Of a DNA stretch of 64,000 nucleotides, positions 1 to 64,000 are shown piece by piece. Within the stretch, counting starts at the first letter, position 1. The number at the start of each line of letters is the position of its first letter. The DNA is from an uncultured Hungatella sp. (lineage in GTDB: Bacteria; Bacillota; Clostridia; Lachnospirales; Lachnospiraceae): positions 1 to 64,000 of the forward strand of contig CAMUJH010000012.1 in NCBI GenBank assembly GCA_947089145.1. Direction: 5' to 3'. The position numbers and the translations under genes were made by a program. The notes below the pieces were generated by a model. That model had not been told where the DNA came from. It did not search any database and was given only the letters and a program-made list of their open reading frames with translations.

Positions 1-52
1 GAGCATCTGCCTTACAAGCAGAGGGTCATAGGTTCGAGCCCTATAGGCCCCA
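1..52 (+). tRNA. tRNA-Val (anticodon TAC), 3' part
   Basis: The window begins inside this tRNA. The anticodon stem TCTGC/GCAGA encloses the loop CTTACAA, which gives anticodon TAC (valine). The T arm ATAGG-TTCGAGC-CCTAT and the 3' acceptor strand AGGCCCC with discriminator A52 follow. No CCA is encoded. The 5' part (acceptor 5' strand and D arm start) lies outside the window. Confidence 0.9.
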
Positions 53-87
53 TTTATCATAGCTTTATCGTGGTATAAATGGGATAG

Positions 88-173
88 GCCGCAGTGGCGG
101 AACTGGCAGACGCACAGGACTTAAAATCCTGCGGGACTAATCTCCCGTACCGGTTCGATTCCGGTCTGCGGCA
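88..173 (+). tRNA. tRNA-Leu (anticodon TAA)
   Basis: Complete class II tRNA. Acceptor GCCGCAG (88-94) pairs with CTGCGGC (166-172). The anticodon stem CAGGA/TCCTG holds the loop CTTAAAA, giving anticodon TAA (leucine). A long variable arm is present, as expected for leucine tRNAs, and the T loop reads TTCGATT. CCA is not encoded. It lies 35 bases after tRNA-Val and probably shares its transcript. Confidence 0.93.
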
Positions 174-180
174 CTTAAAG

Positions 181-206
181 AGTCTCGATTTTCGGGACTT
201 TTTTTG
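181..206 (+). terminator. Intrinsic terminator of the tRNA-Val/Leu unit
   Basis: Inverted repeat AGTCTCG / CGGGACT (one G-U pair) followed directly by a run of seven T. It begins eight bases after tRNA-Leu. Confidence 0.85.
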
Positions 207-221
207 TTATAAAAAGGCACC

Positions 222-250
222 TTGAATCTTACATACCCTTGTGATAAAAT
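222..250 (+). promoter_or_regulatory. Probable sigma-A promoter of the polysaccharide block
   Basis: TTGAAT (222-227), 17-base spacer, TAAAAT (245-250). It sits between the tRNA terminator and the first glycan gene, about 40 bases before its start codon. Confidence 0.6.
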
Positions 251-290
251 GATGAAGAATTTTAAAATATAACAAGAAAGAGGAAAACAT

Positions 291-1619
291 TTGAATATAC
301 AGGAAATAAAACGAAGGCTGTACACATTGACTGTTGCAGGAATCAATATTTTGATGCAGGAAATTCTGATGGACAGGATGTGGCGGCAATATTATAATCC
401 CTATATCAGAATCCCCTTCTGGACAAAGGGGCATTGGTATATGATGACATTATATGTTGTGGTACTTATGTTTTTTACACACATATATGGCGGTTTGAAA
501 ATAGGATATCATAAGCAGTTTGATGTAATGCTTTCGCAAATTGTGGCAATTTTTTGTGCCAATACGGTTTTCTATATTGAGGTGGTGCTGCTGGCCTACC
601 GGCTTTTGCCCATTACCCCGATTGTGATAGTTACCGGAATTAATATTTTTTTGGTACTTGTTTGGACAAAGGCTGCTATGAAGATGTATGGGAAGTTTTT
701 TCCGCCCCACAAAATTCTTCTTATATATGGGAGAGGGAAGGAAGAGGAGGCCCGAAAAAAAATCATAGAGCGGAAAGATAAATTTTCTGTTTTGCAGTGG
801 ATCAATGCTGAGACTGAGATAGAGAAAGTCTGGGATCAGCTTTCTGATTATGATACTGTGATGTTATGGGATGTTCCTAATTTTATACGAAACGAGATTT
901 TGAAGGAATGCTATGGCCGCAGGATTCGAATATATACTATGCCCAGTATATCAGATATTTTACTTTCGGGTTCAGAGATGATGCATTTTTTTGATACGCC
1001 GCTGTTTTTGATCCGAAGCAATGCTCTGACAATTGATCAAATGGTGGTGAAGCGCTTGATTGACATTGTTGTAGCGGTTTTACTGCTGCTTTTGACATCT
1101 CCGGTTATGCTTATTACAGCTGCTTTCATTAAACTGTATGACAGAGGGCCTGTATTATATAAGCAGGTAAGATGCAGCTTGTTTGGAAATCCCTTCTATA
1201 TTTATAAATTCAGAAGTATGAGGGTGGATGCTGAAAAGGATGGGGTGGCCCGGCTGGCGCAAAAGAAAGACAACCGCATTACGCCGGTTGGCGCATTTAT
1301 CCGGAAATTGCGGATTGATGAGCTGCCGCAGCTGTTTAATGTGATTAAGGGGGATATGTCTTTTGTAGGGCCAAGGCCGGAACGCCCGGAGATCATTGAA
1401 GAGTATAAAGAGGAGCTGCCGGAGTTTGCATATCGTATGAAGGTAAAAGCAGGATTAACAGGGTTTGCCCAGATTTATGGGAAATATAATACAGTTCCCT
1501 ATGATAAGCTGAAGCTGGATCTTTACTATATTGAGCATTACTCTTTGTGGATGGATTTAAAACTGCTTTTGCTGACTGTCAAGATTATATTTACTCCTGA
1601 GAGCACGGAAGGAGTCTGA
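291..1619 (+). CDS. Polyprenyl-phosphate sugar-phosphate transferase (bacterial sugar transferase family)
   Basis: Likely transfers a sugar-1-phosphate onto undecaprenyl phosphate, the first membrane step of surface polysaccharide or exopolysaccharide synthesis. The 442-residue protein has hydrophobic segments near residues 45-65, 82-105 and 108-127, a soluble middle part, another membrane segment at about 255-282, and a C-terminal WbaP/PglC-type catalytic domain. Diagnostic motifs are KFRSMRVDAE, RIDELPQLFNVIKGDMSFVGPRP and the PRPE tail of the catalytic domain. The start is TTG, chosen because AGAGGAAA precedes it closely and the frame opens there. The glycosyltransferase gene follows after 3 bases. 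The exact sugar cannot be told from sequence. Confidence 0.9.
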   Translation: MNIQEIKRRLYTLTVAGINILMQEILMDRMWRQYYNPYIRIPFWTKGHWYMMTLYVVVLMFFTHIYGGLKIGYHKQFDVMLSQIVAIFCANTVFYIEVVLLAYRLLPITPIVIVTGINIFLVLVWTKAAMKMYGKFFPPHKILLIYGRGKEEEARKKIIERKDKFSVLQWINAETEIEKVWDQLSDYDTVMLWDVPNFIRNEILKECYGRRIRIYTMPSISDILLSGSEMMHFFDTPLFLIRSNALTIDQMVVKRLIDIVVAVLLLLLTSPVMLITAAFIKLYDRGPVLYKQVRCSLFGNPFYIYKFRSMRVDAEKDGVARLAQKKDNRITPVGAFIRKLRIDELPQLFNVIKGDMSFVGPRPERPEIIEEYKEELPEFAYRMKVKAGLTGFAQIYGKYNTVPYDKLKLDLYYIEHYSLWMDLKLLLLTVKIIFTPESTEGV

Positions 1620-1622
1620 ATT

Positions 1623-2390
1623 ATGCTGATCAGTGTTGTGATGCCGGCCTACAATGCAGAAAAGACGGTTCGTCAAGCCATAGGGTCTGTTATGGCTCAG
1701 ACTTTTAAGGACTGGGAGCTGCTGGTTGTCAATGACAAGTCAAAAGACACAACCAGAGATATTATCCTGGATTTGGCAAAATCTGATGGGAGAATTCGCT
1801 ATATAGAAAATAAGCGGAACCTGGGTGTTTCCGAAACCCGCAACAGAGGAGTATCTTTGGCCTGCGGCCAGTGGATTGCGTTTCTGGACAGTGATGATGC
1901 GTGGGAAGAACAGAAACTGGAAGAACAGGTTGAACTGATCCGTAAATCAGGCGCCAGATTTGTCTTCACTGGATCTGCCTTTATGGATCAGGAGGGAAGA
2001 CGCCTGGATTACTGCCTGAATGTCCCGGAGAAAGTTTCGTTCCGTCAGCTGCTTAAGCAGAATGTTATTTCCTGTTCTTCAGTATTGATTGAAAAGGCTT
2101 TGCTGGAGAGATATCCTATGGCATCGGGGGATATGCATGAGGATTATGCAGTATGGCTAGGCGTGCTGAAAAATGAGGGGATAGACGCATATGGGGTGGA
2201 CAAGCCGCTGCTGATTTATCGTGTCAGCGGGGCTTCTAAGTCAGGAAATAAGGCAAAGGCAGCTTTGATGCATTGGCGGGTCTACCGGCATATCGGGCTT
2301 CCGTTGACTTCGTCAGCATATTATTTTGTATTCTATATGGTAAGAAATTTAAAAAAATATGGTAAAATTTGGAGAGAAACTAGAAAATAA
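1623..2390 (+). CDS. Family 2 glycosyltransferase
   Basis: A GT-A fold inverting glycosyltransferase that probably adds a sugar to the lipid-linked unit made by the upstream gene. The N-terminus ISVVMPAYNAEKTVRQAI, the LLVVND stretch and the metal-binding FLDSDDAW (about residue 93) are typical of GT2. It has 255 residues, which is complete for a short GT2, and no clear membrane segment. It starts 3 bases after the sugar transferase stop and is surely co-transcribed. Donor and acceptor cannot be assigned. Confidence 0.88.
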   Translation: MLISVVMPAYNAEKTVRQAIGSVMAQTFKDWELLVVNDKSKDTTRDIILDLAKSDGRIRYIENKRNLGVSETRNRGVSLACGQWIAFLDSDDAWEEQKLEEQVELIRKSGARFVFTGSAFMDQEGRRLDYCLNVPEKVSFRQLLKQNVISCSSVLIEKALLERYPMASGDMHEDYAVWLGVLKNEGIDAYGVDKPLLIYRVSGASKSGNKAKAALMHWRVYRHIGLPLTSSAYYFVFYMVRNLKKYGKIWRETRK

Positions 2391-2413
2391 GCCGATGGCT
2401 TAGGGGTAAGTAA

Positions 2414-2459
2414 CCATTCTCTTTGCTATGATAAAGCTATCAAAAAGCAAAGGAGATGG
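2414..2459 (+). promoter_or_regulatory. Hairpin covering the integrase ribosome-binding site
   Basis: CTTTGC (2421-2426) pairs perfectly with GCAAAG (2447-2452), and the stem extends outward to CCAT (2414-2417) with ATGG (2456-2459), with two G-U pairs and one mismatch. The small internal repeat TGATA/TATCA sits in the loop. The 3' arm contains the AAAGGAG Shine-Dalgarno of the recombinase gene, so the folded RNA would hide it. This pairing is seen directly; the regulatory role is inferred. Confidence 0.45.
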
Positions 2460-2463
2460 AACC

Positions 2464-3417
2464 ATGACAAAAGAAAAAAATTTTTCCCAACTATGCCGCC
2501 AGTGGACGGAGTGTGTTCGCTATCAGGTAAAGCCCTCCACTTATGGAGTATATGTTACCATGATCGAGAAGCATATTCTGCCTGAGTTAGGTAAATTTCA
2601 GGTATCTGAATTGAACAACAGGATGTTGGAACAGTATTTCCAGGATAAGCAAGGCCAGGAATTATCCTGGAATACACTGCGTCTCATTGTATTTTTAATT
2701 AAGGCAATTGTACAGATGGGGGAGGATCTGGGGCTGAAACCCTTGGAAAGGCTTCACTATCACATTCCCAGATATAAAAAATCCTCTGCCAGAATGTTTG
2801 AGCACGATCATGCGGAAAGGCTGCTGCGTTACTTGGAAGATTCAGACAAGGTATTTGACATGGGCCTGCTGATTTCTATCTGTACGGGTATTCGGGTGGG
2901 AGAATTATGCGGCCTGCAGTGGGGCGACGTAAATTGGGGAGGCGGAACGATTCGCATAAACCGTACTGTATCCAGAATCAGGAATCCAGAAGCAGGAACT
3001 CAATCGCAGAAACCGCCGCAGCCAGGTATTGAGGATGATTTGTCAAAAACAATTGTATATATAGGAACCCCGAAAACGGGGACATCAATCCGGGAGATAC
3101 CACTTCCGGATTTTCTTATTTTAAAAATGCTGCATTATAAAAGGGATGAGCCATGTTATATTCTGACAGGGACAACAAAGTGCATGGAACCCAGGGGAGT
3201 GCAGAGAAGGTTTAAGAACCTATTAAGAAAACGCTGCATTCCAGAAATAAATATTCATGCCCTGCGCCATGCATTTGCTTCCAGGTGGATTGAAATGGGA
3301 TTTGACAGTAAGGCGCTTTCTGAGATTCTGGGCCATTCATCCGTAAAAATTACGATGGACATTTATGTCCACAGCAATATGGAACAGAAGAAATTGTATA
3401 TGAACCGCATGATTTGA
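2464..3417 (+). CDS. Tyrosine recombinase / integrase inside the polysaccharide locus
   Basis: A 317-residue site-specific recombinase. An N-terminal SAM-like core-binding domain (about 1-100) precedes the catalytic domain, which has every active-site signature: Arg in TGIRVGELCGL, Lys in TPKTGTSIREIPL, HxxR in HALRHAF, His in LGHSS and the nucleophile Tyr in MDIYVHS. The start at 2464 was chosen over an upstream ATG because AAAGGAG lies 7 bases before it. It lies between the glycosyltransferase and the chain-length gene, not next to other phage or ICE genes. Recombinases in this position often flip promoters of surface-glycan genes in gut bacteria, but no unambiguous invertible repeat pair was found here. 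Confidence 0.9.
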   Translation: MTKEKNFSQLCRQWTECVRYQVKPSTYGVYVTMIEKHILPELGKFQVSELNNRMLEQYFQDKQGQELSWNTLRLIVFLIKAIVQMGEDLGLKPLERLHYHIPRYKKSSARMFEHDHAERLLRYLEDSDKVFDMGLLISICTGIRVGELCGLQWGDVNWGGGTIRINRTVSRIRNPEAGTQSQKPPQPGIEDDLSKTIVYIGTPKTGTSIREIPLPDFLILKMLHYKRDEPCYILTGTTKCMEPRGVQRRFKNLLRKRCIPEINIHALRHAFASRWIEMGFDSKALSEILGHSSVKITMDIYVHSNMEQKKLYMNRMI

Positions 3418-3525
3418 TGCCATACTGGTGAGCTGTTTGCCGGAGAAAGCCGTCTCATTTTAAAGAATACTTTTTTAAGAATAGCTTAAAAATAATGGAA
3501 GGCCGTATATTATTATAATGATCTA

Positions 3526-3653
3526 TGGTATAATCAGTAGCACGGTTTTTGTATATGTACTTACCATCGGATAATACAGATTTAGAATATATGATTGTCT
3601 TTTTATGACTGCAGGGCAAAAACCGCATTATAAAATATGAAGGAGGAAAAGCC
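3526..3653 (+). promoter_or_regulatory. Extended -10 promoter and structured leader of the Wzz-like gene
   Basis: TGGTATAAT (3526-3534) is an extended -10 element without a good -35. The roughly 115-base leader that follows contains a perfect 9-base inverted repeat, CGGTTTTTG (3543-3551) and CAAAAACCG (3617-3625), 65 bases apart. AGGAGG precedes the ATG at 3654. The repeat could be a leader stem or a small invertible segment beside the recombinase; neither is proven. Confidence 0.4.
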
Positions 3654-5072
3654 ATGGATTATAATAATACATACGAGCGTGAAATAGACTTAAAGGAACT
3701 GATGTTTGCAGTTCTCCGCAGATGGAGGATGCTTCTGGTTTTTTCGCTGCTTCTGGCACTGGCGCTGGGAGGCTATAAGACCATGTCTGTATACCAAAGT
3801 AATGGACAGGAATATGAAGAGGCTCAGAAAGATTATGCAAAGGAATTAGAAGCCTATAATAAAAGCATGGAGACCTGCCAGAGAGAGATTGATAATCTGA
3901 CCCGCGATATTTCCAGTCAGGAGGAGTACATGGAAAATTCTATCCTGATGAATATAAGTCCCTATGATGTATGGGAAGCAAAAGCAGAGCTTTTTATTAA
4001 GACAGAAGACAGGGTAGGGAATCAAAGCGACGAGCTTACAACAACCATAATGCGGGCGTATCAGTCAGTATTGACCAGCAGCAGCCTTCTGTCTGAAATT
4101 GCAGAAGAAATGGAAGTTGACCGCCGTTACCTTCAGGAGCTGGTAACGGTAACCATGGGAAGAGACAGCTATTATGGGAATGACGAGCTGCTTGGTGTTG
4201 CAGGCGGGGGGCTTATTATCCGGAACTGGCAGAATAATTTCCTGACAGTACAGGTGAGATATAAAGACGAGGAAGGCGCAAGGGAGATTCTGGAGGACAT
4301 TATTAATGCAGGTAAGAAATATCAGGGCCAGATTCAGTCCAGCATCGGCCCCCATGCCATAAATGAAGTCAGCAGCACCATAAGCTCTAAAATAGACTTT
4401 TCTCTGGCTGATCAGCAAAACAATGAGCGGGCGCGGTTGGACAGGCTGGCAGAAAGCCTCAAGACAAAAAATGATGAATTAGAAAACGCTGAGGAGCCAA
4501 AAGATCCAGCGCTGACATCTCCTGCATTAACCGGAGTGAAGTATGGCGCTATCGGCGGGATCATGGGCGCCTTTCTGGCAGCATTCTTAATCTCCGCTGC
4601 ATTTGTTATGAGTGACAAAGTGTATTCATCAAAGGAGCTAAAGTATCGCTTTAAAATAAAGATATTAGGAGCTTTGCCTGCGGAAAACAAAACAACAGGT
4701 AAGATTGATGCATGGCTCAAGCGGCTGGAAGGACGTGCGTATGATACAGATGAGGATCATGAATTTGGCCTGATTTCTGCAAATATCTGCAATTATGCGG
4801 GGAATGTGCATTCACTGCTTATAGCGGGCAGTGCGAAAGAAGAAACCATCAGCCGCGTTGCGTCAGAACTGGCTGCCAGGCTGCCGGGAATAACTGTAGT
4901 ATCAGGCGGAAATATTCTTCACAGTGCAGACGGTCTGAGAAAATTGCCGGAGTGCGATGGGCTTGTGCTCATAGAGCAGTGTGGAGAATCTTTGTACAGC
5001 CAGGTGGCGCTGGAGATTGAGAAGGCCAGTGACTTACAGAAGACAGTTGTAGGGTGTGTGGTATTTGAGTAA
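3654..5072 (+). CDS. Wzz/CpsC-type chain-length protein with a degenerate kinase-like tail
   Basis: Probably a membrane polysaccharide co-polymerase that sets glycan chain length. Two membrane helices (about residues 23-45 and 295-318) flank an extracytoplasmic region rich in Glu, Lys and Gln that should form coiled coil. The 472-residue protein then continues for about 150 cytoplasmic residues. This tail resembles the bacterial tyrosine-kinase (CapB/CpsD) fold: a strand LLIAGSAKEETISRVASEL where the Walker A would be, and CDGLVLIEQCGESL near the end. However, it has no GxxxxGKS/T. So the tail is likely a non-ATP-binding, structural or regulatory kinase remnant. No separate kinase gene follows. 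Confidence 0.8.
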   Translation: MDYNNTYEREIDLKELMFAVLRRWRMLLVFSLLLALALGGYKTMSVYQSNGQEYEEAQKDYAKELEAYNKSMETCQREIDNLTRDISSQEEYMENSILMNISPYDVWEAKAELFIKTEDRVGNQSDELTTTIMRAYQSVLTSSSLLSEIAEEMEVDRRYLQELVTVTMGRDSYYGNDELLGVAGGGLIIRNWQNNFLTVQVRYKDEEGAREILEDIINAGKKYQGQIQSSIGPHAINEVSSTISSKIDFSLADQQNNERARLDRLAESLKTKNDELENAEEPKDPALTSPALTGVKYGAIGGIMGAFLAAFLISAAFVMSDKVYSSKELKYRFKIKILGALPAENKTTGKIDAWLKRLEGRAYDTDEDHEFGLISANICNYAGNVHSLLIAGSAKEETISRVASELAARLPGITVVSGGNILHSADGLRKLPECDGLVLIEQCGESLYSQVALEIEKASDLQKTVVGCVVFE

Positions 5073-5094
5073 AGCCAGTTAAGATCTGACTGTG

Positions 5095-5131
5095 AAAAGG
5101 CTGTGGAGAAACAGGTTCCGCAGCCTTTTTC
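5095..5131 (+). terminator. Intrinsic terminator after the Wzz-like gene
   Basis: AAGGCTGTGGA (5097-5107) pairs with TCCGCAGCCTT (5117-5127) with one G-U pair, and a T run follows. It closes the polysaccharide block. Confidence 0.85.
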
Positions 5132-5234
5132 ATTGGCATTGAATACCGGGTTTTTAGTGTGAAGAGAAGGAAAAGAGACAGTATTTTTGACAGACAGAAG
5201 CGGCAATTTTTTCACTGTTTTTAAGGAAAAATGC

Positions 5235-5263
5235 TTGACAAATAAGGCATAATGAGGTAAACT
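5235..5263 (+). promoter_or_regulatory. tRNA-Arg promoter
   Basis: TTGACA (5235-5240), 17-base spacer, TAAACT (5258-5263), ending 25 bases before the tRNA. Confidence 0.65.
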
Positions 5264-5288
5264 TATATTCGTTGTAGAAATAGCGAAT

Positions 5289-5362
5289 GTGCATGTAGCT
5301 CAATTGGATAGAGTGCCTGACTACGGATCAGGAGGTTGGGAGTTCGAGCCTTCTCATGCACG
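5289..5362 (+). tRNA. tRNA-Arg (anticodon ACG)
   Basis: Acceptor GTGCATG (5289-5295) pairs with CATGCAC (5355-5361), discriminator G5362. The anticodon stem CCTGA/TCAGG holds the loop CTACGGA, giving ACG (arginine). The D arm AGCTCAATTGGATAGAGT and the T loop TTCGAGC are canonical. CCA is not encoded. Confidence 0.95.
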
Positions 5363-5375
5363 CTGGCACAAAGGG

Positions 5376-5407
5376 GATACTTAGTGGAGACTAAGTATTC
5401 TTTTTTG
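5376..5407 (+). terminator. Intrinsic terminator of tRNA-Arg
   Basis: Perfect 9-base stem ATACTTAGT / ACTAAGTAT with a 4-base loop, followed by TCTTTTTT. Confidence 0.9.
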
Positions 5408-5505
5408 TATCTGCGGCAAACCGCTGTCAAAACATGCAGTCAAATGGATGGGAGACAGAGAACCCTAGGGAGATTGCTCTTCCAAAAAGCGCGTAACATT
5501 TCCGC

Positions 5506-5532
5506 ATAAAAAAACCCACGTTTAAGTGGGTT
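5506..5532 (-). terminator. Terminator of the GGDEF gene
   Basis: AACCCAC (5513-5519) pairs with GTGGGTT (5526-5532). Read on the minus strand the hairpin is followed by a run of seven T. It overlaps the stop codon of the minus-strand gene. Confidence 0.88.
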
Positions 5533-7453
5533 CAGACGACTGCGGAATGCCGGAAGCCGAAGCTTTCCGCTTCCGTTTTTGCTGATACATTCTCTTGTCA
5601 GCCTCTTTTAAAAGTCTGTGATAATCCATATTTTTAGCCGTCAAACAATAGCCAAAGGAAAAACGGAGCGGAACATAAACTCTGTCATTAAGAGGCACAG
5701 GATTATGCTCCTGAATATTTTCCAACATACTGAGTGCGTTAAGCAGGTCTTTTTCGTTATCATACTGGTACCAGAACAATACAAATTCATCGCCCCCCAG
5801 CCGGGCAGATACCGATTTTTTAACATCTATGCTTGTAATAAGACGGGCAATTTTTTTGAGATAAACATCTCCTGCCTCATGGCCGTAAGTGTCATTAATG
5901 GTTTTAAGATTGTCGGCATCAATCATAATAAGAGCGCTATGAGCCAGTTCGTCAGGATTATTGAACAGCGAGGTAAGCTTCATCTCCAGTCCCCGCCGGT
6001 TATACAAACCAGTAAGGAGATCAATATCCCGCTCGGCCTCCATCTTCCTGCGCTCGCAAATTTCCTTTGTTACATCAATTATGACGCCGAATACCCCGCT
6101 GTTATCAGTGATTTCTTCCAGCTTTACATAGTGATCTTTCAGTTCAAAAACACCGGAGTCATTGGCAATGGGATTTTGCCGCAGATTATCAATAAATTCT
6201 TTAAACATGAGGTAATCCGAAGATAACCGTGCAGCCTCTTTATGGTCTAACAGAAGAATCTGCGGTACATATTCAGTAAAGCGGACCCTTTTCATATGCT
6301 GGTTATACTCATAAACGCCAATATACATTTTTGTTTTACTCAGGACATAGGACATTTTTTTGTTATTGTCCAAAAGGCTTTTCTTCATGGTGTTGATATA
6401 ACTGCTCAATTCTGAAAATTCTACGCTGGTATGAATATCAACCATTTCATCCAGATTTCCCTGGGCAATTCTGTATAGTCTCTCATTAATGCTGTGGATG
6501 CCGCCTACTACGTACTTGTTCATATATCCGGTTACTGCATAGGATAAAATCAAAGTGATCATGATCAAACATACTGCCAACATGAAGGTGCTCCATGGTA
6601 TGCGCTGATAAAGTACACGGTTGGGAATGATCCGGCCAATATAATTAAGGCCTATTTTAGTGAAAATACAATAGGAATGCTCCCCGTTTATAACCGCGTG
6701 GAACCCTTTTTCATCATCTGTAATCTCATCGAGCTTCAAGCCTATTTCCGTAAGATTCTTTCCCACACATGTTAAATCAGTGGAACCGACGATTTCTCCG
6801 GTTTCTGAATGGATGGCATAGTATCCTGCCTCCAAATTGACTCGAAACAGGGAAAAAAGGAATGACAGTTCGTTTTTTGCGCTGACATTCATGACTCTGA
6901 CAGGTTCCATTCCAACCTGGACGATAAAGTCGTCATTCTTGCTCCAGAGCGCTGAATACTGCATTAACTTTGCCTCGGCGGTGTTTGGAGTAATATCCTG
7001 GACAAGCTTTAAGGAGTGATCTTCCAGCATGGGCTTAAAAAAACTCATCTGCTCTCCGGAATCAAAGGTGTAATCATAATATTCCGGATGCGTCCCGGCA
7101 TAAATACGGCCTGTTTTATCAAAAATGTGGATCTCGTCTACTTCCATAAATTGTGCAATTTTCTTTAAGCCTCCAATACTCCCTAATATAGAAGGCTCAT
7201 TCTGAATAATGTAGGCGATGGCTTCTGCATTGTGGAGACACGTTTTACTGTAAGCTTCTCTGACTTCTGCAAGTTCTTCCTGATTCTGATTTAGAACCTG
7301 TTCTATCTGATAAAAAGTTCTGGTGGCATTTTCGCAGGCCTGCCTCTGCTCATTGGCTATTTGGATGTACACAATGATTACAAGTATAATGGCTATTAGA
7401 AGGTATGTAACATGACGCATATATTGGCTGATGATTTTCTGCAGTGTTTTCAT
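5522..7453 (-). CDS. Membrane-bound sensor diguanylate cyclase (GGDEF)
   Basis: Probably makes cyclic di-GMP in response to an extracellular signal. The 643-residue protein has an N-terminal membrane helix (about 10-32), a large extracytoplasmic sensor region, a second helix (about 290-315), a HAMP-like linker, a PAS-like segment (about 375-460), then a GGDEF domain with DLLTGLYNRRGLEMKL and the intact signature ARLGGDEF near residues 550-557. The RxxD inhibitory site expected five residues before GGDEF is absent (VKKS there), so product feedback may be missing. The start was set at the second Met because AAGGAG sits 6 bases upstream. The gene stands alone with its own promoter and terminator. 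Confidence 0.9.
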   Translation of the reverse strand: MKTLQKIISQYMRHVTYLLIAIILVIIVYIQIANEQRQACENATRTFYQIEQVLNQNQEELAEVREAYSKTCLHNAEAIAYIIQNEPSILGSIGGLKKIAQFMEVDEIHIFDKTGRIYAGTHPEYYDYTFDSGEQMSFFKPMLEDHSLKLVQDITPNTAEAKLMQYSALWSKNDDFIVQVGMEPVRVMNVSAKNELSFLFSLFRVNLEAGYYAIHSETGEIVGSTDLTCVGKNLTEIGLKLDEITDDEKGFHAVINGEHSYCIFTKIGLNYIGRIIPNRVLYQRIPWSTFMLAVCLIMITLILSYAVTGYMNKYVVGGIHSINERLYRIAQGNLDEMVDIHTSVEFSELSSYINTMKKSLLDNNKKMSYVLSKTKMYIGVYEYNQHMKRVRFTEYVPQILLLDHKEAARLSSDYLMFKEFIDNLRQNPIANDSGVFELKDHYVKLEEITDNSGVFGVIIDVTKEICERRKMEAERDIDLLTGLYNRRGLEMKLTSLFNNPDELAHSALIMIDADNLKTINDTYGHEAGDVYLKKIARLITSIDVKKSVSARLGGDEFVLFWYQYDNEKDLLNALSMLENIQEHNPVPLNDRVYVPLRFSFGYCLTAKNMDYHRLLKEADKRMYQQKRKRKASASGIPQSSEPT

Positions 7454-7500
7454 TGGCAACTCCTTATTTGATGTAGACATGAAGTATTCGTATAGATAAA

Positions 7501-7529
7501 AGTATAATATAGCTATGATATTTTTTCAA
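7501..7529 (-). promoter_or_regulatory. Promoter of the GGDEF gene
   Basis: On the minus strand TTGAAA (7529-7524), 17-base spacer, TATACT (7506-7501), about 48 bases before the start codon. Confidence 0.65.
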
Positions 7530-7624
7530 TTCTAAGGGCTTCTGATGCCGTAGCAATGTGTTCCGATATATTGACAATCTGTTCCTGGCAGCTTGGATTC
7601 TGATATTCTGGTTTTCATAATGCT

Positions 7625-7681
7625 ATTTGTCACATCCGAAATGACAAATGTAATAAAACCAACCCTAAAATAGTGACAATA
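7625..7681 (+). promoter_or_regulatory. Candidate operator of the PTS operon
   Basis: A perfect inverted repeat ATTTGTCA (7625-7632) / TGACAAAT (7642-7649) with a 9-base spacer, followed by a further half-site TGACAAT at 7674, about three helical turns downstream. TACAAT at 7710-7715 is a possible -10. The repeat is a plausible site for the NarL-type regulator encoded at 13168, but that link is inference. Confidence 0.45.
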
Positions 7682-7751
7682 TACAGATGTTTTTCCCTAA
7701 GGCACTTGGTACAATTACACTACAAAAGGGAATGACAAAGGAGGAATTTAT

Positions 7752-8183
7752 ATGAAGTATGTAGTACTGGTAAGTCACGGCACCTTTGCCCCAGGCCTCC
7801 ACAGCGTATTGAAAATGCTTGGAGGAGGAGAGAGAGGGGATGTGTTAAGCGCCAGCATGGAGGATGGAATGGGAGCTGATGCATTTGTAGAGCGGTTTGA
7901 AAGGGCCATTACTCCCATAAAAAATGAGGATGAAATCATTCTTTTGGCAGACATTATCGGAGGATCGCCGCTGAACAATGCGCTGGATGTACTGTCGAGG
8001 AGGGGAATGCTGGAAAAGACCGTGGCTTTTGGAGGGATGAACCTTGCTATGGCCCTGACCGCGTCCATGATGAAAGACGCCATGGATACGGAAAGCCTTG
8101 AGGCCAGCTTAATTTTGGAATCACAAAACGCTATTCAGAGAATGCAGCTTGACGTCGGAGACAGCGACGAAGCGGAAATATAA
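7752..8183 (+). CDS. Mannose-family PTS enzyme IIA
   Basis: Accepts phosphate from HPr and passes it to IIB during sugar uptake. The 143-residue protein begins VVLVSHGTFAPGL, with His9 as the expected phosphorylation site of the EIIA-Man fold, and contains LADIIGGSPLNNAL and the conserved GGMNLAMAL. It is the first gene of a IIA-IIB-IIC-IID operon with IIA and IIB as separate proteins. A strong AGGAGG lies upstream. The substrate could be mannose, glucose, an amino sugar or another hexose; the family does not tell. Confidence 0.93.
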   Translation: MKYVVLVSHGTFAPGLHSVLKMLGGGERGDVLSASMEDGMGADAFVERFERAITPIKNEDEIILLADIIGGSPLNNALDVLSRRGMLEKTVAFGGMNLAMALTASMMKDAMDTESLEASLILESQNAIQRMQLDVGDSDEAEI

Positions 8184-8195
8184 GGAGGAAGAAAA

Positions 8196-8690
8196 ATGTC
8201 AGTTTCATTTGTTCGCGTAGATGACCGTATGATTCATGGGCAGACTTGTACCAGGTGGGCTTTAGAGTATCCCTGTGACGGGTTAGTGGCAGTCAACGAT
8301 TTGGCCGCAAAAAATCCGGTGCTGAAGGCGGCTTACAAAAGTGCGTCAGGAAAGAAAACCTTTGTGTGGACTATGGAAGAGTGGAAGACAAAATGCCAGA
8401 AGGTTCTGGACAGCAAAGACAGGTATTTTCTGATTACTAAAAATCCTGTTGACATGAAAAAGATTCTGGTGGATCAGGGATTTAACCCAGGCATCAGGAC
8501 AATTATTATTGGCCCCTGCAATGACAGGCCGGGAGCAGTTAAATTAGGCAATAATCAATCCATTACCCAGGAGGAAGCCCAGGCTTTGGAGGACATTATG
8601 AAAAAGGGCTACAGCGTAGAGTTTGCTCTGTTAAAAGACGAGGCAATCGGTAACTGGACAAAATTCAGAGGGCAATTCGGTTTTAACTAA
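8196..8690 (+). CDS. Mannose-family PTS enzyme IIB
   Basis: The 164-residue cytoplasmic phosphotransfer protein begins FVRVDDRMIHGQ, where His14 is the phosphorylated residue of the IIB-Man/Sor family. The ending EAQALEDIMKKGYSVEFALL is also typical. It follows IIA by 12 bases with its own AGGAGG and precedes IIC by 24 bases. It phosphorylates the sugar bound to the IIC/IID membrane complex. Confidence 0.93.
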   Translation: MSVSFVRVDDRMIHGQTCTRWALEYPCDGLVAVNDLAAKNPVLKAAYKSASGKKTFVWTMEEWKTKCQKVLDSKDRYFLITKNPVDMKKILVDQGFNPGIRTIIIGPCNDRPGAVKLGNNQSITQEEAQALEDIMKKGYSVEFALLKDEAIGNWTKFRGQFGFN

Positions 8691-8714
8691 TTTAGGAAAG
8701 GACGGCAGGTTTTT

Positions 8715-9557
8715 ATGCAGATTAATATTATACAGGCGGCTCTTCTGGGACTGTGCGCATGCTTATCCAGTATGCCGGGACTGGGCGGAACCACATTCGG
8801 AAACTATACATTGGGGCGTCCCCTGGTGGCAGGACTGGTAGTAGGCCTGATTTTGGGGGATATGAAGACAGGTATTATCGTAGGCGCAGCGATTCAGGTT
8901 ATTTACATAGCATTGGTTACTCCAGGAGGAACCGTTTCAGCGGACGTAAGGGCCATCAGCTATATAGGCATCCCGCTTGCCATCTGCGCCATAAAGGGTA
9001 TGGGATTGGACCCGGCCTCAGATGCAGCCAGAGATATGGCTGCAGCCTTGGGTGCAGCTGTTGGAACTCTTGGAACCGTACTGTTTTACGGGACAGCAAC
9101 TGTTAACCTGGTTTGGCAGCACATGGGCTGGAAGGCAGTGGAAAAAGGAGATTTTAAAAAATTGTACCTGGTGGATATGGGGCTTCCATGGATTTCACAT
9201 CTGCTGTGCTCTTTCATTCCCACGGTGATCATAACCATGGCTGGTTCCAGCATGGTGGATTTGATGAAGACATATCTGCCTATGGACGGCATTGCTATGA
9301 AGACATTGTTTACAGTGGGAAGCCTGCTTCCGGCAGTAGGCGTGGCTATACTTTTAAAGCAGGTAGTGAACAAAGCTGCGGATTTTCTTACCTTTTTCTT
9401 TGGATTTACTCTGGCTGCATGTATGGGGGTAAACCTGATTGGGGCAGCGGTCATCGGAGGGTTCTTTGCAGTGATTAATTATAAGATTCAGATGCTGAAA
9501 GTACGCCCGGCATTAGCAGGCACGGCGGCGTATGATGATGACGAGGAGGATATTTAA
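8715..9557 (+). CDS. Mannose-family PTS enzyme IIC
   Basis: A 280-residue polytopic membrane protein that with IID forms the sugar channel. It carries the family features LGRPLVAGLVVGLILGD and AIQVIYIALVTPGGTVSADV near residues 33-80 and several further hydrophobic stretches. Its stop is one base before the IID ATG, so translation of the two is coupled. Confidence 0.92.
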   Translation: MQINIIQAALLGLCACLSSMPGLGGTTFGNYTLGRPLVAGLVVGLILGDMKTGIIVGAAIQVIYIALVTPGGTVSADVRAISYIGIPLAICAIKGMGLDPASDAARDMAAALGAAVGTLGTVLFYGTATVNLVWQHMGWKAVEKGDFKKLYLVDMGLPWISHLLCSFIPTVIITMAGSSMVDLMKTYLPMDGIAMKTLFTVGSLLPAVGVAILLKQVVNKAADFLTFFFGFTLAACMGVNLIGAAVIGGFFAVINYKIQMLKVRPALAGTAAYDDDEEDI

Positions 9558-9558
9558 G

Positions 9559-10371
9559 ATGAAAAAATTATCAAAGAAAACACTGAACAAATCTTTCTTA
9601 TCCTGGTTTTACGGCAACCTGACCTGTTTTTCCCAGGAGCATATGCAGACCTTTGGTTACCTTTGCTCCATGCTTCCCATTGTGGAGGAACTGTATGATA
9701 CCCAGGAAGAAAAAAAGGACGCAATACAGACATATACCGCATTTTTTAATACAGAGCCTCAGATTGGAACGATTGTAGTGGGCATGACGGCGGGCCTGGA
9801 AGAAGCTAAGGCAAATGGAGAGCCTATTGACGGTGAGACGATTAATGGTATCCGTGCAGGACTTATGGGGCCTCTGGCTGGTATCGGCGACTCACTCATC
9901 GTAGGAACTTTGATTCCCATTCTTCTTGGAATCGGACTTGGACTTTCGGGAAATGGGTCCCCACTGGGCGCAATTTTTTATATTATAGTCTGGAACGTTT
10001 TGATGTTTTTCGGAATGAAGTTTGCATATTTTAAAGGCTATGAGATGGGCGGCAAAGCCGTGGAAATGCTGGTAGGTGAGCAGGCGCAGGCACTTCGCGA
10101 TTCTATTATCATGATCGGTACTATGGTGATCGGAGCCGTGGCGGCAAGCTGGATCAGCGTTACGACTGCCTTTAATATTCCAGGAGTTATTGACCTGCAG
10201 AGTACCTTTGACTCTGTTTATCCAAAACTGCTTTCGGCAGGCACGGTAATTTTCTGCTGGTGGCTTATGACAAAGAAGAAAATTTCTCCTACCATGGTTA
10301 TGCTGATATTGGTGGTAATCGCATTCGCAGGCGTTCTTCTTGGATTCTTTGATCCGGGACTGTCTTACTAA
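9559..10371 (+). CDS. Mannose-family PTS enzyme IID
   Basis: A 270-residue membrane protein, partner of IIC. It has QTFGYLCSMLPIVEELY, FFNTEPQIGTIVVGMTAGLEEAKANGE and the signature GLMGPLAGIGDSLIVGTLIPILLGIG. The start at 9559 was chosen because GAGGAGG lies 11 bases before it; a longer frame open from 9532 would overlap IIC. The gene is intact. Confidence 0.93.
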   Translation: MKKLSKKTLNKSFLSWFYGNLTCFSQEHMQTFGYLCSMLPIVEELYDTQEEKKDAIQTYTAFFNTEPQIGTIVVGMTAGLEEAKANGEPIDGETINGIRAGLMGPLAGIGDSLIVGTLIPILLGIGLGLSGNGSPLGAIFYIIVWNVLMFFGMKFAYFKGYEMGGKAVEMLVGEQAQALRDSIIMIGTMVIGAVAASWISVTTAFNIPGVIDLQSTFDSVYPKLLSAGTVIFCWWLMTKKKISPTMVMLILVVIAFAGVLLGFFDPGLSY

Positions 10372-10392
10372 GGAACAGGAGGTGAGGAAGCG

Positions 10393-10668
10393 ATGTCAGA
10401 GGCTTACAAGCATTATCTGATACAGGAAGCAAAAATGCAGGCAAGAGCTCTGGAGAGGATTGCCGCATGGAGAAGAGAGGCATTGTCTGTGGCAGGTATT
10501 GGGATTCTGCTGGCATATATAGGCTTTGTGACGGAAATAAATATTCTGAGGGGAGTATTTGGCATAGTAACTGCCGTCTTAGGAGGGGGCATTGCTTTAC
10601 TCATCCATATAGGATATAAAAACGGAAAAAAGAATGTGGAGCATATTTTAAAGGCTGTACAAAAATAG
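10393..10668 (+). CDS. Small membrane protein at the end of the PTS operon, unknown
   Basis: A 91-residue protein with a charged amphipathic N-terminus (about 1-28) and two membrane helices (about 31-49 and 55-76), ending in a lysine-rich tail. I do not recognise the family. It has a clear GGAGG ribosome site, lies 21 bases after IID and before the operon terminator, so it is very likely translated with the transporter. A role in assembly or regulation of the PTS complex is possible but unsupported. Confidence 0.75.
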   Translation: MSEAYKHYLIQEAKMQARALERIAAWRREALSVAGIGILLAYIGFVTEINILRGVFGIVTAVLGGGIALLIHIGYKNGKKNVEHILKAVQK

Positions 10669-10671
10669 AGG

Positions 10672-10713
10672 AAACGCAGGGAGGCATGAATAAATGGCTC
10701 CCTGCGGGTTTTT
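10672..10713 (+). terminator. Terminator of the PTS operon
   Basis: Perfect stem CGCAGGGAG (10675-10683) / CTCCCTGCG (10698-10706), then GGTTTTT. It separates the PTS genes from the signalling operon. Confidence 0.88.
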
Positions 10714-10855
10714 CGCCATGGTTAGGAGCCAGACAGCCTGTGTTTTCTGAGAAAGGCTTTCCAAAAGAGAGCCTGGGCGGAAATATATCTTCAAAAAAAT
10801 GTAAGACAGTGATAAAATGATTACAAAACAGACAAAGCCATGGAGGCAGAAGAAA

Positions 10856-11830
10856 ATGGGAAGGGCTCACAGATCAATACCAGGGCTTATGGCTTTTTTG
10901 GCAATTGCATTGGCAGCAGGCCTGGCAGCTTGGGGACTGATGAAACAGGGGATCGGGAATGCCGTGGAAGATAAAAGGGTTCGTAAATTCGGGGCTACTT
11001 ATATGACCATGAATAATCCATTTTACGAGATTATTGATAACGAAATACGAAGCATTGTGGAGGCAAGGGGAGATATGCTGATTACCCGAGATCCGGCTCT
11101 TGACGTTTCAAAGCAGATTGAACAGGTGAAAGAGATGATCGATCGGAAGGTAGACGGGCTTTTTATTAATCCGGTGGACTGGAAGATGATTAGTCCGGCT
11201 TTGAAAGAGGCATATGAAGCAGGGATTCCCATTATTGTCGTGGACAGCGATGTTTTTGATTCAGAATTGGTAAACTGCACAGTGGTTTCAGATAATTATG
11301 AGGCAGGCGTCCAGTGCGCAGAACATCTGCTTAAACATCATGAGAAGGGAAATATCCTTGTGCTTACTCACAGTGCTGCCAAGTCAGGTTTTGACAGAAT
11401 CGAGGGATTTAAGGATACCATAAAAGGTCATGAGGAATTTGTAATATTGGGAGAAGAAGACTGCCTGGGGCAACTGGAGCTGGCTATGCCGGTGACAGAA
11501 CGGCTTTTAAAAGAGTATCCGAAGACGGACGTCATTATGTGTCTCAATGATCTGGCGGCTATGGGAACCATGGCAGCTTTAAAGGATGCAGGCCTGGAAA
11601 GAAGCATTACAGTCTATGGCGTGGACGGCTCACCAGACGGAAAATCTATGGTAGAGGCAGGATTTATGGAGGCTACAGCGGCCCAGTTTCCCAGAAGAAT
11701 CGGCAGAGAGGCAGCGGAAGCGCTGTACCAAATCCTTAACGGGGAACCAGTGGAGGCGACGATCAGAATAAAGACAGAATTGATTGATAAGGAAAATTTG
11801 GGAGTATACGGAAGCGATGGATGGCAGTAG
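10856..11830 (+). CDS. Membrane-anchored sugar-binding protein, type 1 periplasmic-binding fold (probable sensor)
   Basis: The 324-residue protein has an N-terminal membrane helix (about residues 8-28) with no lipobox Cys, then a Peripla_BP_4 ribose/xylose-type binding domain: YMTMNNPFYEIIDNEI, DPALDVSKQIEQVKEMI, VDGLFINPVD, GIPIIVVDSDV and VYGVDGSPDGKSMV. The start was set at 10856 behind GGAGGCAGAAG, because a TAAAAT element overlaps the upstream ATG at 10817. No ABC ATPase or permease follows; a histidine kinase does. This matches the arrangement of XylFII-LytS sugar sensors described in clostridia, so sensing rather than transport is inferred. Confidence 0.85.
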   Translation: MGRAHRSIPGLMAFLAIALAAGLAAWGLMKQGIGNAVEDKRVRKFGATYMTMNNPFYEIIDNEIRSIVEARGDMLITRDPALDVSKQIEQVKEMIDRKVDGLFINPVDWKMISPALKEAYEAGIPIIVVDSDVFDSELVNCTVVSDNYEAGVQCAEHLLKHHEKGNILVLTHSAAKSGFDRIEGFKDTIKGHEEFVILGEEDCLGQLELAMPVTERLLKEYPKTDVIMCLNDLAAMGTMAALKDAGLERSITVYGVDGSPDGKSMVEAGFMEATAAQFPRRIGREAAEALYQILNGEPVEATIRIKTELIDKENLGVYGSDGWQ

Positions 11831-11866
11831 AAAGGGATGTGAACCAAACGGGAGAGGGCAATAAAG

Positions 11867-13171
11867 ATGACCAGGGAGAGAGTGGTTAGCAATCTGCAGC
11901 AGGCAGCCTATATTTTGAACTTTGGGGCAGTGATTCTGGTGGCAGGGAGCATGGCCTACAGTATTTTTGCAATTGTGGAGGCTATGCAGGCGGAGATGTT
12001 TCTAAACCTGATTCAGGTCAGGCCGTGGACGCCAGGCGCCATGGTGATCATATCTGTGTCAGGATATCTCTGTCTGGTATTTTTCAGCTGCCTGGGCCAG
12101 CTATGGGATCATAAGAGAAGAATGGTGAGGCTTCTTATTACTGCCACAGAAATGATTTTCTGCATTGGAACCACGATTGCCATGAATATGAACTATAATG
12201 GCCTTGTTCTTTTGGTGGTGGCTGATATGGTGCGGGGACAGAAAGGAAGCCGGCAGAAAGTCATTTTGGGGCTTGCCGTGGTGTGTCTGTATACCATTGT
12301 CAACTATAATCTGACGGGAAGTTATTTTAATATGATTCCATGGGAGTCATATCTGATATGTTTTCGAGGCAGCACGCAGGCGTTTCTGAAAGGGCTGCTG
12401 AGTGTATTCAGTTCTATGAATCTGGTTCTGTTTATTCTCTATATGACTATGCTGATTCAAGGAGAGTACAGGGAGCGGGAGCGTTTTCAGAACTTGAGTG
12501 AGCAGCTGGAGGAAGCAAATAAAAAGCTGAAAGAATTTGCAGCGGAGGCGGAAAAAAATGCAGAGGTGAGGGAAAGGAACCGGCTGGCCCGGGAGATTCA
12601 TGATACTTTAGGACATTCTCTTACTGGAATTGTAGCGGGAGTGGATGCCTGCCTTACTATGATTGACATATCTCCAGAGGCTACGAAGCAGCAGCTAATC
12701 AAAATCGGCAACGCTGCAAGGCAGGGGATGACAGATGTGCGGCGTTCTGTCAGCAAACTGAGGCCGGATGCTTTGGAAAAACTGGATCTGGAGGATGCTG
12801 TTGTAAAGATGCTTCAGGATACTGAAGCTGCATCAGGCACAGAAATCCAATTTCAAAACCAAGTAAAGCCTTTAAAATTCCATGAGGATGAAGAGGAGGC
12901 GATTTACCGTGTGGTTCAGGAGGCCACAACTAACGCTATACGCCATGGACACGCAAAGAAGATATGGATTCATATTTCCAAGGCGGAACAGTGGCTGACA
13001 ATCATGGTCAGGGATGACGGAGTGGGATGTGATTTTATTCATGAAGGATTTGGGTTAAAGCATATGGAGGAAAGGCTGCATCTTTTAGATGGCACACTGG
13101 AATATGACGGTAAAGAGGGATTTTTGATTACTGCCCGGATACCCATTCGGTGGGGGGAGGAGTATCAATGA
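11867..13171 (+). CDS. Sensor histidine kinase (DesK/NarX-type, HisKA_3)
   Basis: A 434-residue kinase. About five or six hydrophobic segments occupy residues 15-205, followed by a coiled coil (about 205-235), a HisKA_3 dimerisation helix with the phospho-acceptor His245 in REIHDTLGHSL, and a HATPase domain with VVQEATTNAIRHG (N box), RDDGVGCDF and GFGLKHMEERL. There is no sizeable extracellular domain of its own, so the anchored binding proteins encoded on either side are good candidates for its ligand-sensing parts. Its stop overlaps the regulator start (ATGA). Confidence 0.92.
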   Translation: MTRERVVSNLQQAAYILNFGAVILVAGSMAYSIFAIVEAMQAEMFLNLIQVRPWTPGAMVIISVSGYLCLVFFSCLGQLWDHKRRMVRLLITATEMIFCIGTTIAMNMNYNGLVLLVVADMVRGQKGSRQKVILGLAVVCLYTIVNYNLTGSYFNMIPWESYLICFRGSTQAFLKGLLSVFSSMNLVLFILYMTMLIQGEYRERERFQNLSEQLEEANKKLKEFAAEAEKNAEVRERNRLAREIHDTLGHSLTGIVAGVDACLTMIDISPEATKQQLIKIGNAARQGMTDVRRSVSKLRPDALEKLDLEDAVVKMLQDTEAASGTEIQFQNQVKPLKFHEDEEEAIYRVVQEATTNAIRHGHAKKIWIHISKAEQWLTIMVRDDGVGCDFIHEGFGLKHMEERLHLLDGTLEYDGKEGFLITARIPIRWGEEYQ

Positions 13172-13845
13172 AAGAAAAGATTAAGATCGTTATTGCTGAC
13201 GACCAGGAACTGATACGGGACAGCTTAAAGATCGTTTTGTCTGCCAACAAGGATATGGATGTTATTGACACAGTGGCCGACGGGAGAGAGGTAATACGTT
13301 CAGTGCGCAGGGCAAAGCCCGATGTAATTCTGATGGATATACGGATGCCGGGGATGGACGGAGTATCCTGCACTCAGATTATCAAAGAAAATTATCCACA
13401 GATAAAGATCATTATCCTGACAACCTTTGACGATGATGAATACGTATACAATGCGCTGAAATATGGGGCCAGCGGGTATCTGCTAAAAGGGGTTTCCATG
13501 GCAGAGCTGTCATCGGCGATCCGTACTGTCTATGGAGGAAAGGCTATGATCAACCCGGACATTACGGTAAAAGTGGTGCGGCTTTTTTCCCAGATGGCAA
13601 AGGGAAATTATGCTATCAGGGTGGATGACAGGAACATGGATGAGATTAACAGGACCGAATGGAAGGTGATCCAGCAGGTTGGATATGGCCGTTCGAATAA
13701 GGAGATAGCAGCGGCTCTGAACCTTTCGGAGGGAACGGTGAGAAACTGCCTTAGTTCGGTTTTGAGCAAATTGGATCTGAGGGACAGGACCCAGCTTGCT
13801 TTATGGGCAGTACAGACAGGCGTTATCACCCGCAATCTTGAGTAA
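13168..13845 (+). CDS. NarL/FixJ-family response regulator
   Basis: A 225-residue regulator. The receiver has Asp11/Asp12, the phospho-acceptor Asp57 in VILMDIRMPGMDG, and LTTFDDDEYVYNALKYGASGYLLKG. The C-terminal LuxR-type helix-turn-helix (about 168-210) includes GRSNKEIAAALNLSEGTVRN. The start was set at 13168 behind GGGAGGAG, overlapping the kinase stop by 4 bases. Likely target: the adjacent PTS operon, whose leader holds an inverted repeat at 7625. Confidence 0.93.
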   Translation: MKEKIKIVIADDQELIRDSLKIVLSANKDMDVIDTVADGREVIRSVRRAKPDVILMDIRMPGMDGVSCTQIIKENYPQIKIIILTTFDDDEYVYNALKYGASGYLLKGVSMAELSSAIRTVYGGKAMINPDITVKVVRLFSQMAKGNYAIRVDDRNMDEINRTEWKVIQQVGYGRSNKEIAAALNLSEGTVRNCLSSVLSKLDLRDRTQLALWAVQTGVITRNLE

Positions 13846-13889
13846 GGGCCGGCACATTTGTCTGTCAAAGGGGTCAGGAGGAAAGGAAT

Positions 13890-15218
13890 ATGAGACACGG
13901 AGGAAAACGATCGGTTCGGATTTCTATGATAATTGCGGCACTGCTGCTTGCGGCTGTAGCACTGACGGCAGTCAGCTATATAGGCCGCCGGGGACAGGAG
14001 CGGGTGCTGCACTTTGGAATGATGGCCGGAAGTTACTGGGATGTACCCACAGGCAATTGCTACGAGGTGGTAGATGCCGCTATCAGACGGTTTGAGGAAA
14101 AGCATCCGGGAGTGACAGTGGAATATGCCAGCGGGATTCTGAAGGAGGATTATCCGGAATGGCTGGCAGAGCAGGTGCTTTTGGGACAGGAGCCAGATGT
14201 CTTTATGATTCCGGCCGGGGAACTGGATACCTTTGCATCACTGGGGATTCTCAAAAGGCTGGAGCCTCTTATGGAAAGGGATAAAGGATTTGAACGAGAG
14301 GCATATTATGATGCTGCCTATTTTTATGGGAATATTCGGGGCGGCCAATATGCGCTTCCCTATGAAAGCGTACCTACGCTTATGTTTGTCAATAAGACAT
14401 TGCTGGCAAAGGAAGGTATCATGATGCCAGGTGCGGACTGGACCTGGAATGATTTTCTTTCCCTGTGCCGACAGGTCACGAAGGATACAGACGGGGACGG
14501 GGTTATTGATCAGTTTGGATGTTTTGATTATGGATGGAAGGAAGCTGTAGATTCCAATGGTGCGGTTTTATTTGAAAAGGACGGGAAAACATCATATTTT
14601 GCAGATTCCAGGGTGGAAGAGGCTGTACGGTTTGTGAAAGAGCTAAATGCGGCTAATGAAGGGTATGTGGTAACAGCCAGGGAATTTGATAAAGGCCAGG
14701 TGGCATTCCGGCCTTTTGCATTTTCTCAGTATCGGACATATAAACCTTATCCGTGGAGAATTAAAAAATATTCGGATTTTGAGTGGGATTGTGTGAAACT
14801 GCCTTCCGGTCCCGACGGCAGCGGACAAACGAAATTGGATACCCTTTTAATGGGGGTCAGCAGCAGGACGAAACAGGAATATATGGCATGGGAATTTATC
14901 AAGGAATTGTGTTATGAGGAGGAAACCCAGATCCACCTTTTGGAAGCGTCCCAGGGCATGCCGGTTCTTAAAAAGGCAGCACAGTCGCCGTTATTACGGC
15001 AGGTTCTTGGCAGTGATACGCCCGGAAGCGGAGATATGGATGTTAAAGTTATCGGGCAGGTCATGGAGGAAGCCATGGAAACGCCTAATTTCCGGCTGTA
15101 CCTTTCGGCGATGAATCTGGCGGACGGGGAAATTGGGCGGATAATAAATGGGGACGTACCCATGGACAGCGGGCTTTTGAAGCTGCAGCGGGAGGTTAAC
15201 GGAGTGCTGAAACAATGA
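13890..15218 (+). CDS. Anchored extracellular solute-binding protein, family 1
   Basis: The 442-residue protein has one N-terminal helix (about 10-33) without a lipobox, then an ABC-type carbohydrate-binding fold: YEVVDAAIRRFEEKHPGV, LLGQEPDVFMIPAGELDTFA, YALPYESVPTLMFVNK, DTDGDGVIDQFG and WEFIKELCYEEETQ. No transporter genes accompany it. Lying 44 bases after the response regulator with a GGAGG ribosome site, it is probably a second ligand sensor for the kinase, one for a di- or oligosaccharide. That role is inference. Confidence 0.85.
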   Translation: MRHGGKRSVRISMIIAALLLAAVALTAVSYIGRRGQERVLHFGMMAGSYWDVPTGNCYEVVDAAIRRFEEKHPGVTVEYASGILKEDYPEWLAEQVLLGQEPDVFMIPAGELDTFASLGILKRLEPLMERDKGFEREAYYDAAYFYGNIRGGQYALPYESVPTLMFVNKTLLAKEGIMMPGADWTWNDFLSLCRQVTKDTDGDGVIDQFGCFDYGWKEAVDSNGAVLFEKDGKTSYFADSRVEEAVRFVKELNAANEGYVVTAREFDKGQVAFRPFAFSQYRTYKPYPWRIKKYSDFEWDCVKLPSGPDGSGQTKLDTLLMGVSSRTKQEYMAWEFIKELCYEEETQIHLLEASQGMPVLKKAAQSPLLRQVLGSDTPGSGDMDVKVIGQVMEEAMETPNFRLYLSAMNLADGEIGRIINGDVPMDSGLLKLQREVNGVLKQ

Positions 15219-15263
15219 TAGAAAAAACTTTATGCAGTTTGAAAAATACGGAGGACAGGAATT

Positions 15264-16082
15264 ATGAATGAAAGATTGCCGCAGAATTTTCATTGCAGGA
15301 TAATATACAGCGATATAGACGGGACTTTGCTGAACAGCAGCCATCATATAAGCCCGGATACCAGGGAAAAAATTTTGGAACTGGACAGGAAGGGGATTCC
15401 GTTTATTTTGGTTTCCGCCCGGATGCCGGACGCTGTGGAAGTCGTACGGAAGGAGCTGGGAAACCGAAGGCCGATTATTTGCTATGGAGGAGGACTGATT
15501 CTGGACGAGAATGGGCAGACCATATACAGCCGGCGTATGGAACTGGATCTGGCAGTGGAGATTCGGGATATAGTAAAGAAGCAGTACCCAGGAATATGCT
15601 GCAATACTTATGGCGGAAACTTGTGGGTCGTAGACAACGATCAGGAACCCAGAGTAATACAGGAGGAAGAGATTGTATCAGGAAAGTCTTTGGCTGGGAA
15701 TATAGAAGAGATATTTGGAAAAGAAGGGGGAATCCATAAATTCCTGTTTATGGGGGAACCGGAGGATATCAGGAAGGCGGAAAGCTTTCTGCAGAAAAGA
15801 TATGAGCAGTTATCAGTTATTAGTTCTAAAGAAGATTATCTGGAAGTAATGGATAAAGCGGTTAATAAGGCCGAGGGCGTACGGATACTATGCAGCTATT
15901 ATGGAATACCATTGGAGGAGGCGGCAGCATTTGGGGATGGAGAAAATGACATTGGAATGCTTAAGGCCGTAAAATATGGGTTTGCCATGGGAAATGCAGA
16001 GGAATATGTAAAGGGGCAGGCAGCTTTTGTGGCTCCCACTAATGACGAGGAGGGAATTTTAGAGGTAATAAAGGGGCTGTAG
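15264..16082 (+). CDS. Cof-type HAD-superfamily phosphatase
   Basis: A 272-residue cytosolic hydrolase, likely acting on a sugar phosphate or similar small phosphate ester. Motif I is YSDIDGTLLNSS, motif II lies in ILVSARMPD, the C2 cap follows, and motif IV is FGDGENDIGMLKAVKYGFAMGNAEEYVK. It has GGAGG upstream and lies 45 bases after the binding-protein gene, so it may be co-transcribed and could dephosphorylate sugar phosphate made by the PTS. The specific substrate cannot be read. Confidence 0.92.
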   Translation: MNERLPQNFHCRIIYSDIDGTLLNSSHHISPDTREKILELDRKGIPFILVSARMPDAVEVVRKELGNRRPIICYGGGLILDENGQTIYSRRMELDLAVEIRDIVKKQYPGICCNTYGGNLWVVDNDQEPRVIQEEEIVSGKSLAGNIEEIFGKEGGIHKFLFMGEPEDIRKAESFLQKRYEQLSVISSKEDYLEVMDKAVNKAEGVRILCSYYGIPLEEAAAFGDGENDIGMLKAVKYGFAMGNAEEYVKGQAAFVAPTNDEEGILEVIKGL

Positions 16083-16093
16083 AAATAGAATGG

Positions 16094-16498
16094 ATGGACA
16101 CCGGTATAATAGCTTCTGGCTTGACAAAAGCTGTCTTAGAAGACAGTACAGACTCAGAGAAGCTTTGGATGTATATGGGGAATAGGGAAGGAGAACAAAA
16201 GACAGTGGCACAGGCCGGGAAAAAGGAAGCTGCCATAAAGGAAACGGCAAATTGGATTGAGCAGCAGATTGAACATGTGTGGCACGCGCTGGGGAAAGCG
16301 GACAGACAGGCTGAGAGAAGGCTGGCAATACGCAAGTGCAAGGAGATAATAGAGTATGAATTTGTGTATAGAGGAAAGCTGCTGGCAGAGGCCAGGAGCT
16401 ATTTCAGCCGTGCGGAGCAGCGGTGGAAGTTTGAACTGATGCAGGTAGACCAGGAATACTATGCGGCAGTGAAAGAATATTTTACCAGAATCAAATAA
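16094..16498 (+). CDS. Small hypothetical protein
   Basis: A 134-residue open frame, strongly charged and probably all alpha, with WIEQQIEHVWHALGKADRQAERRLAIRKCKEII in the middle. It has no signal peptide or membrane helix and I do not recognise it. The codon pattern looks coding, but the ribosome site before the ATG is weak; Met26 could be an alternative start. It lies 11 bases after the HAD gene on the same strand. Confidence 0.5.
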   Translation: MDTGIIASGLTKAVLEDSTDSEKLWMYMGNREGEQKTVAQAGKKEAAIKETANWIEQQIEHVWHALGKADRQAERRLAIRKCKEIIEYEFVYRGKLLAEARSYFSRAEQRWKFELMQVDQEYYAAVKEYFTRIK

Positions 16499-16556
16499 AA
16501 GGAATTTTTTGCGCAAACATACCAAAAAATAAAGGATAATTTAGCACAAGTGTATA

Positions 16557-16618
16557 TTGCACAAACAGTTGGTACAGGGTATAATTCTTTTATCTTATTT
16601 GTATACAAAGTATACAAA
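16557..16618 (+). promoter_or_regulatory. kduI promoter with GntR-type palindromic operator
   Basis: TTGCAC (16557-16562), 17-base spacer, TATAAT (16580-16585). Just downstream is the perfect 12-base palindrome TTTGTATACAAA (16598-16609) and a second GTATAC core at 16610-16615, so the whole 16598-16618 is an inverted repeat. FadR-subfamily GntR repressors bind TTGTATACAA-like sites, and such a regulator is encoded at 17522. A bound repressor would block the transcription start. Confidence 0.8.
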
Positions 16619-16639
16619 AACAAAACAGGAGGAAATATC

Positions 16640-17482
16640 ATGGATGTTCGTTATTCTGCAAACCAGAAAGATGTAAAGCGCTATACTACTGAGGAGCTAA
16701 GGGATGAGTTTTTGATTCAGGACTTGTATGCCCCCAATGAAGTTCATGCAGTATATTCCCATGTGGATCGTATGGTAACTTTGGGATGTATGCCTACTAC
16801 TGAACAGGTTTCTATTGACAAGGGAATTGACTGTTGGAAAAACTTTGGTACGGATTATTTCCTGGAGCGGAGAGAGATCGGTATCTTTAACATCGGAGGT
16901 CCAGGCAGGATTCAGGCAGATGACGAGACGTTTTCCCTGGGATATAAGGATTGCCTCTATATTACAAAGGGAACCAAGACTGTTTTGTTTTCCAGCGATG
17001 ATGCGGCTAATCCGGCTAAATTTTATATGGTAAGCGCACCGGCTCACACCTCTTATAAGACTACATTTATCTCTATAAAGGATGCGGCTAAGAGAAACCT
17101 GGGCGACCAGAAGACCTGCAATAAGAGAACCATCAATCAGTTTATCCATCCGGATGTGCTTAAAACTTGCCAGCTGTCCATGGGCATGACGGTTCTGGAT
17201 GAGGGAAGCATATGGAATACCATGCCGTGCCACACCCATGAGCGCCGTATGGAGATATACATGTATTTTGAGATTCCGGAGAATCATGTGGTGTTCCATC
17301 TTATGGGGGAACCGACAGAGACAAGGCATATTGTCATGAAAAATGAGGAAGCTGTCATCAGCCCGTCCTGGAGCATCCACTCAGGCGCAGGGACAGCAAA
17401 CTATACTTTTATTTGGGCTATGGGCGGAGAGAATCAGGCCTTTGACGATATGGACAACCTTGAGGCAGGTGACTTGAAGTAA
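16640..17482 (+). CDS. kduI: 5-keto-4-deoxyuronate isomerase
   Basis: Interconverts 5-keto-4-deoxyuronate and 2,5-diketo-3-deoxygluconate in breakdown of unsaturated uronates from pectin or glycosaminoglycans. The 280-residue cupin has the usual KduI length, with MVTLGCMPT, EIGIFNIGGPG and the zinc site PCHTHERRMEIYMYF. Start at 16640 behind AGGAGG; the frame is open further upstream, but that part lies across the promoter. No kduD, kdgK or kdgA lies nearby, so the rest of the pathway must be elsewhere. Confidence 0.95.
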   Translation: MDVRYSANQKDVKRYTTEELRDEFLIQDLYAPNEVHAVYSHVDRMVTLGCMPTTEQVSIDKGIDCWKNFGTDYFLERREIGIFNIGGPGRIQADDETFSLGYKDCLYITKGTKTVLFSSDDAANPAKFYMVSAPAHTSYKTTFISIKDAAKRNLGDQKTCNKRTINQFIHPDVLKTCQLSMGMTVLDEGSIWNTMPCHTHERRMEIYMYFEIPENHVVFHLMGEPTETRHIVMKNEEAVISPSWSIHSGAGTANYTFIWAMGGENQAFDDMDNLEAGDLK

Positions 17483-17521
17483 AGATAGTTCTAGAGCGCA
17501 TAGATAGAAAAGGATGGCGGC

Positions 17522-18229
17522 ATGGAAGAAGTAACCTACAAGAATCGGGAAGAGATGGTCTATCAGGTACTGAAGCAGGAAATCCTGAATCTGGAATTAA
17601 AGCCAGGGCAGATGATCAAGGAAAATGAAATCTGTCAGCGCTTTTCTGTGTCCAGGACCCCGGTTCGGGATGCACTGCGTCTTCTGCAGGAGCAGGGATT
17701 TGTGGTTACGGTACCTTACCGGGGGATCTATGTGACACTTTTAAGCCTTAGCAATATTAAGCAGATGATCTACATGCGGGTGGCAGTGGAAACCATGGTG
17801 ATGAGGGATTTTTCCCAGATCGCCACGCCGTTTCTCATGGAGGACGTGTACTATATGCTGAGAAAGCAGAAAGCCTTGGTGCAGACCGGGGATTTTAAAC
17901 CGGAGCAGTTTTACCGGCTGGATGCAAAGATGCACGAGTTTTGGTTTGAGGCCATGAAGAAAAGCTGGCTTTGGAAGCTCCTCCAGGAACAGCAGCTTCA
18001 TTATACCCGGTTCAGGATGCTGGATTTTGTGACAGAGACGGATTTTGACAGGATTATTCATGAACATGAGAAGCTTATTAGCTTTTTGGAGAAGAAAGAT
18101 ATTGCCGGAATGGAAGAGGAACTGAAAAACCATCTGTATTTCAGCATGAAGCGGATGCGGCATTCCATTGACGTGGATTATCGGGAATATTTTGAGGAAG
18201 AGGACCCGGAAGGGAAGTTTGATATTTAA
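17522..18229 (+). CDS. GntR-family regulator (FCD/FadR subfamily)
   Basis: A 235-residue repressor-type protein. The winged helix (about 8-75) contains LELKPGQMIKENEICQRFSVSRTPVRDALRLLQEQG. The all-helical FCD effector domain (about 85-220) has the metal-binding Asp and His in RLDAKMHEFWF and a further His in IIHEHEKLISFLE. It follows kduI by 40 bases and probably represses it through the palindrome at 16598, with a uronate-pathway intermediate as inducer. The inducer is inferred from context only. Confidence 0.92.
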   Translation: MEEVTYKNREEMVYQVLKQEILNLELKPGQMIKENEICQRFSVSRTPVRDALRLLQEQGFVVTVPYRGIYVTLLSLSNIKQMIYMRVAVETMVMRDFSQIATPFLMEDVYYMLRKQKALVQTGDFKPEQFYRLDAKMHEFWFEAMKKSWLWKLLQEQQLHYTRFRMLDFVTETDFDRIIHEHEKLISFLEKKDIAGMEEELKNHLYFSMKRMRHSIDVDYREYFEEEDPEGKFDI

Positions 18230-18252
18230 GCACATAGGCAGATTGAAAATGT

Positions 18253-18293
18253 GGCGGGAGAAGGCTGTGTTTTGCAAAACAGCGTCTCCCGCC
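18253..18293 (+). other. Long hairpin after the GntR gene
   Basis: Perfect 9-base arms GGCGGGAGA (18253-18261) and TCTCCCGCC (18285-18293). The inside can also pair (GCTGT/ACAGC and TTT/AAA around GC). There is no T run, so it is not a standard terminator; it may stabilise the 3' end of the transcript. Confidence 0.5.
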
Positions 18294-18389
18294 ATATCAG
18301 GTTGCAGGCGCAGGGGACAAAAAAAGCAACATGTTGGGGCAAAAAGTGCGCTGTAAGTACTTTTTATAAAACACAGGAGGTAACCCAAG

Positions 18390-19235
18390 ATGGACAAAAG
18401 ACTTACGCTGGAGAAGAGGATTGAGGCAGAGCTCCAGAGTTATGACGGAATTATGTGCATTTATGCAGACGACTTCCATGGAAATGTGATTTCTATAGGG
18501 GCGGATGAGAGATTTGAGACAGCCAGTACGATAAAAGCCTATATTTTGGCATGTCTATTTGATGAGACGGAAAAAGGGAATGCGGATTTGGATGATATGC
18601 TGACTTATAAAAAGGAGCATTTTGTTGACGGAAGCGGGGTGATTTGTTCCCTGGAAACAGGGGCGGTTCTGAGAGTGCGGGATGCGGCTGCTTTGATGAT
18701 TATTGTCAGTGATAATATTGCCACGAATATGCTGATCGAGTATTTGGGAATTCAGAACATTAATCAGAGTATTCAGGATCTGGGATTTGGAGAAACCATG
18801 CTCCATAATTCGCTTCATTTTGACAGATACAGAAAACTGGGGACTACTACAGCCCGGGACTATGGAAGTTTGTTTACCAGGCTTGCCAAAGGGAGGCTGG
18901 TCAGTGAGAAGTCGGACAGGGAGATGGTGGAGATTTTCAAAAGGCAGCACTATAACAGCATGATTACAAAAGATTTTCCGCCGGTTTATATGGACAGCGA
19001 TAATACGGATGACATTCTGATTCAGGTGGCCTCGAAAAGCGGAAGCATGGATGCGTGTAGAAATGACGGAGGAATTATCTATACACCCTACGGGCCTTAT
19101 GTGCTGGTAATGCTGAATAAGGAATTCAGTGATGCCATGTATTATCCTGGCCATCCCGCCACAGTATTTGGTGCCAGAGTCAGCAGAATGCTGCTTGACC
19201 AATTTTTGGCACTGGAGGGGCGGTTTGTGATTTGA
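18390..19235 (+). CDS. Beta-lactamase-fold serine hydrolase, cytoplasmic
   Basis: A 281-residue protein with the class A beta-lactamase/transpeptidase fold: SxxK as STIK (Ser46, Lys49), SDN at 107-109 and KSG at 216-218. It has no signal peptide. The omega-loop Glu that class A enzymes use for deacylation is not seen (the region reads LHFDRYRKLGTTTARDYG). It is therefore probably not a secreted antibiotic-destroying enzyme but an esterase or peptidase of this fold. AGGAGG lies 14 bases before the start. Confidence 0.8.
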   Translation: MDKRLTLEKRIEAELQSYDGIMCIYADDFHGNVISIGADERFETASTIKAYILACLFDETEKGNADLDDMLTYKKEHFVDGSGVICSLETGAVLRVRDAAALMIIVSDNIATNMLIEYLGIQNINQSIQDLGFGETMLHNSLHFDRYRKLGTTTARDYGSLFTRLAKGRLVSEKSDREMVEIFKRQHYNSMITKDFPPVYMDSDNTDDILIQVASKSGSMDACRNDGGIIYTPYGPYVLVMLNKEFSDAMYYPGHPATVFGARVSRMLLDQFLALEGRFVI

Positions 19236-19296
19236 TGGGGTGCTGGAAACCCCATTGCCATAAATAATATGGTATTGAAAGGAAAGGAAGTGCAAT

Positions 19297-20064
19297 ATGG
19301 GACAGAAAACAGACATGAACAGAAAGAAAGGTAGAAGGCTTTGGAGCCTGCTGGGTGCTGTATGGCTGGTGATGGCCTGTCTGGCGGGCTGTGCGGCTTC
19401 CGGGAATTCCAGGAATGCCGCAGGGCAGAATGGGACAGTACAGGCATCTGAGGAAATCGGAGGCGGCAAAGACCAGAAGGGCCTTTCAGACGCAAATGGG
19501 GAGGATGAGGGCGGCAGGCTGGAAGAGACTGATGGCAGGGAATCCGATACAGGTCCAGAGGAAAAAACGGGTTCAGTGCCGGATATAGGATCGGGGGAAG
19601 AACCAGCAGAAGAGCTGAGGGAAAAATCAGCAGCAGAATCGAAAGCCGGATTAACCGCGCAGCCGGAATATTCTGAAGATGCTGGAAGCCTTGAGGATGA
19701 ACGAACAACAGATACAATAGAGGAATCCGGCATCTACACATCGAAGGATGAGGTGGCGCTGTATATTCATATCTATGGCCGCCTTCCGGATAATTATATT
19801 ACCAAGCGGAAAGCAGAGGATTTGGGGTGGAACAGCAAGGAAGGCAATCTCTGGGATGTGGCTCCTGGAATGAGCATCGGTGGCAGCCGCTTCGGAAATT
19901 ACGAGGGAGCGCTGCCGGAAAAAGAGGGACGGAAATATTTTGAGTGTGATATTGACTATGAGGGCGGATATCGGGGTGCAAAAAGGCTGATTTATTCGGA
20001 TGACGGATTGATTTTTTATACGGAAGACCATTATAATACATTTGAGCAGTTATATGGCCAATGA
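19297..20064 (+). CDS. Lipoprotein with C-terminal barnase-type ribonuclease
   Basis: A guanyl-specific RNase fused to a secretion lipopeptide. Residues 1-32 form a signal with the lipobox LAGC. About 110 acidic, low-complexity linker residues follow. From about residue 145 the protein matches barnase closely: YGRLPDNYITKRKAEDLGW, VAPGMSIGG and YSDDGLIFYTEDHYNTF. Catalytic residues corresponding to barnase Glu73, Arg83, Arg87 and His102 are all present (Glu216, Arg226, Arg230, His245), so the enzyme should be active. The barstar inhibitor gene follows after 14 bases. Likely role: extracellular RNA use or contact-dependent toxicity; the latter is inference. Confidence 0.93.
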   Translation: MGQKTDMNRKKGRRLWSLLGAVWLVMACLAGCAASGNSRNAAGQNGTVQASEEIGGGKDQKGLSDANGEDEGGRLEETDGRESDTGPEEKTGSVPDIGSGEEPAEELREKSAAESKAGLTAQPEYSEDAGSLEDERTTDTIEESGIYTSKDEVALYIHIYGRLPDNYITKRKAEDLGWNSKEGNLWDVAPGMSIGGSRFGNYEGALPEKEGRKYFECDIDYEGGYRGAKRLIYSDDGLIFYTEDHYNTFEQLYGQ

Positions 20065-20078
20065 TGAGGAGGAGCAGT

Positions 20079-20375
20079 ATGAGAAAGGTTTTGCTGGATT
20101 TGAATCCGGCCCGCTCAACGGAATGGATTCATGAGTATTTAAAATTTGAATTGGAATTTGACGATTATTATGGTAATAACCTGGATGCACTGTATGACCA
20201 GCTGACCTGTATTGGGGAGGACACCTGTGTAGGCGTGTTTTGCCCGCCGAAGGAAGATACAAAGATGTCCCTGTATTTGGAAAGGGTGAAGAAAGTTTTC
20301 AAGGATGCAGAGCAGGACAATCCACGGCTCTGCGTCATATTTGGAGATATGGAAGAGAACTATGATAAAGAGTGA
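20079..20375 (+). CDS. Barstar-family ribonuclease inhibitor
   Basis: A 98-residue cytoplasmic protein that protects the producer from the adjacent barnase. The binding helix DYYGNNLDALYDQLT keeps the residues equivalent to barstar Tyr29, Tyr30, Asn33, Asp35, Asp39 and Thr42, with Tyr in place of Trp38. The start was set at 20079 behind AGGAGGAG; the frame opens earlier but overlaps the barnase stop. Its last 14 bases overlap the next gene. Confidence 0.93.
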   Translation: MRKVLLDLNPARSTEWIHEYLKFELEFDDYYGNNLDALYDQLTCIGEDTCVGVFCPPKEDTKMSLYLERVKKVFKDAEQDNPRLCVIFGDMEENYDKE

Positions 20376-20925
20376 AGAAACAAATTCCTATGAGGTGATC
20401 CGTTCTAAGAGAAAGACCAGTGCCATTCAGGTGAAAAAGGATGGAGGCGTAGTGGTAAGATGTCCCCTGTGGATGACGGACAGGGAGATACGCAGGTTTG
20501 TGGCGGAGCACCGGGAATGGATCGCAAGACATCAGCGGGAAGTGCTGGAGAGGCTTGAAAAAAGGACGGTCTACACAAAGGAGCAGGTTAAGGAGTTCAG
20601 GCAGCATGCAAGATGGATGCTGGCTCAGAAAACATGGCTGTGGGCCCAGAAGATGCAGGTGACTTATGGAAAACTGACCATTCGGCAGCAGGCGACCAGA
20701 TGGGGAAGCTGCAGTGCAAAGGGAAACTTAAATTTTAACTGGAAACTGGTTTTGGTTCCCCAGGATCTTGTGGATTATGTGGTGGTTCACGAACTGGCAC
20801 ACCGCAGGGAAATGAACCATTCGCCAAAATTTTGGAAGATTGTGGAGGAGCAGCTGCCGGATTACCGGGAGAGAAGGAGAAGGCTAAGGGAGTATGAGAC
20901 AGAGATAGAGATTGCAGAGGAATGA
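20362..20925 (+). CDS. YgjP-like zinc metallopeptidase
   Basis: A 187-residue cytosolic protein of the DUF45/YgjP (SprT-like) group. The zinc motif is VVHELAHRREMNHSPKFW (HExxH plus a downstream His), preceded by RWGSCSAKGNLNFNWKLV, which is diagnostic for the family. It starts inside the barstar end, overlapping by 14 bases behind GGAAGAG, so it is translationally coupled to barstar. The substrate is unknown. A longer frame beginning at 20305 lacks a ribosome site. Confidence 0.9.
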   Translation: MIKSEETNSYEVIRSKRKTSAIQVKKDGGVVVRCPLWMTDREIRRFVAEHREWIARHQREVLERLEKRTVYTKEQVKEFRQHARWMLAQKTWLWAQKMQVTYGKLTIRQQATRWGSCSAKGNLNFNWKLVLVPQDLVDYVVVHELAHRREMNHSPKFWKIVEEQLPDYRERRRRLREYETEIEIAEE

Positions 20926-21064
20926 AGAATGCCTCTGAAATTCCAGAAGAACGGGAGATAAAAGTTTGAGAGGCAGAGAACGGTGAAAGAGAATCCGCAG
21001 AAGAAATAAACAGCAAGGGATAACGCTTACTTACTAACTACCAACTGACAGGAAGGAACGGCTT

Positions 21065-22771
21065 ATGACAGCGAAGTGGATGCTATATGCGAAAAAGGCA
21101 GATTTTGACAGGATTGCAGAGGAGTTTCATATTAATCCGGTGACGGCAAGAGTTATGAGGAACCGGGACGTGGAAGGCGATGAGGCAATACGCAGATATC
21201 TGTATGGCACGAAACATGATTTTTATTCTCCCCACCTTTTAAAGGATGCGGATAAGGCAGCCGGGATTTTGGAGGAGAAGACGGCTCAGGGAAAGCGGAT
21301 TCGGATTGTGGGGGATTATGATATAGACGGGGTGTGCTCTACCTACATACTTTATAAGGCGTTAAAACGCATTGGGGCTGCGGCGGATTATGAGATCCCT
21401 GACCGGGTTAAGGACGGTTATGGAATTAATGAGCAGATTATTGAGGCAGCCTACAGCGACGGGGTGGATACCATTTTGACATGCGATAACGGGATTTCCG
21501 CAGTGGAGCAGATGCATAGAGCCAGAGAACTGGGAATGACAGTGATCATTACGGATCACCATGATATTGCCAGGGAAAACGGGAGAGATATATTGCCGGA
21601 GGCAGATGCCATTGTGAATCCCAAGCAGCAGGACTGCGGCTATCCCTGGAAGGAAATCTGCGGGGCAGTTGTGGCATATAAGGTGGTCAAGATTCTGTAC
21701 GAGCGGTATGGGATATCTGACAGGGAATGGGAAGAAATGATGGAGTTTGCCGCTATTGCCACGGTGGGGGACGTGATGCGGCTTCAGGATGAAAACAGGA
21801 TTTTGGTGAGAGAGGGCCTGGGACGAATTCGGTCTACCAAAAGCGTAGGGCTTCGTAAGCTGGTGGAGAAGAATAAACTGGAAATTGAAAAGTTAAACGC
21901 ATTCCATATCGGATTTGTCATCGGGCCATGCCTGAATGCAGGGGGAAGGCTGCAGACGGCAAAGATGGCTTTAAGGCTTTTGCTATGCGGGGATGAGGAA
22001 GAGGCGGACAGGCTGGCAGAGGAGTTAAAGCAGCTTAATGACCAGAGGAAGGATATGACCAGCCAGGGAGCAGAGCAGGCTGCCAGGCAGGTAGAGGAAC
22101 GCTACGGAAACGACAAAGTTCTGGTGGTCTATCTGCCGGACTGCCATGAATCCCTGGCGGGGATTATTGCAGGACGGCTGCGGGAAAAATACCATAAGCC
22201 TTCTATTGTGCTTACAAGGGCAGAGGAGGGAGTGAAAGGCTCCGGGCGATCCATAGAAAGCTATCACATGTTTGAGGCGCTTTTGGAGGTGAAGGAGCTA
22301 CTCACCAAGTTTGGAGGGCATCCTATGGCAGCAGGGCTTTCTTTAAATGAGGACAATGTGGAGGCCTTTCGGAAAGCTCTTAACAAGAATGCAAAGCTGA
22401 CGGAGGAGGACTTTATTCCGAAGATATGGATTGACGTGGCTATGCCTATGGAGTATGTGTCGGAACCGCTGATCCGGGAATTGGAGATGCTGGAGCCCTT
22501 TGGGCAGGGAAATGAAAAGCCTCAGTTTGCCCAGAAAGGAATCCATATCCGCAGCGCAAGGGTGATTGGCAAGAACAGGAATGCGGTGAAACTGTCCATG
22601 GTAACCCCAAGGGGAGTGCCGGTGGATGGGATTGCATTTACCGACGGCGACACATTTATGGAAGAGATGGGGATGCGGCGGGAGATGGATGTGATTTATT
22701 ATCCGGGGATTAATGAGTATAATGGTAGACGGAGCATTCAGATGGTGATTAAGGAGTGGAGGTTTTCTTGA
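21065..22771 (+). CDS. recJ: Single-stranded-DNA exonuclease RecJ
   Basis: 5'-3' exonuclease on single-stranded DNA, used in recombination and repair. The 568-residue protein has the DHH-family motifs in order: IVGDYDIDGVCSTY (about 82-96), LTCDNGISAVEQ, VIITDHHDIA and ATVGDVMRLQDENR, then the DHHA1 region SGRSIESYHMFEALLEV with KFGGHPMAAGLSL, and an OB-like C-terminal domain. This is the shorter form of RecJ. A GGAAGG lies before the start. It precedes glyA, which has its own promoter. Confidence 0.95.
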   Translation: MTAKWMLYAKKADFDRIAEEFHINPVTARVMRNRDVEGDEAIRRYLYGTKHDFYSPHLLKDADKAAGILEEKTAQGKRIRIVGDYDIDGVCSTYILYKALKRIGAAADYEIPDRVKDGYGINEQIIEAAYSDGVDTILTCDNGISAVEQMHRARELGMTVIITDHHDIARENGRDILPEADAIVNPKQQDCGYPWKEICGAVVAYKVVKILYERYGISDREWEEMMEFAAIATVGDVMRLQDENRILVREGLGRIRSTKSVGLRKLVEKNKLEIEKLNAFHIGFVIGPCLNAGGRLQTAKMALRLLLCGDEEEADRLAEELKQLNDQRKDMTSQGAEQAARQVEERYGNDKVLVVYLPDCHESLAGIIAGRLREKYHKPSIVLTRAEEGVKGSGRSIESYHMFEALLEVKELLTKFGGHPMAAGLSLNEDNVEAFRKALNKNAKLTEEDFIPKIWIDVAMPMEYVSEPLIRELEMLEPFGQGNEKPQFAQKGIHIRSARVIGKNRNAVKLSMVTPRGVPVDGIAFTDGDTFMEEMGMRREMDVIYYPGINEYNGRRSIQMVIKEWRFS

Positions 22772-22843
22772 GCCTGTATTCTGCGGAAAGCCCTTGTGCC
22801 ATACAGAGACAGGAATGCCTGAAGAGAGCCATTTAGTACTTCT

Positions 22844-22872
22844 TGACAGCGGTTATGGAAAACAATATAATA
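22844..22872 (+). promoter_or_regulatory. Consensus sigma-A promoter of glyA
   Basis: Perfect TTGACA (22844-22849), 17-base spacer and TATAAT (22867-22872), 40 bases before the glyA ATG. Confidence 0.88.
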
Positions 22873-22912
22873 AAAAACATCAATTTACAAGCAGATTGAG
22901 AGGAGAAAAGTC

Positions 22913-24163
22913 ATGGTTAATGAAGTCATGGAGTTTATCACAAAGTTTGATCCGGAAGTGGGACAGGCCATCGAGTCCGAGGCGGCCCGCCAGAGGAGGA
23001 ATCTGGAACTGATTGCTTCAGAAAATATTGTATCTGAGGCGGTTATGATGGCTATGGGGACGGTTCTGACCAACAAGTATGCGGAAGGATATTCCGGAAA
23101 ACGGTATTACGGCGGCTGTCAGTGCGTGGATGTGGTGGAAACCCTTGCCATTGAGCGGGCAAAGAAGCTGTTTGGCTGTGACTATGCCAATGTACAGCCC
23201 CATTCCGGCGCGCAGGCTAATATGGCAGTTTTTGTGGCCATGCTGAAGCCTGGGGATACGGTTATGGGCATGAACCTTGACCATGGCGGACACCTGACTC
23301 ATGGGAGTCCGGTAAATTTCTCGGGCCTTTATTTTAACATCGTGCCTTATGGTGTCAATGACGAGGGGTATATAGATTATGATGAATTAGAGAGAATCGC
23401 AATGGAAGCCAAGCCGAAGCTGATTGTAGCCGGAGCCAGTGCATATGCCAGAACCATTGACTTTAAGCGCTTCCGTCAGGTAGCTGATAAGGCAGGGGCA
23501 TATCTGATGGTAGATATGGCTCACATTGCGGGCCTGGTGGCAGCAGGGCTTCATCCAAGTCCCATTCCTTATGCAGACGTAGTAACCACCACCACCCACA
23601 AAACGCTGCGGGGGCCCAGAGGCGGCATGATTCTGGCCAATAAAGAGGCGGCTGACAAATTTAATTTCAACAAGGCTATTTTCCCGGGAACCCAGGGAGG
23701 CCCGCTGGAACATATAATTGCCGCCAAGGCCGTATGTTTTGGAGAGGCGCTGAAGCCTGAGTTTAAGACTTATCAGGAGCAGGTGGTGAAGAATGCCGCA
23801 GCCTTGGCAAAGGCTTTGGAAAAGCAGGGCTTTAAGATTCTTACAGGCGGCACGGACAACCACCTGATGCTGGTAGACTTAAGGGGAATGGATATATCCG
23901 GCAAAGAGCTTCAGAACCGGTGCGACGAGGTGTATATCACGCTGAATAAGAATACAGTACCCAATGACCCGAGAAGCCCGTTTGTGACTTCCGGCGTAAG
24001 GATCGGTACTCCTGCGGTTACTTCCAGAGGCCTTAAGGAAACAGATATGGAAAAGATTGCAGAGTGCGTATGGCTGGCAGCTACAGACTTCGAGAACAAG
24101 GCCGGCTACATCCGGGAAGAGGTTACTAAGATCTGCAGTGCCTACCCGATCTATGAAGGCTGA
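22913..24163 (+). CDS. glyA: Serine hydroxymethyltransferase
   Basis: PLP enzyme that converts serine and tetrahydrofolate to glycine and methylene-tetrahydrofolate. The 416-residue protein is full length with [17 protein letters not shown] at the N-terminus, [33 protein letters not shown] and the PLP-lysine motif [15 protein letters not shown] (about residues 222-237). GAGGAG lies 11 bases before the start. Confidence 0.97.
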
Positions 24164-24182
24164 AAATAATTTTTAAAGCAAA

Positions 24183-24219
24183 AAGGCTGAGAAAAGTCCA
24201 AAAGATTTTTCTCAGCCTT
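24183..24219. terminator. Convergent terminator between glyA and the activase gene
   Basis: Perfect 13-base arms AAGGCTGAGAAAA (24183-24195) and TTTTCTCAGCCTT (24207-24219). On the minus strand it is followed by TTTTT, so it best serves the minus-strand gene and may also stop glyA. Confidence 0.85.
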
Positions 24220-24226
24220 CTTACAG

Positions 24227-27200
24227 TCAATGCTGCTGTTTCTCTAAATTTTTCTGCGCAGTAGCCAGCATCAGCTTAATCCTGTTCAGCTGGTTTACTT
24301 CGCTGGCCCCTGGATCGTAATCTACAGCAATCACATTCGAGCTGGGGTAAACCCTGCGCAGTTCCTTAATAACGCCTTTTCCCACAATGTGGTTCGGCAG
24401 ACATCCAAAGGGCTGCGTGCAGACGATATTGGTGACCCCGCTGTGAATCAGTTCCAGCATTTCCCCAGTCAGAAACCATCCTTCGCCGGTCTGATTGCCA
24501 AGAGAGACGAAATCCTGTGCCATCTTGGCCAGATCCTGAATCCTGGCAGGGGCAGTAAAGTGCCTGCTGGCAAGAAATTCCCTGCGGGCAGCCTTGCGCA
24601 GATATTCCAGAAGGGCGATTCCCATATTGCAGAGCCGCGCAGTAGAGACTTTGCCGCCTAAATGCTCTGCCTTAAAATTGGCATTATAGAAACAATAAAG
24701 CAAAAAGTCCATTAAATCCGGCATTACTGCCTCTGCGCCTTCTGATTCCAGCAGCTCTACAATGTGGTTGTTGGCCAGAGGAGAAAATTTTACCAGAATC
24801 TCTCCGACAATGCCTACTCTGGGCTTTTGCACATCTGTCCTTGGAAGGCTGTCAAAATCCCGGATAATCCCTTTAATATTGCGGTGGAACTCCATCATGG
24901 ACGGGGAGCGCTTAGACAATGCAGCAACGCACCGTTTTTTCCAGGCGGTGTGAAGCCTGTTGGCAGCCCCGGGCTCTTTTTCGTAAGGCCTGGTTGCGTA
25001 AAGCACCCTCATAAACACATCGCCGTAAACCACTGCCTGCATACACTTAATCAATAAAGGAACCGTGATCTGAAATCCCGGGTTGGTTTCCATGCCGTTG
25101 GCATTGATAGAGATGACGGGAACCTGGGGCATTCCTGCTTTTTCCAGCGCGCGGCGGATAAAGCCGATGTAGTTGGACGCCCGGCAGCCGCCGCCGGTCT
25201 GGCTCATGAATACAGCCGTATGATCCAGGTCGTATTTGCCTGACAGGAGAGCCTGCATTACCTGCCCAATAACAATAAGGGACGGATAACAGGCGTCATT
25301 ATTTACATACTGAAGTCCCACATCAATAGCAGAACGGTCATCATTTTTAAGGATCTCAAGGTTATAGCCAAAAGATCGGATAGCAGGCTCTAACAGGTCA
25401 AAATGGATGGGCGACATCTGAGGACATAAAAGAGTGTAGTTCTTTTTCATATCTTTGGTAAACAGTACCCGGTTATAGGCGCTGGATACCATCTTCCGGT
25501 CAAAGTGATTTTTGTCCCTGACTTTTAATGCGGCAATGAGAGAACGCACTCTTATACGGGCAGCCCCTAAATTGTTTACCTCATCAATCTTTAAAACCGT
25601 ATAAATTTTCCCCGCAGAGGAAAGAATATCATGTACCTGATCCGTAGTGACGGCATCCAATCCGCAGCCAAAAGAATTTAACTGAATCAGATCCAGGCAG
25701 TCGTTTGCCTTTACATAGGAAGCGGCAGCATACAGCCTGGAGTGGTACATCCACTGGTCAGTGACAATAAGAGGACGTTCCACATGGCCCAGGTGGGAGA
25801 CGGAATCTTCTGTCAGGACTGCCATTCCATAGGAAGCGATCATCTCCGGGATGCCATGGTGTATCTCCGGATCAATGTGGTACGGGCGCCCTGCCAGGAC
25901 AATGCCGTGGCGGCCCTGCTCTTTCAGCCAGGCAATGGTTTCCTCGCCTTTTTTCTGCAGATCAAGGCGGCAGTCCATCAGTTCCTGCCAGCCCTTGTGA
26001 GCTGCCAGACGGATTTCCTTCTCGGGAATATCAAACTCTTTTACAAATTCAGATACCAGCTGGCCGGTGAGAATTTCTTCATTGGTAAAGGCCATAAAGG
26101 GATTAAGGAACCGGATATTCTTTTCCGCCAGCTCTTCCACATTATTTTTGATATTCTCCGCATAGGAAGTAACCATGGGGCAGTTGTAGTGGTTGCCGGC
26201 ATCAGGCTGCTCATTCCGTTCGTAAGGGATGCAGGGATAAAAAATGGTTTTGACTCCCTGAGCTATAAGCCAGGAAACATGGCCATGGACAATCTTTGCC
26301 GGATAGCATTCGGATTCGCTGGGAATAGATTCAATACCCAGTTCATAAATCCTTCTGGTGGACTGTGGTGACAGCACGGTACAAAACCCTAATTCTTTAA
26401 AGAAAACCGCCCAAAAAGGATAATTTTCGTAAAAGTTCAATACCCGCGGAATGCCTATGGTTCCCCGCACTGCCAGATCCGGAGTCAGGGATTCGTAGTC
26501 AAAGATACGGCGGTATTTATAATCAAACAGGTTTGGAACCTCTTTTTTGGCCTTTTCCTTTCCAAGTCCCCTCTCGCAGCGGTTTCCGCTGACAAACTGG
26601 CGGCCGCCTTCGAAACGGTTGACAGTCAGAACGCAGCGATTGGTGCAGCCCTTGCATCGGGCCATGGAGGTTTCATATTTCAGGCGGATAATCTTGTCCA
26701 AGGGAAGCATGGTGCTTTGACGTCCTTCTTCAAACCTTTCCCTGGCAATAAGCGCAGCGCCGAAGGCTCCCATAATTCCGGCGATATCAGGGCGGACGGC
26801 CTGGCAGCCGGATATTTTTTCAAAGCTTCTCAATACTGCGTCATTATAGAAAGTCCCTCCCTGGACTACCACATTGGTTCCAAGATCCGCAGGGTTTGTT
26901 ATCTTTATTACCTTGTAAAGGGCGTTTTTTATGACTGAGTAAGCCAGGCCGGCAGAGATATCAGCCACGCTGGCGCCCTCCTTCTGGGCCTGCTTTACAT
27001 TAGAATTCATAAAAACCGTACACCGGGTTCCCAAGTCCGTAGGATTTCGGGCGAATAGTGCCTCTTTTGCAAAATCTTCAATAGAAAAGTTCAGCGATTT
27101 GGCAAAGGTTTCAATAAACGAACCGCAGCCTGAAGAACAGGCTTCATTTAACTGGACGCTTTCCACGGTATTGTCCCGGATTTTTATGCATTTCATGTCC

Positions 27201-28468
27201 TGGCCGCCGATATCCAGGATGCAGTCTACCTGAGGGTCAAAAAATGCGGCCGCATAGTAGTGGGAAATGGTTTCTACCTCTCCTTCATCCAGCATCAGAG
27301 CGGCCTTTAAAAGGGCTTCTCCATACCCTGTGGAACATGACCAGGCGATATGAGCAGTCTCAGGAAGCAGTGCGCGGATCTCCCGTATGGAACGTATGGC
27401 AGTTGCCAGAGGACTTCCGTTGTTGTTGCTGTAAAAGTGGTACAGCAGCGTACCGTCCTGCCCGACAATGGCAACCTTGGTGGTGGTGGAACCGGCGTCA
27501 ATGCCCAGAAAGCAGTTTCCTTTATAGGAAGCTAAGGAAGCCTTCCGGACGGAGTGACGGCTGTGGCGGGCTAAAAATGCATCATAATCTGCCTGATCAT
27601 CAAACAGGGGTTCCATCCGTTTTATTTCCACATCCATCTTAATGCCATGAACCAGCTGCTTTATCAAATCTTCCAAGAAAACCGCAGTGCCCTTGCTGCT
27701 GTTCATGGCGGCGCCCAGTGCGGCAAAAAGATGCGAGTGTTCAGGCGCGATAATCTGGCTGCCAGACAGATTCAGGGTACGAATAAACGCCATGCGCAGT
27801 TCGGAGAGGAAATGCAGAGGCCCTCCAAGAAAGGCCACATTGCCCCGGATAGGCTTTCCGCAGGCCAGGCCGCTGATGGTCTGATTGACCACGGCCTGGA
27901 AGATGGAAGCAGCCAGATCCTCCCTGGTGGCCCCGTCATTAATAAGGGGCTGGATATCGGATTTGGCGAACACGCCGCATCTTGCAGCTATGGGATATAT
28001 CATCTGATAATTTTTTGCATATTCGTTAAGGCCGGATGCGTCAGTCTGAAGCAGTGACGCCATCTGGTCAATAAAAGAGCCGGTGCCGCCGGCACAGATG
28101 CCGTTCATCCGCTGATCGACTCCGCCGGTGAAATAGATGATTTTGGCATCTTCCCCCCCAAGCTCAATGGCTACATCCGTGTGCGGGGCCTCCGCTTGAA
28201 GAGCAGAAGCGACAGCCACAACCTCCTGAACAAAAGGCACTTTCAGATGGCCGGACAGAGTCAGGCCTCCGGAACCGGTGATGGTGGGAAAAAGCATGAG
28301 GGCACCCAGCTTTTTGTGGGCCTGCTCCAAAAGCTGAGCCAGCGTTTCCTGAATATTGGCATAATGCCGCTTGTAGTCAGCAAAAAGTATCTTATGTGCT
28401 TCATCAATAATTGCTACTTTTACAGTGGTGGAACCGATATCGATTCCTAAAGAATAGTATTTCGTCAT
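24227..28468 (-). CDS. Giant acyl-CoA-dehydratase-activase-like protein (BadF/BcrA ATPase, DUF2229, HgdB-like)
   Basis: A 1413-residue cytosolic protein. It has two ASKHA ATPase modules: [13 protein letters not shown] (from residue 8), [10 protein letters not shown] and [16 protein letters not shown]; then [14 protein letters not shown] (about 325), [13 protein letters not shown] and [14 protein letters not shown], where Cys may bind an Fe-S cluster. A Cys-rich segment (CKGCTNRC, about 608) and a long region like 2-hydroxyacyl-CoA dehydratase subunits follow. Single-module relatives reductively activate radical dehydratases; the function of this large form is not established. AAAGGAGG lies 21 bases before the ATG, an unusually long gap; an in-frame CTG 15 bases upstream of the ATG is a possible alternative start. 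No dehydratase gene is nearby. Confidence 0.88.
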
Positions 28469-28507
28469 ATTCTGCGGGGTCAGTCCCTGCCTCCTTTGCG
28501 TAAAAAA

Positions 28508-28537
28508 GCATACCTTCTTGTGCTTTTAGGTATACCT
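28508..28537. promoter_or_regulatory. Operator-like repeats upstream of the activase gene
   Basis: The perfect 10-base palindrome AGGTATACCT (28528-28537) and a related GCATACCTT copy about 20 bases away (28508-28516) lie in the leader of the minus-strand gene. The 28469-28771 intergenic region also holds the corA promoter and otherwise nothing recognisable. A regulator site is plausible, not shown. Confidence 0.3.
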
Positions 28538-28697
28538 TATGGCATAAAATGCCCCTGCTGGGAGAGAGCATTCATTAAGAGATTTATAAACTCTATACCG
28601 TAGGTAGTGTACCATAAAATAAGAAAGAATACAATTGGAGGTGAGTGTTAAAAAATTGTTAACGGCCTATAAAAATCTGGTGAAAATGCTGATTTGT

Positions 28698-28726
28698 TTG
28701 ACAAACACGCAGTCAGAAACTATAAT
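28698..28726 (+). promoter_or_regulatory. Consensus promoter of corA
   Basis: Perfect TTGACA (28698-28703), 17-base spacer and TATAAT (28721-28726). It decides the corA start, since an upstream ATG at 28694 would lie inside the promoter. Confidence 0.88.
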
Positions 28727-28771
28727 GGTAGGGTCAAGGAAATAATTGGCATACAGGAAAAGGGTGAGAAT

Positions 28772-29707
28772 ATGGTTCAGATCTTTATGACAGAGGATGA
28801 TGCGATCCATCAGAAAGATGAAATTCAGAATGGCTGTTGGATGGCGCTTACGGACCCTACAGCCACGGAGATCCTGGAAATCTCGGAAGCCTATGGCATA
28901 GACCCAGATCATTTGAGAGCGCCTTTGGACGAAGAAGAGCGTTCCCGTATCGAAACGGAGGACAACTATACCCTGATATTGGTGGACATCCCCGCAATAG
29001 AGGAGAGAAGCGGCAAGGACTGGTATGTGACAATCCCTTTGGGAATCATCATGACAGAGAAGATGATGATCACCGTATGTCTGGAGGAAACGCCTATACT
29101 TACGGCATTTATGGACGGCAGGGTGAAAGAGTTCTATACTTACATGAAGAGTCGGTTTATTTTACAGATTTTGTATAGAAATGCTTCCCAATATCTGCAG
29201 TACTTAAGGGTTATTGACAAGAAGAGCGACGTAGTAGAGCGGAAACTGCACAAGGCTCAGAAGAACCGGGAACTGATGGAGCTTCTGGAATTGGAGAAGA
29301 GTCTTCTGTATTTCTCCACGTCCCTCCGCTCCAATGAGGTGGTGCTGGAAAAGCTGATGAAATATGAGAAGATCAAAAGGTACCAGGAGGACGAAGAGCT
29401 TTTGGAGGATGTTATCATCGAGAACAAACAGGCTATTGAGATGGCCAATATTTACAGCGGCAATTTAAACGTGACTACGGAGGCAGTGGCGTCGGTGATT
29501 TCCAATAACCTGAATATTGTCATGAAGCTTCTGACTACGATTACGCTGGTTTTGTCGATCCCTACTATGATTGCCAGCTTTTACGGTATGAATGTGAAAG
29601 GGATTCCGTTTGCGGAACATCCTTACGGATTCTGGATCGTTTTGGGCTTTACGGCTGTATTGTCCATGGTGCTGGCATTGTTTTTTTCCAAGAAAGACTT
29701 GTTTTAG
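28772..29707 (+). CDS. corA: CorA-family magnesium/divalent cation transporter
   Basis: Channel-like importer of Mg2+ (possibly Co2+ or Ni2+). The 311-residue protein has a large soluble N-terminal domain rich in acidic residues, a long helix and two C-terminal membrane helices. The signature YGMNVKG at the end of the first helix and the short acidic FAEHPYGF loop are typical. The final residues SKKDLF are basic. The start is at 28772 behind AAGGGTGAG because the promoter ends at 28726. Confidence 0.95.
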   Translation: MVQIFMTEDDAIHQKDEIQNGCWMALTDPTATEILEISEAYGIDPDHLRAPLDEEERSRIETEDNYTLILVDIPAIEERSGKDWYVTIPLGIIMTEKMMITVCLEETPILTAFMDGRVKEFYTYMKSRFILQILYRNASQYLQYLRVIDKKSDVVERKLHKAQKNRELMELLELEKSLLYFSTSLRSNEVVLEKLMKYEKIKRYQEDEELLEDVIIENKQAIEMANIYSGNLNVTTEAVASVISNNLNIVMKLLTTITLVLSIPTMIASFYGMNVKGIPFAEHPYGFWIVLGFTAVLSMVLALFFSKKDLF

Positions 29708-29779
29708 CAGCGATGTAATAAGTTGAACCGCTGTCTTGTTAAGGGTTAAAGGCATGTGTTAGAAAGGGTGCAGAAAAAT

Positions 29780-30634
29780 ATGAAATTTTTCCACAAATTG
29801 GAGCATAAGTACGGAAGATATGCGATTCACAATCTGATGTATTACATCGTGATTATGTATGCCATAGGGTTAGTGATGAATCTGCTGAATCCGGCAATTT
29901 ATTGGGTATATTTTTCGCTGGATATAGAAAAAATTCTGCATGGGCAGATTTGGCGTCTGGCAACCTTCCTCGTCTATCCCCCAACCCTGGCAACCTGGGC
30001 GTTTATGGACATTTTTTTCGGAATTTTGGCGTTGTTTATGTACCACAGCCTGGGCATAACCCTGGAGAGGGTGTGGGGGGCTTTCCGGTTTAATGTGTTC
30101 TTCTTTATGGGAGTTATCGGACAGATCCTGGCGGCTTTTGCAGGATATGCGATTTTCCACGAATCTTACTACATTACCACCGGGTTCCTGAATTTTTCTA
30201 TATTTCTGGCATTTGCCATCTGCTTTCCGGATGTGCAGTTTCTGATGTTTATGGTGATTCCGGTGAAGGCCAAATGGCTGGCCATAGCAGAGTCGGCCGT
30301 GTACGCCTACAGCTTTTTCAGGGGAACTGCCAGCACCAGATGCGAAATTGTGCTGTCGCTGATCAATGTACTTGTGTTTGTGGCAATGACCCGCAATTAT
30401 CATCGCTACTCGCCTAAAGAGATTAAGAGAAAGCACGATTTTAAAGCAAAAGTAAAAGTTATGCCTAAAGGACGCAGCATGCACAAATGTGCAGTGTGCG
30501 GACGGACCGAAGCGGATGGGGCGGATTTGGAATTCAGGTATTGTTCAAAATGTGCAGGAGGACTTGAGTACTGCATGGATCATCTGTATACCCACCAGCA
30601 TGTGACAGAAGACATTGGGAAACTTCATGAATAA
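29780..30634 (+). CDS. Rhomboid-like membrane protein with C-terminal zinc ribbon
   Basis: A 284-residue protein with about six membrane helices (residues 20-210) in rhomboid-like layout, including GQIWRLATFLVYPP and the phenylalanine-rich FRFNVFFFMGVIGQIL. The rhomboid protease Ser motif GxSG is absent (TTGFLNFSIFL there), so it is probably not a protease. The last 60 residues are soluble and carry CAVCGR and CSKCAGG, a possible zinc ribbon, followed by His-rich CMDHLYTHQHV. An alternative GTG start at 29756 exists; ATG 29780 has GAAAGGGTG in front. Function is unknown. Confidence 0.75.
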   Translation: MKFFHKLEHKYGRYAIHNLMYYIVIMYAIGLVMNLLNPAIYWVYFSLDIEKILHGQIWRLATFLVYPPTLATWAFMDIFFGILALFMYHSLGITLERVWGAFRFNVFFFMGVIGQILAAFAGYAIFHESYYITTGFLNFSIFLAFAICFPDVQFLMFMVIPVKAKWLAIAESAVYAYSFFRGTASTRCEIVLSLINVLVFVAMTRNYHRYSPKEIKRKHDFKAKVKVMPKGRSMHKCAVCGRTEADGADLEFRYCSKCAGGLEYCMDHLYTHQHVTEDIGKLHE

Positions 30635-30733
30635 GATGGTTTTATGCGGAAACAGCGGTATATATCAGAGTGCGATGAAGCCATCTGGGCCGATATGTGA
30701 CAGAGGGCTTCAGACGGGGAAATGGAGGAAATT

Positions 30734-32170
30734 ATGAAGAAGACTAAAATTATTTGTACTATGGGGCCGAACTCGGATGATAGGCAGGTAATGACTGACC
30801 TGGCTCTTAACGGGATGGACATTGCAAGGTTTAATTTTTCACATGGGGATTATGAGGAGCAGAGAGCGCGGCTGGAACAGCTGAAAAGCGTCAGGGAAGA
30901 ATTGGATCTTCCCATTGCGGCCTTGCTGGACACCAAGGGGCCTGAGATCCGGACAGGACTTTTGAAAGACGAAAAGAAGGTGATGCTGACAGAAGGACAG
31001 GAGTTTACTTTGACTACCAGGAAGGTAGAGGGAGATGAAACTATCGGGCACATTAACTATGCCGGCCTTCCGGAGGACGTGGCAAAGGGAAACCGGATTT
31101 TAATTGATGACGGCCTTATTGAGCTGAACGTAGAAAAGGTGGAGGGGACAGAGATCTACTGCACCGTTATCAACGGCGGGGAGCTTGGACAGAGAAAAGG
31201 AGTCAATGTGCCCAATGTGAAGGTAAAGCTTCCGGCTCTTACAGAGAAAGACAAGGAAGATATCTGGTTCGGCATTGAGGAAGGATTCGATTTCATTGCG
31301 GCTTCCTTTGTGCGGAATGCGGATGCCATCATAGAGATAAAGCAGATGCTTGATGTGGCAGGCGCCAACCTTAAGGTCATTGCCAAGATTGAGAACGCAG
31401 AGGGAATTGAGAATATAGATTCCATTATTGCTGCCAGCGACGGAATTATGGTGGCCCGCGGCGACATGGGAGTGGAGATTCCGGCGGAGCGGGTTCCCTA
31501 CATTCAGAAGGAGATTATCCGCAAATGCAACGAAGCCAGCAAGCCGGTGATCACGGCGACTCAGATGCTGGATTCCATGATACGCAATCCCCGTCCAACC
31601 AGGGCCGAAGTTACGGATGTGGCTAATGCGGTGTATGACGGAACCGATGCGGTAATGCTGTCAGGGGAGACTGCCATGGGCAAGTACCCTGTAGAGGCTT
31701 TAAAGATGATGGCCCAGATTGCGGAGGAGACGGAAAAGCATCTGGACTACAATTCATACCGCAGACGCAATGTTTCGGCGGAGAACCTGAGGAAGATTTC
31801 CAATGCCGTATGTTTTTCTTCCGTATCTACGGCTCATGACCTGGACGCCAAAGCCATTGTGGCTCCCAGCATCAGCGGCTTTACGGCAGGGCTGCTTTCC
31901 AAGTATCGTCCAGGCGTTCGGATTATCGGTATGTCCCCCAGCGCCACTGCGGTCCGGCAGATGCAGATTATGTGGGGAGTAACGCCCTTCCTGGCAAAGA
32001 GGGCGGAGTCTACGGATATTCTTATTGCTTCTTCTGTAGATTTGCTGCGGCAGAAAGGAATTCTGGAGTCAGGTGATGTGGTAGTGGTCACTGCGGGAGT
32101 CGTAAGTCATGAGAGGCGCCATGAACCGGCTCAGGATACCAATATTATGAGGGTTGTGAATATTTTATAA
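30734..32170 (+). CDS. pyk: Pyruvate kinase
   Basis: Glycolytic enzyme making ATP and pyruvate from phosphoenolpyruvate. It has 478 residues: KTKIICTMGPNSDD, MDIARFNFSHGDYEEQ, LLDTKGPEIRTG, the catalytic Lys in VIAKIENAEGIENID, MVARGDMGVEIP and TATQMLDSMIRNPRPTRAE. It lacks the extra C-terminal PEP-utiliser domain seen in Bacillus-type enzymes. The start was moved to 30734 because GGAGGAA lies 5 bases before it and overlaps the upstream ATG. Confidence 0.97.
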   Translation: MKKTKIICTMGPNSDDRQVMTDLALNGMDIARFNFSHGDYEEQRARLEQLKSVREELDLPIAALLDTKGPEIRTGLLKDEKKVMLTEGQEFTLTTRKVEGDETIGHINYAGLPEDVAKGNRILIDDGLIELNVEKVEGTEIYCTVINGGELGQRKGVNVPNVKVKLPALTEKDKEDIWFGIEEGFDFIAASFVRNADAIIEIKQMLDVAGANLKVIAKIENAEGIENIDSIIAASDGIMVARGDMGVEIPAERVPYIQKEIIRKCNEASKPVITATQMLDSMIRNPRPTRAEVTDVANAVYDGTDAVMLSGETAMGKYPVEALKMMAQIAEETEKHLDYNSYRRRNVSAENLRKISNAVCFSSVSTAHDLDAKAIVAPSISGFTAGLLSKYRPGVRIIGMSPSATAVRQMQIMWGVTPFLAKRAESTDILIASSVDLLRQKGILESGDVVVVTAGVVSHERRHEPAQDTNIMRVVNIL

Positions 32171-32187
32171 TATATTGTAAAAAGTAC

Positions 32188-32217
32188 TGGACAAAGAAGT
32201 CTGCTATCAGGTACAAT
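32188..32217 (+). promoter_or_regulatory. Probable lysA promoter
   Basis: TGGACA (32188-32193), 18-base spacer, TACAAT (32212-32217), about 100 bases before the start codon. No clear pyk terminator lies in between. Confidence 0.5.
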
Positions 32218-32320
32218 GTGTCATCATTGCATCTGAAGATGGCAGGCTTTTTGCTGTAGGAATGAATTTACTATAAAGATCCCAGGCAGAAAATGCAGGG
32301 AGAAAAGAGGACGAGGGATT

Positions 32321-33595
32321 ATGGAAAAGAAACCATTTGTGACACTGGAGAAACTGCAGGAGATTGTGAAAGATTACCCGACCCCTTTCCATCTGTATGA
32401 CGAAAAGGGAATTCGGGAAAATGCAAGAAGGCTTAAGGAGGCATTTGCCTGGAATCATGGGTTTAAAGAGTATTTCGCCGTGAAGGCTACTCCCAATCCA
32501 TTTATATTAAAGATTCTTAAAGAGGAGGGATGCGGGACGGACTGCTCTTCCCTGACAGAGCTGATGATGTCAGATGCCTGCGGATTTGGAGGGAAAGAAA
32601 TCATGTTTTCGTCCAATGATACGCCCCTGGAAGAGTTTCGGTTTGCCAATGATCTGGGTGCCATTATAAATCTGGATGACTTTACGCATATTCAGTGTGT
32701 GGAGGAGACTTTGGGGAAGATTCCGGAAACCATTTGCTGCAGATATAATCCGGGAGGCGTGTTCAAGATCAGCAATGACATTATGGACAATCCGGGAGAT
32801 TCCAAATACGGCATGACCACGGAGCAGATGTTCCAGGCATTTAAGATATTGAAAGAAAAAGGAGCGAAGTATTTCGGCATCCACGCTTTTTTAGCCAGCA
32901 ATACAGTGACTAACGAATATTATCCCATGCTGGCAAAAGTATTGTTTGAGCTGGCTGTAAGACTTCATGAGGAAGTTGGCGCGGATATTCGCTTTATCAA
33001 TCTGTCAGGCGGAGTCGGAGTTCCCTACCGCCCTGACCAGGAGCCTAATGATATCAAGGTTATTGGTGACGGCGTGCGGAAAGTATATGAGCAGGTTCTG
33101 GTTCCGGCAGGGATGGGAGACGTGGCGCTGTTTACAGAACTGGGGCGGTTTATGCTGGCGCCTTACGGATGCCTTGTGACAAAAGCGATTCATGAGAAGC
33201 ATACCCATAAGGAATATATAGGAGTAGACGCCTGTGCCGTAAACCTGATGCGGCCAGCGGTTTATGGCGCGTATCACCATATTACCGTGGCGGGAAAAGA
33301 GGACAGAGATTGTGACCATATCTATGACGTGGTGGGATCTTTGTGTGAAAACTGTGATAAATTTGCTATTGACAGAAAGCTGCCGCAGATTGAAAAGGGC
33401 GATTTGCTGGTGATTCATGACACGGGAGCCCACGGGTTTTCTATGGGATATAATTACAATGGAAAGCTAAAATCAGCGGAGCTGCTTTTAAAGGAGGACG
33501 GTTCTGTAGAGATGATACGAAGGGCGGAGACTCCAAAGGATTATTTTGCTACGTTTGACTTCAGCAGTGTAATGGGGAAATACGGAGAGCGGTAA
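32321..33595 (+). CDS. lysA: Diaminopimelate decarboxylase
   Basis: PLP enzyme that makes lysine from meso-diaminopimelate. The 424-residue fold-type III protein has the PLP lysine in EYFAVKATPNP, GCGTDCSSLTEL, FGIHAFLASNT, the glycine loop INLSGGVGVPYRPD and the C-terminal substrate motif GSLCENCDKFA. The last one distinguishes amino-acid decarboxylases of this group. It is slightly divergent from Bacillus LysA, so a related PLP decarboxylase (for example of carboxynorspermidine type) is less likely but possible. Confidence 0.88.
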   Translation: MEKKPFVTLEKLQEIVKDYPTPFHLYDEKGIRENARRLKEAFAWNHGFKEYFAVKATPNPFILKILKEEGCGTDCSSLTELMMSDACGFGGKEIMFSSNDTPLEEFRFANDLGAIINLDDFTHIQCVEETLGKIPETICCRYNPGGVFKISNDIMDNPGDSKYGMTTEQMFQAFKILKEKGAKYFGIHAFLASNTVTNEYYPMLAKVLFELAVRLHEEVGADIRFINLSGGVGVPYRPDQEPNDIKVIGDGVRKVYEQVLVPAGMGDVALFTELGRFMLAPYGCLVTKAIHEKHTHKEYIGVDACAVNLMRPAVYGAYHHITVAGKEDRDCDHIYDVVGSLCENCDKFAIDRKLPQIEKGDLLVIHDTGAHGFSMGYNYNGKLKSAELLLKEDGSVEMIRRAETPKDYFATFDFSSVMGKYGER

Positions 33596-34065
33596 GAGAT
33601 TTGTAAGGAAACCGAAAGGCGGGCTTACGAAAAAAGGACAGAAAAGCTGCACAGCGGAGGAAGGTGGTTTCAGGGATTTTCCTCTGCTGCCTGCCTGCTT
33701 TGGAAAAAATGGGAAGCGGGCTGAAAAAGGGAGAAAGTCTGGCAAAAGACAGAAAAATCCCCGTATCCAGGTGATACGGGGGAACACTTTTTCTTTAGGA
33801 TTAGGATTAAAAGGATTAAGGATTTAATAATTGTGCATTTCTTATGGTCATAGTATAACACAGGGAGCGGGAAAATGTTTGTATAATGTTTGAATAGATT
33901 ATGAAGAAATTCTTAAGGTTACACAGATGGCGCACAGACGGCAGAAACGGATAAGACGGGATATGGTAGTCGGCAGAAGGATGCGATGACAGAGAGGAAA
34001 CGCCCAGGCATAGACTCCTGAACGGATACATATTTTGGAAGAAAGAACGCTGTTAAAGAGGTTTT
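33596..34065. other. 470-base intergenic region before the S8 protease
   Basis: It contains the terminator at 33759-33781, four AGGATT units in a row (33797, 33803, 33812 and 33819) and an isolated TATAAT at 33882-33887 without a good -35. No convincing gene was seen. The AGGATT repeats are probably incidental, though they could be a binding array. Confidence 0.4.
33759..33781. terminator. Intrinsic terminator after lysA
   Basis: Perfect arms CCCCGTATC (33759-33767) and GATACGGGG (33773-33781). A T stretch follows on the plus strand after five bases (CTTTTTC), and the minus strand has ATTTTT directly after the stem. Confidence 0.75.
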
Positions 34066-35790
34066 ATGCAGAATCAGAAGATGGAGAATATACTGAATCT
34101 GGCTCTTGAGGCCACGCCGGAGGAAATAGAGAGGTCGGAGACACTGGCCATAGGATATGATCCTGCAGAGAAAACGTGGGAAGTGATTGTGAAGCATTCG
34201 CAGCCCCTTAGTGGGCTGGAGCAGATGGGAGTGAGGCAGACAGAGCTGTTAAATCAGTATTCTATCCTTACGGTTCCAGAGTCAAAACTTGAAGAAATAA
34301 GCAGGCTGAATCAGGTGGAATATATTGAAAAACCAAAGAGGCTGTACTTTTCCGTAGGGGTGGGAAAGACGGCCTCTTGCATTTCCTATGTCCAGGCCGA
34401 AGGCAGCAGCTATGGGCCGTATTTGACAGGGCGGGGGTGCCTGGTAGCGGTGATTGATTCAGGGATTGATTATTACCATGATGATTTCCGCAGCGAGGAC
34501 GGGAGCACCAGGATCGTGGAATTGTGGGATCAGACGCTTGATAGGATTTTTACGGAACAGGAGATAAACGAGGCGCTTAGTCAAGGAAGCCGCAGGGAGG
34601 CGAGAAGGGTTGTTCCAAGCGTGGACGGAAGCGGCCATGGGACGGCAGTGGCAGGGATTGCTGCGGGAAACGGGAGGGGCAGCCAGAGTCAGAGCCAATA
34701 CCGGGGAGTGGCGTTTGAAAGCCGTCTTTTGGTGGTAAAACTTGGAAGAGCCGATCCTTTAGGATTTCCAAGAACGACAGAATTAATGAAGGCATTGGAT
34801 TATGTGGTGCGGCGGGCTGCAGAGATTGGGATGCCGGTATCGGTTAATGTGAGTATCGGCAATACGTACGGCTCTCACGACGGAACCAGCCTTTTGGAGA
34901 CTTACATTGACGGGATTTCCAATTATGGAAGAAATGTCATTGTAATTGGTTCAGGAAATGAGGCAAGAAGCGGAGGCCATGCTTCAGGAGTTCTGGCAAT
35001 GGGCAATTCTGTTAATGTGGAACTGTCCGTTGCCCCGTATGAAAGCGGAATAACAGTTCAGCTGTGGAAGCATTGTGTGGATGATTTTTCCATTACTCTG
35101 GTGACTCCGTCAGGGGATATTCTGGGGCCTTTGCCGCCGGTGATTGGCCCGCAGACTTATAATTACGAAAGCACCAGAATTCTTTTATATTACGGAGAGC
35201 CAGGCCCTTACAGTAAAGCCCAAGAGATTTATTTTGATTTTATCCCTCTTCATCGGGACTATCTGCAGAGCGGAATATGGGTGTTCCATTTAACGCCAAG
35301 GAAAATTATTCAGGGAAATTATGATTTTTGGCTGCCGTCATCGACCATATTAAACAACTCTACCTATTTTTTACAGTCAACACCAGATACCACGTTGACA
35401 ATTCCGTCTACAGCCTCTATGGCCATAACAGTGGGGGCCTATAACAGTAATTATCAGACGTATGCTGACTTTTCGGGACGGGGATTCACCAGAGTGACGA
35501 ATCAGGTCAAGCCGGATATTGCGGCGCCGGGAGTGGGGATCATGGCGCCTAAAAGTGGAGGAGGGTATGAGGCGGTGACCGGTACATCCTTTGCTGCCCC
35601 TTTTGTGACTGGAAGCGGGGCGCTGCTGATGCAGTGGGGGATTGTGGAAGGGAGAGATGAATTTTTATATGGGGAGAAATTGAAGGCGTATCTGATGCGG
35701 GGAGCCAGGCAGATTCCGGGGTATAATGTGTGGCCGAATCCTCAGCTTGGCTGGGGGACTTTGTGTTTGCGGGATAGTTTGCCTGTGTAA
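34066..35790 (+). CDS. Subtilisin-like (S8) serine protease, Csp-type
   Basis: A 574-residue subtilase with all three catalytic residues: Asp131 in VAVIDSGIDYYHDDF, His191 in GSGHGTAVAGIAAG and Ser508 in VTGTSFAAPFVTG. There is an inserted domain between His and Ser (about 310-430) and no signal peptide. This layout resembles the Csp germination proteases of clostridia, which activate the cortex hydrolase SleC. The N-terminal 95 residues could be a prodomain. GAGG lies 7 bases before the start. The last 13 codons are repeated in diverged form at 49707-49748, marking the edge of the adjacent island. Confidence 0.88.
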   Translation: MQNQKMENILNLALEATPEEIERSETLAIGYDPAEKTWEVIVKHSQPLSGLEQMGVRQTELLNQYSILTVPESKLEEISRLNQVEYIEKPKRLYFSVGVGKTASCISYVQAEGSSYGPYLTGRGCLVAVIDSGIDYYHDDFRSEDGSTRIVELWDQTLDRIFTEQEINEALSQGSRREARRVVPSVDGSGHGTAVAGIAAGNGRGSQSQSQYRGVAFESRLLVVKLGRADPLGFPRTTELMKALDYVVRRAAEIGMPVSVNVSIGNTYGSHDGTSLLETYIDGISNYGRNVIVIGSGNEARSGGHASGVLAMGNSVNVELSVAPYESGITVQLWKHCVDDFSITLVTPSGDILGPLPPVIGPQTYNYESTRILLYYGEPGPYSKAQEIYFDFIPLHRDYLQSGIWVFHLTPRKIIQGNYDFWLPSSTILNNSTYFLQSTPDTTLTIPSTASMAITVGAYNSNYQTYADFSGRGFTRVTNQVKPDIAAPGVGIMAPKSGGGYEAVTGTSFAAPFVTGSGALLMQWGIVEGRDEFLYGEKLKAYLMRGARQIPGYNVWPNPQLGWGTLCLRDSLPV

Positions 35791-35948
35791 TTAAAAATTT
35801 GATGTCGATGTAACCTGTGTTATCAGAAATTTCCGATAAGGGAGTAGAGTGCTGTATTTTGGAATCTCCGGAAGAAATCACTGGAATAAAGAAAATAAGG
35901 GAAAACAGGATGATTTTTTGTCCTTTCCGGTTATCCGGCCACATATTT

Positions 35949-36595
<647 letters not shown>

Positions 36596-36599
36596 AAGT

Positions 36600-36929
36600 G
36601 TGAAGGAAACCATCAGGCTTTCCCTGGCGGCTGCCGTGCTGTTTACCATAGGAGTTACAACCATAGTCATGATATGGCCGGAACCGTTTATCCGGATATT
36701 CAACGCGGACCAGGAGCTGATTCACATGGGAAAGGGGATGCTGCGGATCTATGTGGCGGGAATGTTTGTTCGTCATACTGATTCCTTTGATCTACATGCT
36801 GCCAGTATTGCTGCCATGGGGAGTCATGGCGGTAGTTTTAGCGGAGCCGGCGGCCGATCTGATAACTACGGGAACAAATGCCGTCTATTTTAGATGCTTT
36901 ATCAGGAAGAAACTGAAAGGAGAAAAACG

Positions 36930-36939
<10 letters not shown>
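36600..36939 (+). pseudogene. C-terminal fragment of a MATE efflux protein
   Basis: VKETIRLSLAAAVLFTIGV...PEPFIRIFNADQELI is the typical second half of a MATE transporter. The frame shifts near 36760 and continues as VILIPLIYMLPVLLPWG and AEPAADLITTGTNAVYF to the MATE C-terminus, overlapping the TSUP start. The N-terminal half of what may be the same gene lies downstream at 38218-38445, so the two parts are in swapped order. Confidence 0.75.
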
Positions 36940-37771
<832 letters not shown>

Positions 37772-37858
37772 GGAAAGTCTTGACAGGAAACGGTTCCTCA
37801 CGGGGCAAAGCAGGTTTTGGTTAACGAAGTGACATTGGATATGAACAGGAGGGCGGAT

Positions 37859-38198
37859 ATGGGCATTGAGGAAGAGATACGAAGATGGCAGGATGGCGAA
37901 TGTATGGAAACCATGCGTCAGGGCGGTTTTAAAGCCGGGGACAGGGTTGTGGATTCCGGCTGTGGTATCGGCAACTACACGTTTCCTTTATCCAGGGTAG
38001 TACGGGAAAAGGGGGAAGTTTATGCCGTGGATGTGGACCGGTATGTGCTGGAGAGAATCAGGGAGAGGGCAAAGAGCCGGCGGGCTCCATTTTGAGATGC
38101 ATCGGTATCTGGGCAGTAGTTCGGAGCATTTAAAGGACTATGAACGGGGCGATATTTATAATCTTAAAAGGTCGGCAGACAGAGACGCAGAGGGATGA
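37859..38198 (+). pseudogene. Broken SAM-dependent methyltransferase
   Basis: Starts behind AGGAGG with MGIEEEIRRWQDGECME and a good SAM motif I (VVDSGCGIGNYTFPLS, then VYAVDVDR). After about 79 codons the frame ends at 38095. In another frame a plausible C-terminal end follows (LHFEMHRYLGSSSEHLKDY... to 38198). Most of the catalytic domain is missing, so this is an internally deleted and frameshifted remnant. Confidence 0.7.
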
Positions 38199-38217
38199 AA
38201 GGCAGCGGTAAGGGGCT

Positions 38218-38445
38218 GGGGCTTTGGCGGCCGTAAGCGCTTCGGGTCCAATATCCAGCCTTATCGTCACTCTTTTTATGGGGCTCTCCGTTGGGGCCAA
38301 GGTGCTTTGTGACCAGTATGCCGGGGCGGGTAAGGACCGGGATTTAAGCGAGACTCTTCACACGGCGGTAGCGGTTACCGCTTGGGCAGGAACTGTCCTG
38401 GGCGCTGTTCAGCGCGCTGATCTCCGTTTATCTCATCATTATTTA
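38218..38445 (+). pseudogene. N-terminal fragment of a MATE efflux protein
   Basis: LAAVSASGPISSLIVTLFMGLSVGAKVL and DQYAGAGKDRDLSETLHTAV match the first helices of MATE transporters. A frameshift near 38405 restores FSALISVYLII, then a stop, and the fragment ends at the operator module. There is no start codon or ribosome site. See the complementary C-terminal piece at 36600-36939. Confidence 0.75.
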
Positions 38446-38447
38446 AT

Positions 38448-38550
38448 TGAAAACGGCATTTACATTTTTCCTGCTGTCAGACGGCAAATATGTAAACGGC
38501 GTTACATACGGCCTCAAATCCCTTGCCAACAAGGGAAAATTTATTAAAAT
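38448..38550 (+). promoter_or_regulatory. Paired LacI-like operators and promoter, copy 2
   Basis: An imperfect version of the module at 35949. Left site 38448-38464 and right site TGTAAACGGCGTTACA (38491-38506), then TTGCCA (38523-38528), a 16-base spacer and TAAAAT (38545-38550). Spacing between operators, -35 and -10 is nearly the same as in copy 1. It lies upstream of the 38593 frame and the aldo/keto reductase. Confidence 0.65.
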
Positions 38551-38592
38551 AAAGGTCAGATACGAACCAATAATCATGAGGAGGAGAAAAAA

Positions 38593-38802
38593 ATGTTCAA
38601 GTTCAAAAATGAAGCTTATAACGGCACATTCGATCCCACAGACAACCGGCTGGCCGCCATAAAGGAGATGGGAAAGCTGAAGACACTTTCTTATGAAGAA
38701 AGATTAAAAACACTTAGAGATTCCGGCTTCTGTTCCTTTAACTGGACAGACAAACTGCTGGGAACGGCAGACCGGTTATCACAACCGCGCAGTGTTTCTT
38801 AA
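38593..38802 (+). pseudogene. Short unrecognised gene, probably truncated
   Basis: It has an excellent GAGGAGGAG ribosome site behind promoter copy 2 and begins MFKFKNEAYNGTFDPTDNRL, but it ends after 69 codons. In another frame the text continues as QTGYHNRAVFLKALSHELAGDG to a stop at about 38859, which suggests a frameshift or deletion near 38770. I do not recognise the protein. It could instead be a genuine small protein. Confidence 0.45.
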
Positions 38803-38875
38803 GGCGCTTTCCCACGAACTGGCAGGTGACGGGAGGCGGCGCGCGCTGTTATCTTAATAGAAGGAGGTTCACAAT

Positions 38876-39982
38876 ATGTTATCAGATTCAAAATTAGGGT
38901 TCGGCCTTATGCGTCTTCCAAAGGATGGAGACGGAAATATTCTTCAGGAGGAAGTCACCCGCATGGTGGACGCATTCATGAAATCAGGGATGAACTATTT
39001 TGACACAGCTTACGCCTACGGCGGAAGCGAGGCAGCCATGAGGAAGGCCCTGGTGGAGAGGTATCCCAGGGAGTCCTTCACCATCGCCGACAAGCTCCCG
39101 GCCTGGAAGCTGAAATCGGAAGAGGACGTGGAGAGGATCTTTAAGGAATCCATGGAATTGTGCGGAGTGGATTATTTTGATTTTTACCTTCTCCACAGCG
39201 TGGAGGAAAGCCATCTTCCCACTTATGAAAACTATCACTGCTTTGAGTTCCTTCAGGAGATGAAGAGACAGGGGAAGATCCGGTATATTGGGTTTTCCTA
39301 CCATGACAATGCCCGGCTTCTGGATCAGGTTCTGACGAAGCACCCGGAGATGGATTTTATCCAGCTGCAGCTCAATTATCTGGATTGGGAGAACGGGGTG
39401 ATCCAGTCCCGGAAGAACTACGAGACCGCCAGGAAGCACAACAAACCGGTGGTGGTTATGGAGCCGGTGAAGGGCGGAACCCTGGCAGCCTTCCCGGAGG
39501 ACATTGAAAAGATCTACAAAGATTATGCGCCGGAAAAATCCGCGGCGTCATGGGCTCTCCGGTACATAGGGTCCTTGGAGGGGGTCATGACGGTTCTGTC
39601 CGGCATGTCCAACGAGGAGCAGATGAGGGACAACCTTGATACGTTCGTGAATTTCCGGCCAATGGATGAGGAGGAGTACGGGCTTGTCCGCCAGGTGACA
39701 TCAAAGGTGTTGTCCTTCCCCACCATTCCCTGCACAGGCTGCCGTTACTGCGTGCCGGGCTGTCCCATGAAGATCCAGATCCCGGATCTGTTCACGGCCT
39801 ACAACAGCGCCAAGACCTACGGTTCCAACCGGAGATATGACACCTACTACAAGAATCACACACAGGGCGACAACGGGACAGCTTCGGCCTGCATCGGATG
39901 CGGACAGTGTGAGGGAGTATGTCCCCAGCACTTGGAGATCATTTCCCTTCTGAAACAGGTTTCCGAAGAATTTGACGCCTGA
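38876..39982 (+). CDS. Aldo/keto reductase with C-terminal 4Fe-4S domain
   Basis: A 368-residue oxidoreductase. The N-terminal TIM barrel has FGLMRLP, NYFDTAYAYGGSEAAM (catalytic Asp and Tyr), and YDFYLLHSV-type strands. The C-terminal 90 residues hold CTGCRYCVPGCPMKIQIP and CIGCGQCEGVCPQHLEI, two ferredoxin-like clusters. This architecture is common in anaerobes, where the clusters may let electrons come from ferredoxin. AGGAGG lies before the start, and the alcohol-dehydrogenase-like gene follows after 31 bases, so the two are probably co-expressed. Codon use is more GC-rich than in flanking remnants. Confidence 0.92.
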   Translation: MLSDSKLGFGLMRLPKDGDGNILQEEVTRMVDAFMKSGMNYFDTAYAYGGSEAAMRKALVERYPRESFTIADKLPAWKLKSEEDVERIFKESMELCGVDYFDFYLLHSVEESHLPTYENYHCFEFLQEMKRQGKIRYIGFSYHDNARLLDQVLTKHPEMDFIQLQLNYLDWENGVIQSRKNYETARKHNKPVVVMEPVKGGTLAAFPEDIEKIYKDYAPEKSAASWALRYIGSLEGVMTVLSGMSNEEQMRDNLDTFVNFRPMDEEEYGLVRQVTSKVLSFPTIPCTGCRYCVPGCPMKIQIPDLFTAYNSAKTYGSNRRYDTYYKNHTQGDNGTASACIGCGQCEGVCPQHLEIISLLKQVSEEFDA

Positions 39983-40013
39983 CGTCCAATATGATTAAAG
40001 GAGAACAGAGAAC

Positions 40014-41159
40014 ATGATTAATTTTGAATATCAGAATCCCACCAGGATCATCTTTGGACAGGGAGCGGTGAAGAAATTGAGCAGCGAGATCTTAAAGTAC
40101 GGAAACAAGGTGCTGCTGGTATACGGAGGGAGAAGTTTGAAGGAAAGCGGAACCTACGACCTGATCACGGACCAGCTTTCTAAGAACCAGATCACCTGGG
40201 CAGAGCTTCCGGGAGTGACCATCCCTTCCCTAAAGACCGTGTATGAGGGGATCCGCATCGCCAAAGAAACCCATGTGGATATGGTCATCGGCATCGGCGG
40301 GGGCTGCTGCATAGACGTGGCAAAGTCCGTCGCCCTGGGCGCTGCCGGGGATGTGGATATCTGGGATGTGCTGGATCGGAAAATCCCCTGGACCGGCTGC
40401 GACGTGCTTCCCATCGGCGCTGTGGTAACCATCGCCGGGAGCGGCAGCGAGATTGACAACCTGGAGACAGGAGTCCACGGAAGCATCGGAAGCTATGTAA
40501 AGACTTACCCTGCATTTTCCATCTTGGACCCGGATCTGACGGCCTCGGCTCCCTTTAAGCTGACGGCTTACCACGGCGTCTGCATCCTTATCCAGGCGTT
40601 GGAGCAGTATTTCTGCCAGACCCAGGACACACCCATCCAGGACGGATTTATCGAGACCATCTGCCGGACCGTCATCTGTTCTCTGAAAATGCTGAAGAAA
40701 AATATGGACAATGTAAATGCCAGAGGCCAGCTTCTGTGGGCGGGAGCCCTGGTGACCAACCGGATCCTGGGAAGGGGCAAGGAGGCGCCGTGGATGGCAG
40801 GCCCTCTGGGAAATCTTATTGAAGAGAAGGCAGGGCTGGACTATACCACAGCCATTGCCATCACATTTCCCAAATATATGAGGGTCTGCTATAAAGACTG
40901 TCTCCCCCTTTTCGTACAGTTTGCCATCAACGTGATGAACATCAACACGGAGAGGAAATGTGACAATCAGATCGCCAAGGAAGGGGCGGAGGCCCTGCAG
41001 AAGATCTTTGACGACCTGGGCCTGGCCCACAGCTTAAGGGACTTAGGGAAGGACTTTACGTCTTATGAGGAGTTCCAGGAGGAGATTGACGCGTATGCCG
41101 CCAAGGGGGTTATCTCAAAAGAGGATCTTCAGGAGATCGTTCAGATGTCAATCGGCTGA
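40014..41159 (+). CDS. Iron-type alcohol dehydrogenase homologue lacking metal ligands
   Basis: A 381-residue member of the Fe-ADH (BDH/YqhD) family by length and motifs: IIFGQGAVKKL, GIGGGCCIDVAKSVA (nucleotide loop), TIAGSGSEIDN and LDPDLTASAP. The four metal-binding positions, normally Asp-His-His-His, instead read Cys190 (VCILIQ), Gln194 (LIQALEQY), Asn267 (PLGNLIEE) and Tyr277 (GLDYTTA). The rest of the fold is intact, so it is not simply decayed. It may use no metal, bind a different one, or act as a non-catalytic partner of the upstream Fe-S reductase. GGAGAA precedes the start. Confidence 0.88.
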   Translation: MINFEYQNPTRIIFGQGAVKKLSSEILKYGNKVLLVYGGRSLKESGTYDLITDQLSKNQITWAELPGVTIPSLKTVYEGIRIAKETHVDMVIGIGGGCCIDVAKSVALGAAGDVDIWDVLDRKIPWTGCDVLPIGAVVTIAGSGSEIDNLETGVHGSIGSYVKTYPAFSILDPDLTASAPFKLTAYHGVCILIQALEQYFCQTQDTPIQDGFIETICRTVICSLKMLKKNMDNVNARGQLLWAGALVTNRILGRGKEAPWMAGPLGNLIEEKAGLDYTTAIAITFPKYMRVCYKDCLPLFVQFAINVMNINTERKCDNQIAKEGAEALQKIFDDLGLAHSLRDLGKDFTSYEEFQEEIDAYAAKGVISKEDLQEIVQMSIG

Positions 41160-41239
41160 CTGAGGCAGGCGGCGCTGCCATGGCCGCAAGGATGATGGAG
41201 AAAAGGACGCTGCTATGTTAGAATAAGGAGTGATAAATA

Positions 41240-42157
41240 ATGGAGATTGGGGCAATTGTCTTGCCGGTAATTATAATGCTGGTGTTAGGAACCTTTCTAA
41301 AGTCAAAAGGTATGATAGGCAGCCAGTGCGTTAGCGGAATCAAAAATATAATTTCTAATATCATGCTTCCGGCGGTACTCTTTAACGCCATTTCCACGGC
41401 GGTGTTTACGGGCAACGACATAAAGCTTGTGGCAGGGATTTACGGGGTATTCACGGTGATTCTGGCATTGGGATTTCTCATGCGTCCGGTTTTTGGGACA
41501 TACGGCAGGTTTGCCCCTTTTCTCTGCGTAAGCTGCGAGACGGGGATGCTGGGGTATCCTCTGTATATGACGCTTTATGGACAGGAAGGCTTAAGCACCA
41601 TTGTAAGGGTGGATCTTGCAAATATTTTATTTGCTTTTACTATATTTTTGTTTGCTATAAAAGCGGCTGCCAACGGAAACGTGGATAAAAAGCGCATGGT
41701 TACGGATTCCCTCCGCTCCCCTATCATTATCGCGGTGATTATGGGACTGGCGATGTCAGTAACCGGCCTGGGCAGGATGCTGACGGTTTCCCCAATATTC
41801 CCGGTGTATAACTCCGTGGTGGAAATGGTTACCGGCCCGTTGACAGCGCTGGTGCTGATTACTGTTGGATATGACCTGGATCTGGATAAATCCGTCATGG
41901 TTTTCGTGGCAAAAGTGTCGTTGGCGCGTCTGCTGCTTAATGGGTGCGGTCTGGCGGCGATCTTTTTCCTGTTTCGTTCTTTCTGGAGCGACAGAGGGCT
42001 TTTGGCTGCGGTTGTCCTTATGTTCTGCCTGCCGGGACAGTTTATTACGCCCATCTACGTGTCGGAGGAAGGGCAGAGAAGGTTCGTGTCAACCCAGATT
42101 TCCCTTTACACCCTCATATCCATCCTGGCGTATGTGATGATTGCCGTATTTTTTTAA
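41240..42157 (+). CDS. AEC-family membrane transporter
   Basis: A 305-residue protein with about ten membrane helices of the auxin efflux carrier / malate permease type. Typical features are LPVIIMLVLGTFL at the start, NIMLPAVLFNAI in the first repeat, and CETGMLGYPLYMTLYG. Family members move organic acids or amino acids, so it may export or import a product of the two upstream oxidoreductases. AAGGAG precedes the ATG. The gene is intact; a pseudogene begins directly after its stop. Confidence 0.9.
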   Translation: MEIGAIVLPVIIMLVLGTFLKSKGMIGSQCVSGIKNIISNIMLPAVLFNAISTAVFTGNDIKLVAGIYGVFTVILALGFLMRPVFGTYGRFAPFLCVSCETGMLGYPLYMTLYGQEGLSTIVRVDLANILFAFTIFLFAIKAAANGNVDKKRMVTDSLRSPIIIAVIMGLAMSVTGLGRMLTVSPIFPVYNSVVEMVTGPLTALVLITVGYDLDLDKSVMVFVAKVSLARLLLNGCGLAAIFFLFRSFWSDRGLLAAVVLMFCLPGQFITPIYVSEEGQRRFVSTQISLYTLISILAYVMIAVFF

Positions 42158-42828
42158 AGAGGCGTAAAGAGTTTCCGAAAGTGTTCGGAATAGGAAAATT
42201 CTGTTTTTGTGTAAATTTTTTTGCTAATTCCCTAACCGGGTTTTCTCTTGAAGAACACACGGCTCCGGAAATCTGGTTTACCCAGGATGCGGGGCCCTGG
42301 GAATGGAAAGGGCCGGTGATTCGGGAAAATGGATACGCTTACGGAAAGTTTTTTGAGAGAAAGGCGGCTTATATAAGCAGGGAATGGTTTCCGGACTTTG
42401 CCAACTACCGGAGGGACGGCTATGATTTCGACGCCCGGTTCGACGACGGGCTGGCATCCTATAAGGACAGGGTGCTTTACGAGCTTGTTGAGAAAAACGG
42501 CCCGCTCCTGTCGAAAGAATTGAAACGGCTTGGAAATTATAAAAAAGGCGGGAATACAGGATTTGATACCATGATTACCAGGCTGCAGTCACAGTGCTAT
42601 GTGGTAATCAGCGATTTCGTATATCTGAAAGACAAGAAGGGCTGCCAGTATGGGTGGGGAGTGGCCAAATATGCGACTCCGGAACAATTTATGGGGGAAG
42701 ATTTCGCAAAAAAGGTGTATGAAAGAGAACCTGAAGAATCATATGAACGGATATTGGAGCATCTGTGCAGAGTGCTTGGGGGAGTGAAAACGGAAAGGCT
42801 GAAAAAGTTTCTGGGGAGGTTTGGATGA
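42158..42828 (+). pseudogene. AlkZ-related protein, N-terminally truncated
   Basis: In-frame residues from about 42165 on (FPKVFGIGKF, TGFSLEEHTAPEIWFT, DAGPWEWKGPV, EWFPDFANYRRDGYDFDARFDDG, TRLQSQCYVVISDF, YGWGVAKYATPEQ) match my memory of the Firmicutes AlkZ-related family. The start of the protein is missing: the frame runs back into the AEC gene with no usable start or ribosome site. It is likely a remnant whose 5' end was lost at a junction next to the AEC gene. Confidence 0.65.
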
Positions 42829-42835
42829 AAGGATT

Positions 42836-43706
42836 TAGAGGGAGTTTTACCTGATGGACAGGGGATATTCGGCGTCCAAGGTAAGCCTGGTCGTTTCTGC
42901 TTCCTTGGCTGTTTCCGTGGCTTTGCAGCCGGTTGTGGGGTTTTTAAGCGACCGGTTTGACAATCCGGTGGTGGAGCAGATGGCTACTGTCTCCAGATTC
43001 CCATATGGCAGAATCCGGGTGTATGGGACCCTTGGATACGCCGTAGGGACCCAGATCAGCGGGATTCTTTACCGCTATGTTTCCCCAGGAGCCATGTATC
43101 AGATGTGCGGTATCGGCATGGTGGTGTGCATGGCAGGCATTCTTGGCACCCAGGATGTCCGGCAAAAAGGAGAGGAGGAAGGCAAACCGTCAAAGAAAGG
43201 GCACCTTTCTCCCTTCCATGTTTCAGGAACGGGGCATGAGCATAGATATGGCGGCCACGGTGATTTTTGCGGCAACTCTGATGGAGTTCCCCATCGTTAT
43301 GTTTTCCGGCAGGGTTATGGATTGTATGAAAAATAAAGTGCTGCTACTGGCGGTATTTTCGCTTCTGGTGATACAGTTTGGGGTTTACGCTTTTGTACCG
43401 GCTGTGACATTTCAGGCTGCTGCCGCATTTTTTACCAAATCTGTAGCAACCATGGCATACATTATGATTAATCTGAAAGCGATTGCATCCATCGTGGATA
43501 AACGGTATCAAATGACGGCCCTTGCCCTGGTAGCGGCGTTGAAAAGCCTGTTTACCGTCGGATTTCAGACTGTGTGCGGGTATCTGCTGGACCATGGGAC
43601 TTATGAGCGACTGTATCTGCTCCTGTTGGGGGTATCGGCAGTTGGGATTCTGCTGACTTTGGCCAGCCCCATTCCAGACGGAACCCAGGAGAAGCTGTTT
43701 GGGTAA
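42836..43706 (+). pseudogene. Broken MFS transporter
   Basis: Two frames together make most of a nucleoside/sugar-symporter-like MFS protein: SASKVSLVVSASLAVSVALQ, GFLSDRFDN, YGRIRVYGTLGYAVGTQISG in the first; ERGMSIDMAATVIFAATLME, VPAVTFQAAAAFFTKSVA, TVGFQTVCGYLLDHGTYE in the second. The frame changes near 43195-43205. The first helices are missing. It ends with a complete C-terminus before a terminator. Confidence 0.8.
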
Positions 43707-43763
43707 GAGAATTTGTAAAAGATAAAAATAAGTAGAAGGAACAAAAATAATGAAATTACACAT

Positions 43764-43812
43764 TGCAGGGGCAATCTCCAAAGTGGGGCTTAATATGTTG
43801 CCCCTGCAGTTT
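43764..43812 (+). terminator. Hairpin after the MFS remnant
   Basis: Perfect 11-base arms TGCAGGGGCAA (43764-43774) and TTGCCCCTGCA (43798-43808), then GTTTTG. The loop is 23 bases, so it is a moderate terminator. Confidence 0.6.
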
Positions 43813-43839
43813 TGATAAAGGATATTTGATAAAAAGATA

Positions 43840-44028
43840 TATACTGGTATGTAACTAAAGAAACGCACACTTTATAGAAAACGTTGGCACTGCTAGACCG
43901 TTGATTGGTTCTGAGTAGCAGTGTGCTATAAAGGGCGATATAGACATGTAACGGTTTTAGTTCGTATAAAAGCCGTTACTTTATGAAAAGAGATACGGCA
44001 AAGGAAAGGAAGTCCGTGTCTTTTTTAT
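43840..44028 (+). ncRNA. Candidate structured RNA upstream of the kinase/HNH operon
   Basis: Between an isolated TATACT (43840-43845) and a strong terminator, two further stems occur. The first is CTTTATAG (43870-43877)/CTATAAAG (43926-43933) enclosing CACTGCTA (43888-43895)/TAGCAGTG (43916-43923). The second is GTAACGG-TTTTA (43948-43959)/TAAAAGCCGTTAC (43967-43979). No protein frame fits. The rest of 43707-44340 (about 44031-44280) shows nothing clear. A short RNA is plausible; the promoter is weak and the claim tentative. Confidence 0.3.
43986..44028 (+). terminator. Strong intrinsic terminator before the kinase/HNH operon
   Basis: AGATACGG (43991-43998) pairs with CCGTGTCT (44014-44021), with flanking A/T pairs lengthening the stem, followed by TTTTTATTTTT. 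Confidence 0.8.
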
Positions 44029-44281
44029 TTTTCCATATATTTTAGATATGATGCAGATTTTACGGGAACCCGCACCGGGAGACAGGAAAAAATCCTTATG
44101 TTCTGACTGGGGCGGTTTTCCCGTCCAAATAATTCCGGCAGAGGAGATATCAGCCCTCTGCTGGATTCTTGCCGGATGCAAGACCTGCCGCCACAGACCT
44201 GGCAATCTGCTTTGTTTGCGGCGCATAGTGTTTCATTCGGCTGGCAATGGAACTGACAGAGGGAAGAAAAGTGATTAGAAG

Positions 44282-44310
44282 TTGTAGAAATGCTCATAGT
44301 TTGGTACAAT
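44282..44310 (+). promoter_or_regulatory. Promoter of the kinase/HNH operon
   Basis: TTGTAG (44282-44287), 17-base spacer, TACAAT (44305-44310), 30 bases before the chosen start codon at 44341. Confidence 0.6.
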
Positions 44311-44340
44311 AACGATAGTATGGATGCCAAAGGAGTTTCT

Positions 44341-46674
44341 ATGAGAAAACGAGTCAGGGAAATCGGGTTTGACGTAGATGCTTATACTGCCAGATTGATC
44401 GGCCGGGAGAATGTGTCAAAACTAGAGGGTGCAGTGTTTGAGATTGTGAAAAACGCCTATGATGCGGATGCAAGTGTATGCTGTCTGTATTATTCCAACA
44501 CAGAGGATCGAATCTACATTTTGGATAATGGCTGGGGAATGAAGGAAGAAGTGCTGCGCACCCATTGGATGACAATCGGAAATTCATCCAAAAAGAGTTC
44601 TTATATTACAAAAAATGGAAGAATACAGACAGGAGCAAAGGGAATTGGCCGATTTGCTTTGGATCGCATGTCCGATCAATGTGATATGCTTACGATTTCA
44701 GATGAAGGAAGCCTGGAATGGATCGTAGACTGGAGGGACTTTGATGGAAGTAAACGAATATCCGAGGTAAAGGCAAGAGTTTATGATACGGATATTCGTT
44801 TGCTGGAGCATGTGGGAATTGAAAGTTGGAAAAACAGGGCAGTGGCAGCAGAAATAGAGAAATGTAATTTTGGGGGAACAGGAACAGCATTTTGCCTGGA
44901 CCATCTTCATGATGTCTGGAATGAAAAGACAATGAACGCTCTCAGAAATCATTTGGAGAATTTGTTACCTCCAGATGTGACGCAGAAGTTCTGCATTTGG
45001 TTTTTTGATGATTCAACCAGTGTGGAGGATGCATTGATAACCAGTGCAAATGTGGAGTCCTATGACTATCGGATAGATTTTCAGGTTACCGCTAATTTAG
45101 TGAATATTCAGATCACACGGAATGAATTCGATTTTCGTGGAGAGGAGCAGGAAGTATATACAGAGGCAGGATTTGATGAACTTGAGCAGGCCTATCTGCA
45201 GGGGAAAAAGAAGGAAGAGTCGTTTACCATTGAAGAAATAGGGGAGAAAGAGAACTTCATCGGGGACTTTGAAGGCGTATTATATTTTTATAAAATAAGT
45301 GCGAACAAAAAGGATCAGGAAAGATTTTATTATAAAGATATTACAGGCCGGGCAAACCTTGCCAAAAAATTTGGCGGGATTAAGTTGTATCGTGATCAAT
45401 TCCGTGTGCGCCCTTATGGTGAGTATGGTGATAATGATTTTGACTGGTTAGAGCTTTCTGCCAGGCGGAATCGTTCTCCGGCAGGTCTTGGAAAGAAAAC
45501 GGGAAATTGGCGTGTCGGCTCAGAACAGATGCTGGGAACCGTGTCAATATCCAGAGAAAATTCAAACCTGGAGGATGCGGCGAATCGTAACGGTATTCAG
45601 GAGGGAATCGGTTTTTCACAGCTGAAAAGGATTCTGTTATTTGTGATTGCAGAGTTTGAACGGGATCGGCAGTTTGTAGGGCGTAAGCTGGCCAGATATG
45701 CGGATAAAAAGGATCAACTGGCGGCTAAACTGGAAGAAATACGTCGACTTGCGGAAGCACGGAAAAAATGGGAAGCAGAACAATCAGCCAGGGAACAGTC
45801 GGAAAAAACAAAAAACGCGGAGGAGCGGCCATCAAAATCGAGTTTGCCGCCTTCGGCCAATCCGGAAGATGTTATGAATCTGGTGGCAAATATGGAGCAG
45901 AAACAGGAGGAAGAACTGGAAGAACTGCGAAACGAGAATAAAATGCTTCAGACATTAGCCACGACAGGGATTATTACCAATATGTTTATGCATGAGATTC
46001 GAACATCTACCAATAATATTGGCCTGGAATTAAACGCAGCCTATGAAGCTATAGAATATGATAATGATGTGGAGTATGCTTTACAGAATATCTTGCGTGC
46101 GATCAGAGTTAAAAAGAATTTTGCTTCATGGTTTGGCATCACCATTGAATCCATCAAAAAGGATAAACGAAAGAGAAAAAAACATAATATTCAAAGCATG
46201 CTGGAACAGTATATGAATACGTGGAATGATATTCTGGATAAAAGCGGAACCAATTTTATCTATAAGTGTGACTCGGATATAGAGCTTTGGTGCTTTGAGT
46301 TTGATATTGAGAATATTATTAGTAATTTAATTGCTAACAGCCTGGCGTCTTTTGACAGGGAAATGGACAGAAAGCTGGAAAAACGGGAAATTAGATTGAA
46401 TATATCCAAACTTGAAAGTAGATTATCAATGGATTATCAGGATAGTGGATGGGGTTTGATTCCAAAATATAAAAAGCGGCCGGAGTTGATTCTAGAACCA
46501 TTTGAGAGCGGTCATCATTTTGAAGGAGCGGATGAAGAGGATGGGACCGGGATGGGGATGTGGATCGTAAACCGTACTATATCCGAGTATAATGGAACTA
46601 TTGATCTGAGTGAAAATCTGAGAGCGGAAACAGGATTTTATGCAAAAATCATATTAGGAGGTCGAAATGTATAG
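44341..46674 (+). CDS. Dual-GHKL kinase: Hsp90/MORC-like ATPase fused to a histidine kinase
   Basis: A 777-residue soluble protein with no membrane segment. Its N-terminal ATPase is of Hsp90/MutL/MORC type: EIVKNAYDADA (residues 33-43), DNGWGM (62-67), IGNSSK and GAKGIGRFALDRM (98-110). A long middle region and a coiled coil (about 460-540) follow. The C-terminus is a complete histidine kinase: phospho-acceptor His551 in MHEIRTST, N box ENIISNLIANSL, G1 DSGWGL and G2 GTGMGMWIV. Start at 44341 behind AAAGGAG; an upstream in-frame ATG (44290) lies inside the promoter. The receiver gene overlaps its end by 8 bases. Likely the sensor of a defence-like phosphorelay; that is inference. Confidence 0.85.
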   Translation: MRKRVREIGFDVDAYTARLIGRENVSKLEGAVFEIVKNAYDADASVCCLYYSNTEDRIYILDNGWGMKEEVLRTHWMTIGNSSKKSSYITKNGRIQTGAKGIGRFALDRMSDQCDMLTISDEGSLEWIVDWRDFDGSKRISEVKARVYDTDIRLLEHVGIESWKNRAVAAEIEKCNFGGTGTAFCLDHLHDVWNEKTMNALRNHLENLLPPDVTQKFCIWFFDDSTSVEDALITSANVESYDYRIDFQVTANLVNIQITRNEFDFRGEEQEVYTEAGFDELEQAYLQGKKKEESFTIEEIGEKENFIGDFEGVLYFYKISANKKDQERFYYKDITGRANLAKKFGGIKLYRDQFRVRPYGEYGDNDFDWLELSARRNRSPAGLGKKTGNWRVGSEQMLGTVSISRENSNLEDAANRNGIQEGIGFSQLKRILLFVIAEFERDRQFVGRKLARYADKKDQLAAKLEEIRRLAEARKKWEAEQSAREQSEKTKNAEERPSKSSLPPSANPEDVMNLVANMEQKQEEELEELRNENKMLQTLATTGIITNMFMHEIRTSTNNIGLELNAAYEAIEYDNDVEYALQNILRAIRVKKNFASWFGITIESIKKDKRKRKKHNIQSMLEQYMNTWNDILDKSGTNFIYKCDSDIELWCFEFDIENIISNLIANSLASFDREMDRKLEKREIRLNISKLESRLSMDYQDSGWGLIPKYKKRPELILEPFESGHHFEGADEEDGTGMGMWIVNRTISEYNGTIDLSENLRAETGFYAKIILGGRNV

Positions 46675-47311
46675 AGTTGGATATATAGATGATGAACCGA
46701 CACAATTTGAAAATTATAAGAGATCATTGCGCCGGCGGTGTAAGGAACTGGATCTGGTGCTGATAGAGGATTGTGAGAGTAAACAGGATATTTTGGATAA
46801 AATTTATGAGAAACAAATTGATGTACTGTTAATTGACTATAAAATGGTAAAGAATTATGGATTTAACGGAACTACATTGATTAATTATATTAATGATTCT
46901 ATGCGTGATATCCAGTGCTTTATTATGACCGCTGTAGATACGGAGCAGATTACGGACGGACTTGTGGCCGATAGGGATAAATTTTCTAAAAATATTTTTG
47001 ATACGGAAGGAGCAGATCCGAAAAAAGAGGCGGAATTAAATGCTTTTATCCAGATTTTGTTGGAGAGCGCAAAAGTATTTCAGGTTCGGCGACAGCAAAA
47101 ATTAGGGCGGTATAAAGAACTGTTAGACAAAAAACTTCATGGGGAGTTAGGGGCAGATGAGGAGGAATTTCTGGAGTTGTATAAGGTCTTGTCATCTTAT
47201 GGGTTAGTAGAAAAGTTGCCTAAAAATATGCTGAATTCAAAATTTGAGGAGCGATTACAGCGGATACTGGAATTGGGAAGTGCGATCATTGCGGAACATA
47301 AGACAGAATAG
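46667..47311 (+). CDS. Stand-alone response regulator receiver with helical tail
   Basis: A 214-residue protein. Residues 1-120 form a receiver: YIDDEP (Asp8, Asp9), phospho-acceptor Asp57 in VLLIDYKM, Thr88 in CFIMTAVD and the conserved Lys near 108 (FSKNIF). The remaining 95 residues are charged and helical (AFIQILLESAKVFQVRRQQ, LLDKKLHGELGADEEEFLEL) with no recognisable DNA-binding domain. It overlaps the kinase gene by 8 bases, so it is the evident partner. Its output is more likely protein contact, for instance with the HNH protein, than transcription. Confidence 0.85.
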   Translation: MYRVGYIDDEPTQFENYKRSLRRRCKELDLVLIEDCESKQDILDKIYEKQIDVLLIDYKMVKNYGFNGTTLINYINDSMRDIQCFIMTAVDTEQITDGLVADRDKFSKNIFDTEGADPKKEAELNAFIQILLESAKVFQVRRQQKLGRYKELLDKKLHGELGADEEEFLELYKVLSSYGLVEKLPKNMLNSKFEERLQRILELGSAIIAEHKTE

Positions 47312-47336
47312 CCAGCAATAGATAAAGGAGAATATA

Positions 47337-47921
47337 TTGAGAGTACATGGTGATAAAATAATTCGGAGACGGAAAGGTATCTCGGAATTGAAAAAGTATC
47401 AGGATGGCAGAGAACTGTTGGAGCAGGATTTTTATTATCTATGTGGTTACTGTGGAAAAGATGGAAATGTGTTGCACCAAAAACTTCATTTGGATCATTT
47501 TGTCCCGAAGAGTTTAGATAAAAGCCGGGAAAATGATTATTATAATTTGGTTTTAGCCTGTTCAAGATGTAACCTGTCTAAGTCAGATAAATGGCCGACA
47601 GGAGATATTACGCAACCACATAATGAAAAAGATGGATTTGTGGATCCGGCAGTTCCAGAATTTGACGAGCATTTGGAGCGGAATGAGAAAGGATATGTGG
47701 TTGGGAAAACACCTGTTGGAGACAGTATGTGCAATATGCTTCACCTGGATATCAGAAGAACAGATCTATACTGGAATGCGGCTCAATTAAAGAGGCAGCT
47801 CAAAGAATTGGAGAAACTATTTCAGGAAGGAAAATTAACAGAGCGGCAAAAAGATATTTATATCGAGACTAATATGATTTTTAATGAATACATAGACCAG
47901 GCATTTACAAAGGGTGAATAA
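47337..47921 (+). CDS. HNH endonuclease (Septu/retron-effector-like)
   Basis: A 194-residue nuclease with a zinc-stabilised HNH core: CGYCG (Cys36, Cys39), LHLDHFVPKS (catalytic His54 with Asp53), YYNLVLACSRCNLSKSDKW (Asn70, Cys75, Cys78). The following GFVDPAVPEFDEHLERNEKG and VGDSMCNMLHLDIRRTDL resemble HNH effectors such as PtuB of Septu. The start is TTG behind AAAGGAG, 25 bases after the receiver gene. It ends directly at the methyltransferase start. Likely DNA (or RNA) cleavage effector or restriction enzyme. Confidence 0.88.
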   Translation: MRVHGDKIIRRRKGISELKKYQDGRELLEQDFYYLCGYCGKDGNVLHQKLHLDHFVPKSLDKSRENDYYNLVLACSRCNLSKSDKWPTGDITQPHNEKDGFVDPAVPEFDEHLERNEKGYVVGKTPVGDSMCNMLHLDIRRTDLYWNAAQLKRQLKELEKLFQEGKLTERQKDIYIETNMIFNEYIDQAFTKGE

Positions 47922-49508
47922 ATGGACAGTGATAAATTATCGGGTACCTATTACACTCCGCCCGATGCAATTCAGTTTATGATGGAGTATTTAAAAAAAG
48001 AACAACAGGATTTTTCTAATGTGTTGGAACCTTCAGCAGGTGATGGAAGGTTCCTTCCTTTGTTGCAAGAGAATGCGTCACATATAACAGCTATTGAGCT
48101 ATTTCAGGAAAAAGTAGATCAGATGTGCCGGGAATATACAGGAGGCTTATTTACAATCGTAAAGGATAATTTTCTTGACTTTGCTGTCAATACATTAGAG
48201 CGCTATTCACTGATTATAGGAAATCCTCCGTATATTAATAAAAAACGGATGGGTAAGGAGGATCTTGAGAAAGCATATGTAATTTGTACAGAGGCAGGAT
48301 TAAGCAAAACGGTGATGCAGAATATGTGGCTGGCGTTTATAATGGGCTCCTGTCGTTTACTTCAACCAGGTGGCAGTATTTTTTTTATATTACCGATGGA
48401 ATTTTTGCAAGTGCAATATGCAGAGAGACTTAGGGAACATCTGGAGAAGATATTTAATACGATTCATATTATTGTTTTTCAAAAGGCTCTGTTTCCGAAG
48501 ATTGAACAGGAGGTCTGCCTGGTATATCTGACAAATAAAAGATATGCGGAAAGGCATATACGTTATGAGATATATGAGGACTGCAGAAAGAGAGTTCCAA
48601 TACAGGAAAATAGTATCCGTTGGAATAAACCATTAAAAAAGTGGTCAAACGCAATTCTCGATGATAGTGATATTTCTTTATTAAAAAATGCTATGAATCG
48701 ATATCCACGAATCAAAAATATGGGGCAAATCGCACCTGGTATTGTGACAGGAGGGAACCGATATTTTATTTTATCAGAAGAAATGGTAGAAAAGTATCAG
48801 TGTAGGGAGTTTGTGCTTCCCATTGTTCAGAAAGCTTCTTATATACCAAAGAATATCATAGAAATTTCTGAGGAAGTAGTAAAAGAGATAAGCCTGAATA
48901 ACAAGCCGCTTTATCTGTTGAACCTTTCTGGGGAGAAAGATATACTAAGATTGCCTATTGCACTGCAAAAATACTTGAACTGGGCGGGAGACCAGAAGGT
49001 GGGTGATATACCGCTGAAAGATTGTTATAAATGTTCGACTCGGATGCCGTGGTATGGTGTGCCTATTGTGAAAAAGGGAGAAGTGGTATTTTTTAAACGT
49101 TATGGTCAACTGCCTCGTATTTATTATAACTCAGCGGGGGTACATACTACGGATGCAGGGTATCATATACGGCTTATGGACGAGTTTGATGGGGAGAGTT
49201 TGGTGTTCTGTTTTTTTAATTCTATCACTCTTGCTCAATGCGAATTTGATGGACGCTATTATGGCGGAGGAGTATGTGAACTTGTACCAACAGAGTTTAA
49301 GGATATTGTGGTTCCATATCGTCGTATTAGAGAAAAAGATAAAGAAAAATTAAAGTCTTTGTTCAAAAGTGGAGAACCAGTGGACGAAATTGTTAAATTT
49401 GTAAATGAGTTGACAATTTATAGAGATTACGAGGCCAAACAGATACATCGGTTTGAAGAAATTCGCAGAGTATTGATGGGAAGAAGAGATGGTAAGATAG
49501 GATTTTAA
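47922..49508 (+). CDS. N6-adenine DNA methyltransferase (TaqI/Eco57I type)
   Basis: A 528-residue gamma-type adenine methyltransferase. Motif X is GTYYTPPDAIQFM, motif I is VLEPSAGDGRFLPLL (34-48), and the catalytic motif IV is IIGNPPYINKKRM with NPPY at 101-104. Residues from about 250 form a target-recognition half, ending with CEFDGRYYGGGVCELVP and coiled coil. There is no fused nuclease. Its ATG follows the HNH stop with no gap, so the two are co-translated, as in restriction-modification pairs. AT-rich codon use fits a recent arrival. Confidence 0.92.
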   Translation: MDSDKLSGTYYTPPDAIQFMMEYLKKEQQDFSNVLEPSAGDGRFLPLLQENASHITAIELFQEKVDQMCREYTGGLFTIVKDNFLDFAVNTLERYSLIIGNPPYINKKRMGKEDLEKAYVICTEAGLSKTVMQNMWLAFIMGSCRLLQPGGSIFFILPMEFLQVQYAERLREHLEKIFNTIHIIVFQKALFPKIEQEVCLVYLTNKRYAERHIRYEIYEDCRKRVPIQENSIRWNKPLKKWSNAILDDSDISLLKNAMNRYPRIKNMGQIAPGIVTGGNRYFILSEEMVEKYQCREFVLPIVQKASYIPKNIIEISEEVVKEISLNNKPLYLLNLSGEKDILRLPIALQKYLNWAGDQKVGDIPLKDCYKCSTRMPWYGVPIVKKGEVVFFKRYGQLPRIYYNSAGVHTTDAGYHIRLMDEFDGESLVFCFFNSITLAQCEFDGRYYGGGVCELVPTEFKDIVVPYRRIREKDKEKLKSLFKSGEPVDEIVKFVNELTIYRDYEAKQIHRFEEIRRVLMGRRDGKIGF

Positions 49509-49573
49509 GAGGGTGTCTCGTGCTCGAAGATATTGGATGATGGGAGGTAAATAGAAGTTTTTTGAGAACAACT

Positions 49574-49703
49574 TGACACTAATTTACAGTCAATTTTGCC
49601 TAAACTTAGCATTACTGTACCATTCTCCCCACAGAGTTATACGGGTTTCTGCGGTTTTCGCTCAAAAAAAGTGAAAAAAGTTTGTGACATTAACTTGACA
49701 TTA
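49574..49703 (+). repeat. Three TGACA(C/T)TA direct repeats at the island's right end
   Basis: TGACACTA at 49574-49581, TGACATTA at 49685-49692 and TGACATTA at 49696-49703; the first and third are preceded by AACT. The last one abuts the protease-tail remnant. Such repeats are typical of recombinase arm-binding sites; the role here is inferred. The rest of 49509-49862 has no gene. Confidence 0.5.
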
Positions 49704-49706
49704 GCG

Positions 49707-49748
49707 GGATGGGGGACTTTGTGTCTGCGGGACAGTCTGCCGGTGTAG
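49707..49748 (+). pseudogene. Remnant of an S8 protease 3' end (junction repeat)
   Basis: In frame it reads GWGTLCLRDSLPV then stop, identical in protein to the end of the protease at 34066-35790, while the DNA differs at about five positions (TGGGGGACTTTGTGT is identical in both). No other protease sequence is present. It marks an insertion or recombination junction 13.96 kb from the first copy. Confidence 0.85.
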
Positions 49749-49767
49749 AATAAACTTGTTATCTGAA

Positions 49768-49841
49768 CTGTTACCTATAGAATGCCCCATGAAGAAATGC
49801 TGTCAGCAACAGCGGCTCTTCATGGGGTATTTATGTAACAG
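49768..49841. other. Large two-part stem-loop
   Basis: Outer arms CTGTTAC (49768-49774)/GTAACAG (49835-49841) and inner arms ATGCCCCATGAAGA (49782-49795)/TCTTCATGGGGTAT (49817-49830), with GCTGT/ACAGC pairing inside. There is no T run on either strand. It lies between the junction remnant and the end of the araC gene and may act as a weak bidirectional terminator or mark an element end. Confidence 0.5.
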
Positions 49842-49862
49842 CTATTCTGCTGCTGATAATTT

Positions 49863-50783
49863 TTATTGTAAATCCATGTTTGCGCCTGGGGCGCCCATTG
49901 CCTTAAGCTTTGCCCGGTACTGCATGGGCGTCATGCCGTGGAGGGTGCGGAAGGATTTGAGAAAGCTGCTGTAGTTGGTGAAGCCGCTGTTGGTGCAGGC
50001 GTCCAGGACGCTGCGTCCGGCGGCGATTTCCTGACGGCAGTGCTGCATGCGCAGGTTTCGGATATAATCGTGGATGCTTTCCATGGTGTATTCTTTAAAG
50101 ACCCGGGAAAGGTGCTCCCGGCTGGTGAAGGTGTATTTGGCCAGGAACGTTGCGGTCAGGCCCGGATCTGTGTAGTGGTCCCGGATGTATTCTACCGCAG
50201 CGGAAACCAGGGTGCTGGTACAGCTGGGAGATGGCATCTCTGTATGCCGGTCTTCTACAAGCTGGTTGATAAAAAGCTGGAGCTCTATAAGCTCGCAGGT
50301 GAGAATAATCTCCTGGCAGTCCCTCCGGATGTGGGGAATCTGGACCATCCTTTCCAGAAGGCCCCGCAGATCCCAGGTAGATACGGCATGGGCGTTGAGT
50401 ATGACAATATTCTGCTGCCACTGGGGATTGCTAAGACCAGACTGGCGGATGGCCATGTCCCAGACACTGGTACTGATCTGGACCACAAGCCGGTCGGAGA
50501 CTGTGTCTGTCACCGTATATCTGCCGGCATGGTAGAGCTCCGCTGGGAAGAAAACCATCTCCCCGGGGTGCAGGGTGTAGAGATTTCCCAGAAAGGAGTA
50601 CTGTACATCACTGCCGGATATGAGAAGAATAATCTCATGGTAGGGGTGGGAATGGACTACAGACTGCTTATTTTTCTGGTTTGTGAACCAGGTTACCGCC
50701 ACCTGGCATTCCTCCAGATTGATCCGGGCCATTTCCTGGGTGAGCAGAGAATCGGTGAAGTGGTTAATTTTCTGGACAATCAT
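49863..50783 (-). CDS. AraC-family regulator with cupin sensor
   Basis: A 306-residue activator-type regulator. The N-terminal cupin (about 30-110) includes VVHSHPYHEIILLISG and LHPGEMVFFPAELYHAGRY. The C-terminal AraC DNA-binding domain (about 205-295) has two helix-turn-helices, with LTATFLAKYTFTSREHLSRVFKEYT and DACTNSGFTNYSSFLKSFR. It is divergent from the YcxB/TRAP/GH31 operon, which it probably controls, with a sugar bound by the cupin as signal. The 175-base AT-rich divergent region shows no consensus promoter. GGAGG lies before the start. Confidence 0.92.
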   Translation of the reverse strand: MIVQKINHFTDSLLTQEMARINLEECQVAVTWFTNQKNKQSVVHSHPYHEIILLISGSDVQYSFLGNLYTLHPGEMVFFPAELYHAGRYTVTDTVSDRLVVQISTSVWDMAIRQSGLSNPQWQQNIVILNAHAVSTWDLRGLLERMVQIPHIRRDCQEIILTCELIELQLFINQLVEDRHTEMPSPSCTSTLVSAAVEYIRDHYTDPGLTATFLAKYTFTSREHLSRVFKEYTMESIHDYIRNLRMQHCRQEIAAGRSVLDACTNSGFTNYSSFLKSFRTLHGMTPMQYRAKLKAMGAPGANMDLQ

Positions 50784-50958
50784 AAGAGGCCTCCTTTTTC
50801 TAAGAGTATATCTGGAAATATCACATTTTGCAAGTTTTCAGTCACAAAAAAATGAGATTTCTATTTATTTTAATTGGTAAAATTAGACGAAAAGTAATGG
50901 AAAAAATAAGAAAATAGTAAAAAATATCTACAAAAATTTCTGAAATGAGGCCTTGCTA

Positions 50959-51540
50959 ATGGGTGGCGAACATAAATGTTTTGATATTCTGGTGGTTTTT
51001 GACGACGATACGATCCGGCGCATGTTCCGGGCGGAGTATTACACCTATGAGACGGCACGGCGTCTGCTGCGGTTTCTCCTGGGAGCAGCGGGAATCATGG
51101 CCGCACTGTTTGTGGATTTCCCCACGGCAGGTAAGACAGTCTGCCTGATGGCTGGGGTGTGGATGCTGGTTGCCGGGGACTTTCCCAGCAAGGTCCAGGC
51201 CGAGGGTGTTATCAGTCAGCGGAGGGGCCGGCACAGCCAGGTGGTCTGCCGTGTGAAGGATGAAGGACTGGAGGTTCAGGGCGGCGGGTTTCTTTCCTAC
51301 AGCAGCCTGGACAGGCTGGTCTATGACGAGGAATATCTGTATCTGTTTGCCAGCCGCCAGACAGCCGTTATGCTTCCGGCAGCCGCCATAGGCGCAGAAC
51401 GGCTGGAGTCTTTTAAGGCGGAGGTTCGGGAGAAAAGCGGAAAACAATGGAAACGGCTTACAACCGGATTTCTGGAATACAATCTGAGGGATCTGGTGGA
51501 AGCCCTTGCAGGGAGGCAGAAAGCCAGCACGCGGAAGTAA
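50959..51540 (+). CDS. YcxB-like membrane protein
   Basis: A 193-residue protein. A short N-terminal soluble part, two adjacent membrane helices (about residues 35-75, LLGAAGIMAALFVDF and VCLMAGVWMLVAG), and a C-terminal beta-rich region with GGGFLSYSSLDRLVYDEEYLYLF resemble the YcxB-like family. Function is unknown. The ATG at 50959 is preferred over a TTG at 50953 because of GAGG spacing. It is the first gene of the TRAP operon. Confidence 0.65.
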   Translation: MGGEHKCFDILVVFDDDTIRRMFRAEYYTYETARRLLRFLLGAAGIMAALFVDFPTAGKTVCLMAGVWMLVAGDFPSKVQAEGVISQRRGRHSQVVCRVKDEGLEVQGGGFLSYSSLDRLVYDEEYLYLFASRQTAVMLPAAAIGAERLESFKAEVREKSGKQWKRLTTGFLEYNLRDLVEALAGRQKASTRK

Positions 51541-51570
51541 TTAAAATTATATATATAGGAGGAATTTGTT

Positions 51571-52605
51571 ATGAAATTACGCAAGCATGCAAGGAAAGTA
51601 GCGGCATTGGTAGCGGCGGGGGCATTGATGCTGACCGCCTGCGGAGGGAGTGGGGGTAATTCCTCAGGTTCCGGACAGGGAGCTTCTGGTGAGCAGACTT
51701 TTAATCTGAAGTTGAGCCATGGGCTGGCGGAGGATCATGCCGTCCACATCCAGATGACCGAGTGGGCAGCAGATGTAAAGGAAAAATCCGGCGGCACCAT
51801 CAATATCCAGATTGTCCCCAACGGACAGCTGGGCAGTGAGGCAGACAATATTTCCTCCATCCAGGCCGGGGGGCTGGATATGGCCAAGGTATCTGCATCT
51901 ACCCTTGGCAACTTCAATAACACCTGGAATGCCCTGTCTGTTCCCTATGTATTCAATGACAAGGAGCACTTCTACCAGGTGATGGACGGAGAGATTGCCC
52001 AGGAGCTTTATAAGATGACAGAGGGAGACGGCTTCATCGGTCTTACCTGGCTGGATTCCGGCGCCCGTTCCTTCTATACGGCCAACACCCCCATTCGTGT
52101 GCCGGGTGACTTAAAAGGATTAAAGATCCGTACCATGGACAGCCAGATGGCCATTGATATGATGAATGCCCTGGGAGGCTCTGCTACGGTTATGAGCTAT
52201 TCCGAGATTTATACCGGCATGCAGCAGGGTGTGGTAGACGGTGCCGAGAACAATATTACGGCGCTTCGCGACCACAGCGATGTGACCCAGTATTACTGCT
52301 ATGACGAGCACACCCGTATCCCGGACATCATCGTGATTTCTGCCAAGGTATGGAACCAGATGAGCGACAGCCAGAAACAGGTCATGACCGAAACCGCGGC
52401 TGCGGCCACGGAAGCTTACAAGACCCGCTGGGCCGAATTTGAAGACGAAGTAAAAGCCGCTGCCCAGCAGAACAATGTGACCTTTGTGGAGGATGTGGAT
52501 ACGGCTGCCTTCCAGGAAGCATGCAGCTCCATCTATGACAGCTTAAAGAGCAGCGCTCCTGAGGTGTATGCAATTGTGGAGAAGATCCAGAACGCTGGAA
52601 AGTAA
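51571..52605 (+). CDS. dctP: TRAP transporter substrate-binding lipoprotein (DctP)
   Basis: A 344-residue extracytoplasmic binding protein. It has a signal peptide with the lipobox LTAC (Cys23) and a Gly/Ser-rich linker. The DctP fold follows with LSHGLAEDHAVHIQM, IQIVPNGQLGSE, IRTMDSQMAIDMMNALGGSATVM and QQGVVDGAENN; the Arg in KIRTM normally holds the ligand carboxylate. This suggests an acidic ligand. AGGAGG precedes the start. Confidence 0.94.
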   Translation: MKLRKHARKVAALVAAGALMLTACGGSGGNSSGSGQGASGEQTFNLKLSHGLAEDHAVHIQMTEWAADVKEKSGGTINIQIVPNGQLGSEADNISSIQAGGLDMAKVSASTLGNFNNTWNALSVPYVFNDKEHFYQVMDGEIAQELYKMTEGDGFIGLTWLDSGARSFYTANTPIRVPGDLKGLKIRTMDSQMAIDMMNALGGSATVMSYSEIYTGMQQGVVDGAENNITALRDHSDVTQYYCYDEHTRIPDIIVISAKVWNQMSDSQKQVMTETAAAATEAYKTRWAEFEDEVKAAAQQNNVTFVEDVDTAAFQEACSSIYDSLKSSAPEVYAIVEKIQNAGK

Positions 52606-52617
52606 AGGGGTGAGACT

Positions 52618-53094
52618 TTGAAGAAATTTGACGAGATTTTAGACAAGGTTATGCGCCTGATCATGGCAGTTGCCATGTTCGCGCTTCTGGCAGGAGGAAC
52701 ATGGCAGATTACCTCCAGATGGATACTTAAGAATCCATCTACCTTTACCGACGAGTTTCTCCGCTATGTACTGATCTGGGCATCCATGATTGGATCGGCC
52801 TACTGCTTTTACAAGGACGAGCATCTGGCCCTGGATCTGGTCAAAGACCGGGTAAAAGGCAGTGCCCGTCTGGCCCTGCTGGTGTTCATTGAGGCTGCGA
52901 TCCTGTTCTTCGTGTGCTATGTATTTATTTTCGGGGGCTTCAAGCTTGTGATGAATGCAACCAACCAGTCTTCTGTTATGCGTATTTCCTTTAAGCTGCT
53001 TTATGCATGCCTTCCCCTTTCCGGCATCTTTATTGTGATAGCCAGAGGGATCAAATACGTACAGCTTTACATCAACAGCAAAGGAGGTAAATAG
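52618..53094 (+). CDS. dctQ: TRAP transporter small permease (DctQ)
   Basis: A 158-residue protein with four membrane helices: residues 10-30, 45-65, 83-105 and 125-147. It has the typical DEFLRYVLIWASMIGSAYCFYKDEHLALD. The start is TTG behind AAAGGGGTGAG, 12 bases after dctP, and the stop is 2 bases before dctM. Confidence 0.92.
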   Translation: MKKFDEILDKVMRLIMAVAMFALLAGGTWQITSRWILKNPSTFTDEFLRYVLIWASMIGSAYCFYKDEHLALDLVKDRVKGSARLALLVFIEAAILFFVCYVFIFGGFKLVMNATNQSSVMRISFKLLYACLPLSGIFIVIARGIKYVQLYINSKGGK

Positions 53095-53096
53095 GC

Positions 53097-54410
53097 ATGG
53101 TTCTGCAGGCTGTGTTAATGCTGTTTGGTTCATTCTTTATCATGCTGTTTGCGGGTGTGCCCATCTCTGCGGGGATCGGAATCGCTTCCATCATTACAGC
53201 CATTATGAGCGGAATGGATGGAAATATCTTTGCCCTGACGGCTGCCCAGAGATGCTTTTCCGGCTGCGATTCCTTCTCGCTTCTGGCTCTGCCCTTCTTC
53301 TCCCTGGGCGGAAGCATCATGAATAAGGGCGGAATCGCAAAGCGCCTGGTTCGCCTGGCCAGACTTTTAGTAGGCTGGGTGCCTGGCTATCTGGCGGCTA
53401 CCAATGTACTTGCCAATATGTTCTTTGGCGCAGTGTCCGGCTCTTCGGTGGCAGCCACCTCTGCCATGGGGTCCATCATGAGTCCCCTGGAGGCAGACGA
53501 GGGCTATGACCCCAACTATTCTGCGGCAGTGAATATCTGTTCCGCACCCACCGGAATCCTGATTCCGCCTTCTGGTCCGCTGATCCTTTATTCCATTACA
53601 GCCGGCGGAGTGTCTGTGGCTGCGCTGTTTATGGGCGGATACCTGACCGGCGGCCTGCTGGGAATCGCCGTAGCGGCCCTGGCGATATTCCTTGCCATCC
53701 GGAAGGGCTATAAGGCATCCAGCATCAAGGAGGCAGATCCGGCCTGGAAGATCTGGTTGGACGCAGTCCCCTCCCTGCTGGCAGTGATCATTGTAATGGG
53801 CGGTATCCTGTCCGGTATTTTCACGGCCACGGAGGCAGGGGTAGTCATGTGCCTGTACTGCGGTCTGCTGGCAATCATTTACCGGGAAATGAATCTGAAA
53901 ACCTTTTATAACCTGCTGGCAGATACCATGAGGAGCTCTGCGACCATTCTGTTTTTGATTGCATCTTCCTCCATCATGTCCTACGTGATGTCCTATACCG
54001 GCATCCCGGCAGCCATCAGCGGTGCCCTCATGAGCATTTCCAGCAACCGCTATGTGATCATCTTGATTATGAATGTGTTCCTGCTGGTCATGGGGATGTT
54101 CCTGGATCTGACCCCTGCGGTCCTGATCTTTACCCCCATTTTCCTGCCTATCGCTACCAGTGTGGGGATGAGCCCGGTCCACTTTGGCCTGATGCTGATC
54201 ATGAACCTGGGAATCGGCTCTGTGACGCCGCCGGTAGGCTCCTGCCTGTTTGTAGGCTGCGGGGTGGGCCATGTGAAAATTGAGGGCGTTACCAAATACA
54301 TTGTGCCGATTTTCGCAGCCATGGTGGTGGCGCTGTTTCTGGTAAGCTTTATTCCGGCGATTCCGCTGCTGGTTCCTTATCTGTGCGGTCTTGTGCCCAG
54401 CATGTGGTAA
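53097..54410 (+). CDS. dctM: TRAP transporter large permease (DctM)
   Basis: A 437-residue protein with about 12 membrane segments, the ion-coupled channel of the TRAP system. Family motifs are LPFFSLGGSIMNKGGIAKRL, FGAVSGSSVAATSAMG, APTGILIPPSGPLILY and GIGSVTPPVGSCLFVG. AGGAGG precedes the ATG. The gene is intact and followed after 25 bases by GH31. Confidence 0.95.
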   Translation: MVLQAVLMLFGSFFIMLFAGVPISAGIGIASIITAIMSGMDGNIFALTAAQRCFSGCDSFSLLALPFFSLGGSIMNKGGIAKRLVRLARLLVGWVPGYLAATNVLANMFFGAVSGSSVAATSAMGSIMSPLEADEGYDPNYSAAVNICSAPTGILIPPSGPLILYSITAGGVSVAALFMGGYLTGGLLGIAVAALAIFLAIRKGYKASSIKEADPAWKIWLDAVPSLLAVIIVMGGILSGIFTATEAGVVMCLYCGLLAIIYREMNLKTFYNLLADTMRSSATILFLIASSSIMSYVMSYTGIPAAISGALMSISSNRYVIILIMNVFLLVMGMFLDLTPAVLIFTPIFLPIATSVGMSPVHFGLMLIMNLGIGSVTPPVGSCLFVGCGVGHVKIEGVTKYIVPIFAAMVVALFLVSFIPAIPLLVPYLCGLVPSMW

Positions 54411-54435
54411 ATATTAATAAAATGGAGACAGAATC

Positions 54436-56934
54436 ATGAATATTTGTACACAATTTACAGGTGTTGAAAAAGGAAAGGGCAAATGGACCATCCACACCAA
54501 CTGTGCGGATATCCAGGTGATCTTTGTTACCGATGAGATCGTGCGGGTGCGCACATCCTTTGAACGAACCTTCCCGGAGGAATCCTATGTGCTGATGACA
54601 ACTGCCTGGGAGGATCGGCTGGACGGCCTGTTTGCAGAGGAGCGGACACGGGTGGAGCCGGTGATCCCGGATGTGGCGGAAAATGAAAAGGAAATCATCT
54701 TTGCTACGGGAAAGATTCGGCTGGTGTTTACAAAGGACCCCATCGGCTTTGCCCTTTATGACAAGGAAGGAAGTATGCTTTACAGTGACCTTCCAGGCGC
54801 CTTCTGCACCCTGGATTCCAATCACAGGGTGAACCATTACTCCTGCATGGAGGAAGAGGACTGCTTTTACGGTTTTGGCGAGAAGGCCGGACTGCTTAAC
54901 AAGAACAAAACTTTTCTGCGGCAGCGGGCTACGGATGCCATGGGGTATGATCCAGAGAAAACAGATACCCTTTACAAGCACATCCCCTTTTATATCCGGT
55001 TAAACCGCAGCACGAAGAAGGCTGTGGGAGTGTTCTACCACAACTTCTATGAGTCCTGCTTTAACATGGGCTGTGAGAAGAGCAATTACTGGCAGCGGTA
55101 TACTTACTGGCAGGCGGACGGCGGGGATATAGACCTGTTTTTGCTGGGAGGCAACTCCATTGCCCGCATTGTAGACAATTACACCCTGCTGACCGGCCGG
55201 CCGGTGCTGCTTCCCAAGCGGGCCATAGGCTACCAGGGAAGTTCCATGTTCTATCCGGAGCTGGAGAAGGACAGCGATGATGCGGTGCTGGGATTCATTG
55301 ACACCATCCGGGAGGAGGGCTTCCCCATTGACGGATTCCATTTGTCCTCCGGATACACCAGCGTGGAGAACAAGCGGTGCGTGTTTACCTGGAATAAGCA
55401 GCGGTTCAAGGACCCCTCTGGTTATTTCCATGCCATGCAGGATAAGGGTGCGGAAAATGTTCCCAACATCAAGCCTGGAATCCTGCTTTCACACCCCTGG
55501 TTTGAGGAATTTGCCGGCAGGGACGTATTTGTAAAGGACAGCCAGGACCCCCAGGCCTGTGCAGTAGGACGGTGGTGGGGCGGTCCCGGGGCATTCTGGG
55601 ATTTCACCAGCCCTACAGCCCGTGAAGCATGGAAGGAATATCTGATTAAAAATGTCATAGCAGTAGGAACCAACTCCATCTGGAATGACAACTGTGAGTA
55701 TGACAGCCTTCTGGATAAGGATGCCAGGGTGGATTTTGACGGCAGGGGCGGCACTATCGGACAGCTGAAGCCTTTGATGAGCACCCTTATGTGCAAGTTG
55801 AGCAATGATGCGGTGAAAGAACACGATAAGGATGCAAGGCCCTATTCGGTGTGCCGCAGCGGCAGCAGCGGTATCCAGCGTTATGCCCAGACCTGGTGCG
55901 GCGACAATTACACCAGTTGGAAATCCCTAAAGTACAATATTCCCACCATTACTGGAATGGGGCTTTCCGGACAGCCCAACGAAGGCGCGGACATTGGCGG
56001 CTTCGCCGGTCCGGCCCCGGAGGAGGAGTTGTTTGTGCGGTGGGTACAGCAGGGAATCTTCCAGGCACGGTTTTCCATCCATTCGGCCAGCAACGACAAC
56101 ACTGTGACCGAGCCATGGATGTTCCAAGGCAGTGCGGATCTGATCCGTGAAGCCATCCTTCTGCGCTACCGTATGGAGCCCTACCTGTACTCCTGCGTAT
56201 ATCAGGCGTCACAGACAGGGGCCCCCATTATGAGAGCCCTGGTGTACGAGTTCCAGGAAGATGAGCATACCTATGACAACAGCTTTGACTTCCTCTTTGG
56301 AAGAAGCCTGCTGGTAGCCAATGTCCTTGAGAAGGGAGCCGTAAGCCGCAGCGTATATCTGCCCAGGGGCTGTAAGTGGTATGATATGAATGATAACTAC
56401 CGCTGCTATGAGGGCGGACAGACCATAGAGGTTCCGGTGATTCTTAAGACCATTCCCATGTTTCTGCGCGAAGGGGGGATTCTGGCGTTGGCGGATAACC
56501 AGCTGATGAATATGGAAAAGGATTGTGTGAAGGATCTTCACCTGGTCATTGCCCCGGCAGCCGGAGGCTCCCGGTTTGTCCTGTATGATGACGACGGGAA
56601 AACCAATGACTTTAAGAAGGGCGTATTCCGCAGAACCGCCATTGACGTCCAGGGTACGGATGTGGTGACCGTAGACTTTGCCGGTGAGGGGGACTACCGG
56701 GATACGGTGGAGACGGTTACCGTGGAGATGATCCGCAAGGACAGAAGTCCCTTCTGGGTAAGCCTGGACGGGCAGAAGCTGGAACATTATCTGAATCGGA
56801 GGAAATTCGAGGCGGCCAAGAGCGGATGGTACTACAGCCAGAGCAGACGGGCTGTGCTGGTGAAATATGGGAATCCAGGGAGGGATGCGCGACTTACGGT
56901 ATCCTTTGAGGATTTTGATTTGATCGGTATGTAA
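54436..56934 (+). CDS. GH31 family glycosidase, first copy
   Basis: A retaining alpha-glycosidase of 832 residues without a signal peptide, so it acts inside the cell on imported sugar. It has an N-terminal beta-sandwich, a TIM barrel with IWNDNCE (nucleophile Asp418) and TWCGDNYTSW (acid/base Asp490), and beta-rich C-terminal domains. The barrel signatures GMGLSGQPNEGADIGGF and HSASNDNTVTEPW are typical. It follows the TRAP genes in the same operon, suggesting the TRAP ligand is its substrate, possibly an alpha-glycoside with an acidic group. Specificity cannot be assigned. Confidence 0.92.
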   Translation: MNICTQFTGVEKGKGKWTIHTNCADIQVIFVTDEIVRVRTSFERTFPEESYVLMTTAWEDRLDGLFAEERTRVEPVIPDVAENEKEIIFATGKIRLVFTKDPIGFALYDKEGSMLYSDLPGAFCTLDSNHRVNHYSCMEEEDCFYGFGEKAGLLNKNKTFLRQRATDAMGYDPEKTDTLYKHIPFYIRLNRSTKKAVGVFYHNFYESCFNMGCEKSNYWQRYTYWQADGGDIDLFLLGGNSIARIVDNYTLLTGRPVLLPKRAIGYQGSSMFYPELEKDSDDAVLGFIDTIREEGFPIDGFHLSSGYTSVENKRCVFTWNKQRFKDPSGYFHAMQDKGAENVPNIKPGILLSHPWFEEFAGRDVFVKDSQDPQACAVGRWWGGPGAFWDFTSPTAREAWKEYLIKNVIAVGTNSIWNDNCEYDSLLDKDARVDFDGRGGTIGQLKPLMSTLMCKLSNDAVKEHDKDARPYSVCRSGSSGIQRYAQTWCGDNYTSWKSLKYNIPTITGMGLSGQPNEGADIGGFAGPAPEEELFVRWVQQGIFQARFSIHSASNDNTVTEPWMFQGSADLIREAILLRYRMEPYLYSCVYQASQTGAPIMRALVYEFQEDEHTYDNSFDFLFGRSLLVANVLEKGAVSRSVYLPRGCKWYDMNDNYRCYEGGQTIEVPVILKTIPMFLREGGILALADNQLMNMEKDCVKDLHLVIAPAAGGSRFVLYDDDGKTNDFKKGVFRRTAIDVQGTDVVTVDFAGEGDYRDTVETVTVEMIRKDRSPFWVSLDGQKLEHYLNRRKFEAAKSGWYYSQSRRAVLVKYGNPGRDARLTVSFEDFDLIGM

Positions 56935-56962
56935 CTGTAAAGAACCAATGCAACATGCGGAC

Positions 56963-56985
56963 AGCCGTCCTGGATATGGGCGGCT
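56963..56985 (+). other. Small hairpin between the two GH31 genes
   Basis: AGCCGTCC (56963-56970) pairs with GGGCGGCT (56978-56985), with one G-U pair, in the 100-base gap. There is no T run. It may tune relative expression of the two genes. Confidence 0.4.
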
Positions 56986-57034
56986 GCCTTGCTATCAAAC
57001 GGTAATATTCAATCAATATAAGGAGAAAGAGAAT

Positions 57035-59545
57035 ATGCTGCTGCGTCAACTGAAATCCATGGAAAAAACAGAAGCAGGCTACATCCTTCATGGGGATGCA
57101 GCCGATGTGCTGCTGGTTTTTATGACAGATGATATTATCCGCTTTCGGGTAAGCTTCCGGAAGGAATTTAAGGAAGAATCCTATACCCTGGTAACCACTG
57201 CCTGGGAAGACCGTATGGATGATCTGCTTAAGGGAGAGCGGGTGCGTATAAAAGCCCTGGAGATCCCTTGTGAGGAGCAGGAGGATAAACTGGTATTTGC
57301 TACAGGAACCTGTATTCTGGAGGTAAGCCGGAATCCATTTTACATGACCCTTAAAACTCTGGACGGCAAGGTAGTCTACCAGGATTTGCGGGAGCGTGCT
57401 TTTGAGGAGGATCAGTTGGGCCGCTTGTCTCACTTTTCGAGAATCGATCCGGTATCTGACCATTTCTACGGCTTTGGCGAGAAGACCGGACACCTGGACA
57501 AGAAGGGAAGGCGTCTGCGGATGTCGCCTAAGGATGCCATCGGCCATGACCCGGAGAAGGGCGATCCTATGTACAAGCATATCCCCTTCTATATTCGGAT
57601 CAATGAAAAGACTCTCCATGCCGTGGGTCTGTTTTACCACAATTCCTATGACAGTGTGTTTGACATGGGCCAGGAACTGTCTGGCTACTGGGATCGGTAC
57701 TGCTACTACCAGACAGACGGAGGGGATATAGACCTGTTCCTGCTGAATGGTCCTGACATGGCATCGGTCATTGACCACTATACCCTGCTGACCGGGCGCA
57801 CGGCCATGCCTACCCGCCAGTCCCTGGGCTACTGTGCCTCCACCATGTATTATGCGGAGCTGGAGAAGGACTGCGACCAGGAGATCTACCAGATCATGGA
57901 TAAGCATGAGAAGGAGGAGATCCTTATAGATAACTTCTGGCTGGCCTCCGGCTATTCCAGCGGGGAGGAGGACAACCTGCGCTATGTGTTCAACTGGAAC
58001 CACAAGCGGTTCCCCAGGCCGAAGGAATTTTTTGAAAAGATGAATGCCCGGGGCATCAATGTGATCCCCAACTTAAAGCCGGGTATCTTAAAGAACCATC
58101 CCTATATGGAGCGTTTTGAGAAGAACCAGGTGTTTATCAAAAACCCGGAGGGGGACGGCGACTACTATGGAAGATGGTGGGGCGGGGAGGGGCGCTTTTT
58201 CGACTTTACCAATCCAAAGGCCAGACAGGTATGGAAGGAGCTTCTGGAGGAGAATATCCTGAGGATGGGCACTAAGACAGTCTGGAATGACAACTGCGAG
58301 ATGGACGGGGTAGAGGATCGGAATGCCAGATGTGACTTTGACGGTGGAGACGGAACCATGGCAGAGCTTAAGATTCTCCATTCCAACCTGATGGCATTTC
58401 TGGCAAAGGACGCCATCGCCCAGGTATATCCTGGAGAGCGTCCTTATATCATCAACCGGGCAGGCTACGCAGGCATCCAGCGTTATGCCCAGGTATGGGG
58501 CGGCGACAACTTAACAGACTGGAAGACCGTAAAGTTCAACATTGCCACCATCCTGGGCATGGGGCTTTCCGGCTGTGCCAATATGGGCTGTGATATCGGC
58601 GGTTTTGCGGGAGGGGCTCCGGACGCAGAGCTGCTGCTGCGGTGGATACAGAACGGGATCTTCCAGCCCCGGTTCTGCTTAAATTCAGCCAATGATGACA
58701 ATACCGTGACCCAGCCCTGGATGTATGAGGAGAATAACCGGTATGTACGGGAGGCCTTTGCCCAGCGCTACAGGATGCTTCCTTATCTGTACAGCCTGAT
58801 GTATGAGGCCAGTGTCACCGGCATGCCGGCCATGCGCCCTCTGTTCCTGGAGTTTCCGGAGGATGTGAACTGCTACAGGGACGAGAATCTGACCTTCCTG
58901 TTGGGCAAGAGCGTGCTGGTGGCCAATGTGGTGGAGCCGGGTGCTGTTACACGTACCATCTACTTGCCTGCCGGCTGCCGCTGGTTTGACATGCAGGACA
59001 ATATGAAGGAGTACCAGGGGGGACAGACCATCACCATCCCGGTGAATCTGGGCAGCATACCCATGTTCCTAAGGGGCAGCGGCGTGTATGTGACCAGTGA
59101 GGATGTAAAGCATATTCTGGCGGATACCATGAGGCAGGCGGATCTGCTGGTAAGTGCAGATACGGACACCAGTTTCGTACTCTATGACGACGACGGCCAT
59201 ACAGAGGATTATAAGAAGGGCGTATACGCCAGGACTGCCATTGATGTAAAGGCCGGAGATCGGACTGTGCTTTCCTTTGACACCCAGGGAACCTATGAGA
59301 GTCCCCTGGAGCGGATAAACATCCGGCTGGTGAGCCGGCAGAAGGGGGCTTTCTGGGTTACTGTGGACGGGGAGCAGATTACCCGCTATCTGGTACGGGA
59401 CGGCTGGGAGGAAGCAGAATCCGGCTGGTATTACAACCTGTCTGACAGAACCATCTGGGTCAAGTATCCGGTTCCGTCAAAGAAACGCTATGAGGTAGTG
59501 ATCTCCCGGGAGAAGTTTGACCTGATCGGAATGGGAGAAGAGTAA
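57035..59545 (+). CDS. GH31 family glycosidase, second copy
   Basis: An 836-residue paralogue of the gene before it, of the same architecture and also without a signal peptide. Nucleophile Asp419 lies in VWNDNCEMD and acid/base Asp491 in VWGGDNLTDW; GMGLSGCANMGCDIGGF and LNSANDDNTVTQPW match the first copy with small changes in substrate-pocket residues. The start is at 57035 behind AAGGAG. The two enzymes probably split related linkages or successive steps of one glycan. Confidence 0.92.
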   Translation: MLLRQLKSMEKTEAGYILHGDAADVLLVFMTDDIIRFRVSFRKEFKEESYTLVTTAWEDRMDDLLKGERVRIKALEIPCEEQEDKLVFATGTCILEVSRNPFYMTLKTLDGKVVYQDLRERAFEEDQLGRLSHFSRIDPVSDHFYGFGEKTGHLDKKGRRLRMSPKDAIGHDPEKGDPMYKHIPFYIRINEKTLHAVGLFYHNSYDSVFDMGQELSGYWDRYCYYQTDGGDIDLFLLNGPDMASVIDHYTLLTGRTAMPTRQSLGYCASTMYYAELEKDCDQEIYQIMDKHEKEEILIDNFWLASGYSSGEEDNLRYVFNWNHKRFPRPKEFFEKMNARGINVIPNLKPGILKNHPYMERFEKNQVFIKNPEGDGDYYGRWWGGEGRFFDFTNPKARQVWKELLEENILRMGTKTVWNDNCEMDGVEDRNARCDFDGGDGTMAELKILHSNLMAFLAKDAIAQVYPGERPYIINRAGYAGIQRYAQVWGGDNLTDWKTVKFNIATILGMGLSGCANMGCDIGGFAGGAPDAELLLRWIQNGIFQPRFCLNSANDDNTVTQPWMYEENNRYVREAFAQRYRMLPYLYSLMYEASVTGMPAMRPLFLEFPEDVNCYRDENLTFLLGKSVLVANVVEPGAVTRTIYLPAGCRWFDMQDNMKEYQGGQTITIPVNLGSIPMFLRGSGVYVTSEDVKHILADTMRQADLLVSADTDTSFVLYDDDGHTEDYKKGVYARTAIDVKAGDRTVLSFDTQGTYESPLERINIRLVSRQKGAFWVTVDGEQITRYLVRDGWEEAESGWYYNLSDRTIWVKYPVPSKKRYEVVISREKFDLIGMGEE

Positions 59546-59563
59546 AGAGAGCGGTATGGAGTT

Positions 59564-60934
59564 ATGGACAAGAACACTATGGATTTGACAACCGGAATCC
59601 CGGTCTGGCAGATTCTCCTGTTTTCCGTTCCGCTGGTGCTGGGAACCGTGTTCCAGCAGCTTTACAGCTTTGTGGACACGGTGATTGTGGGAAGATTTCT
59701 GGGAGTTTCGGCGCTGGCGGCAGTGGGGAGTACTTATTCCCTGAATTTTCTGATTCTGGGATTTGTCCAGGGCATGTGTGTAGGGTTCGGCATCCTGCTT
59801 TCCCAAAGCTTTGGGGCCCATGACAGAAAGGAGCTTCAGAAGTACTTTGTCAACGGAAGCGTCCTTGCTTGTCTCATAGGTGCAGTGCTTACGGCAGTAA
59901 CCGTGGTTCTGGCCGGGCCTCTGCTGCGGCTCATACGGACGCCGGAGGATATTCTGGCCATGGCGGTGGAGTATATCAGGATTATATTCCTGGGAATCCC
60001 GGCCTCCATTCTTTACAATTACTGCGCAGGCGCTTTAAGGGCAGTGGGGGATTCGAAGCATCCCTTTTACTTTCTGCTGTGCTCCAGCGTCCTGAATATC
60101 GTTCTGGATTATGTGTTCATTGTCCCCCTGAACGGCGGCGTAGGCGGGGCGGCCTGGGCCACGGTGATCAGTCAGCTGGTAAGCGGCCTGCTGGACATCT
60201 ACTGGCTGACCTCCAGGGTCCGTATTCTGGAAGGATGGAAGGAAGGCGCCGGCCTTAGCGGGGCACATATGGGGCGGCTCTGTTCGGTAGGGCTGCCTAT
60301 GGGTTTAGAGTATTCGGTGTCAGCCGTCGGGGCCGTGGTGATGCAAGGGGCCATTAACAGCCTTGGAAGCATTGCCGTGGCCGCCCAGACGGCTGGGGAG
60401 AAAATCCGGCAGATGTTCACCCTTCCCATGGAGAGCGTGGGCATGGCCATGGCCACTTACGCAGGACAGAACTACGGCGCCAGACGGCCTGACCGAATCC
60501 GGGAAGGGATTCGCAGCGGGCTGAAAATCCAGTATGTCTACTGTGCAGTGGTGTGGGTGGTGATCTTCCTGACAAAAAAGACTTGTGTAGGCCTGGTGCT
60601 GGGGGAGACAGAGAGTGAGGCAGCCCAGGGGGCGGTAAAGTATCTGTCAGTTATGAGCATATTCTTCTTTATCCACGGCTCCCTGATGATCATGCGGAAT
60701 ACCCTCCAGGGGCTGGGCCGCAGTCTGGAAGCCATTCTCTCCGGCATTGGGGAGCTGGCCGGCAGGAGCCTGGGCGGATTTCTGGCAGTAAGGGGGCTGG
60801 GATTTACGGCCATTTGCCTGTCCAATCCTATGGCGTGGCTGTTTGCACTGATTTACTGTAGCGTGGTAACCGCTTACAGGCTGTCTGGCCTGCTGCGCAG
60901 CCAGGGCCAGACTTCTGGCATAGGGAAAGCCTGA
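59564..60934 (+). CDS. MATE-family efflux transporter
   Basis: A 456-residue protein with twelve membrane helices. It includes LFSVPLVLGTVFQQLYSFVDTVIVG at the N-terminus, FCAGALRAVGDSKHP-like (NYCAGALRAVGDSKHP), and MPMGLEYSVSAVG-type repeat starts. It exports small cations or sugars with Na+ or H+. It follows the GH31 genes by 18 bases, so it is part of the operon. Unlike the MATE remnants at 36.6 and 38.2 kb it is intact. Confidence 0.93.
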   Translation: MDKNTMDLTTGIPVWQILLFSVPLVLGTVFQQLYSFVDTVIVGRFLGVSALAAVGSTYSLNFLILGFVQGMCVGFGILLSQSFGAHDRKELQKYFVNGSVLACLIGAVLTAVTVVLAGPLLRLIRTPEDILAMAVEYIRIIFLGIPASILYNYCAGALRAVGDSKHPFYFLLCSSVLNIVLDYVFIVPLNGGVGGAAWATVISQLVSGLLDIYWLTSRVRILEGWKEGAGLSGAHMGRLCSVGLPMGLEYSVSAVGAVVMQGAINSLGSIAVAAQTAGEKIRQMFTLPMESVGMAMATYAGQNYGARRPDRIREGIRSGLKIQYVYCAVVWVVIFLTKKTCVGLVLGETESEAAQGAVKYLSVMSIFFFIHGSLMIMRNTLQGLGRSLEAILSGIGELAGRSLGGFLAVRGLGFTAICLSNPMAWLFALIYCSVVTAYRLSGLLRSQGQTSGIGKA

Positions 60935-60937
60935 AAT

Positions 60938-61012
60938 GGAACCGTTGGGACAGGGAAATTTTCTGTTTCCGGGAGGCACCGGGAACAGGAAACTGCCCGT
61001 CTCAACGGTTCC
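60938..61012 (+). other. Long two-part hairpin at the operon end
   Basis: Outer arms GGAACCGTTG (60938-60947) and CAACGGTTCC (61003-61012) are perfect. Inner CTGTTTCCGG/CCGGGAACAG also pairs. It has no T run, but its position after the MATE gene suggests an operon 3' end. Confidence 0.55.
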
Positions 61013-61056
61013 ATATAAAGAGCAGTCCCGGAATACGCTTTACTGGTTATATTCTT

Positions 61057-61525
61057 TTGGATTCGGCGGGTTTCCCGTCTTTTTTATTCCGAAGAATTAG
61101 AAAGGAAATTTTGCAAGATGTGATTTCTCATGGCTATTATGACTCCTATGGCTGTTATGCTCCAATTAAAGAGTTGGCAGGAAAGCTATACATAACAGAC
61201 AAGGAAACACTGGAGTTTGCAGATCTGCTGAATGAGCATGAGACTTACGCAAGAGAGGCAGCGGATTTGTATTGTCAATATGGAAAAACGGATAGGTATA
61301 TCCAATATTTGGAGACGCATTTAAGCAGGACATCTAAAGAGTATATTGAATTAATTCAGTGTTATTGTAATGCAGGAAATAATTTGGGAGCACGTGAAAT
61401 TGCAGAACAGGGATTAAAGTAGTGCAAAGATGATCTGACGGACAAAGGCGTGTAAAGATAAAGAACGGTATAAAAAGCTGTATGCCAGTGCCAAGAGGAG
61501 AAAGTTTTTTCTGAGTAATGTGTAA
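61057..61525 (+). pseudogene. C-terminal fragment of a TPR-like protein
   Basis: KEILQDVISHGYYDSYGCYAPIKELA and DLYCQYGKTDRYIQYLETHL look like helical repeats of the C-terminal part of SWIM zinc-finger-type proteins. The frame stops at 61422, but another frame gives KDKERYKKLYASAKRRK to 61525, the likely continuation after a small deletion. The N-terminal part is absent. Confidence 0.55.
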
Positions 61526-61688
61526 TATCACAAACTGGTTCCACATTACAGAATAACATATAGGTAAAGCCAGGAGTGTATTTACAGCGTCCTCTGGCTT
61601 TTGTTTTTGCCTAATAGCGAAAAAATGACTCATGAAACTATGGGGCGTGGTTTTCTATTGTTTCTCCGGCTGCAGGGGGCCATAGTAA

Positions 61689-62189
61689 TTAGGAGGCAGT
61701 TGCCCCTGCGTCACTCATTAAAAGCTCTGCCATATTTGCCATCTCATCTGAGGTTCCCGGTCTTCTTGCCGGGCATTTGGCGAACATATTTTTATAAAAG
61801 TCCCCTCTTGGGCCGTTGAATTCGTCAATGGCAAGGGGAGTCACAATAATTCCCGGTGCGATGTCATTGAGCCTTGCGCCCCGCTTGCCCCAGCGGACGC
61901 TCTCATACATCATACGTTTTTCATTCCAGCGTTTTGCCATCTGATATGCATGGAGAGTGTCCCGGATATTTTCCGGCTTCAGCATATCCAGCGACAGCAG
62001 CTCTTCTGCCGGCGTCATGGCCAGGATGCTCTCTCTGGAGGACAGATCCATCTCAAAGGGCTCCACATCAAAGCCTGCGTCAACCATGGTCTTGGCAATC
62101 GTCTCACAATTTTTCACGCTTTTGTCCCCAAGAACAATCTTTTTCCCAAAACCGATCCTTCTGTCTATTGTCCCACTGCCGGATTTCAT
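61689..62189 (-). pseudogene. Short-chain dehydrogenase remnant
   Basis: Pieces of an SDR are visible: GFGKKIVLGDKSVKNCETIAKTMVDAGFDVEPFEMDLSSRESILAM, then directly HAYQMAKRWNEKR and IAPGIIVTPLAIDEFNGPRGDFY. The glycine loop at the start is degenerate, the catalytic centre is deleted, and the end (SDAGATAS) looks like a join across the missing GSDF-type segment. It follows the flavodoxin remnant on the same strand. Confidence 0.75.
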
Positions 62190-62196
62190 GCCATCA

Positions 62197-62679
62197 TTAT
62201 AGCCATTTTTCTATTTCTGCCTTTGCGCTGTCTACACTGCCTCCCTGAATGGCCAGCCCTTTTGTAACGGATGCCCTCTTGCAGGCTTTTTCTATTTTTT
62301 GTACTGTGCCGGAAAGTCCACTGCCTTCATGAGTGCAGAAAGGGTGGATCACCTTTCCGTTCCAGTGGAAATTCTCCAGAAATGTATAAACCGCCATAGG
62401 CATATCCTCCCAGTAGTTGGGGAAGCCCAGATAGAATTCATCATATTCCTTAAGTCCTTCTGGCATGGAGGCCAGTTTTGGTCTTGCCTTTGCCTGCAGA
62501 TCTTTCTTTGTCTGGGCAATACAAGTGTCATAGTCCGCAGCATAAGGAATCTCCTGATCTATTTTAAACAGCCTGGCTCCTGTAGCGGCCGCAATCATCT
62601 TTGCTGCTTTTTCCGTATTTCCCACCGTAATATAACGGCGGCCTCCGCTGAAATAATTTTCGTCTGCCCTTGAATAAAA
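62197..62679 (-). pseudogene. Flavodoxin-like protein without a start
   Basis: The in-frame text YSRADENYFSGGRRYITVGNTEKAAKMIA, EYDEFYLGFPNYWEDMP, FHWNGKVIHPFCTHEGSGL and IQGGSVDSAKAEIEKWL is a good flavodoxin. Upstream of YSRADEN the normal first strand is missing and no ATG is available; a GTG at 62625 would lose the FMN loop. It is most likely truncated at the 5' end. Confidence 0.7.
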
Positions 62680-62782
62680 CGCCTCTGTAAAAGAATCAAT
62701 TTTACTTTCGGGGCAAGCTGATAAGTTTTTCTTATGCTAAATCCCCGGTGATTAGACCATTCCGCAAGAAGTAAAAAATCAT

Positions 62783-62810
62783 TTTGCTATTATCCATATG
62801 GAAGGTATGA
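62783..62810 (+). promoter_or_regulatory. Possible promoter of the PrpR-type gene
   Basis: TTGCTA (62783-62788), 16-base spacer, TATGAT (62805-62810). Confidence 0.4.
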
Positions 62811-62866
62811 TAAAATAAGAATTATAAGCAGGAAAACGGAAAAAGATGTTTTTGGGAGGGACGTTC

Positions 62867-64000
62867 ATGGGGAAAATCGCACTTTTGGTATCCAGGGAAG
62901 AGATGCTTTGCCAGGCGCACAATATTCTTCAGGAAAGAAAATATCCCATTGGGGAAATGAAGGCAGTCCGTTCCGAAACGGCGGTTATAGAAGCCCGGAA
63001 GTCCATAGCCGACGGGGCCTCTATTATTATTGCCAGAGGGCTTCAGGCATCCCTGATTAAACAGTATACCCATATCCCGGTGGTGGAGATCGTGCTGACG
63101 GCTCAGGAAATGGCGCTGCTGGTTATGCGGGCAAAACAGGTGGTGAAAAAGCTTCGGCCGGTTATTGCGGTGGTGGGATTTAAAAACATGTTTTGCGATA
63201 TGTCTTATTTTGACGAGCTTTACGATGTACAGCTTCGCATGTACTATACGGCCCAGGGGCAGGGGCGGGATTTAAAGGAGCTGGCTGCTCAGGCCATCGC
63301 CCAGGGGGCGGATCTGATTATCGGAGGGGATACGGCGGTAAAGGCGGCTGAGGAAGCGGGGGTGCCGTCCCTGTTTCTGTCCATGACCGAAGAGTCTCTG
63401 AAGAATGCGTTTTCCATGGCGGAGAGCATGGACTATGCCATGAATGCAGAAAGAAAATCGGCCGCCCGGATGGAAACCCTTTTGGACTATACATTTAACG
63501 GGGTGATTCAACTGGACAGAGACGGCGTGGTAAAGGGGGTAAACCCTCTTTTAGAGGATATGATGGGCCGGTCCCAGGAAGAGATGAGGGGGCTGGCCAT
63601 CGGGGAACTTGTCCCGGAAGTGGGAGCGGACGTATTGGAGCGGGTGCTGGGCAATGGAAAAGAATATTCCATGTTTCTGGAACTGAACCACAGGTCGGTA
63701 TTTGCGGTTCTGGCGCCAATCCTTTACGACGGCCAGGCAGACGGAGCGATTATTACCTGCCACAAGACGACCAGAAAACAGACAGAGGAAGAGAAGGGCA
63801 AAAAGGAAGGGATTCTTCCGTCACCGGACCGGTTCCAGGATATTTTACAGGAGTCGTCTTCCATGAAAAAATGCGTGCATTTGGCCAGGCTGTATGCCCT
63901 GTCCTGTCAGCCGGTGGTGATAATGGGGGAGGCGGGAACAGAGAAACGCCTTCTGGCCCAGAGTATACATGGAAGCAGCGCTTATAGACGGGGGCCTTTC
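62867..64000 (+). CDS. PrpR-type sigma-54-dependent activator (cut by the window end)
   Basis: 378 codons are visible with no stop. An N-terminal PrpR_N sensor (about 1-180: VVEIVLTAQEMALLVM, VIAVVGFKNMFCD, GADLIIGGDTAVKAAEEAGVPSLF) is followed by a PAS domain (about 205-300: DGVVKGVNPLLEDMMGRSQEEM). The sequence then enters the AAA+ domain, with DILQESSSMKKCVHLARLY and a Walker A-like MGEAGTEKRLL. Such regulators switch on sigma-54 promoters in response to small metabolites. GGGAGG precedes the ATG. The target operon probably lies beyond the window. Confidence 0.85.
   Translation, partial: MGKIALLVSREEMLCQAHNILQERKYPIGEMKAVRSETAVIEARKSIADGASIIIARGLQASLIKQYTHIPVVEIVLTAQEMALLVMRAKQVVKKLRPVIAVVGFKNMFCDMSYFDELYDVQLRMYYTAQGQGRDLKELAAQAIAQGADLIIGGDTAVKAAEEAGVPSLFLSMTEESLKNAFSMAESMDYAMNAERKSAARMETLLDYTFNGVIQLDRDGVVKGVNPLLEDMMGRSQEEMRGLAIGELVPEVGADVLERVLGNGKEYSMFLELNHRSVFAVLAPILYDGQADGAIITCHKTTRKQTEEEKGKKEGILPSPDRFQDILQESSSMKKCVHLARLYALSCQPVVIMGEAGTEKRLLAQSIHGSSAYRRGPF

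Follow-up and report, generated by a model that had tools for sequence, protein, structure and literature searches.

The locus considered here raises the question of whether a histidine kinase and its partner receiver can decide when a neighbouring nuclease cuts DNA. In the usual view, a restriction enzyme leaves host DNA uncut because it reads whether its own site is methylated. In the window (the whole stretch of 64,000 nucleotides that was analysed) we identified a tightly packed, low-GC operon of four genes on the + strand (44341-49508), encoding a kinase, a receiver, an HNH nuclease and a DNA methyltransferase (Table 1).

Organisation of the operon

The kinase and receiver genes overlap by 8 bases, 25 bases separate the receiver from the HNH gene, which has a TTG start with AAAGGAG ahead, and no base lies between the HNH and methyltransferase genes. 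All four reading frames are located as claimed in an earlier reading of this DNA (the sequence-only reading). The kinase frame opens at ATG 44290 (794 aa version). The start is probably ATG 44341, because CAAAGGAGTTTCTATG is located there, because alignments with the homologues in L017-L019 begin no earlier than residue 15 or 18, and because ATG 44290 falls inside a promoter-like element. Counted from 44341, the phospho-acceptor is His551, the number given earlier (His568 from 44290).

The promoter-like element, TTGTAG-17 nt-TACAAT, recurs in conserved form in L013 and L016. In both of these relatives similarity to the window sets in at 44279, and the conserved unit has its left boundary at about this point. 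The element agrees with the consensus at 8/12 positions, which is under the scan threshold, and is absent from the scan list. The sigma-70 scan as a whole found 19 promoters versus 17.6 ± 4.6 in shuffles, no excess over chance, and was rejected as proof of a promoter. The single promoter proposed earlier keeps the support of conservation and position, but not that of the scan.

Table 1. Features of the operon and of the mobile unit in the window.
Feature	Position	Strand	Details
S8 peptidase gene	34066..35790	+	Peptidase_S8 2e-33; 3' end (35749-35789) copied at 49707-49747
Promoter-like element, TTGTAG-17-TACAAT	44282..44310	+	TG before the -10; conserved in L013, L016
Sensor kinase, paraMORC-type dual-GHKL histidine kinase	44341..46674	+	777 aa from the probable start
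N-terminal GHKL ATPase (HATPase_c_3), MutL/Hsp90/MORC-like	44422..44772	+	Pfam 1.9e-15
Phospho-acceptor His551 codon, H-box HEIRTS	45991..45993	+	15/15 in one alignment, 34/34 in a larger one
C-terminal histidine-kinase ATPase (HATPase_c)	46303..46638	+	Pfam 4.7e-11
Receiver, stand-alone, with C-terminal extension	46667..47311	+	214 aa; Response_reg 3.2e-07 (Pfam)
Receiver phospho-acceptor Asp57 codon	46835..46837	+	Asp57, Thr88, Lys108 each 19/19
HNH nuclease (HNN-type, four conserved Cys)	47337..47921	+	194 aa; Pfam HNH 1.3e-10
HNH catalytic His54 codon	47496..47498	+	16/16
DNA methyltransferase, M.TaqI/Eco57I type	47922..49508	+	528 aa; M_Eco57I_C 4.8e-25, Eco57I 3.7e-14
NPPY catalytic motif, residues 101-104	48222..48233	+	11/11
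Right arm of mobile unit	49567..49747	+	ends in 41-bp copy (49707-49747) of the S8 peptidase 3' end

Conserved features of the four proteins

The description of the kinase as a full, dual-ATPase histidine kinase proved correct, with HATPase_c_3 and HATPase_c both matched in one protein. Against the PDB, the kinase-family profile finds MutL (9n2k, 6.2e-08), then mostly Hsp90 proteins, and also MORC3 (5ix1, 3.2e-06). The PD-Lambda-5 model matches kinase residues 445-570 at 0.0016. In the kinase alignments, from which L024 with its interrupted kinase was excluded, Glu34, Asn38 and Asp62 of the N-terminal ATPase are each present in 34/34 sequences, as are Asn662, Gly703, Gly735 and Gly737 of the C-terminal ATPase, with Asp701 in 32/34. 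The partner receiver with its Asp57 is likewise present, and its profile matches in the PDB are response regulators; no DNA-binding domain was found in it by Pfam search or among these profile matches. The phosphorelay signature (H-box His; receiver Asp/Thr/Lys) is intact in the kinase-receiver pair, and the conserved residues are those that an active two-component phosphorelay would require at the level of sequence.

The HNH protein matches the PADLOC PtuB model at 3.8e-16 and the NCBIfam PtuB model at 36 bits, below its cut-off of 150; with its cutting residues conserved, it does resemble the Septu and retron effectors, as had been noticed. The stand-alone NPPY methyltransferase noted earlier is of a restriction-modification (R-M) class, matching PADLOC MTase_II at 1e-117 over residues 3-523, which places it among type II R-M methyltransferases, and M.TaqI in the PDB at 3.3e-09. 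We infer that it methylates adenine at N6.

Recurrence of the gene set

The kinase set comprised 102 loci, or 96 after removal of 6 at ≥95% identity. Outside it were L001, L002 and L032-L047 (the window itself or short duplicate fetches), and L003-L011, L101 and L130, where the kinase profile found no kinase. A single one of the 96 (L012, the same place as L131) was found through the receiver and not the kinase, and for eight no gene lies within range downstream, four of these eight being at a locus end. The receiver type of the window occurs in 30 of the 96 non-redundant loci, with an HNH gene next to it in 29 and a methyltransferase in 26, and these loci are distributed over four phyla, plasmids and viral contigs. 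The co-occurrence is far beyond chance, and the set recurs as a unit, a point the sequence-only reading had singled out for checking. The automatic tally of 28/30 for the HNH gene and 23/30 for the methyltransferase was corrected by hand: both genes were added for L021, where an antisense ORF had masked them in gene calling, and a methyltransferase for L012 (upstream in L131) and for L056 (an upstream gene clustering with methyltransferases). The upstream methyltransferases of L055, L057 and L058 have weak profile scores (3e-5 to 8e-4). The plasmid records examined were 9 of 82 (H1-H8 and H11), all ranked high.

The HNH gene is unseen in L015 and the methyltransferase in L014, L015 and L051, in each case where contigs end, and the methyltransferase is truly missing beside the intact kinase, receiver and HNH genes of L018; none of this class was found at E 1e-10 in the 2.9-Mb genome of L018, a MAG that may be incomplete. 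With the HNH profile, 79 viral loci were fetched, nine of which score at least 161 bits; eight of these have a kinase gene and the other, cut at the contig end, has a receiver and a methyltransferase. No kinase was present in the fetched stretch of the remaining 70 (at most 50 bits, or no ORF scored). Members of the HNH subfamily lacking a kinase turned up in these searches in three places only: L135, which lies at the end of a contig, L143, where the gene is truncated, and the remnant G158, which has a truncated receiver. L024 and L030 keep the HNH gene with a kinase that is interrupted or in pieces.

When the receiver was searched against 391 genomes from the class, 11 gave a match, the window's own included; in 8 of the 11 the proteins have 528-550 aa with only about 90-100 residues matched, and these were taken as ordinary regulators and dropped. 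Searching viral contigs with receiver alignment A2 gave 68 pattern matches, none of them confirmed; some rows of alignments A2 and A3 begin at the preceding stop codon, with a few residues ahead of the true start. The operon family is patchily distributed, being found in 11 of 200 genomes of the taxonomic family. The set does lie beside defence genes in places, PrimPol-helicase and Aga-REase-like genes being among the neighbours, as are phage tail genes.

A mobile unit with varied partners

The right arm of the unit carries at its end a copy of the peptidase 3' end (88% over 41 bp), and three more copies of this arm are present in L016. The S8 peptidase gene is the probable integration target, and the operon appears to be carried on a mobile cassette like those of the SCC type. 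When 41 genomes were searched by DNA for the empty site, the right flank (49850-51540) was not found in those of the same genus other than the window's own; a single genome of the order gave a match, of just 35 bp.

In many other loci the kinase and receiver are kept and the methyltransferase class or the output is changed, the methyltransferases adjoining the kinase being of differing classes. In L013 the kinase, receiver and HNH protein are 85-88% identical to those of the window, but for the methyltransferase identity falls to 55% over the full length. In four loci the kinase-receiver layout is followed by an MBL-fold hydrolase, recognised in L031 by Pfam and annotation and in L077, L089 and L100 by clustering with L031. 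We also looked for signs of receiver-HNH contact. The distances of the two proteins correlate at 0.43 over all 26 loci, and at 0.69 and 0.68 within two subgroups, no higher than other pairs, and were rejected as evidence, so covariation gives no sign of a special contact. No ORF among the kinase loci matches both the receiver and HNH profiles, and thus there is no support from fusions either.

Proposed mechanism and alternatives

The sequences show directly that the four genes are inherited together and that their active-site motifs are intact. We give an even chance to the reading that they constitute a mobile R-M system where a phosphorelay licenses cleavage, through a receiver that unleashes the HNH nuclease; the phosphate signal would probably decide the timing of foreign-DNA cutting. 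The kinase dimer, through its MutL/MORC-like N-terminal ATPase, may act as a clamp reading DNA or a DNA-bound methyltransferase complex. When unmarked DNA is met, ATP-driven closure would switch on the C-terminal kinase, His551 would be phosphorylated and the phosphate passed to Asp57 of the receiver. Since no DNA-binding domain can be recognised in the receiver, it is proposed to act on a protein: in its phosphorylated form it would bind and unleash the HNH nuclease, with the host protected by the methyltransferase. In outline this is the course proposed in the sequence-only reading, which the findings support in part.

In the wider family, the kinase-receiver pair may be a reusable switch wired to varied methyltransferases and outputs. 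We consider it possible, with slightly less confidence than the licensed-cleavage reading, that there is a general class of phosphorelay-gated restriction, with a plug-in switch, methyltransferases of three or more classes and a number of outputs, the window operon being its HNH/N6-adenine member on an SCC-like cassette. In such a class cutting would be set by protein phosphorylation, and not by a nuclease reading its own site. The outputs named for it are the HNH nuclease, the MBL hydrolase, long receivers and McrB-like partners.

Other explanations have to be weighed. PtuB and retron effectors, the closest relatives of the HNH protein, act in abortive systems, and the kinase could instead be a guard that monitors the methyltransferase or host methylation, a phage that inhibits or outruns it causing the phosphorelay to free the HNH nuclease on all DNA, in abortive infection of the cell and not restriction. 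The varied methyltransferase classes found beside one kinase family fit this explanation, suggesting that the kinase reads no single specific mark, but L018 would leave no methyltransferase of this class to guard, and we consider the guard unlikely. The sign of control could also be reversed, with phosphorylation through kinase and receiver silencing a nuclease that is on by default and is released by infection (ATP loss, kinase inhibition). The relay evidence from sequence fits both signs, and two ATPase domains would suit an energy sensor; Bellieny-Rabelo et al. (PMC8011034) speculate that NTP levels are what the N-terminal ATPase reacts to. However, an unrestrained nuclease should kill its host, and L024, L030 and G158, though a handful of cases, keep the HNH gene despite a broken or absent kinase. 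We consider a default-on nuclease somewhat less likely still than a guard.

Type II R-M systems often come with regulators, and the methyltransferase and HNH nuclease might form an ordinary system of this type whose expression alone is regulated by kinase and receiver; this is improbable given a receiver in which no DNA-binding domain was found and an HNH subfamily that, in the searches made here, lacks the kinase only in L135, L143 and G158. A role in DNA repair or DNA superstructure rather than defence, suggested by the similarity of the kinase to MutL and MORC and by the Vsr gene that follows one family member (L104), is the least probable of all, and very much so, as it sits poorly with the patchy distribution, the phage- and plasmid-borne copies and the defence-gene neighbours at several loci.

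If licensed cleavage is true, this would be a different restriction logic, with sensing and cutting placed in separate, exchangeable proteins linked by phosphate, and the bacterial paraMORC-type kinases, which are related to eukaryotic MORC ATPases, would gain a function that can be tested. In this compact four-gene system each step is open to testing by one point mutation.

Comparison with known systems

Detocs uses two-component signalling for phage defence, and a kinase-receiver pair is present in the window operon. The sequence-only reading remarked that Detocs pairs its receiver with other effectors; in the part of the source considered here, Detocs has three genes, and its best-described representative uses a purine-nucleoside-phosphorylase (PNP) effector cleaving ATP (PMC11249213). 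The four window proteins contain no PNP domain, and the operon has a nuclease and a methyltransferase instead; Detocs membership was rejected. Septu (PtuA/PtuB) and the retron HNH effectors share with the window an HNH protein matching PtuB models, but the operon has neither a PtuA ATPase nor a reverse transcriptase. The neighbours of the HNH gene are the kinase, receiver and methyltransferase, with no PtuA, and among the matches listed the PtuA models match only the HNH protein itself, so Septu was rejected as well. MADS was rejected on a partial mad2 match (methyltransferase residues 5-217), with no other mad model among the matches listed for the four proteins (the best 25 each for the HNH protein and the methyltransferase).

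Other GHKL proteins are linked to defence, as far as the portions of the sources used here describe them. In GHKL-Shedu (paraMORC3, VcSduA) control over a defence nuclease has been proposed for the GHKL ATPase, and defence requires the two together, but the ATPase is fused directly to a PD-(D/E)XK nuclease, with neither phosphorelay nor methyltransferase (PMC12137116). In CapK/CapS a GHKL-family kinase controls an immune operon by phosphorylating its target, a transcriptional repressor, on serine and thus regulates expression, whereas the window has a His-Asp pair without DNA-binding output (PMC13373217). Closer in gene content are the paraMORC GHKL proteins in R-M operons reported by Iyer, Abhiman and Aravind in 2008, with paraMORC1 found with HNH endonucleases; these share the MutL/MORC-like ATPase beside R-M genes, but the part of that paper considered here mentions neither a histidine-kinase half nor a receiver (PMC2292703).

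The closest precedent are the paraMORC-type kinase/receiver pairs (HEF_HK, Response_reg_2) beside R-M genes, predicted by Bellieny-Rabelo, Pretorius and Moleleki in 2021 and, in the part of the article considered, sharing with the window the N-terminal HATPase_c_3, the C-terminal HATPase_c, the adjoining receiver, the R-M neighbours and the paraMORC kinship (PMC8011034). Their typical partners are a C5 methyltransferase, Vsr and HNH_2, with HNH variants and N6/N4 methyltransferases also mentioned in that part (PMC8011034), whereas the window has an Eco57I-type methyltransferase, a PtuB-like HNH protein and a stand-alone 214-aa receiver. We found no functional experiment on such kinase-receiver systems in the literature searched, where subscription journals and bioRxiv preprints were thinly covered. 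The window operon has the dual HATPase_c_3/HATPase_c layout and adjacent R-M genes of HEF_HK-type elements, but HEF_HK (PF19191) gives no match to the kinase at E 0.1, nor anything at the locus in a genome search at E 1. Response_reg_2 (PF19192) does not match the receiver, which Response_reg (PF00072) matches instead, and it matches 1 of 88 kinase-downstream genes. To call the system new, as the sequence-only reading did, goes too far, since a prediction of the wider kind dates from 2021; the novelty that stands lies in the other methyltransferase and HNH classes and in the unmatched PF19191 and PF19192. Judged by its sequence, the window operon is a distinct branch of that predicted family and not a wholly new kind.

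Organisation and conservation of the operon

The kinase gene was taken to begin at ATG 44341, because CAAAGGAGTTTCTATG is found there and because the kinase homologues of three loci fetched for comparison (L017, L018 and L019) align from residues 15, 15 and 18 only, numbered on the longer ORF that opens at ATG 44290. Provided that this start is used, the coordinates and residue numbers of the sequence-only reading are correct.

Positions of the operon genes and of the sequences related to its arm
Feature	Position	Remark
Kinase gene	44341–46674	Same direction as the other three genes
Receiver gene	46667–47311	8-base overlap with the kinase gene
HNH gene	47337–47921	25-base gap after the receiver gene
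Methyltransferase gene	47922–49508	No gap after the HNH gene
S8 peptidase gene	34066–35790	3′ end copied in the arm
Arm copies in locus L016	3854–4010, 9746–9921, 15284–15422	

The kinase contains the Pfam domains HATPase_c_3 (1.9e-15) and HATPase_c (4.7e-11), with no further Pfam domain above the cut-off, and among solved structures its N-terminal profile matches MutL (9n2k, 6.2e-08), many Hsp90 proteins and MORC3 (5ix1, 3.2e-06). Both ATPase sites and the phospho-histidine appear intact, judging from residue conservation in 34 aligned kinases: Glu34, Asn38, Asp62, His551, Glu552, Asn662, Gly703, Gly735 and Gly737 do not vary, and 32 of the kinases keep Asp701. The receiver matches Response_reg (Pfam, 3.2e-07) and, by profile, response regulators such as DevR, NtrC and RcsB; Asp57, Thr88 and Lys108 are invariant (19/19), and neither an output domain nor a DNA-binding part was detected in it. 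The HNH protein (Pfam HNH, 1.3e-10) keeps Cys36, Cys39, His54, Asn70, Cys75, Cys78 and Asn79 in 16/16 sequences, and its PADLOC match to PtuB (3.8e-16) bears out the proposed likeness to Septu and retron effectors. The methyltransferase was likewise correctly read as an NPPY enzyme (motif kept in 11/11): it contains Eco57I and M_Eco57I_C domains (Pfam), is covered over nearly its full length by a PADLOC type II methyltransferase model (1e-117), and matches M.TaqI in the PDB (3.3e-09). Since M.TaqI marks adenine N6, the target is probably adenine.

Recurrence of the operon as a unit

The window operon is real, conserved and mobile. Homologous loci were gathered with the kinase: the window protein gave 10 loci in genome contigs and 82 plasmid records, nine of which were examined, and an alignment of the kinase N-terminal region gave 68 loci in viral contigs and found 4 of 398 genomes of the phylum and 11 of 200 of the family, with the window's own genome counted in both. 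Loci L012/L131 and L003/L130 were obtained by a receiver search instead. Once near-duplicates were removed, 96 kinase loci were left, 88 of them with a gene directly behind the kinase. The phospho-acceptor column is Asp in 86 of these 88 genes, an upper figure, because the joint alignment is weak (7% mean column identity), only 27 match Response_reg at E 0.01, and HATPase_c is matched by two, which are pieces of broken kinases. A receiver of the window's type is present in 30 loci, followed by an HNH gene in 29, and 26 of them have a methyltransferase within the operon, placed downstream as in the window or else upstream of the kinase (both tallies include hand corrections); the proposal that the four genes recur as a unit is thereby upheld. 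The form with an upstream methyltransferase, receiver and HNH gene was found in 7 of the 10 other kinase-bearing genomes of the window's own family, and by record names the loci belong to Lachnospiraceae, other Clostridia, Bacteroides, Ensifer, Salipiger and Deinococcus. Going by its relatives alone, the window probably comes from a member of the Lachnospiraceae.

In the reverse search, an HNH profile (A3) confirmed 138 loci in viral contigs, of which the best 80 (79 distinct) were kept. Among these the scores split into nine loci with at least 161 bits and others with at most 50.2 bits or no scored ORF. The kinase is present in eight of the nine high-scoring loci, the ninth (L135) beginning inside the receiver at a contig end, with the methyltransferase present, and no kinase was found within the fetched stretch of the other 70; the link between this HNH subfamily and the operon is thus close. 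The two viral scans overlap, since the kinase search had already yielded seven of the eight contigs. One of the 70 loci, L143, encodes a truncated member of the subfamily without the region before residue 70.

Exchange of methyltransferases and outputs

Among 45 upstream genes of at least 350 aa, 20 matched Eco57I and 17 N6_Mtase (overlapping sets), nine N6_N4 and eight C5 methylase; the few that are not methyltransferases encode an S8 peptidase, an IS66 transposase and a phage integrase. Compared with the window, locus L013 has a kinase, a receiver and an HNH protein of 87%, 88% and 85% identity, whereas its methyltransferase reaches only 55% over its length (62% to that of L017), which points to independent exchange; the L016 methyltransferase is 79% identical to the window's.

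Behind the receiver, four loci (L031, L077, L089 and L100) encode an MBL-fold hydrolase. Locus L022 (9980–19832), with a kinase, a Response_reg_2 receiver (9.3e-27) and then MrcB_N and DUF2357/PDDEXK_7 proteins, is a member of the published family discussed below with a Mcr-like (McrBC-like) output. The next gene exceeds 300 aa in 52 loci; nine such genes scanned singly gave a weak receiver match in three and a nuclease match in none, and some precede uncharacterised proteins of 215–316 aa. In L068, L084, L098 and relatives, the second gene after the kinase encodes 242–316 aa behind receiver-like genes of 339–410 aa, and has a conserved H-x-D pattern followed by more conserved His and Pro residues. 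The two of these tried (L068 and L074) had no Pfam match; these second genes are possible effectors.

Mobility and genomic setting

The operon genes have a GC content of 37–41%, against 49% (30–43 kb) and 52% (51–64 kb) in the flanks, and similarity to the window begins at 44279 in both L013 and L016. In the arm behind the operon (49567–49747), the last 41 bp copy the 3′ end of the S8 peptidase gene with 88% identity; in L013 the operon is preceded, at a distance of about 55 bp, by the end of an intact S8 gene. Of the three arms in L016, one directly follows a PrimPol-helicase gene, one lies some 1 kb behind a gene with a match to the PADLOC model Aga_REase-PNTD1-PNTD2 (1.5e-36; Aga presumably meaning Argonaute-associated), and one follows the operon, so that separate defence-like genes are bracketed by them. 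Large serine recombinases with Resolvase, Recombinase and Zn ribbon domains, which we take to be reminiscent of Ccr recombinases, are encoded upstream of the operon in L015 (two, 4848–8023) and L017 (three, 1828–6769); the window's genome has six, none on the window contig. SCC-type cassettes insert at the 3′ end of a gene, and the operon with its arm looks like such a cassette, the S8 3′-end arm resembling an SCC-like integration site for defence-like genes in these bacteria. A search for a left copy of the target beside the window operon found none. Other homologues are located on plasmids, and some have phage-related neighbours: tape-measure and tail genes in L048, an endolysin in L052 and a phage-type DNA polymerase in L050.

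To the left of the operon, overlapping short ORFs at 42854–43706, one of which (43077–43703) has a below-cut-off MFS match, look like a decayed transporter gene. In L130 (genome G158), a remnant at 8382–13530 retains a truncated receiver and an HNH gene, next to a fragment of a type I restriction subunit and an AEP-TOTE primase-helicase-PLD protein, with a Schlafen-AlbA protein at 5007–6362.

Proposed mechanism

Because both kinase ATPases, the phospho-histidine, the phospho-aspartate and the nuclease are strongly conserved, no DNA-binding part was found in the receiver, and the output gene can be exchanged with kinase and receiver kept, the simplest account is that the phosphorelay would license the nuclease through protein contact. 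The sequence-only reading, in which the kinase senses, the phosphorylated receiver unleashes the HNH enzyme and the methyltransferase marks self DNA, is the best available account, with a putative trigger and sign of control. The near-constant presence of a methyltransferase speaks for self-marking. The variation in its class suggests that the kinase would respond to a signal broader than a single methylated base; candidates would be a complex of the methyltransferase with DNA, or unprotected DNA held in a MutL-like clamp. Against a strict self-marking role counts L018 (9983–13550), an intact kinase–receiver–HNH set that lacks an adjoining methyltransferase and in whose genome none of the Eco57I/M.TaqI class was found at E 1e-10. 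The HNH gene occurs with a broken or missing kinase in L024, L030 and L130, suggesting that loss of the kinase may be tolerated, which mildly favours activation of the HNH protein over its repression.

Relation to known systems

In the portions of Bellieny-Rabelo et al. 2021 (PMC8011034) drawn on here, kinases with HATPase_c_3, HEF_HK and HATPase_c adjoin Response_reg_2 receivers in the neighbourhood of R-M genes, chiefly those for C5 methylases, Vsr and HNH_2, and signalling is proposed to control R-M; no functional experiment was found in those portions. Excerpts of Iyer et al. 2008 (PMC2292703) place paraMORCs in R-M operons, a figure legend of DefensePredictor (PMC13092281) lists HATPase and REC with other domains of systems that are predicted and unvalidated, and the parts consulted of PMC12839542, PMC12137116, PMC10952713, PMC11249213 and PMC13373217 describe other systems. 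No experimental test of such kinase–receiver R-M systems was found in the literature searched.

The window operon is built to the same plan as the HEF_HK/Response_reg_2 systems, as these appear in the portions of PMC8011034 cited, so that the claim of a new system does not extend to the general plan, predicted in 2021. By profile it is not a member, because PF19191 (HEF_HK) has no match in the kinase and PF19192 (Response_reg_2) none in the receiver. The operon forms a distinct HNH/N6-adenine branch of this so far only predicted kind.
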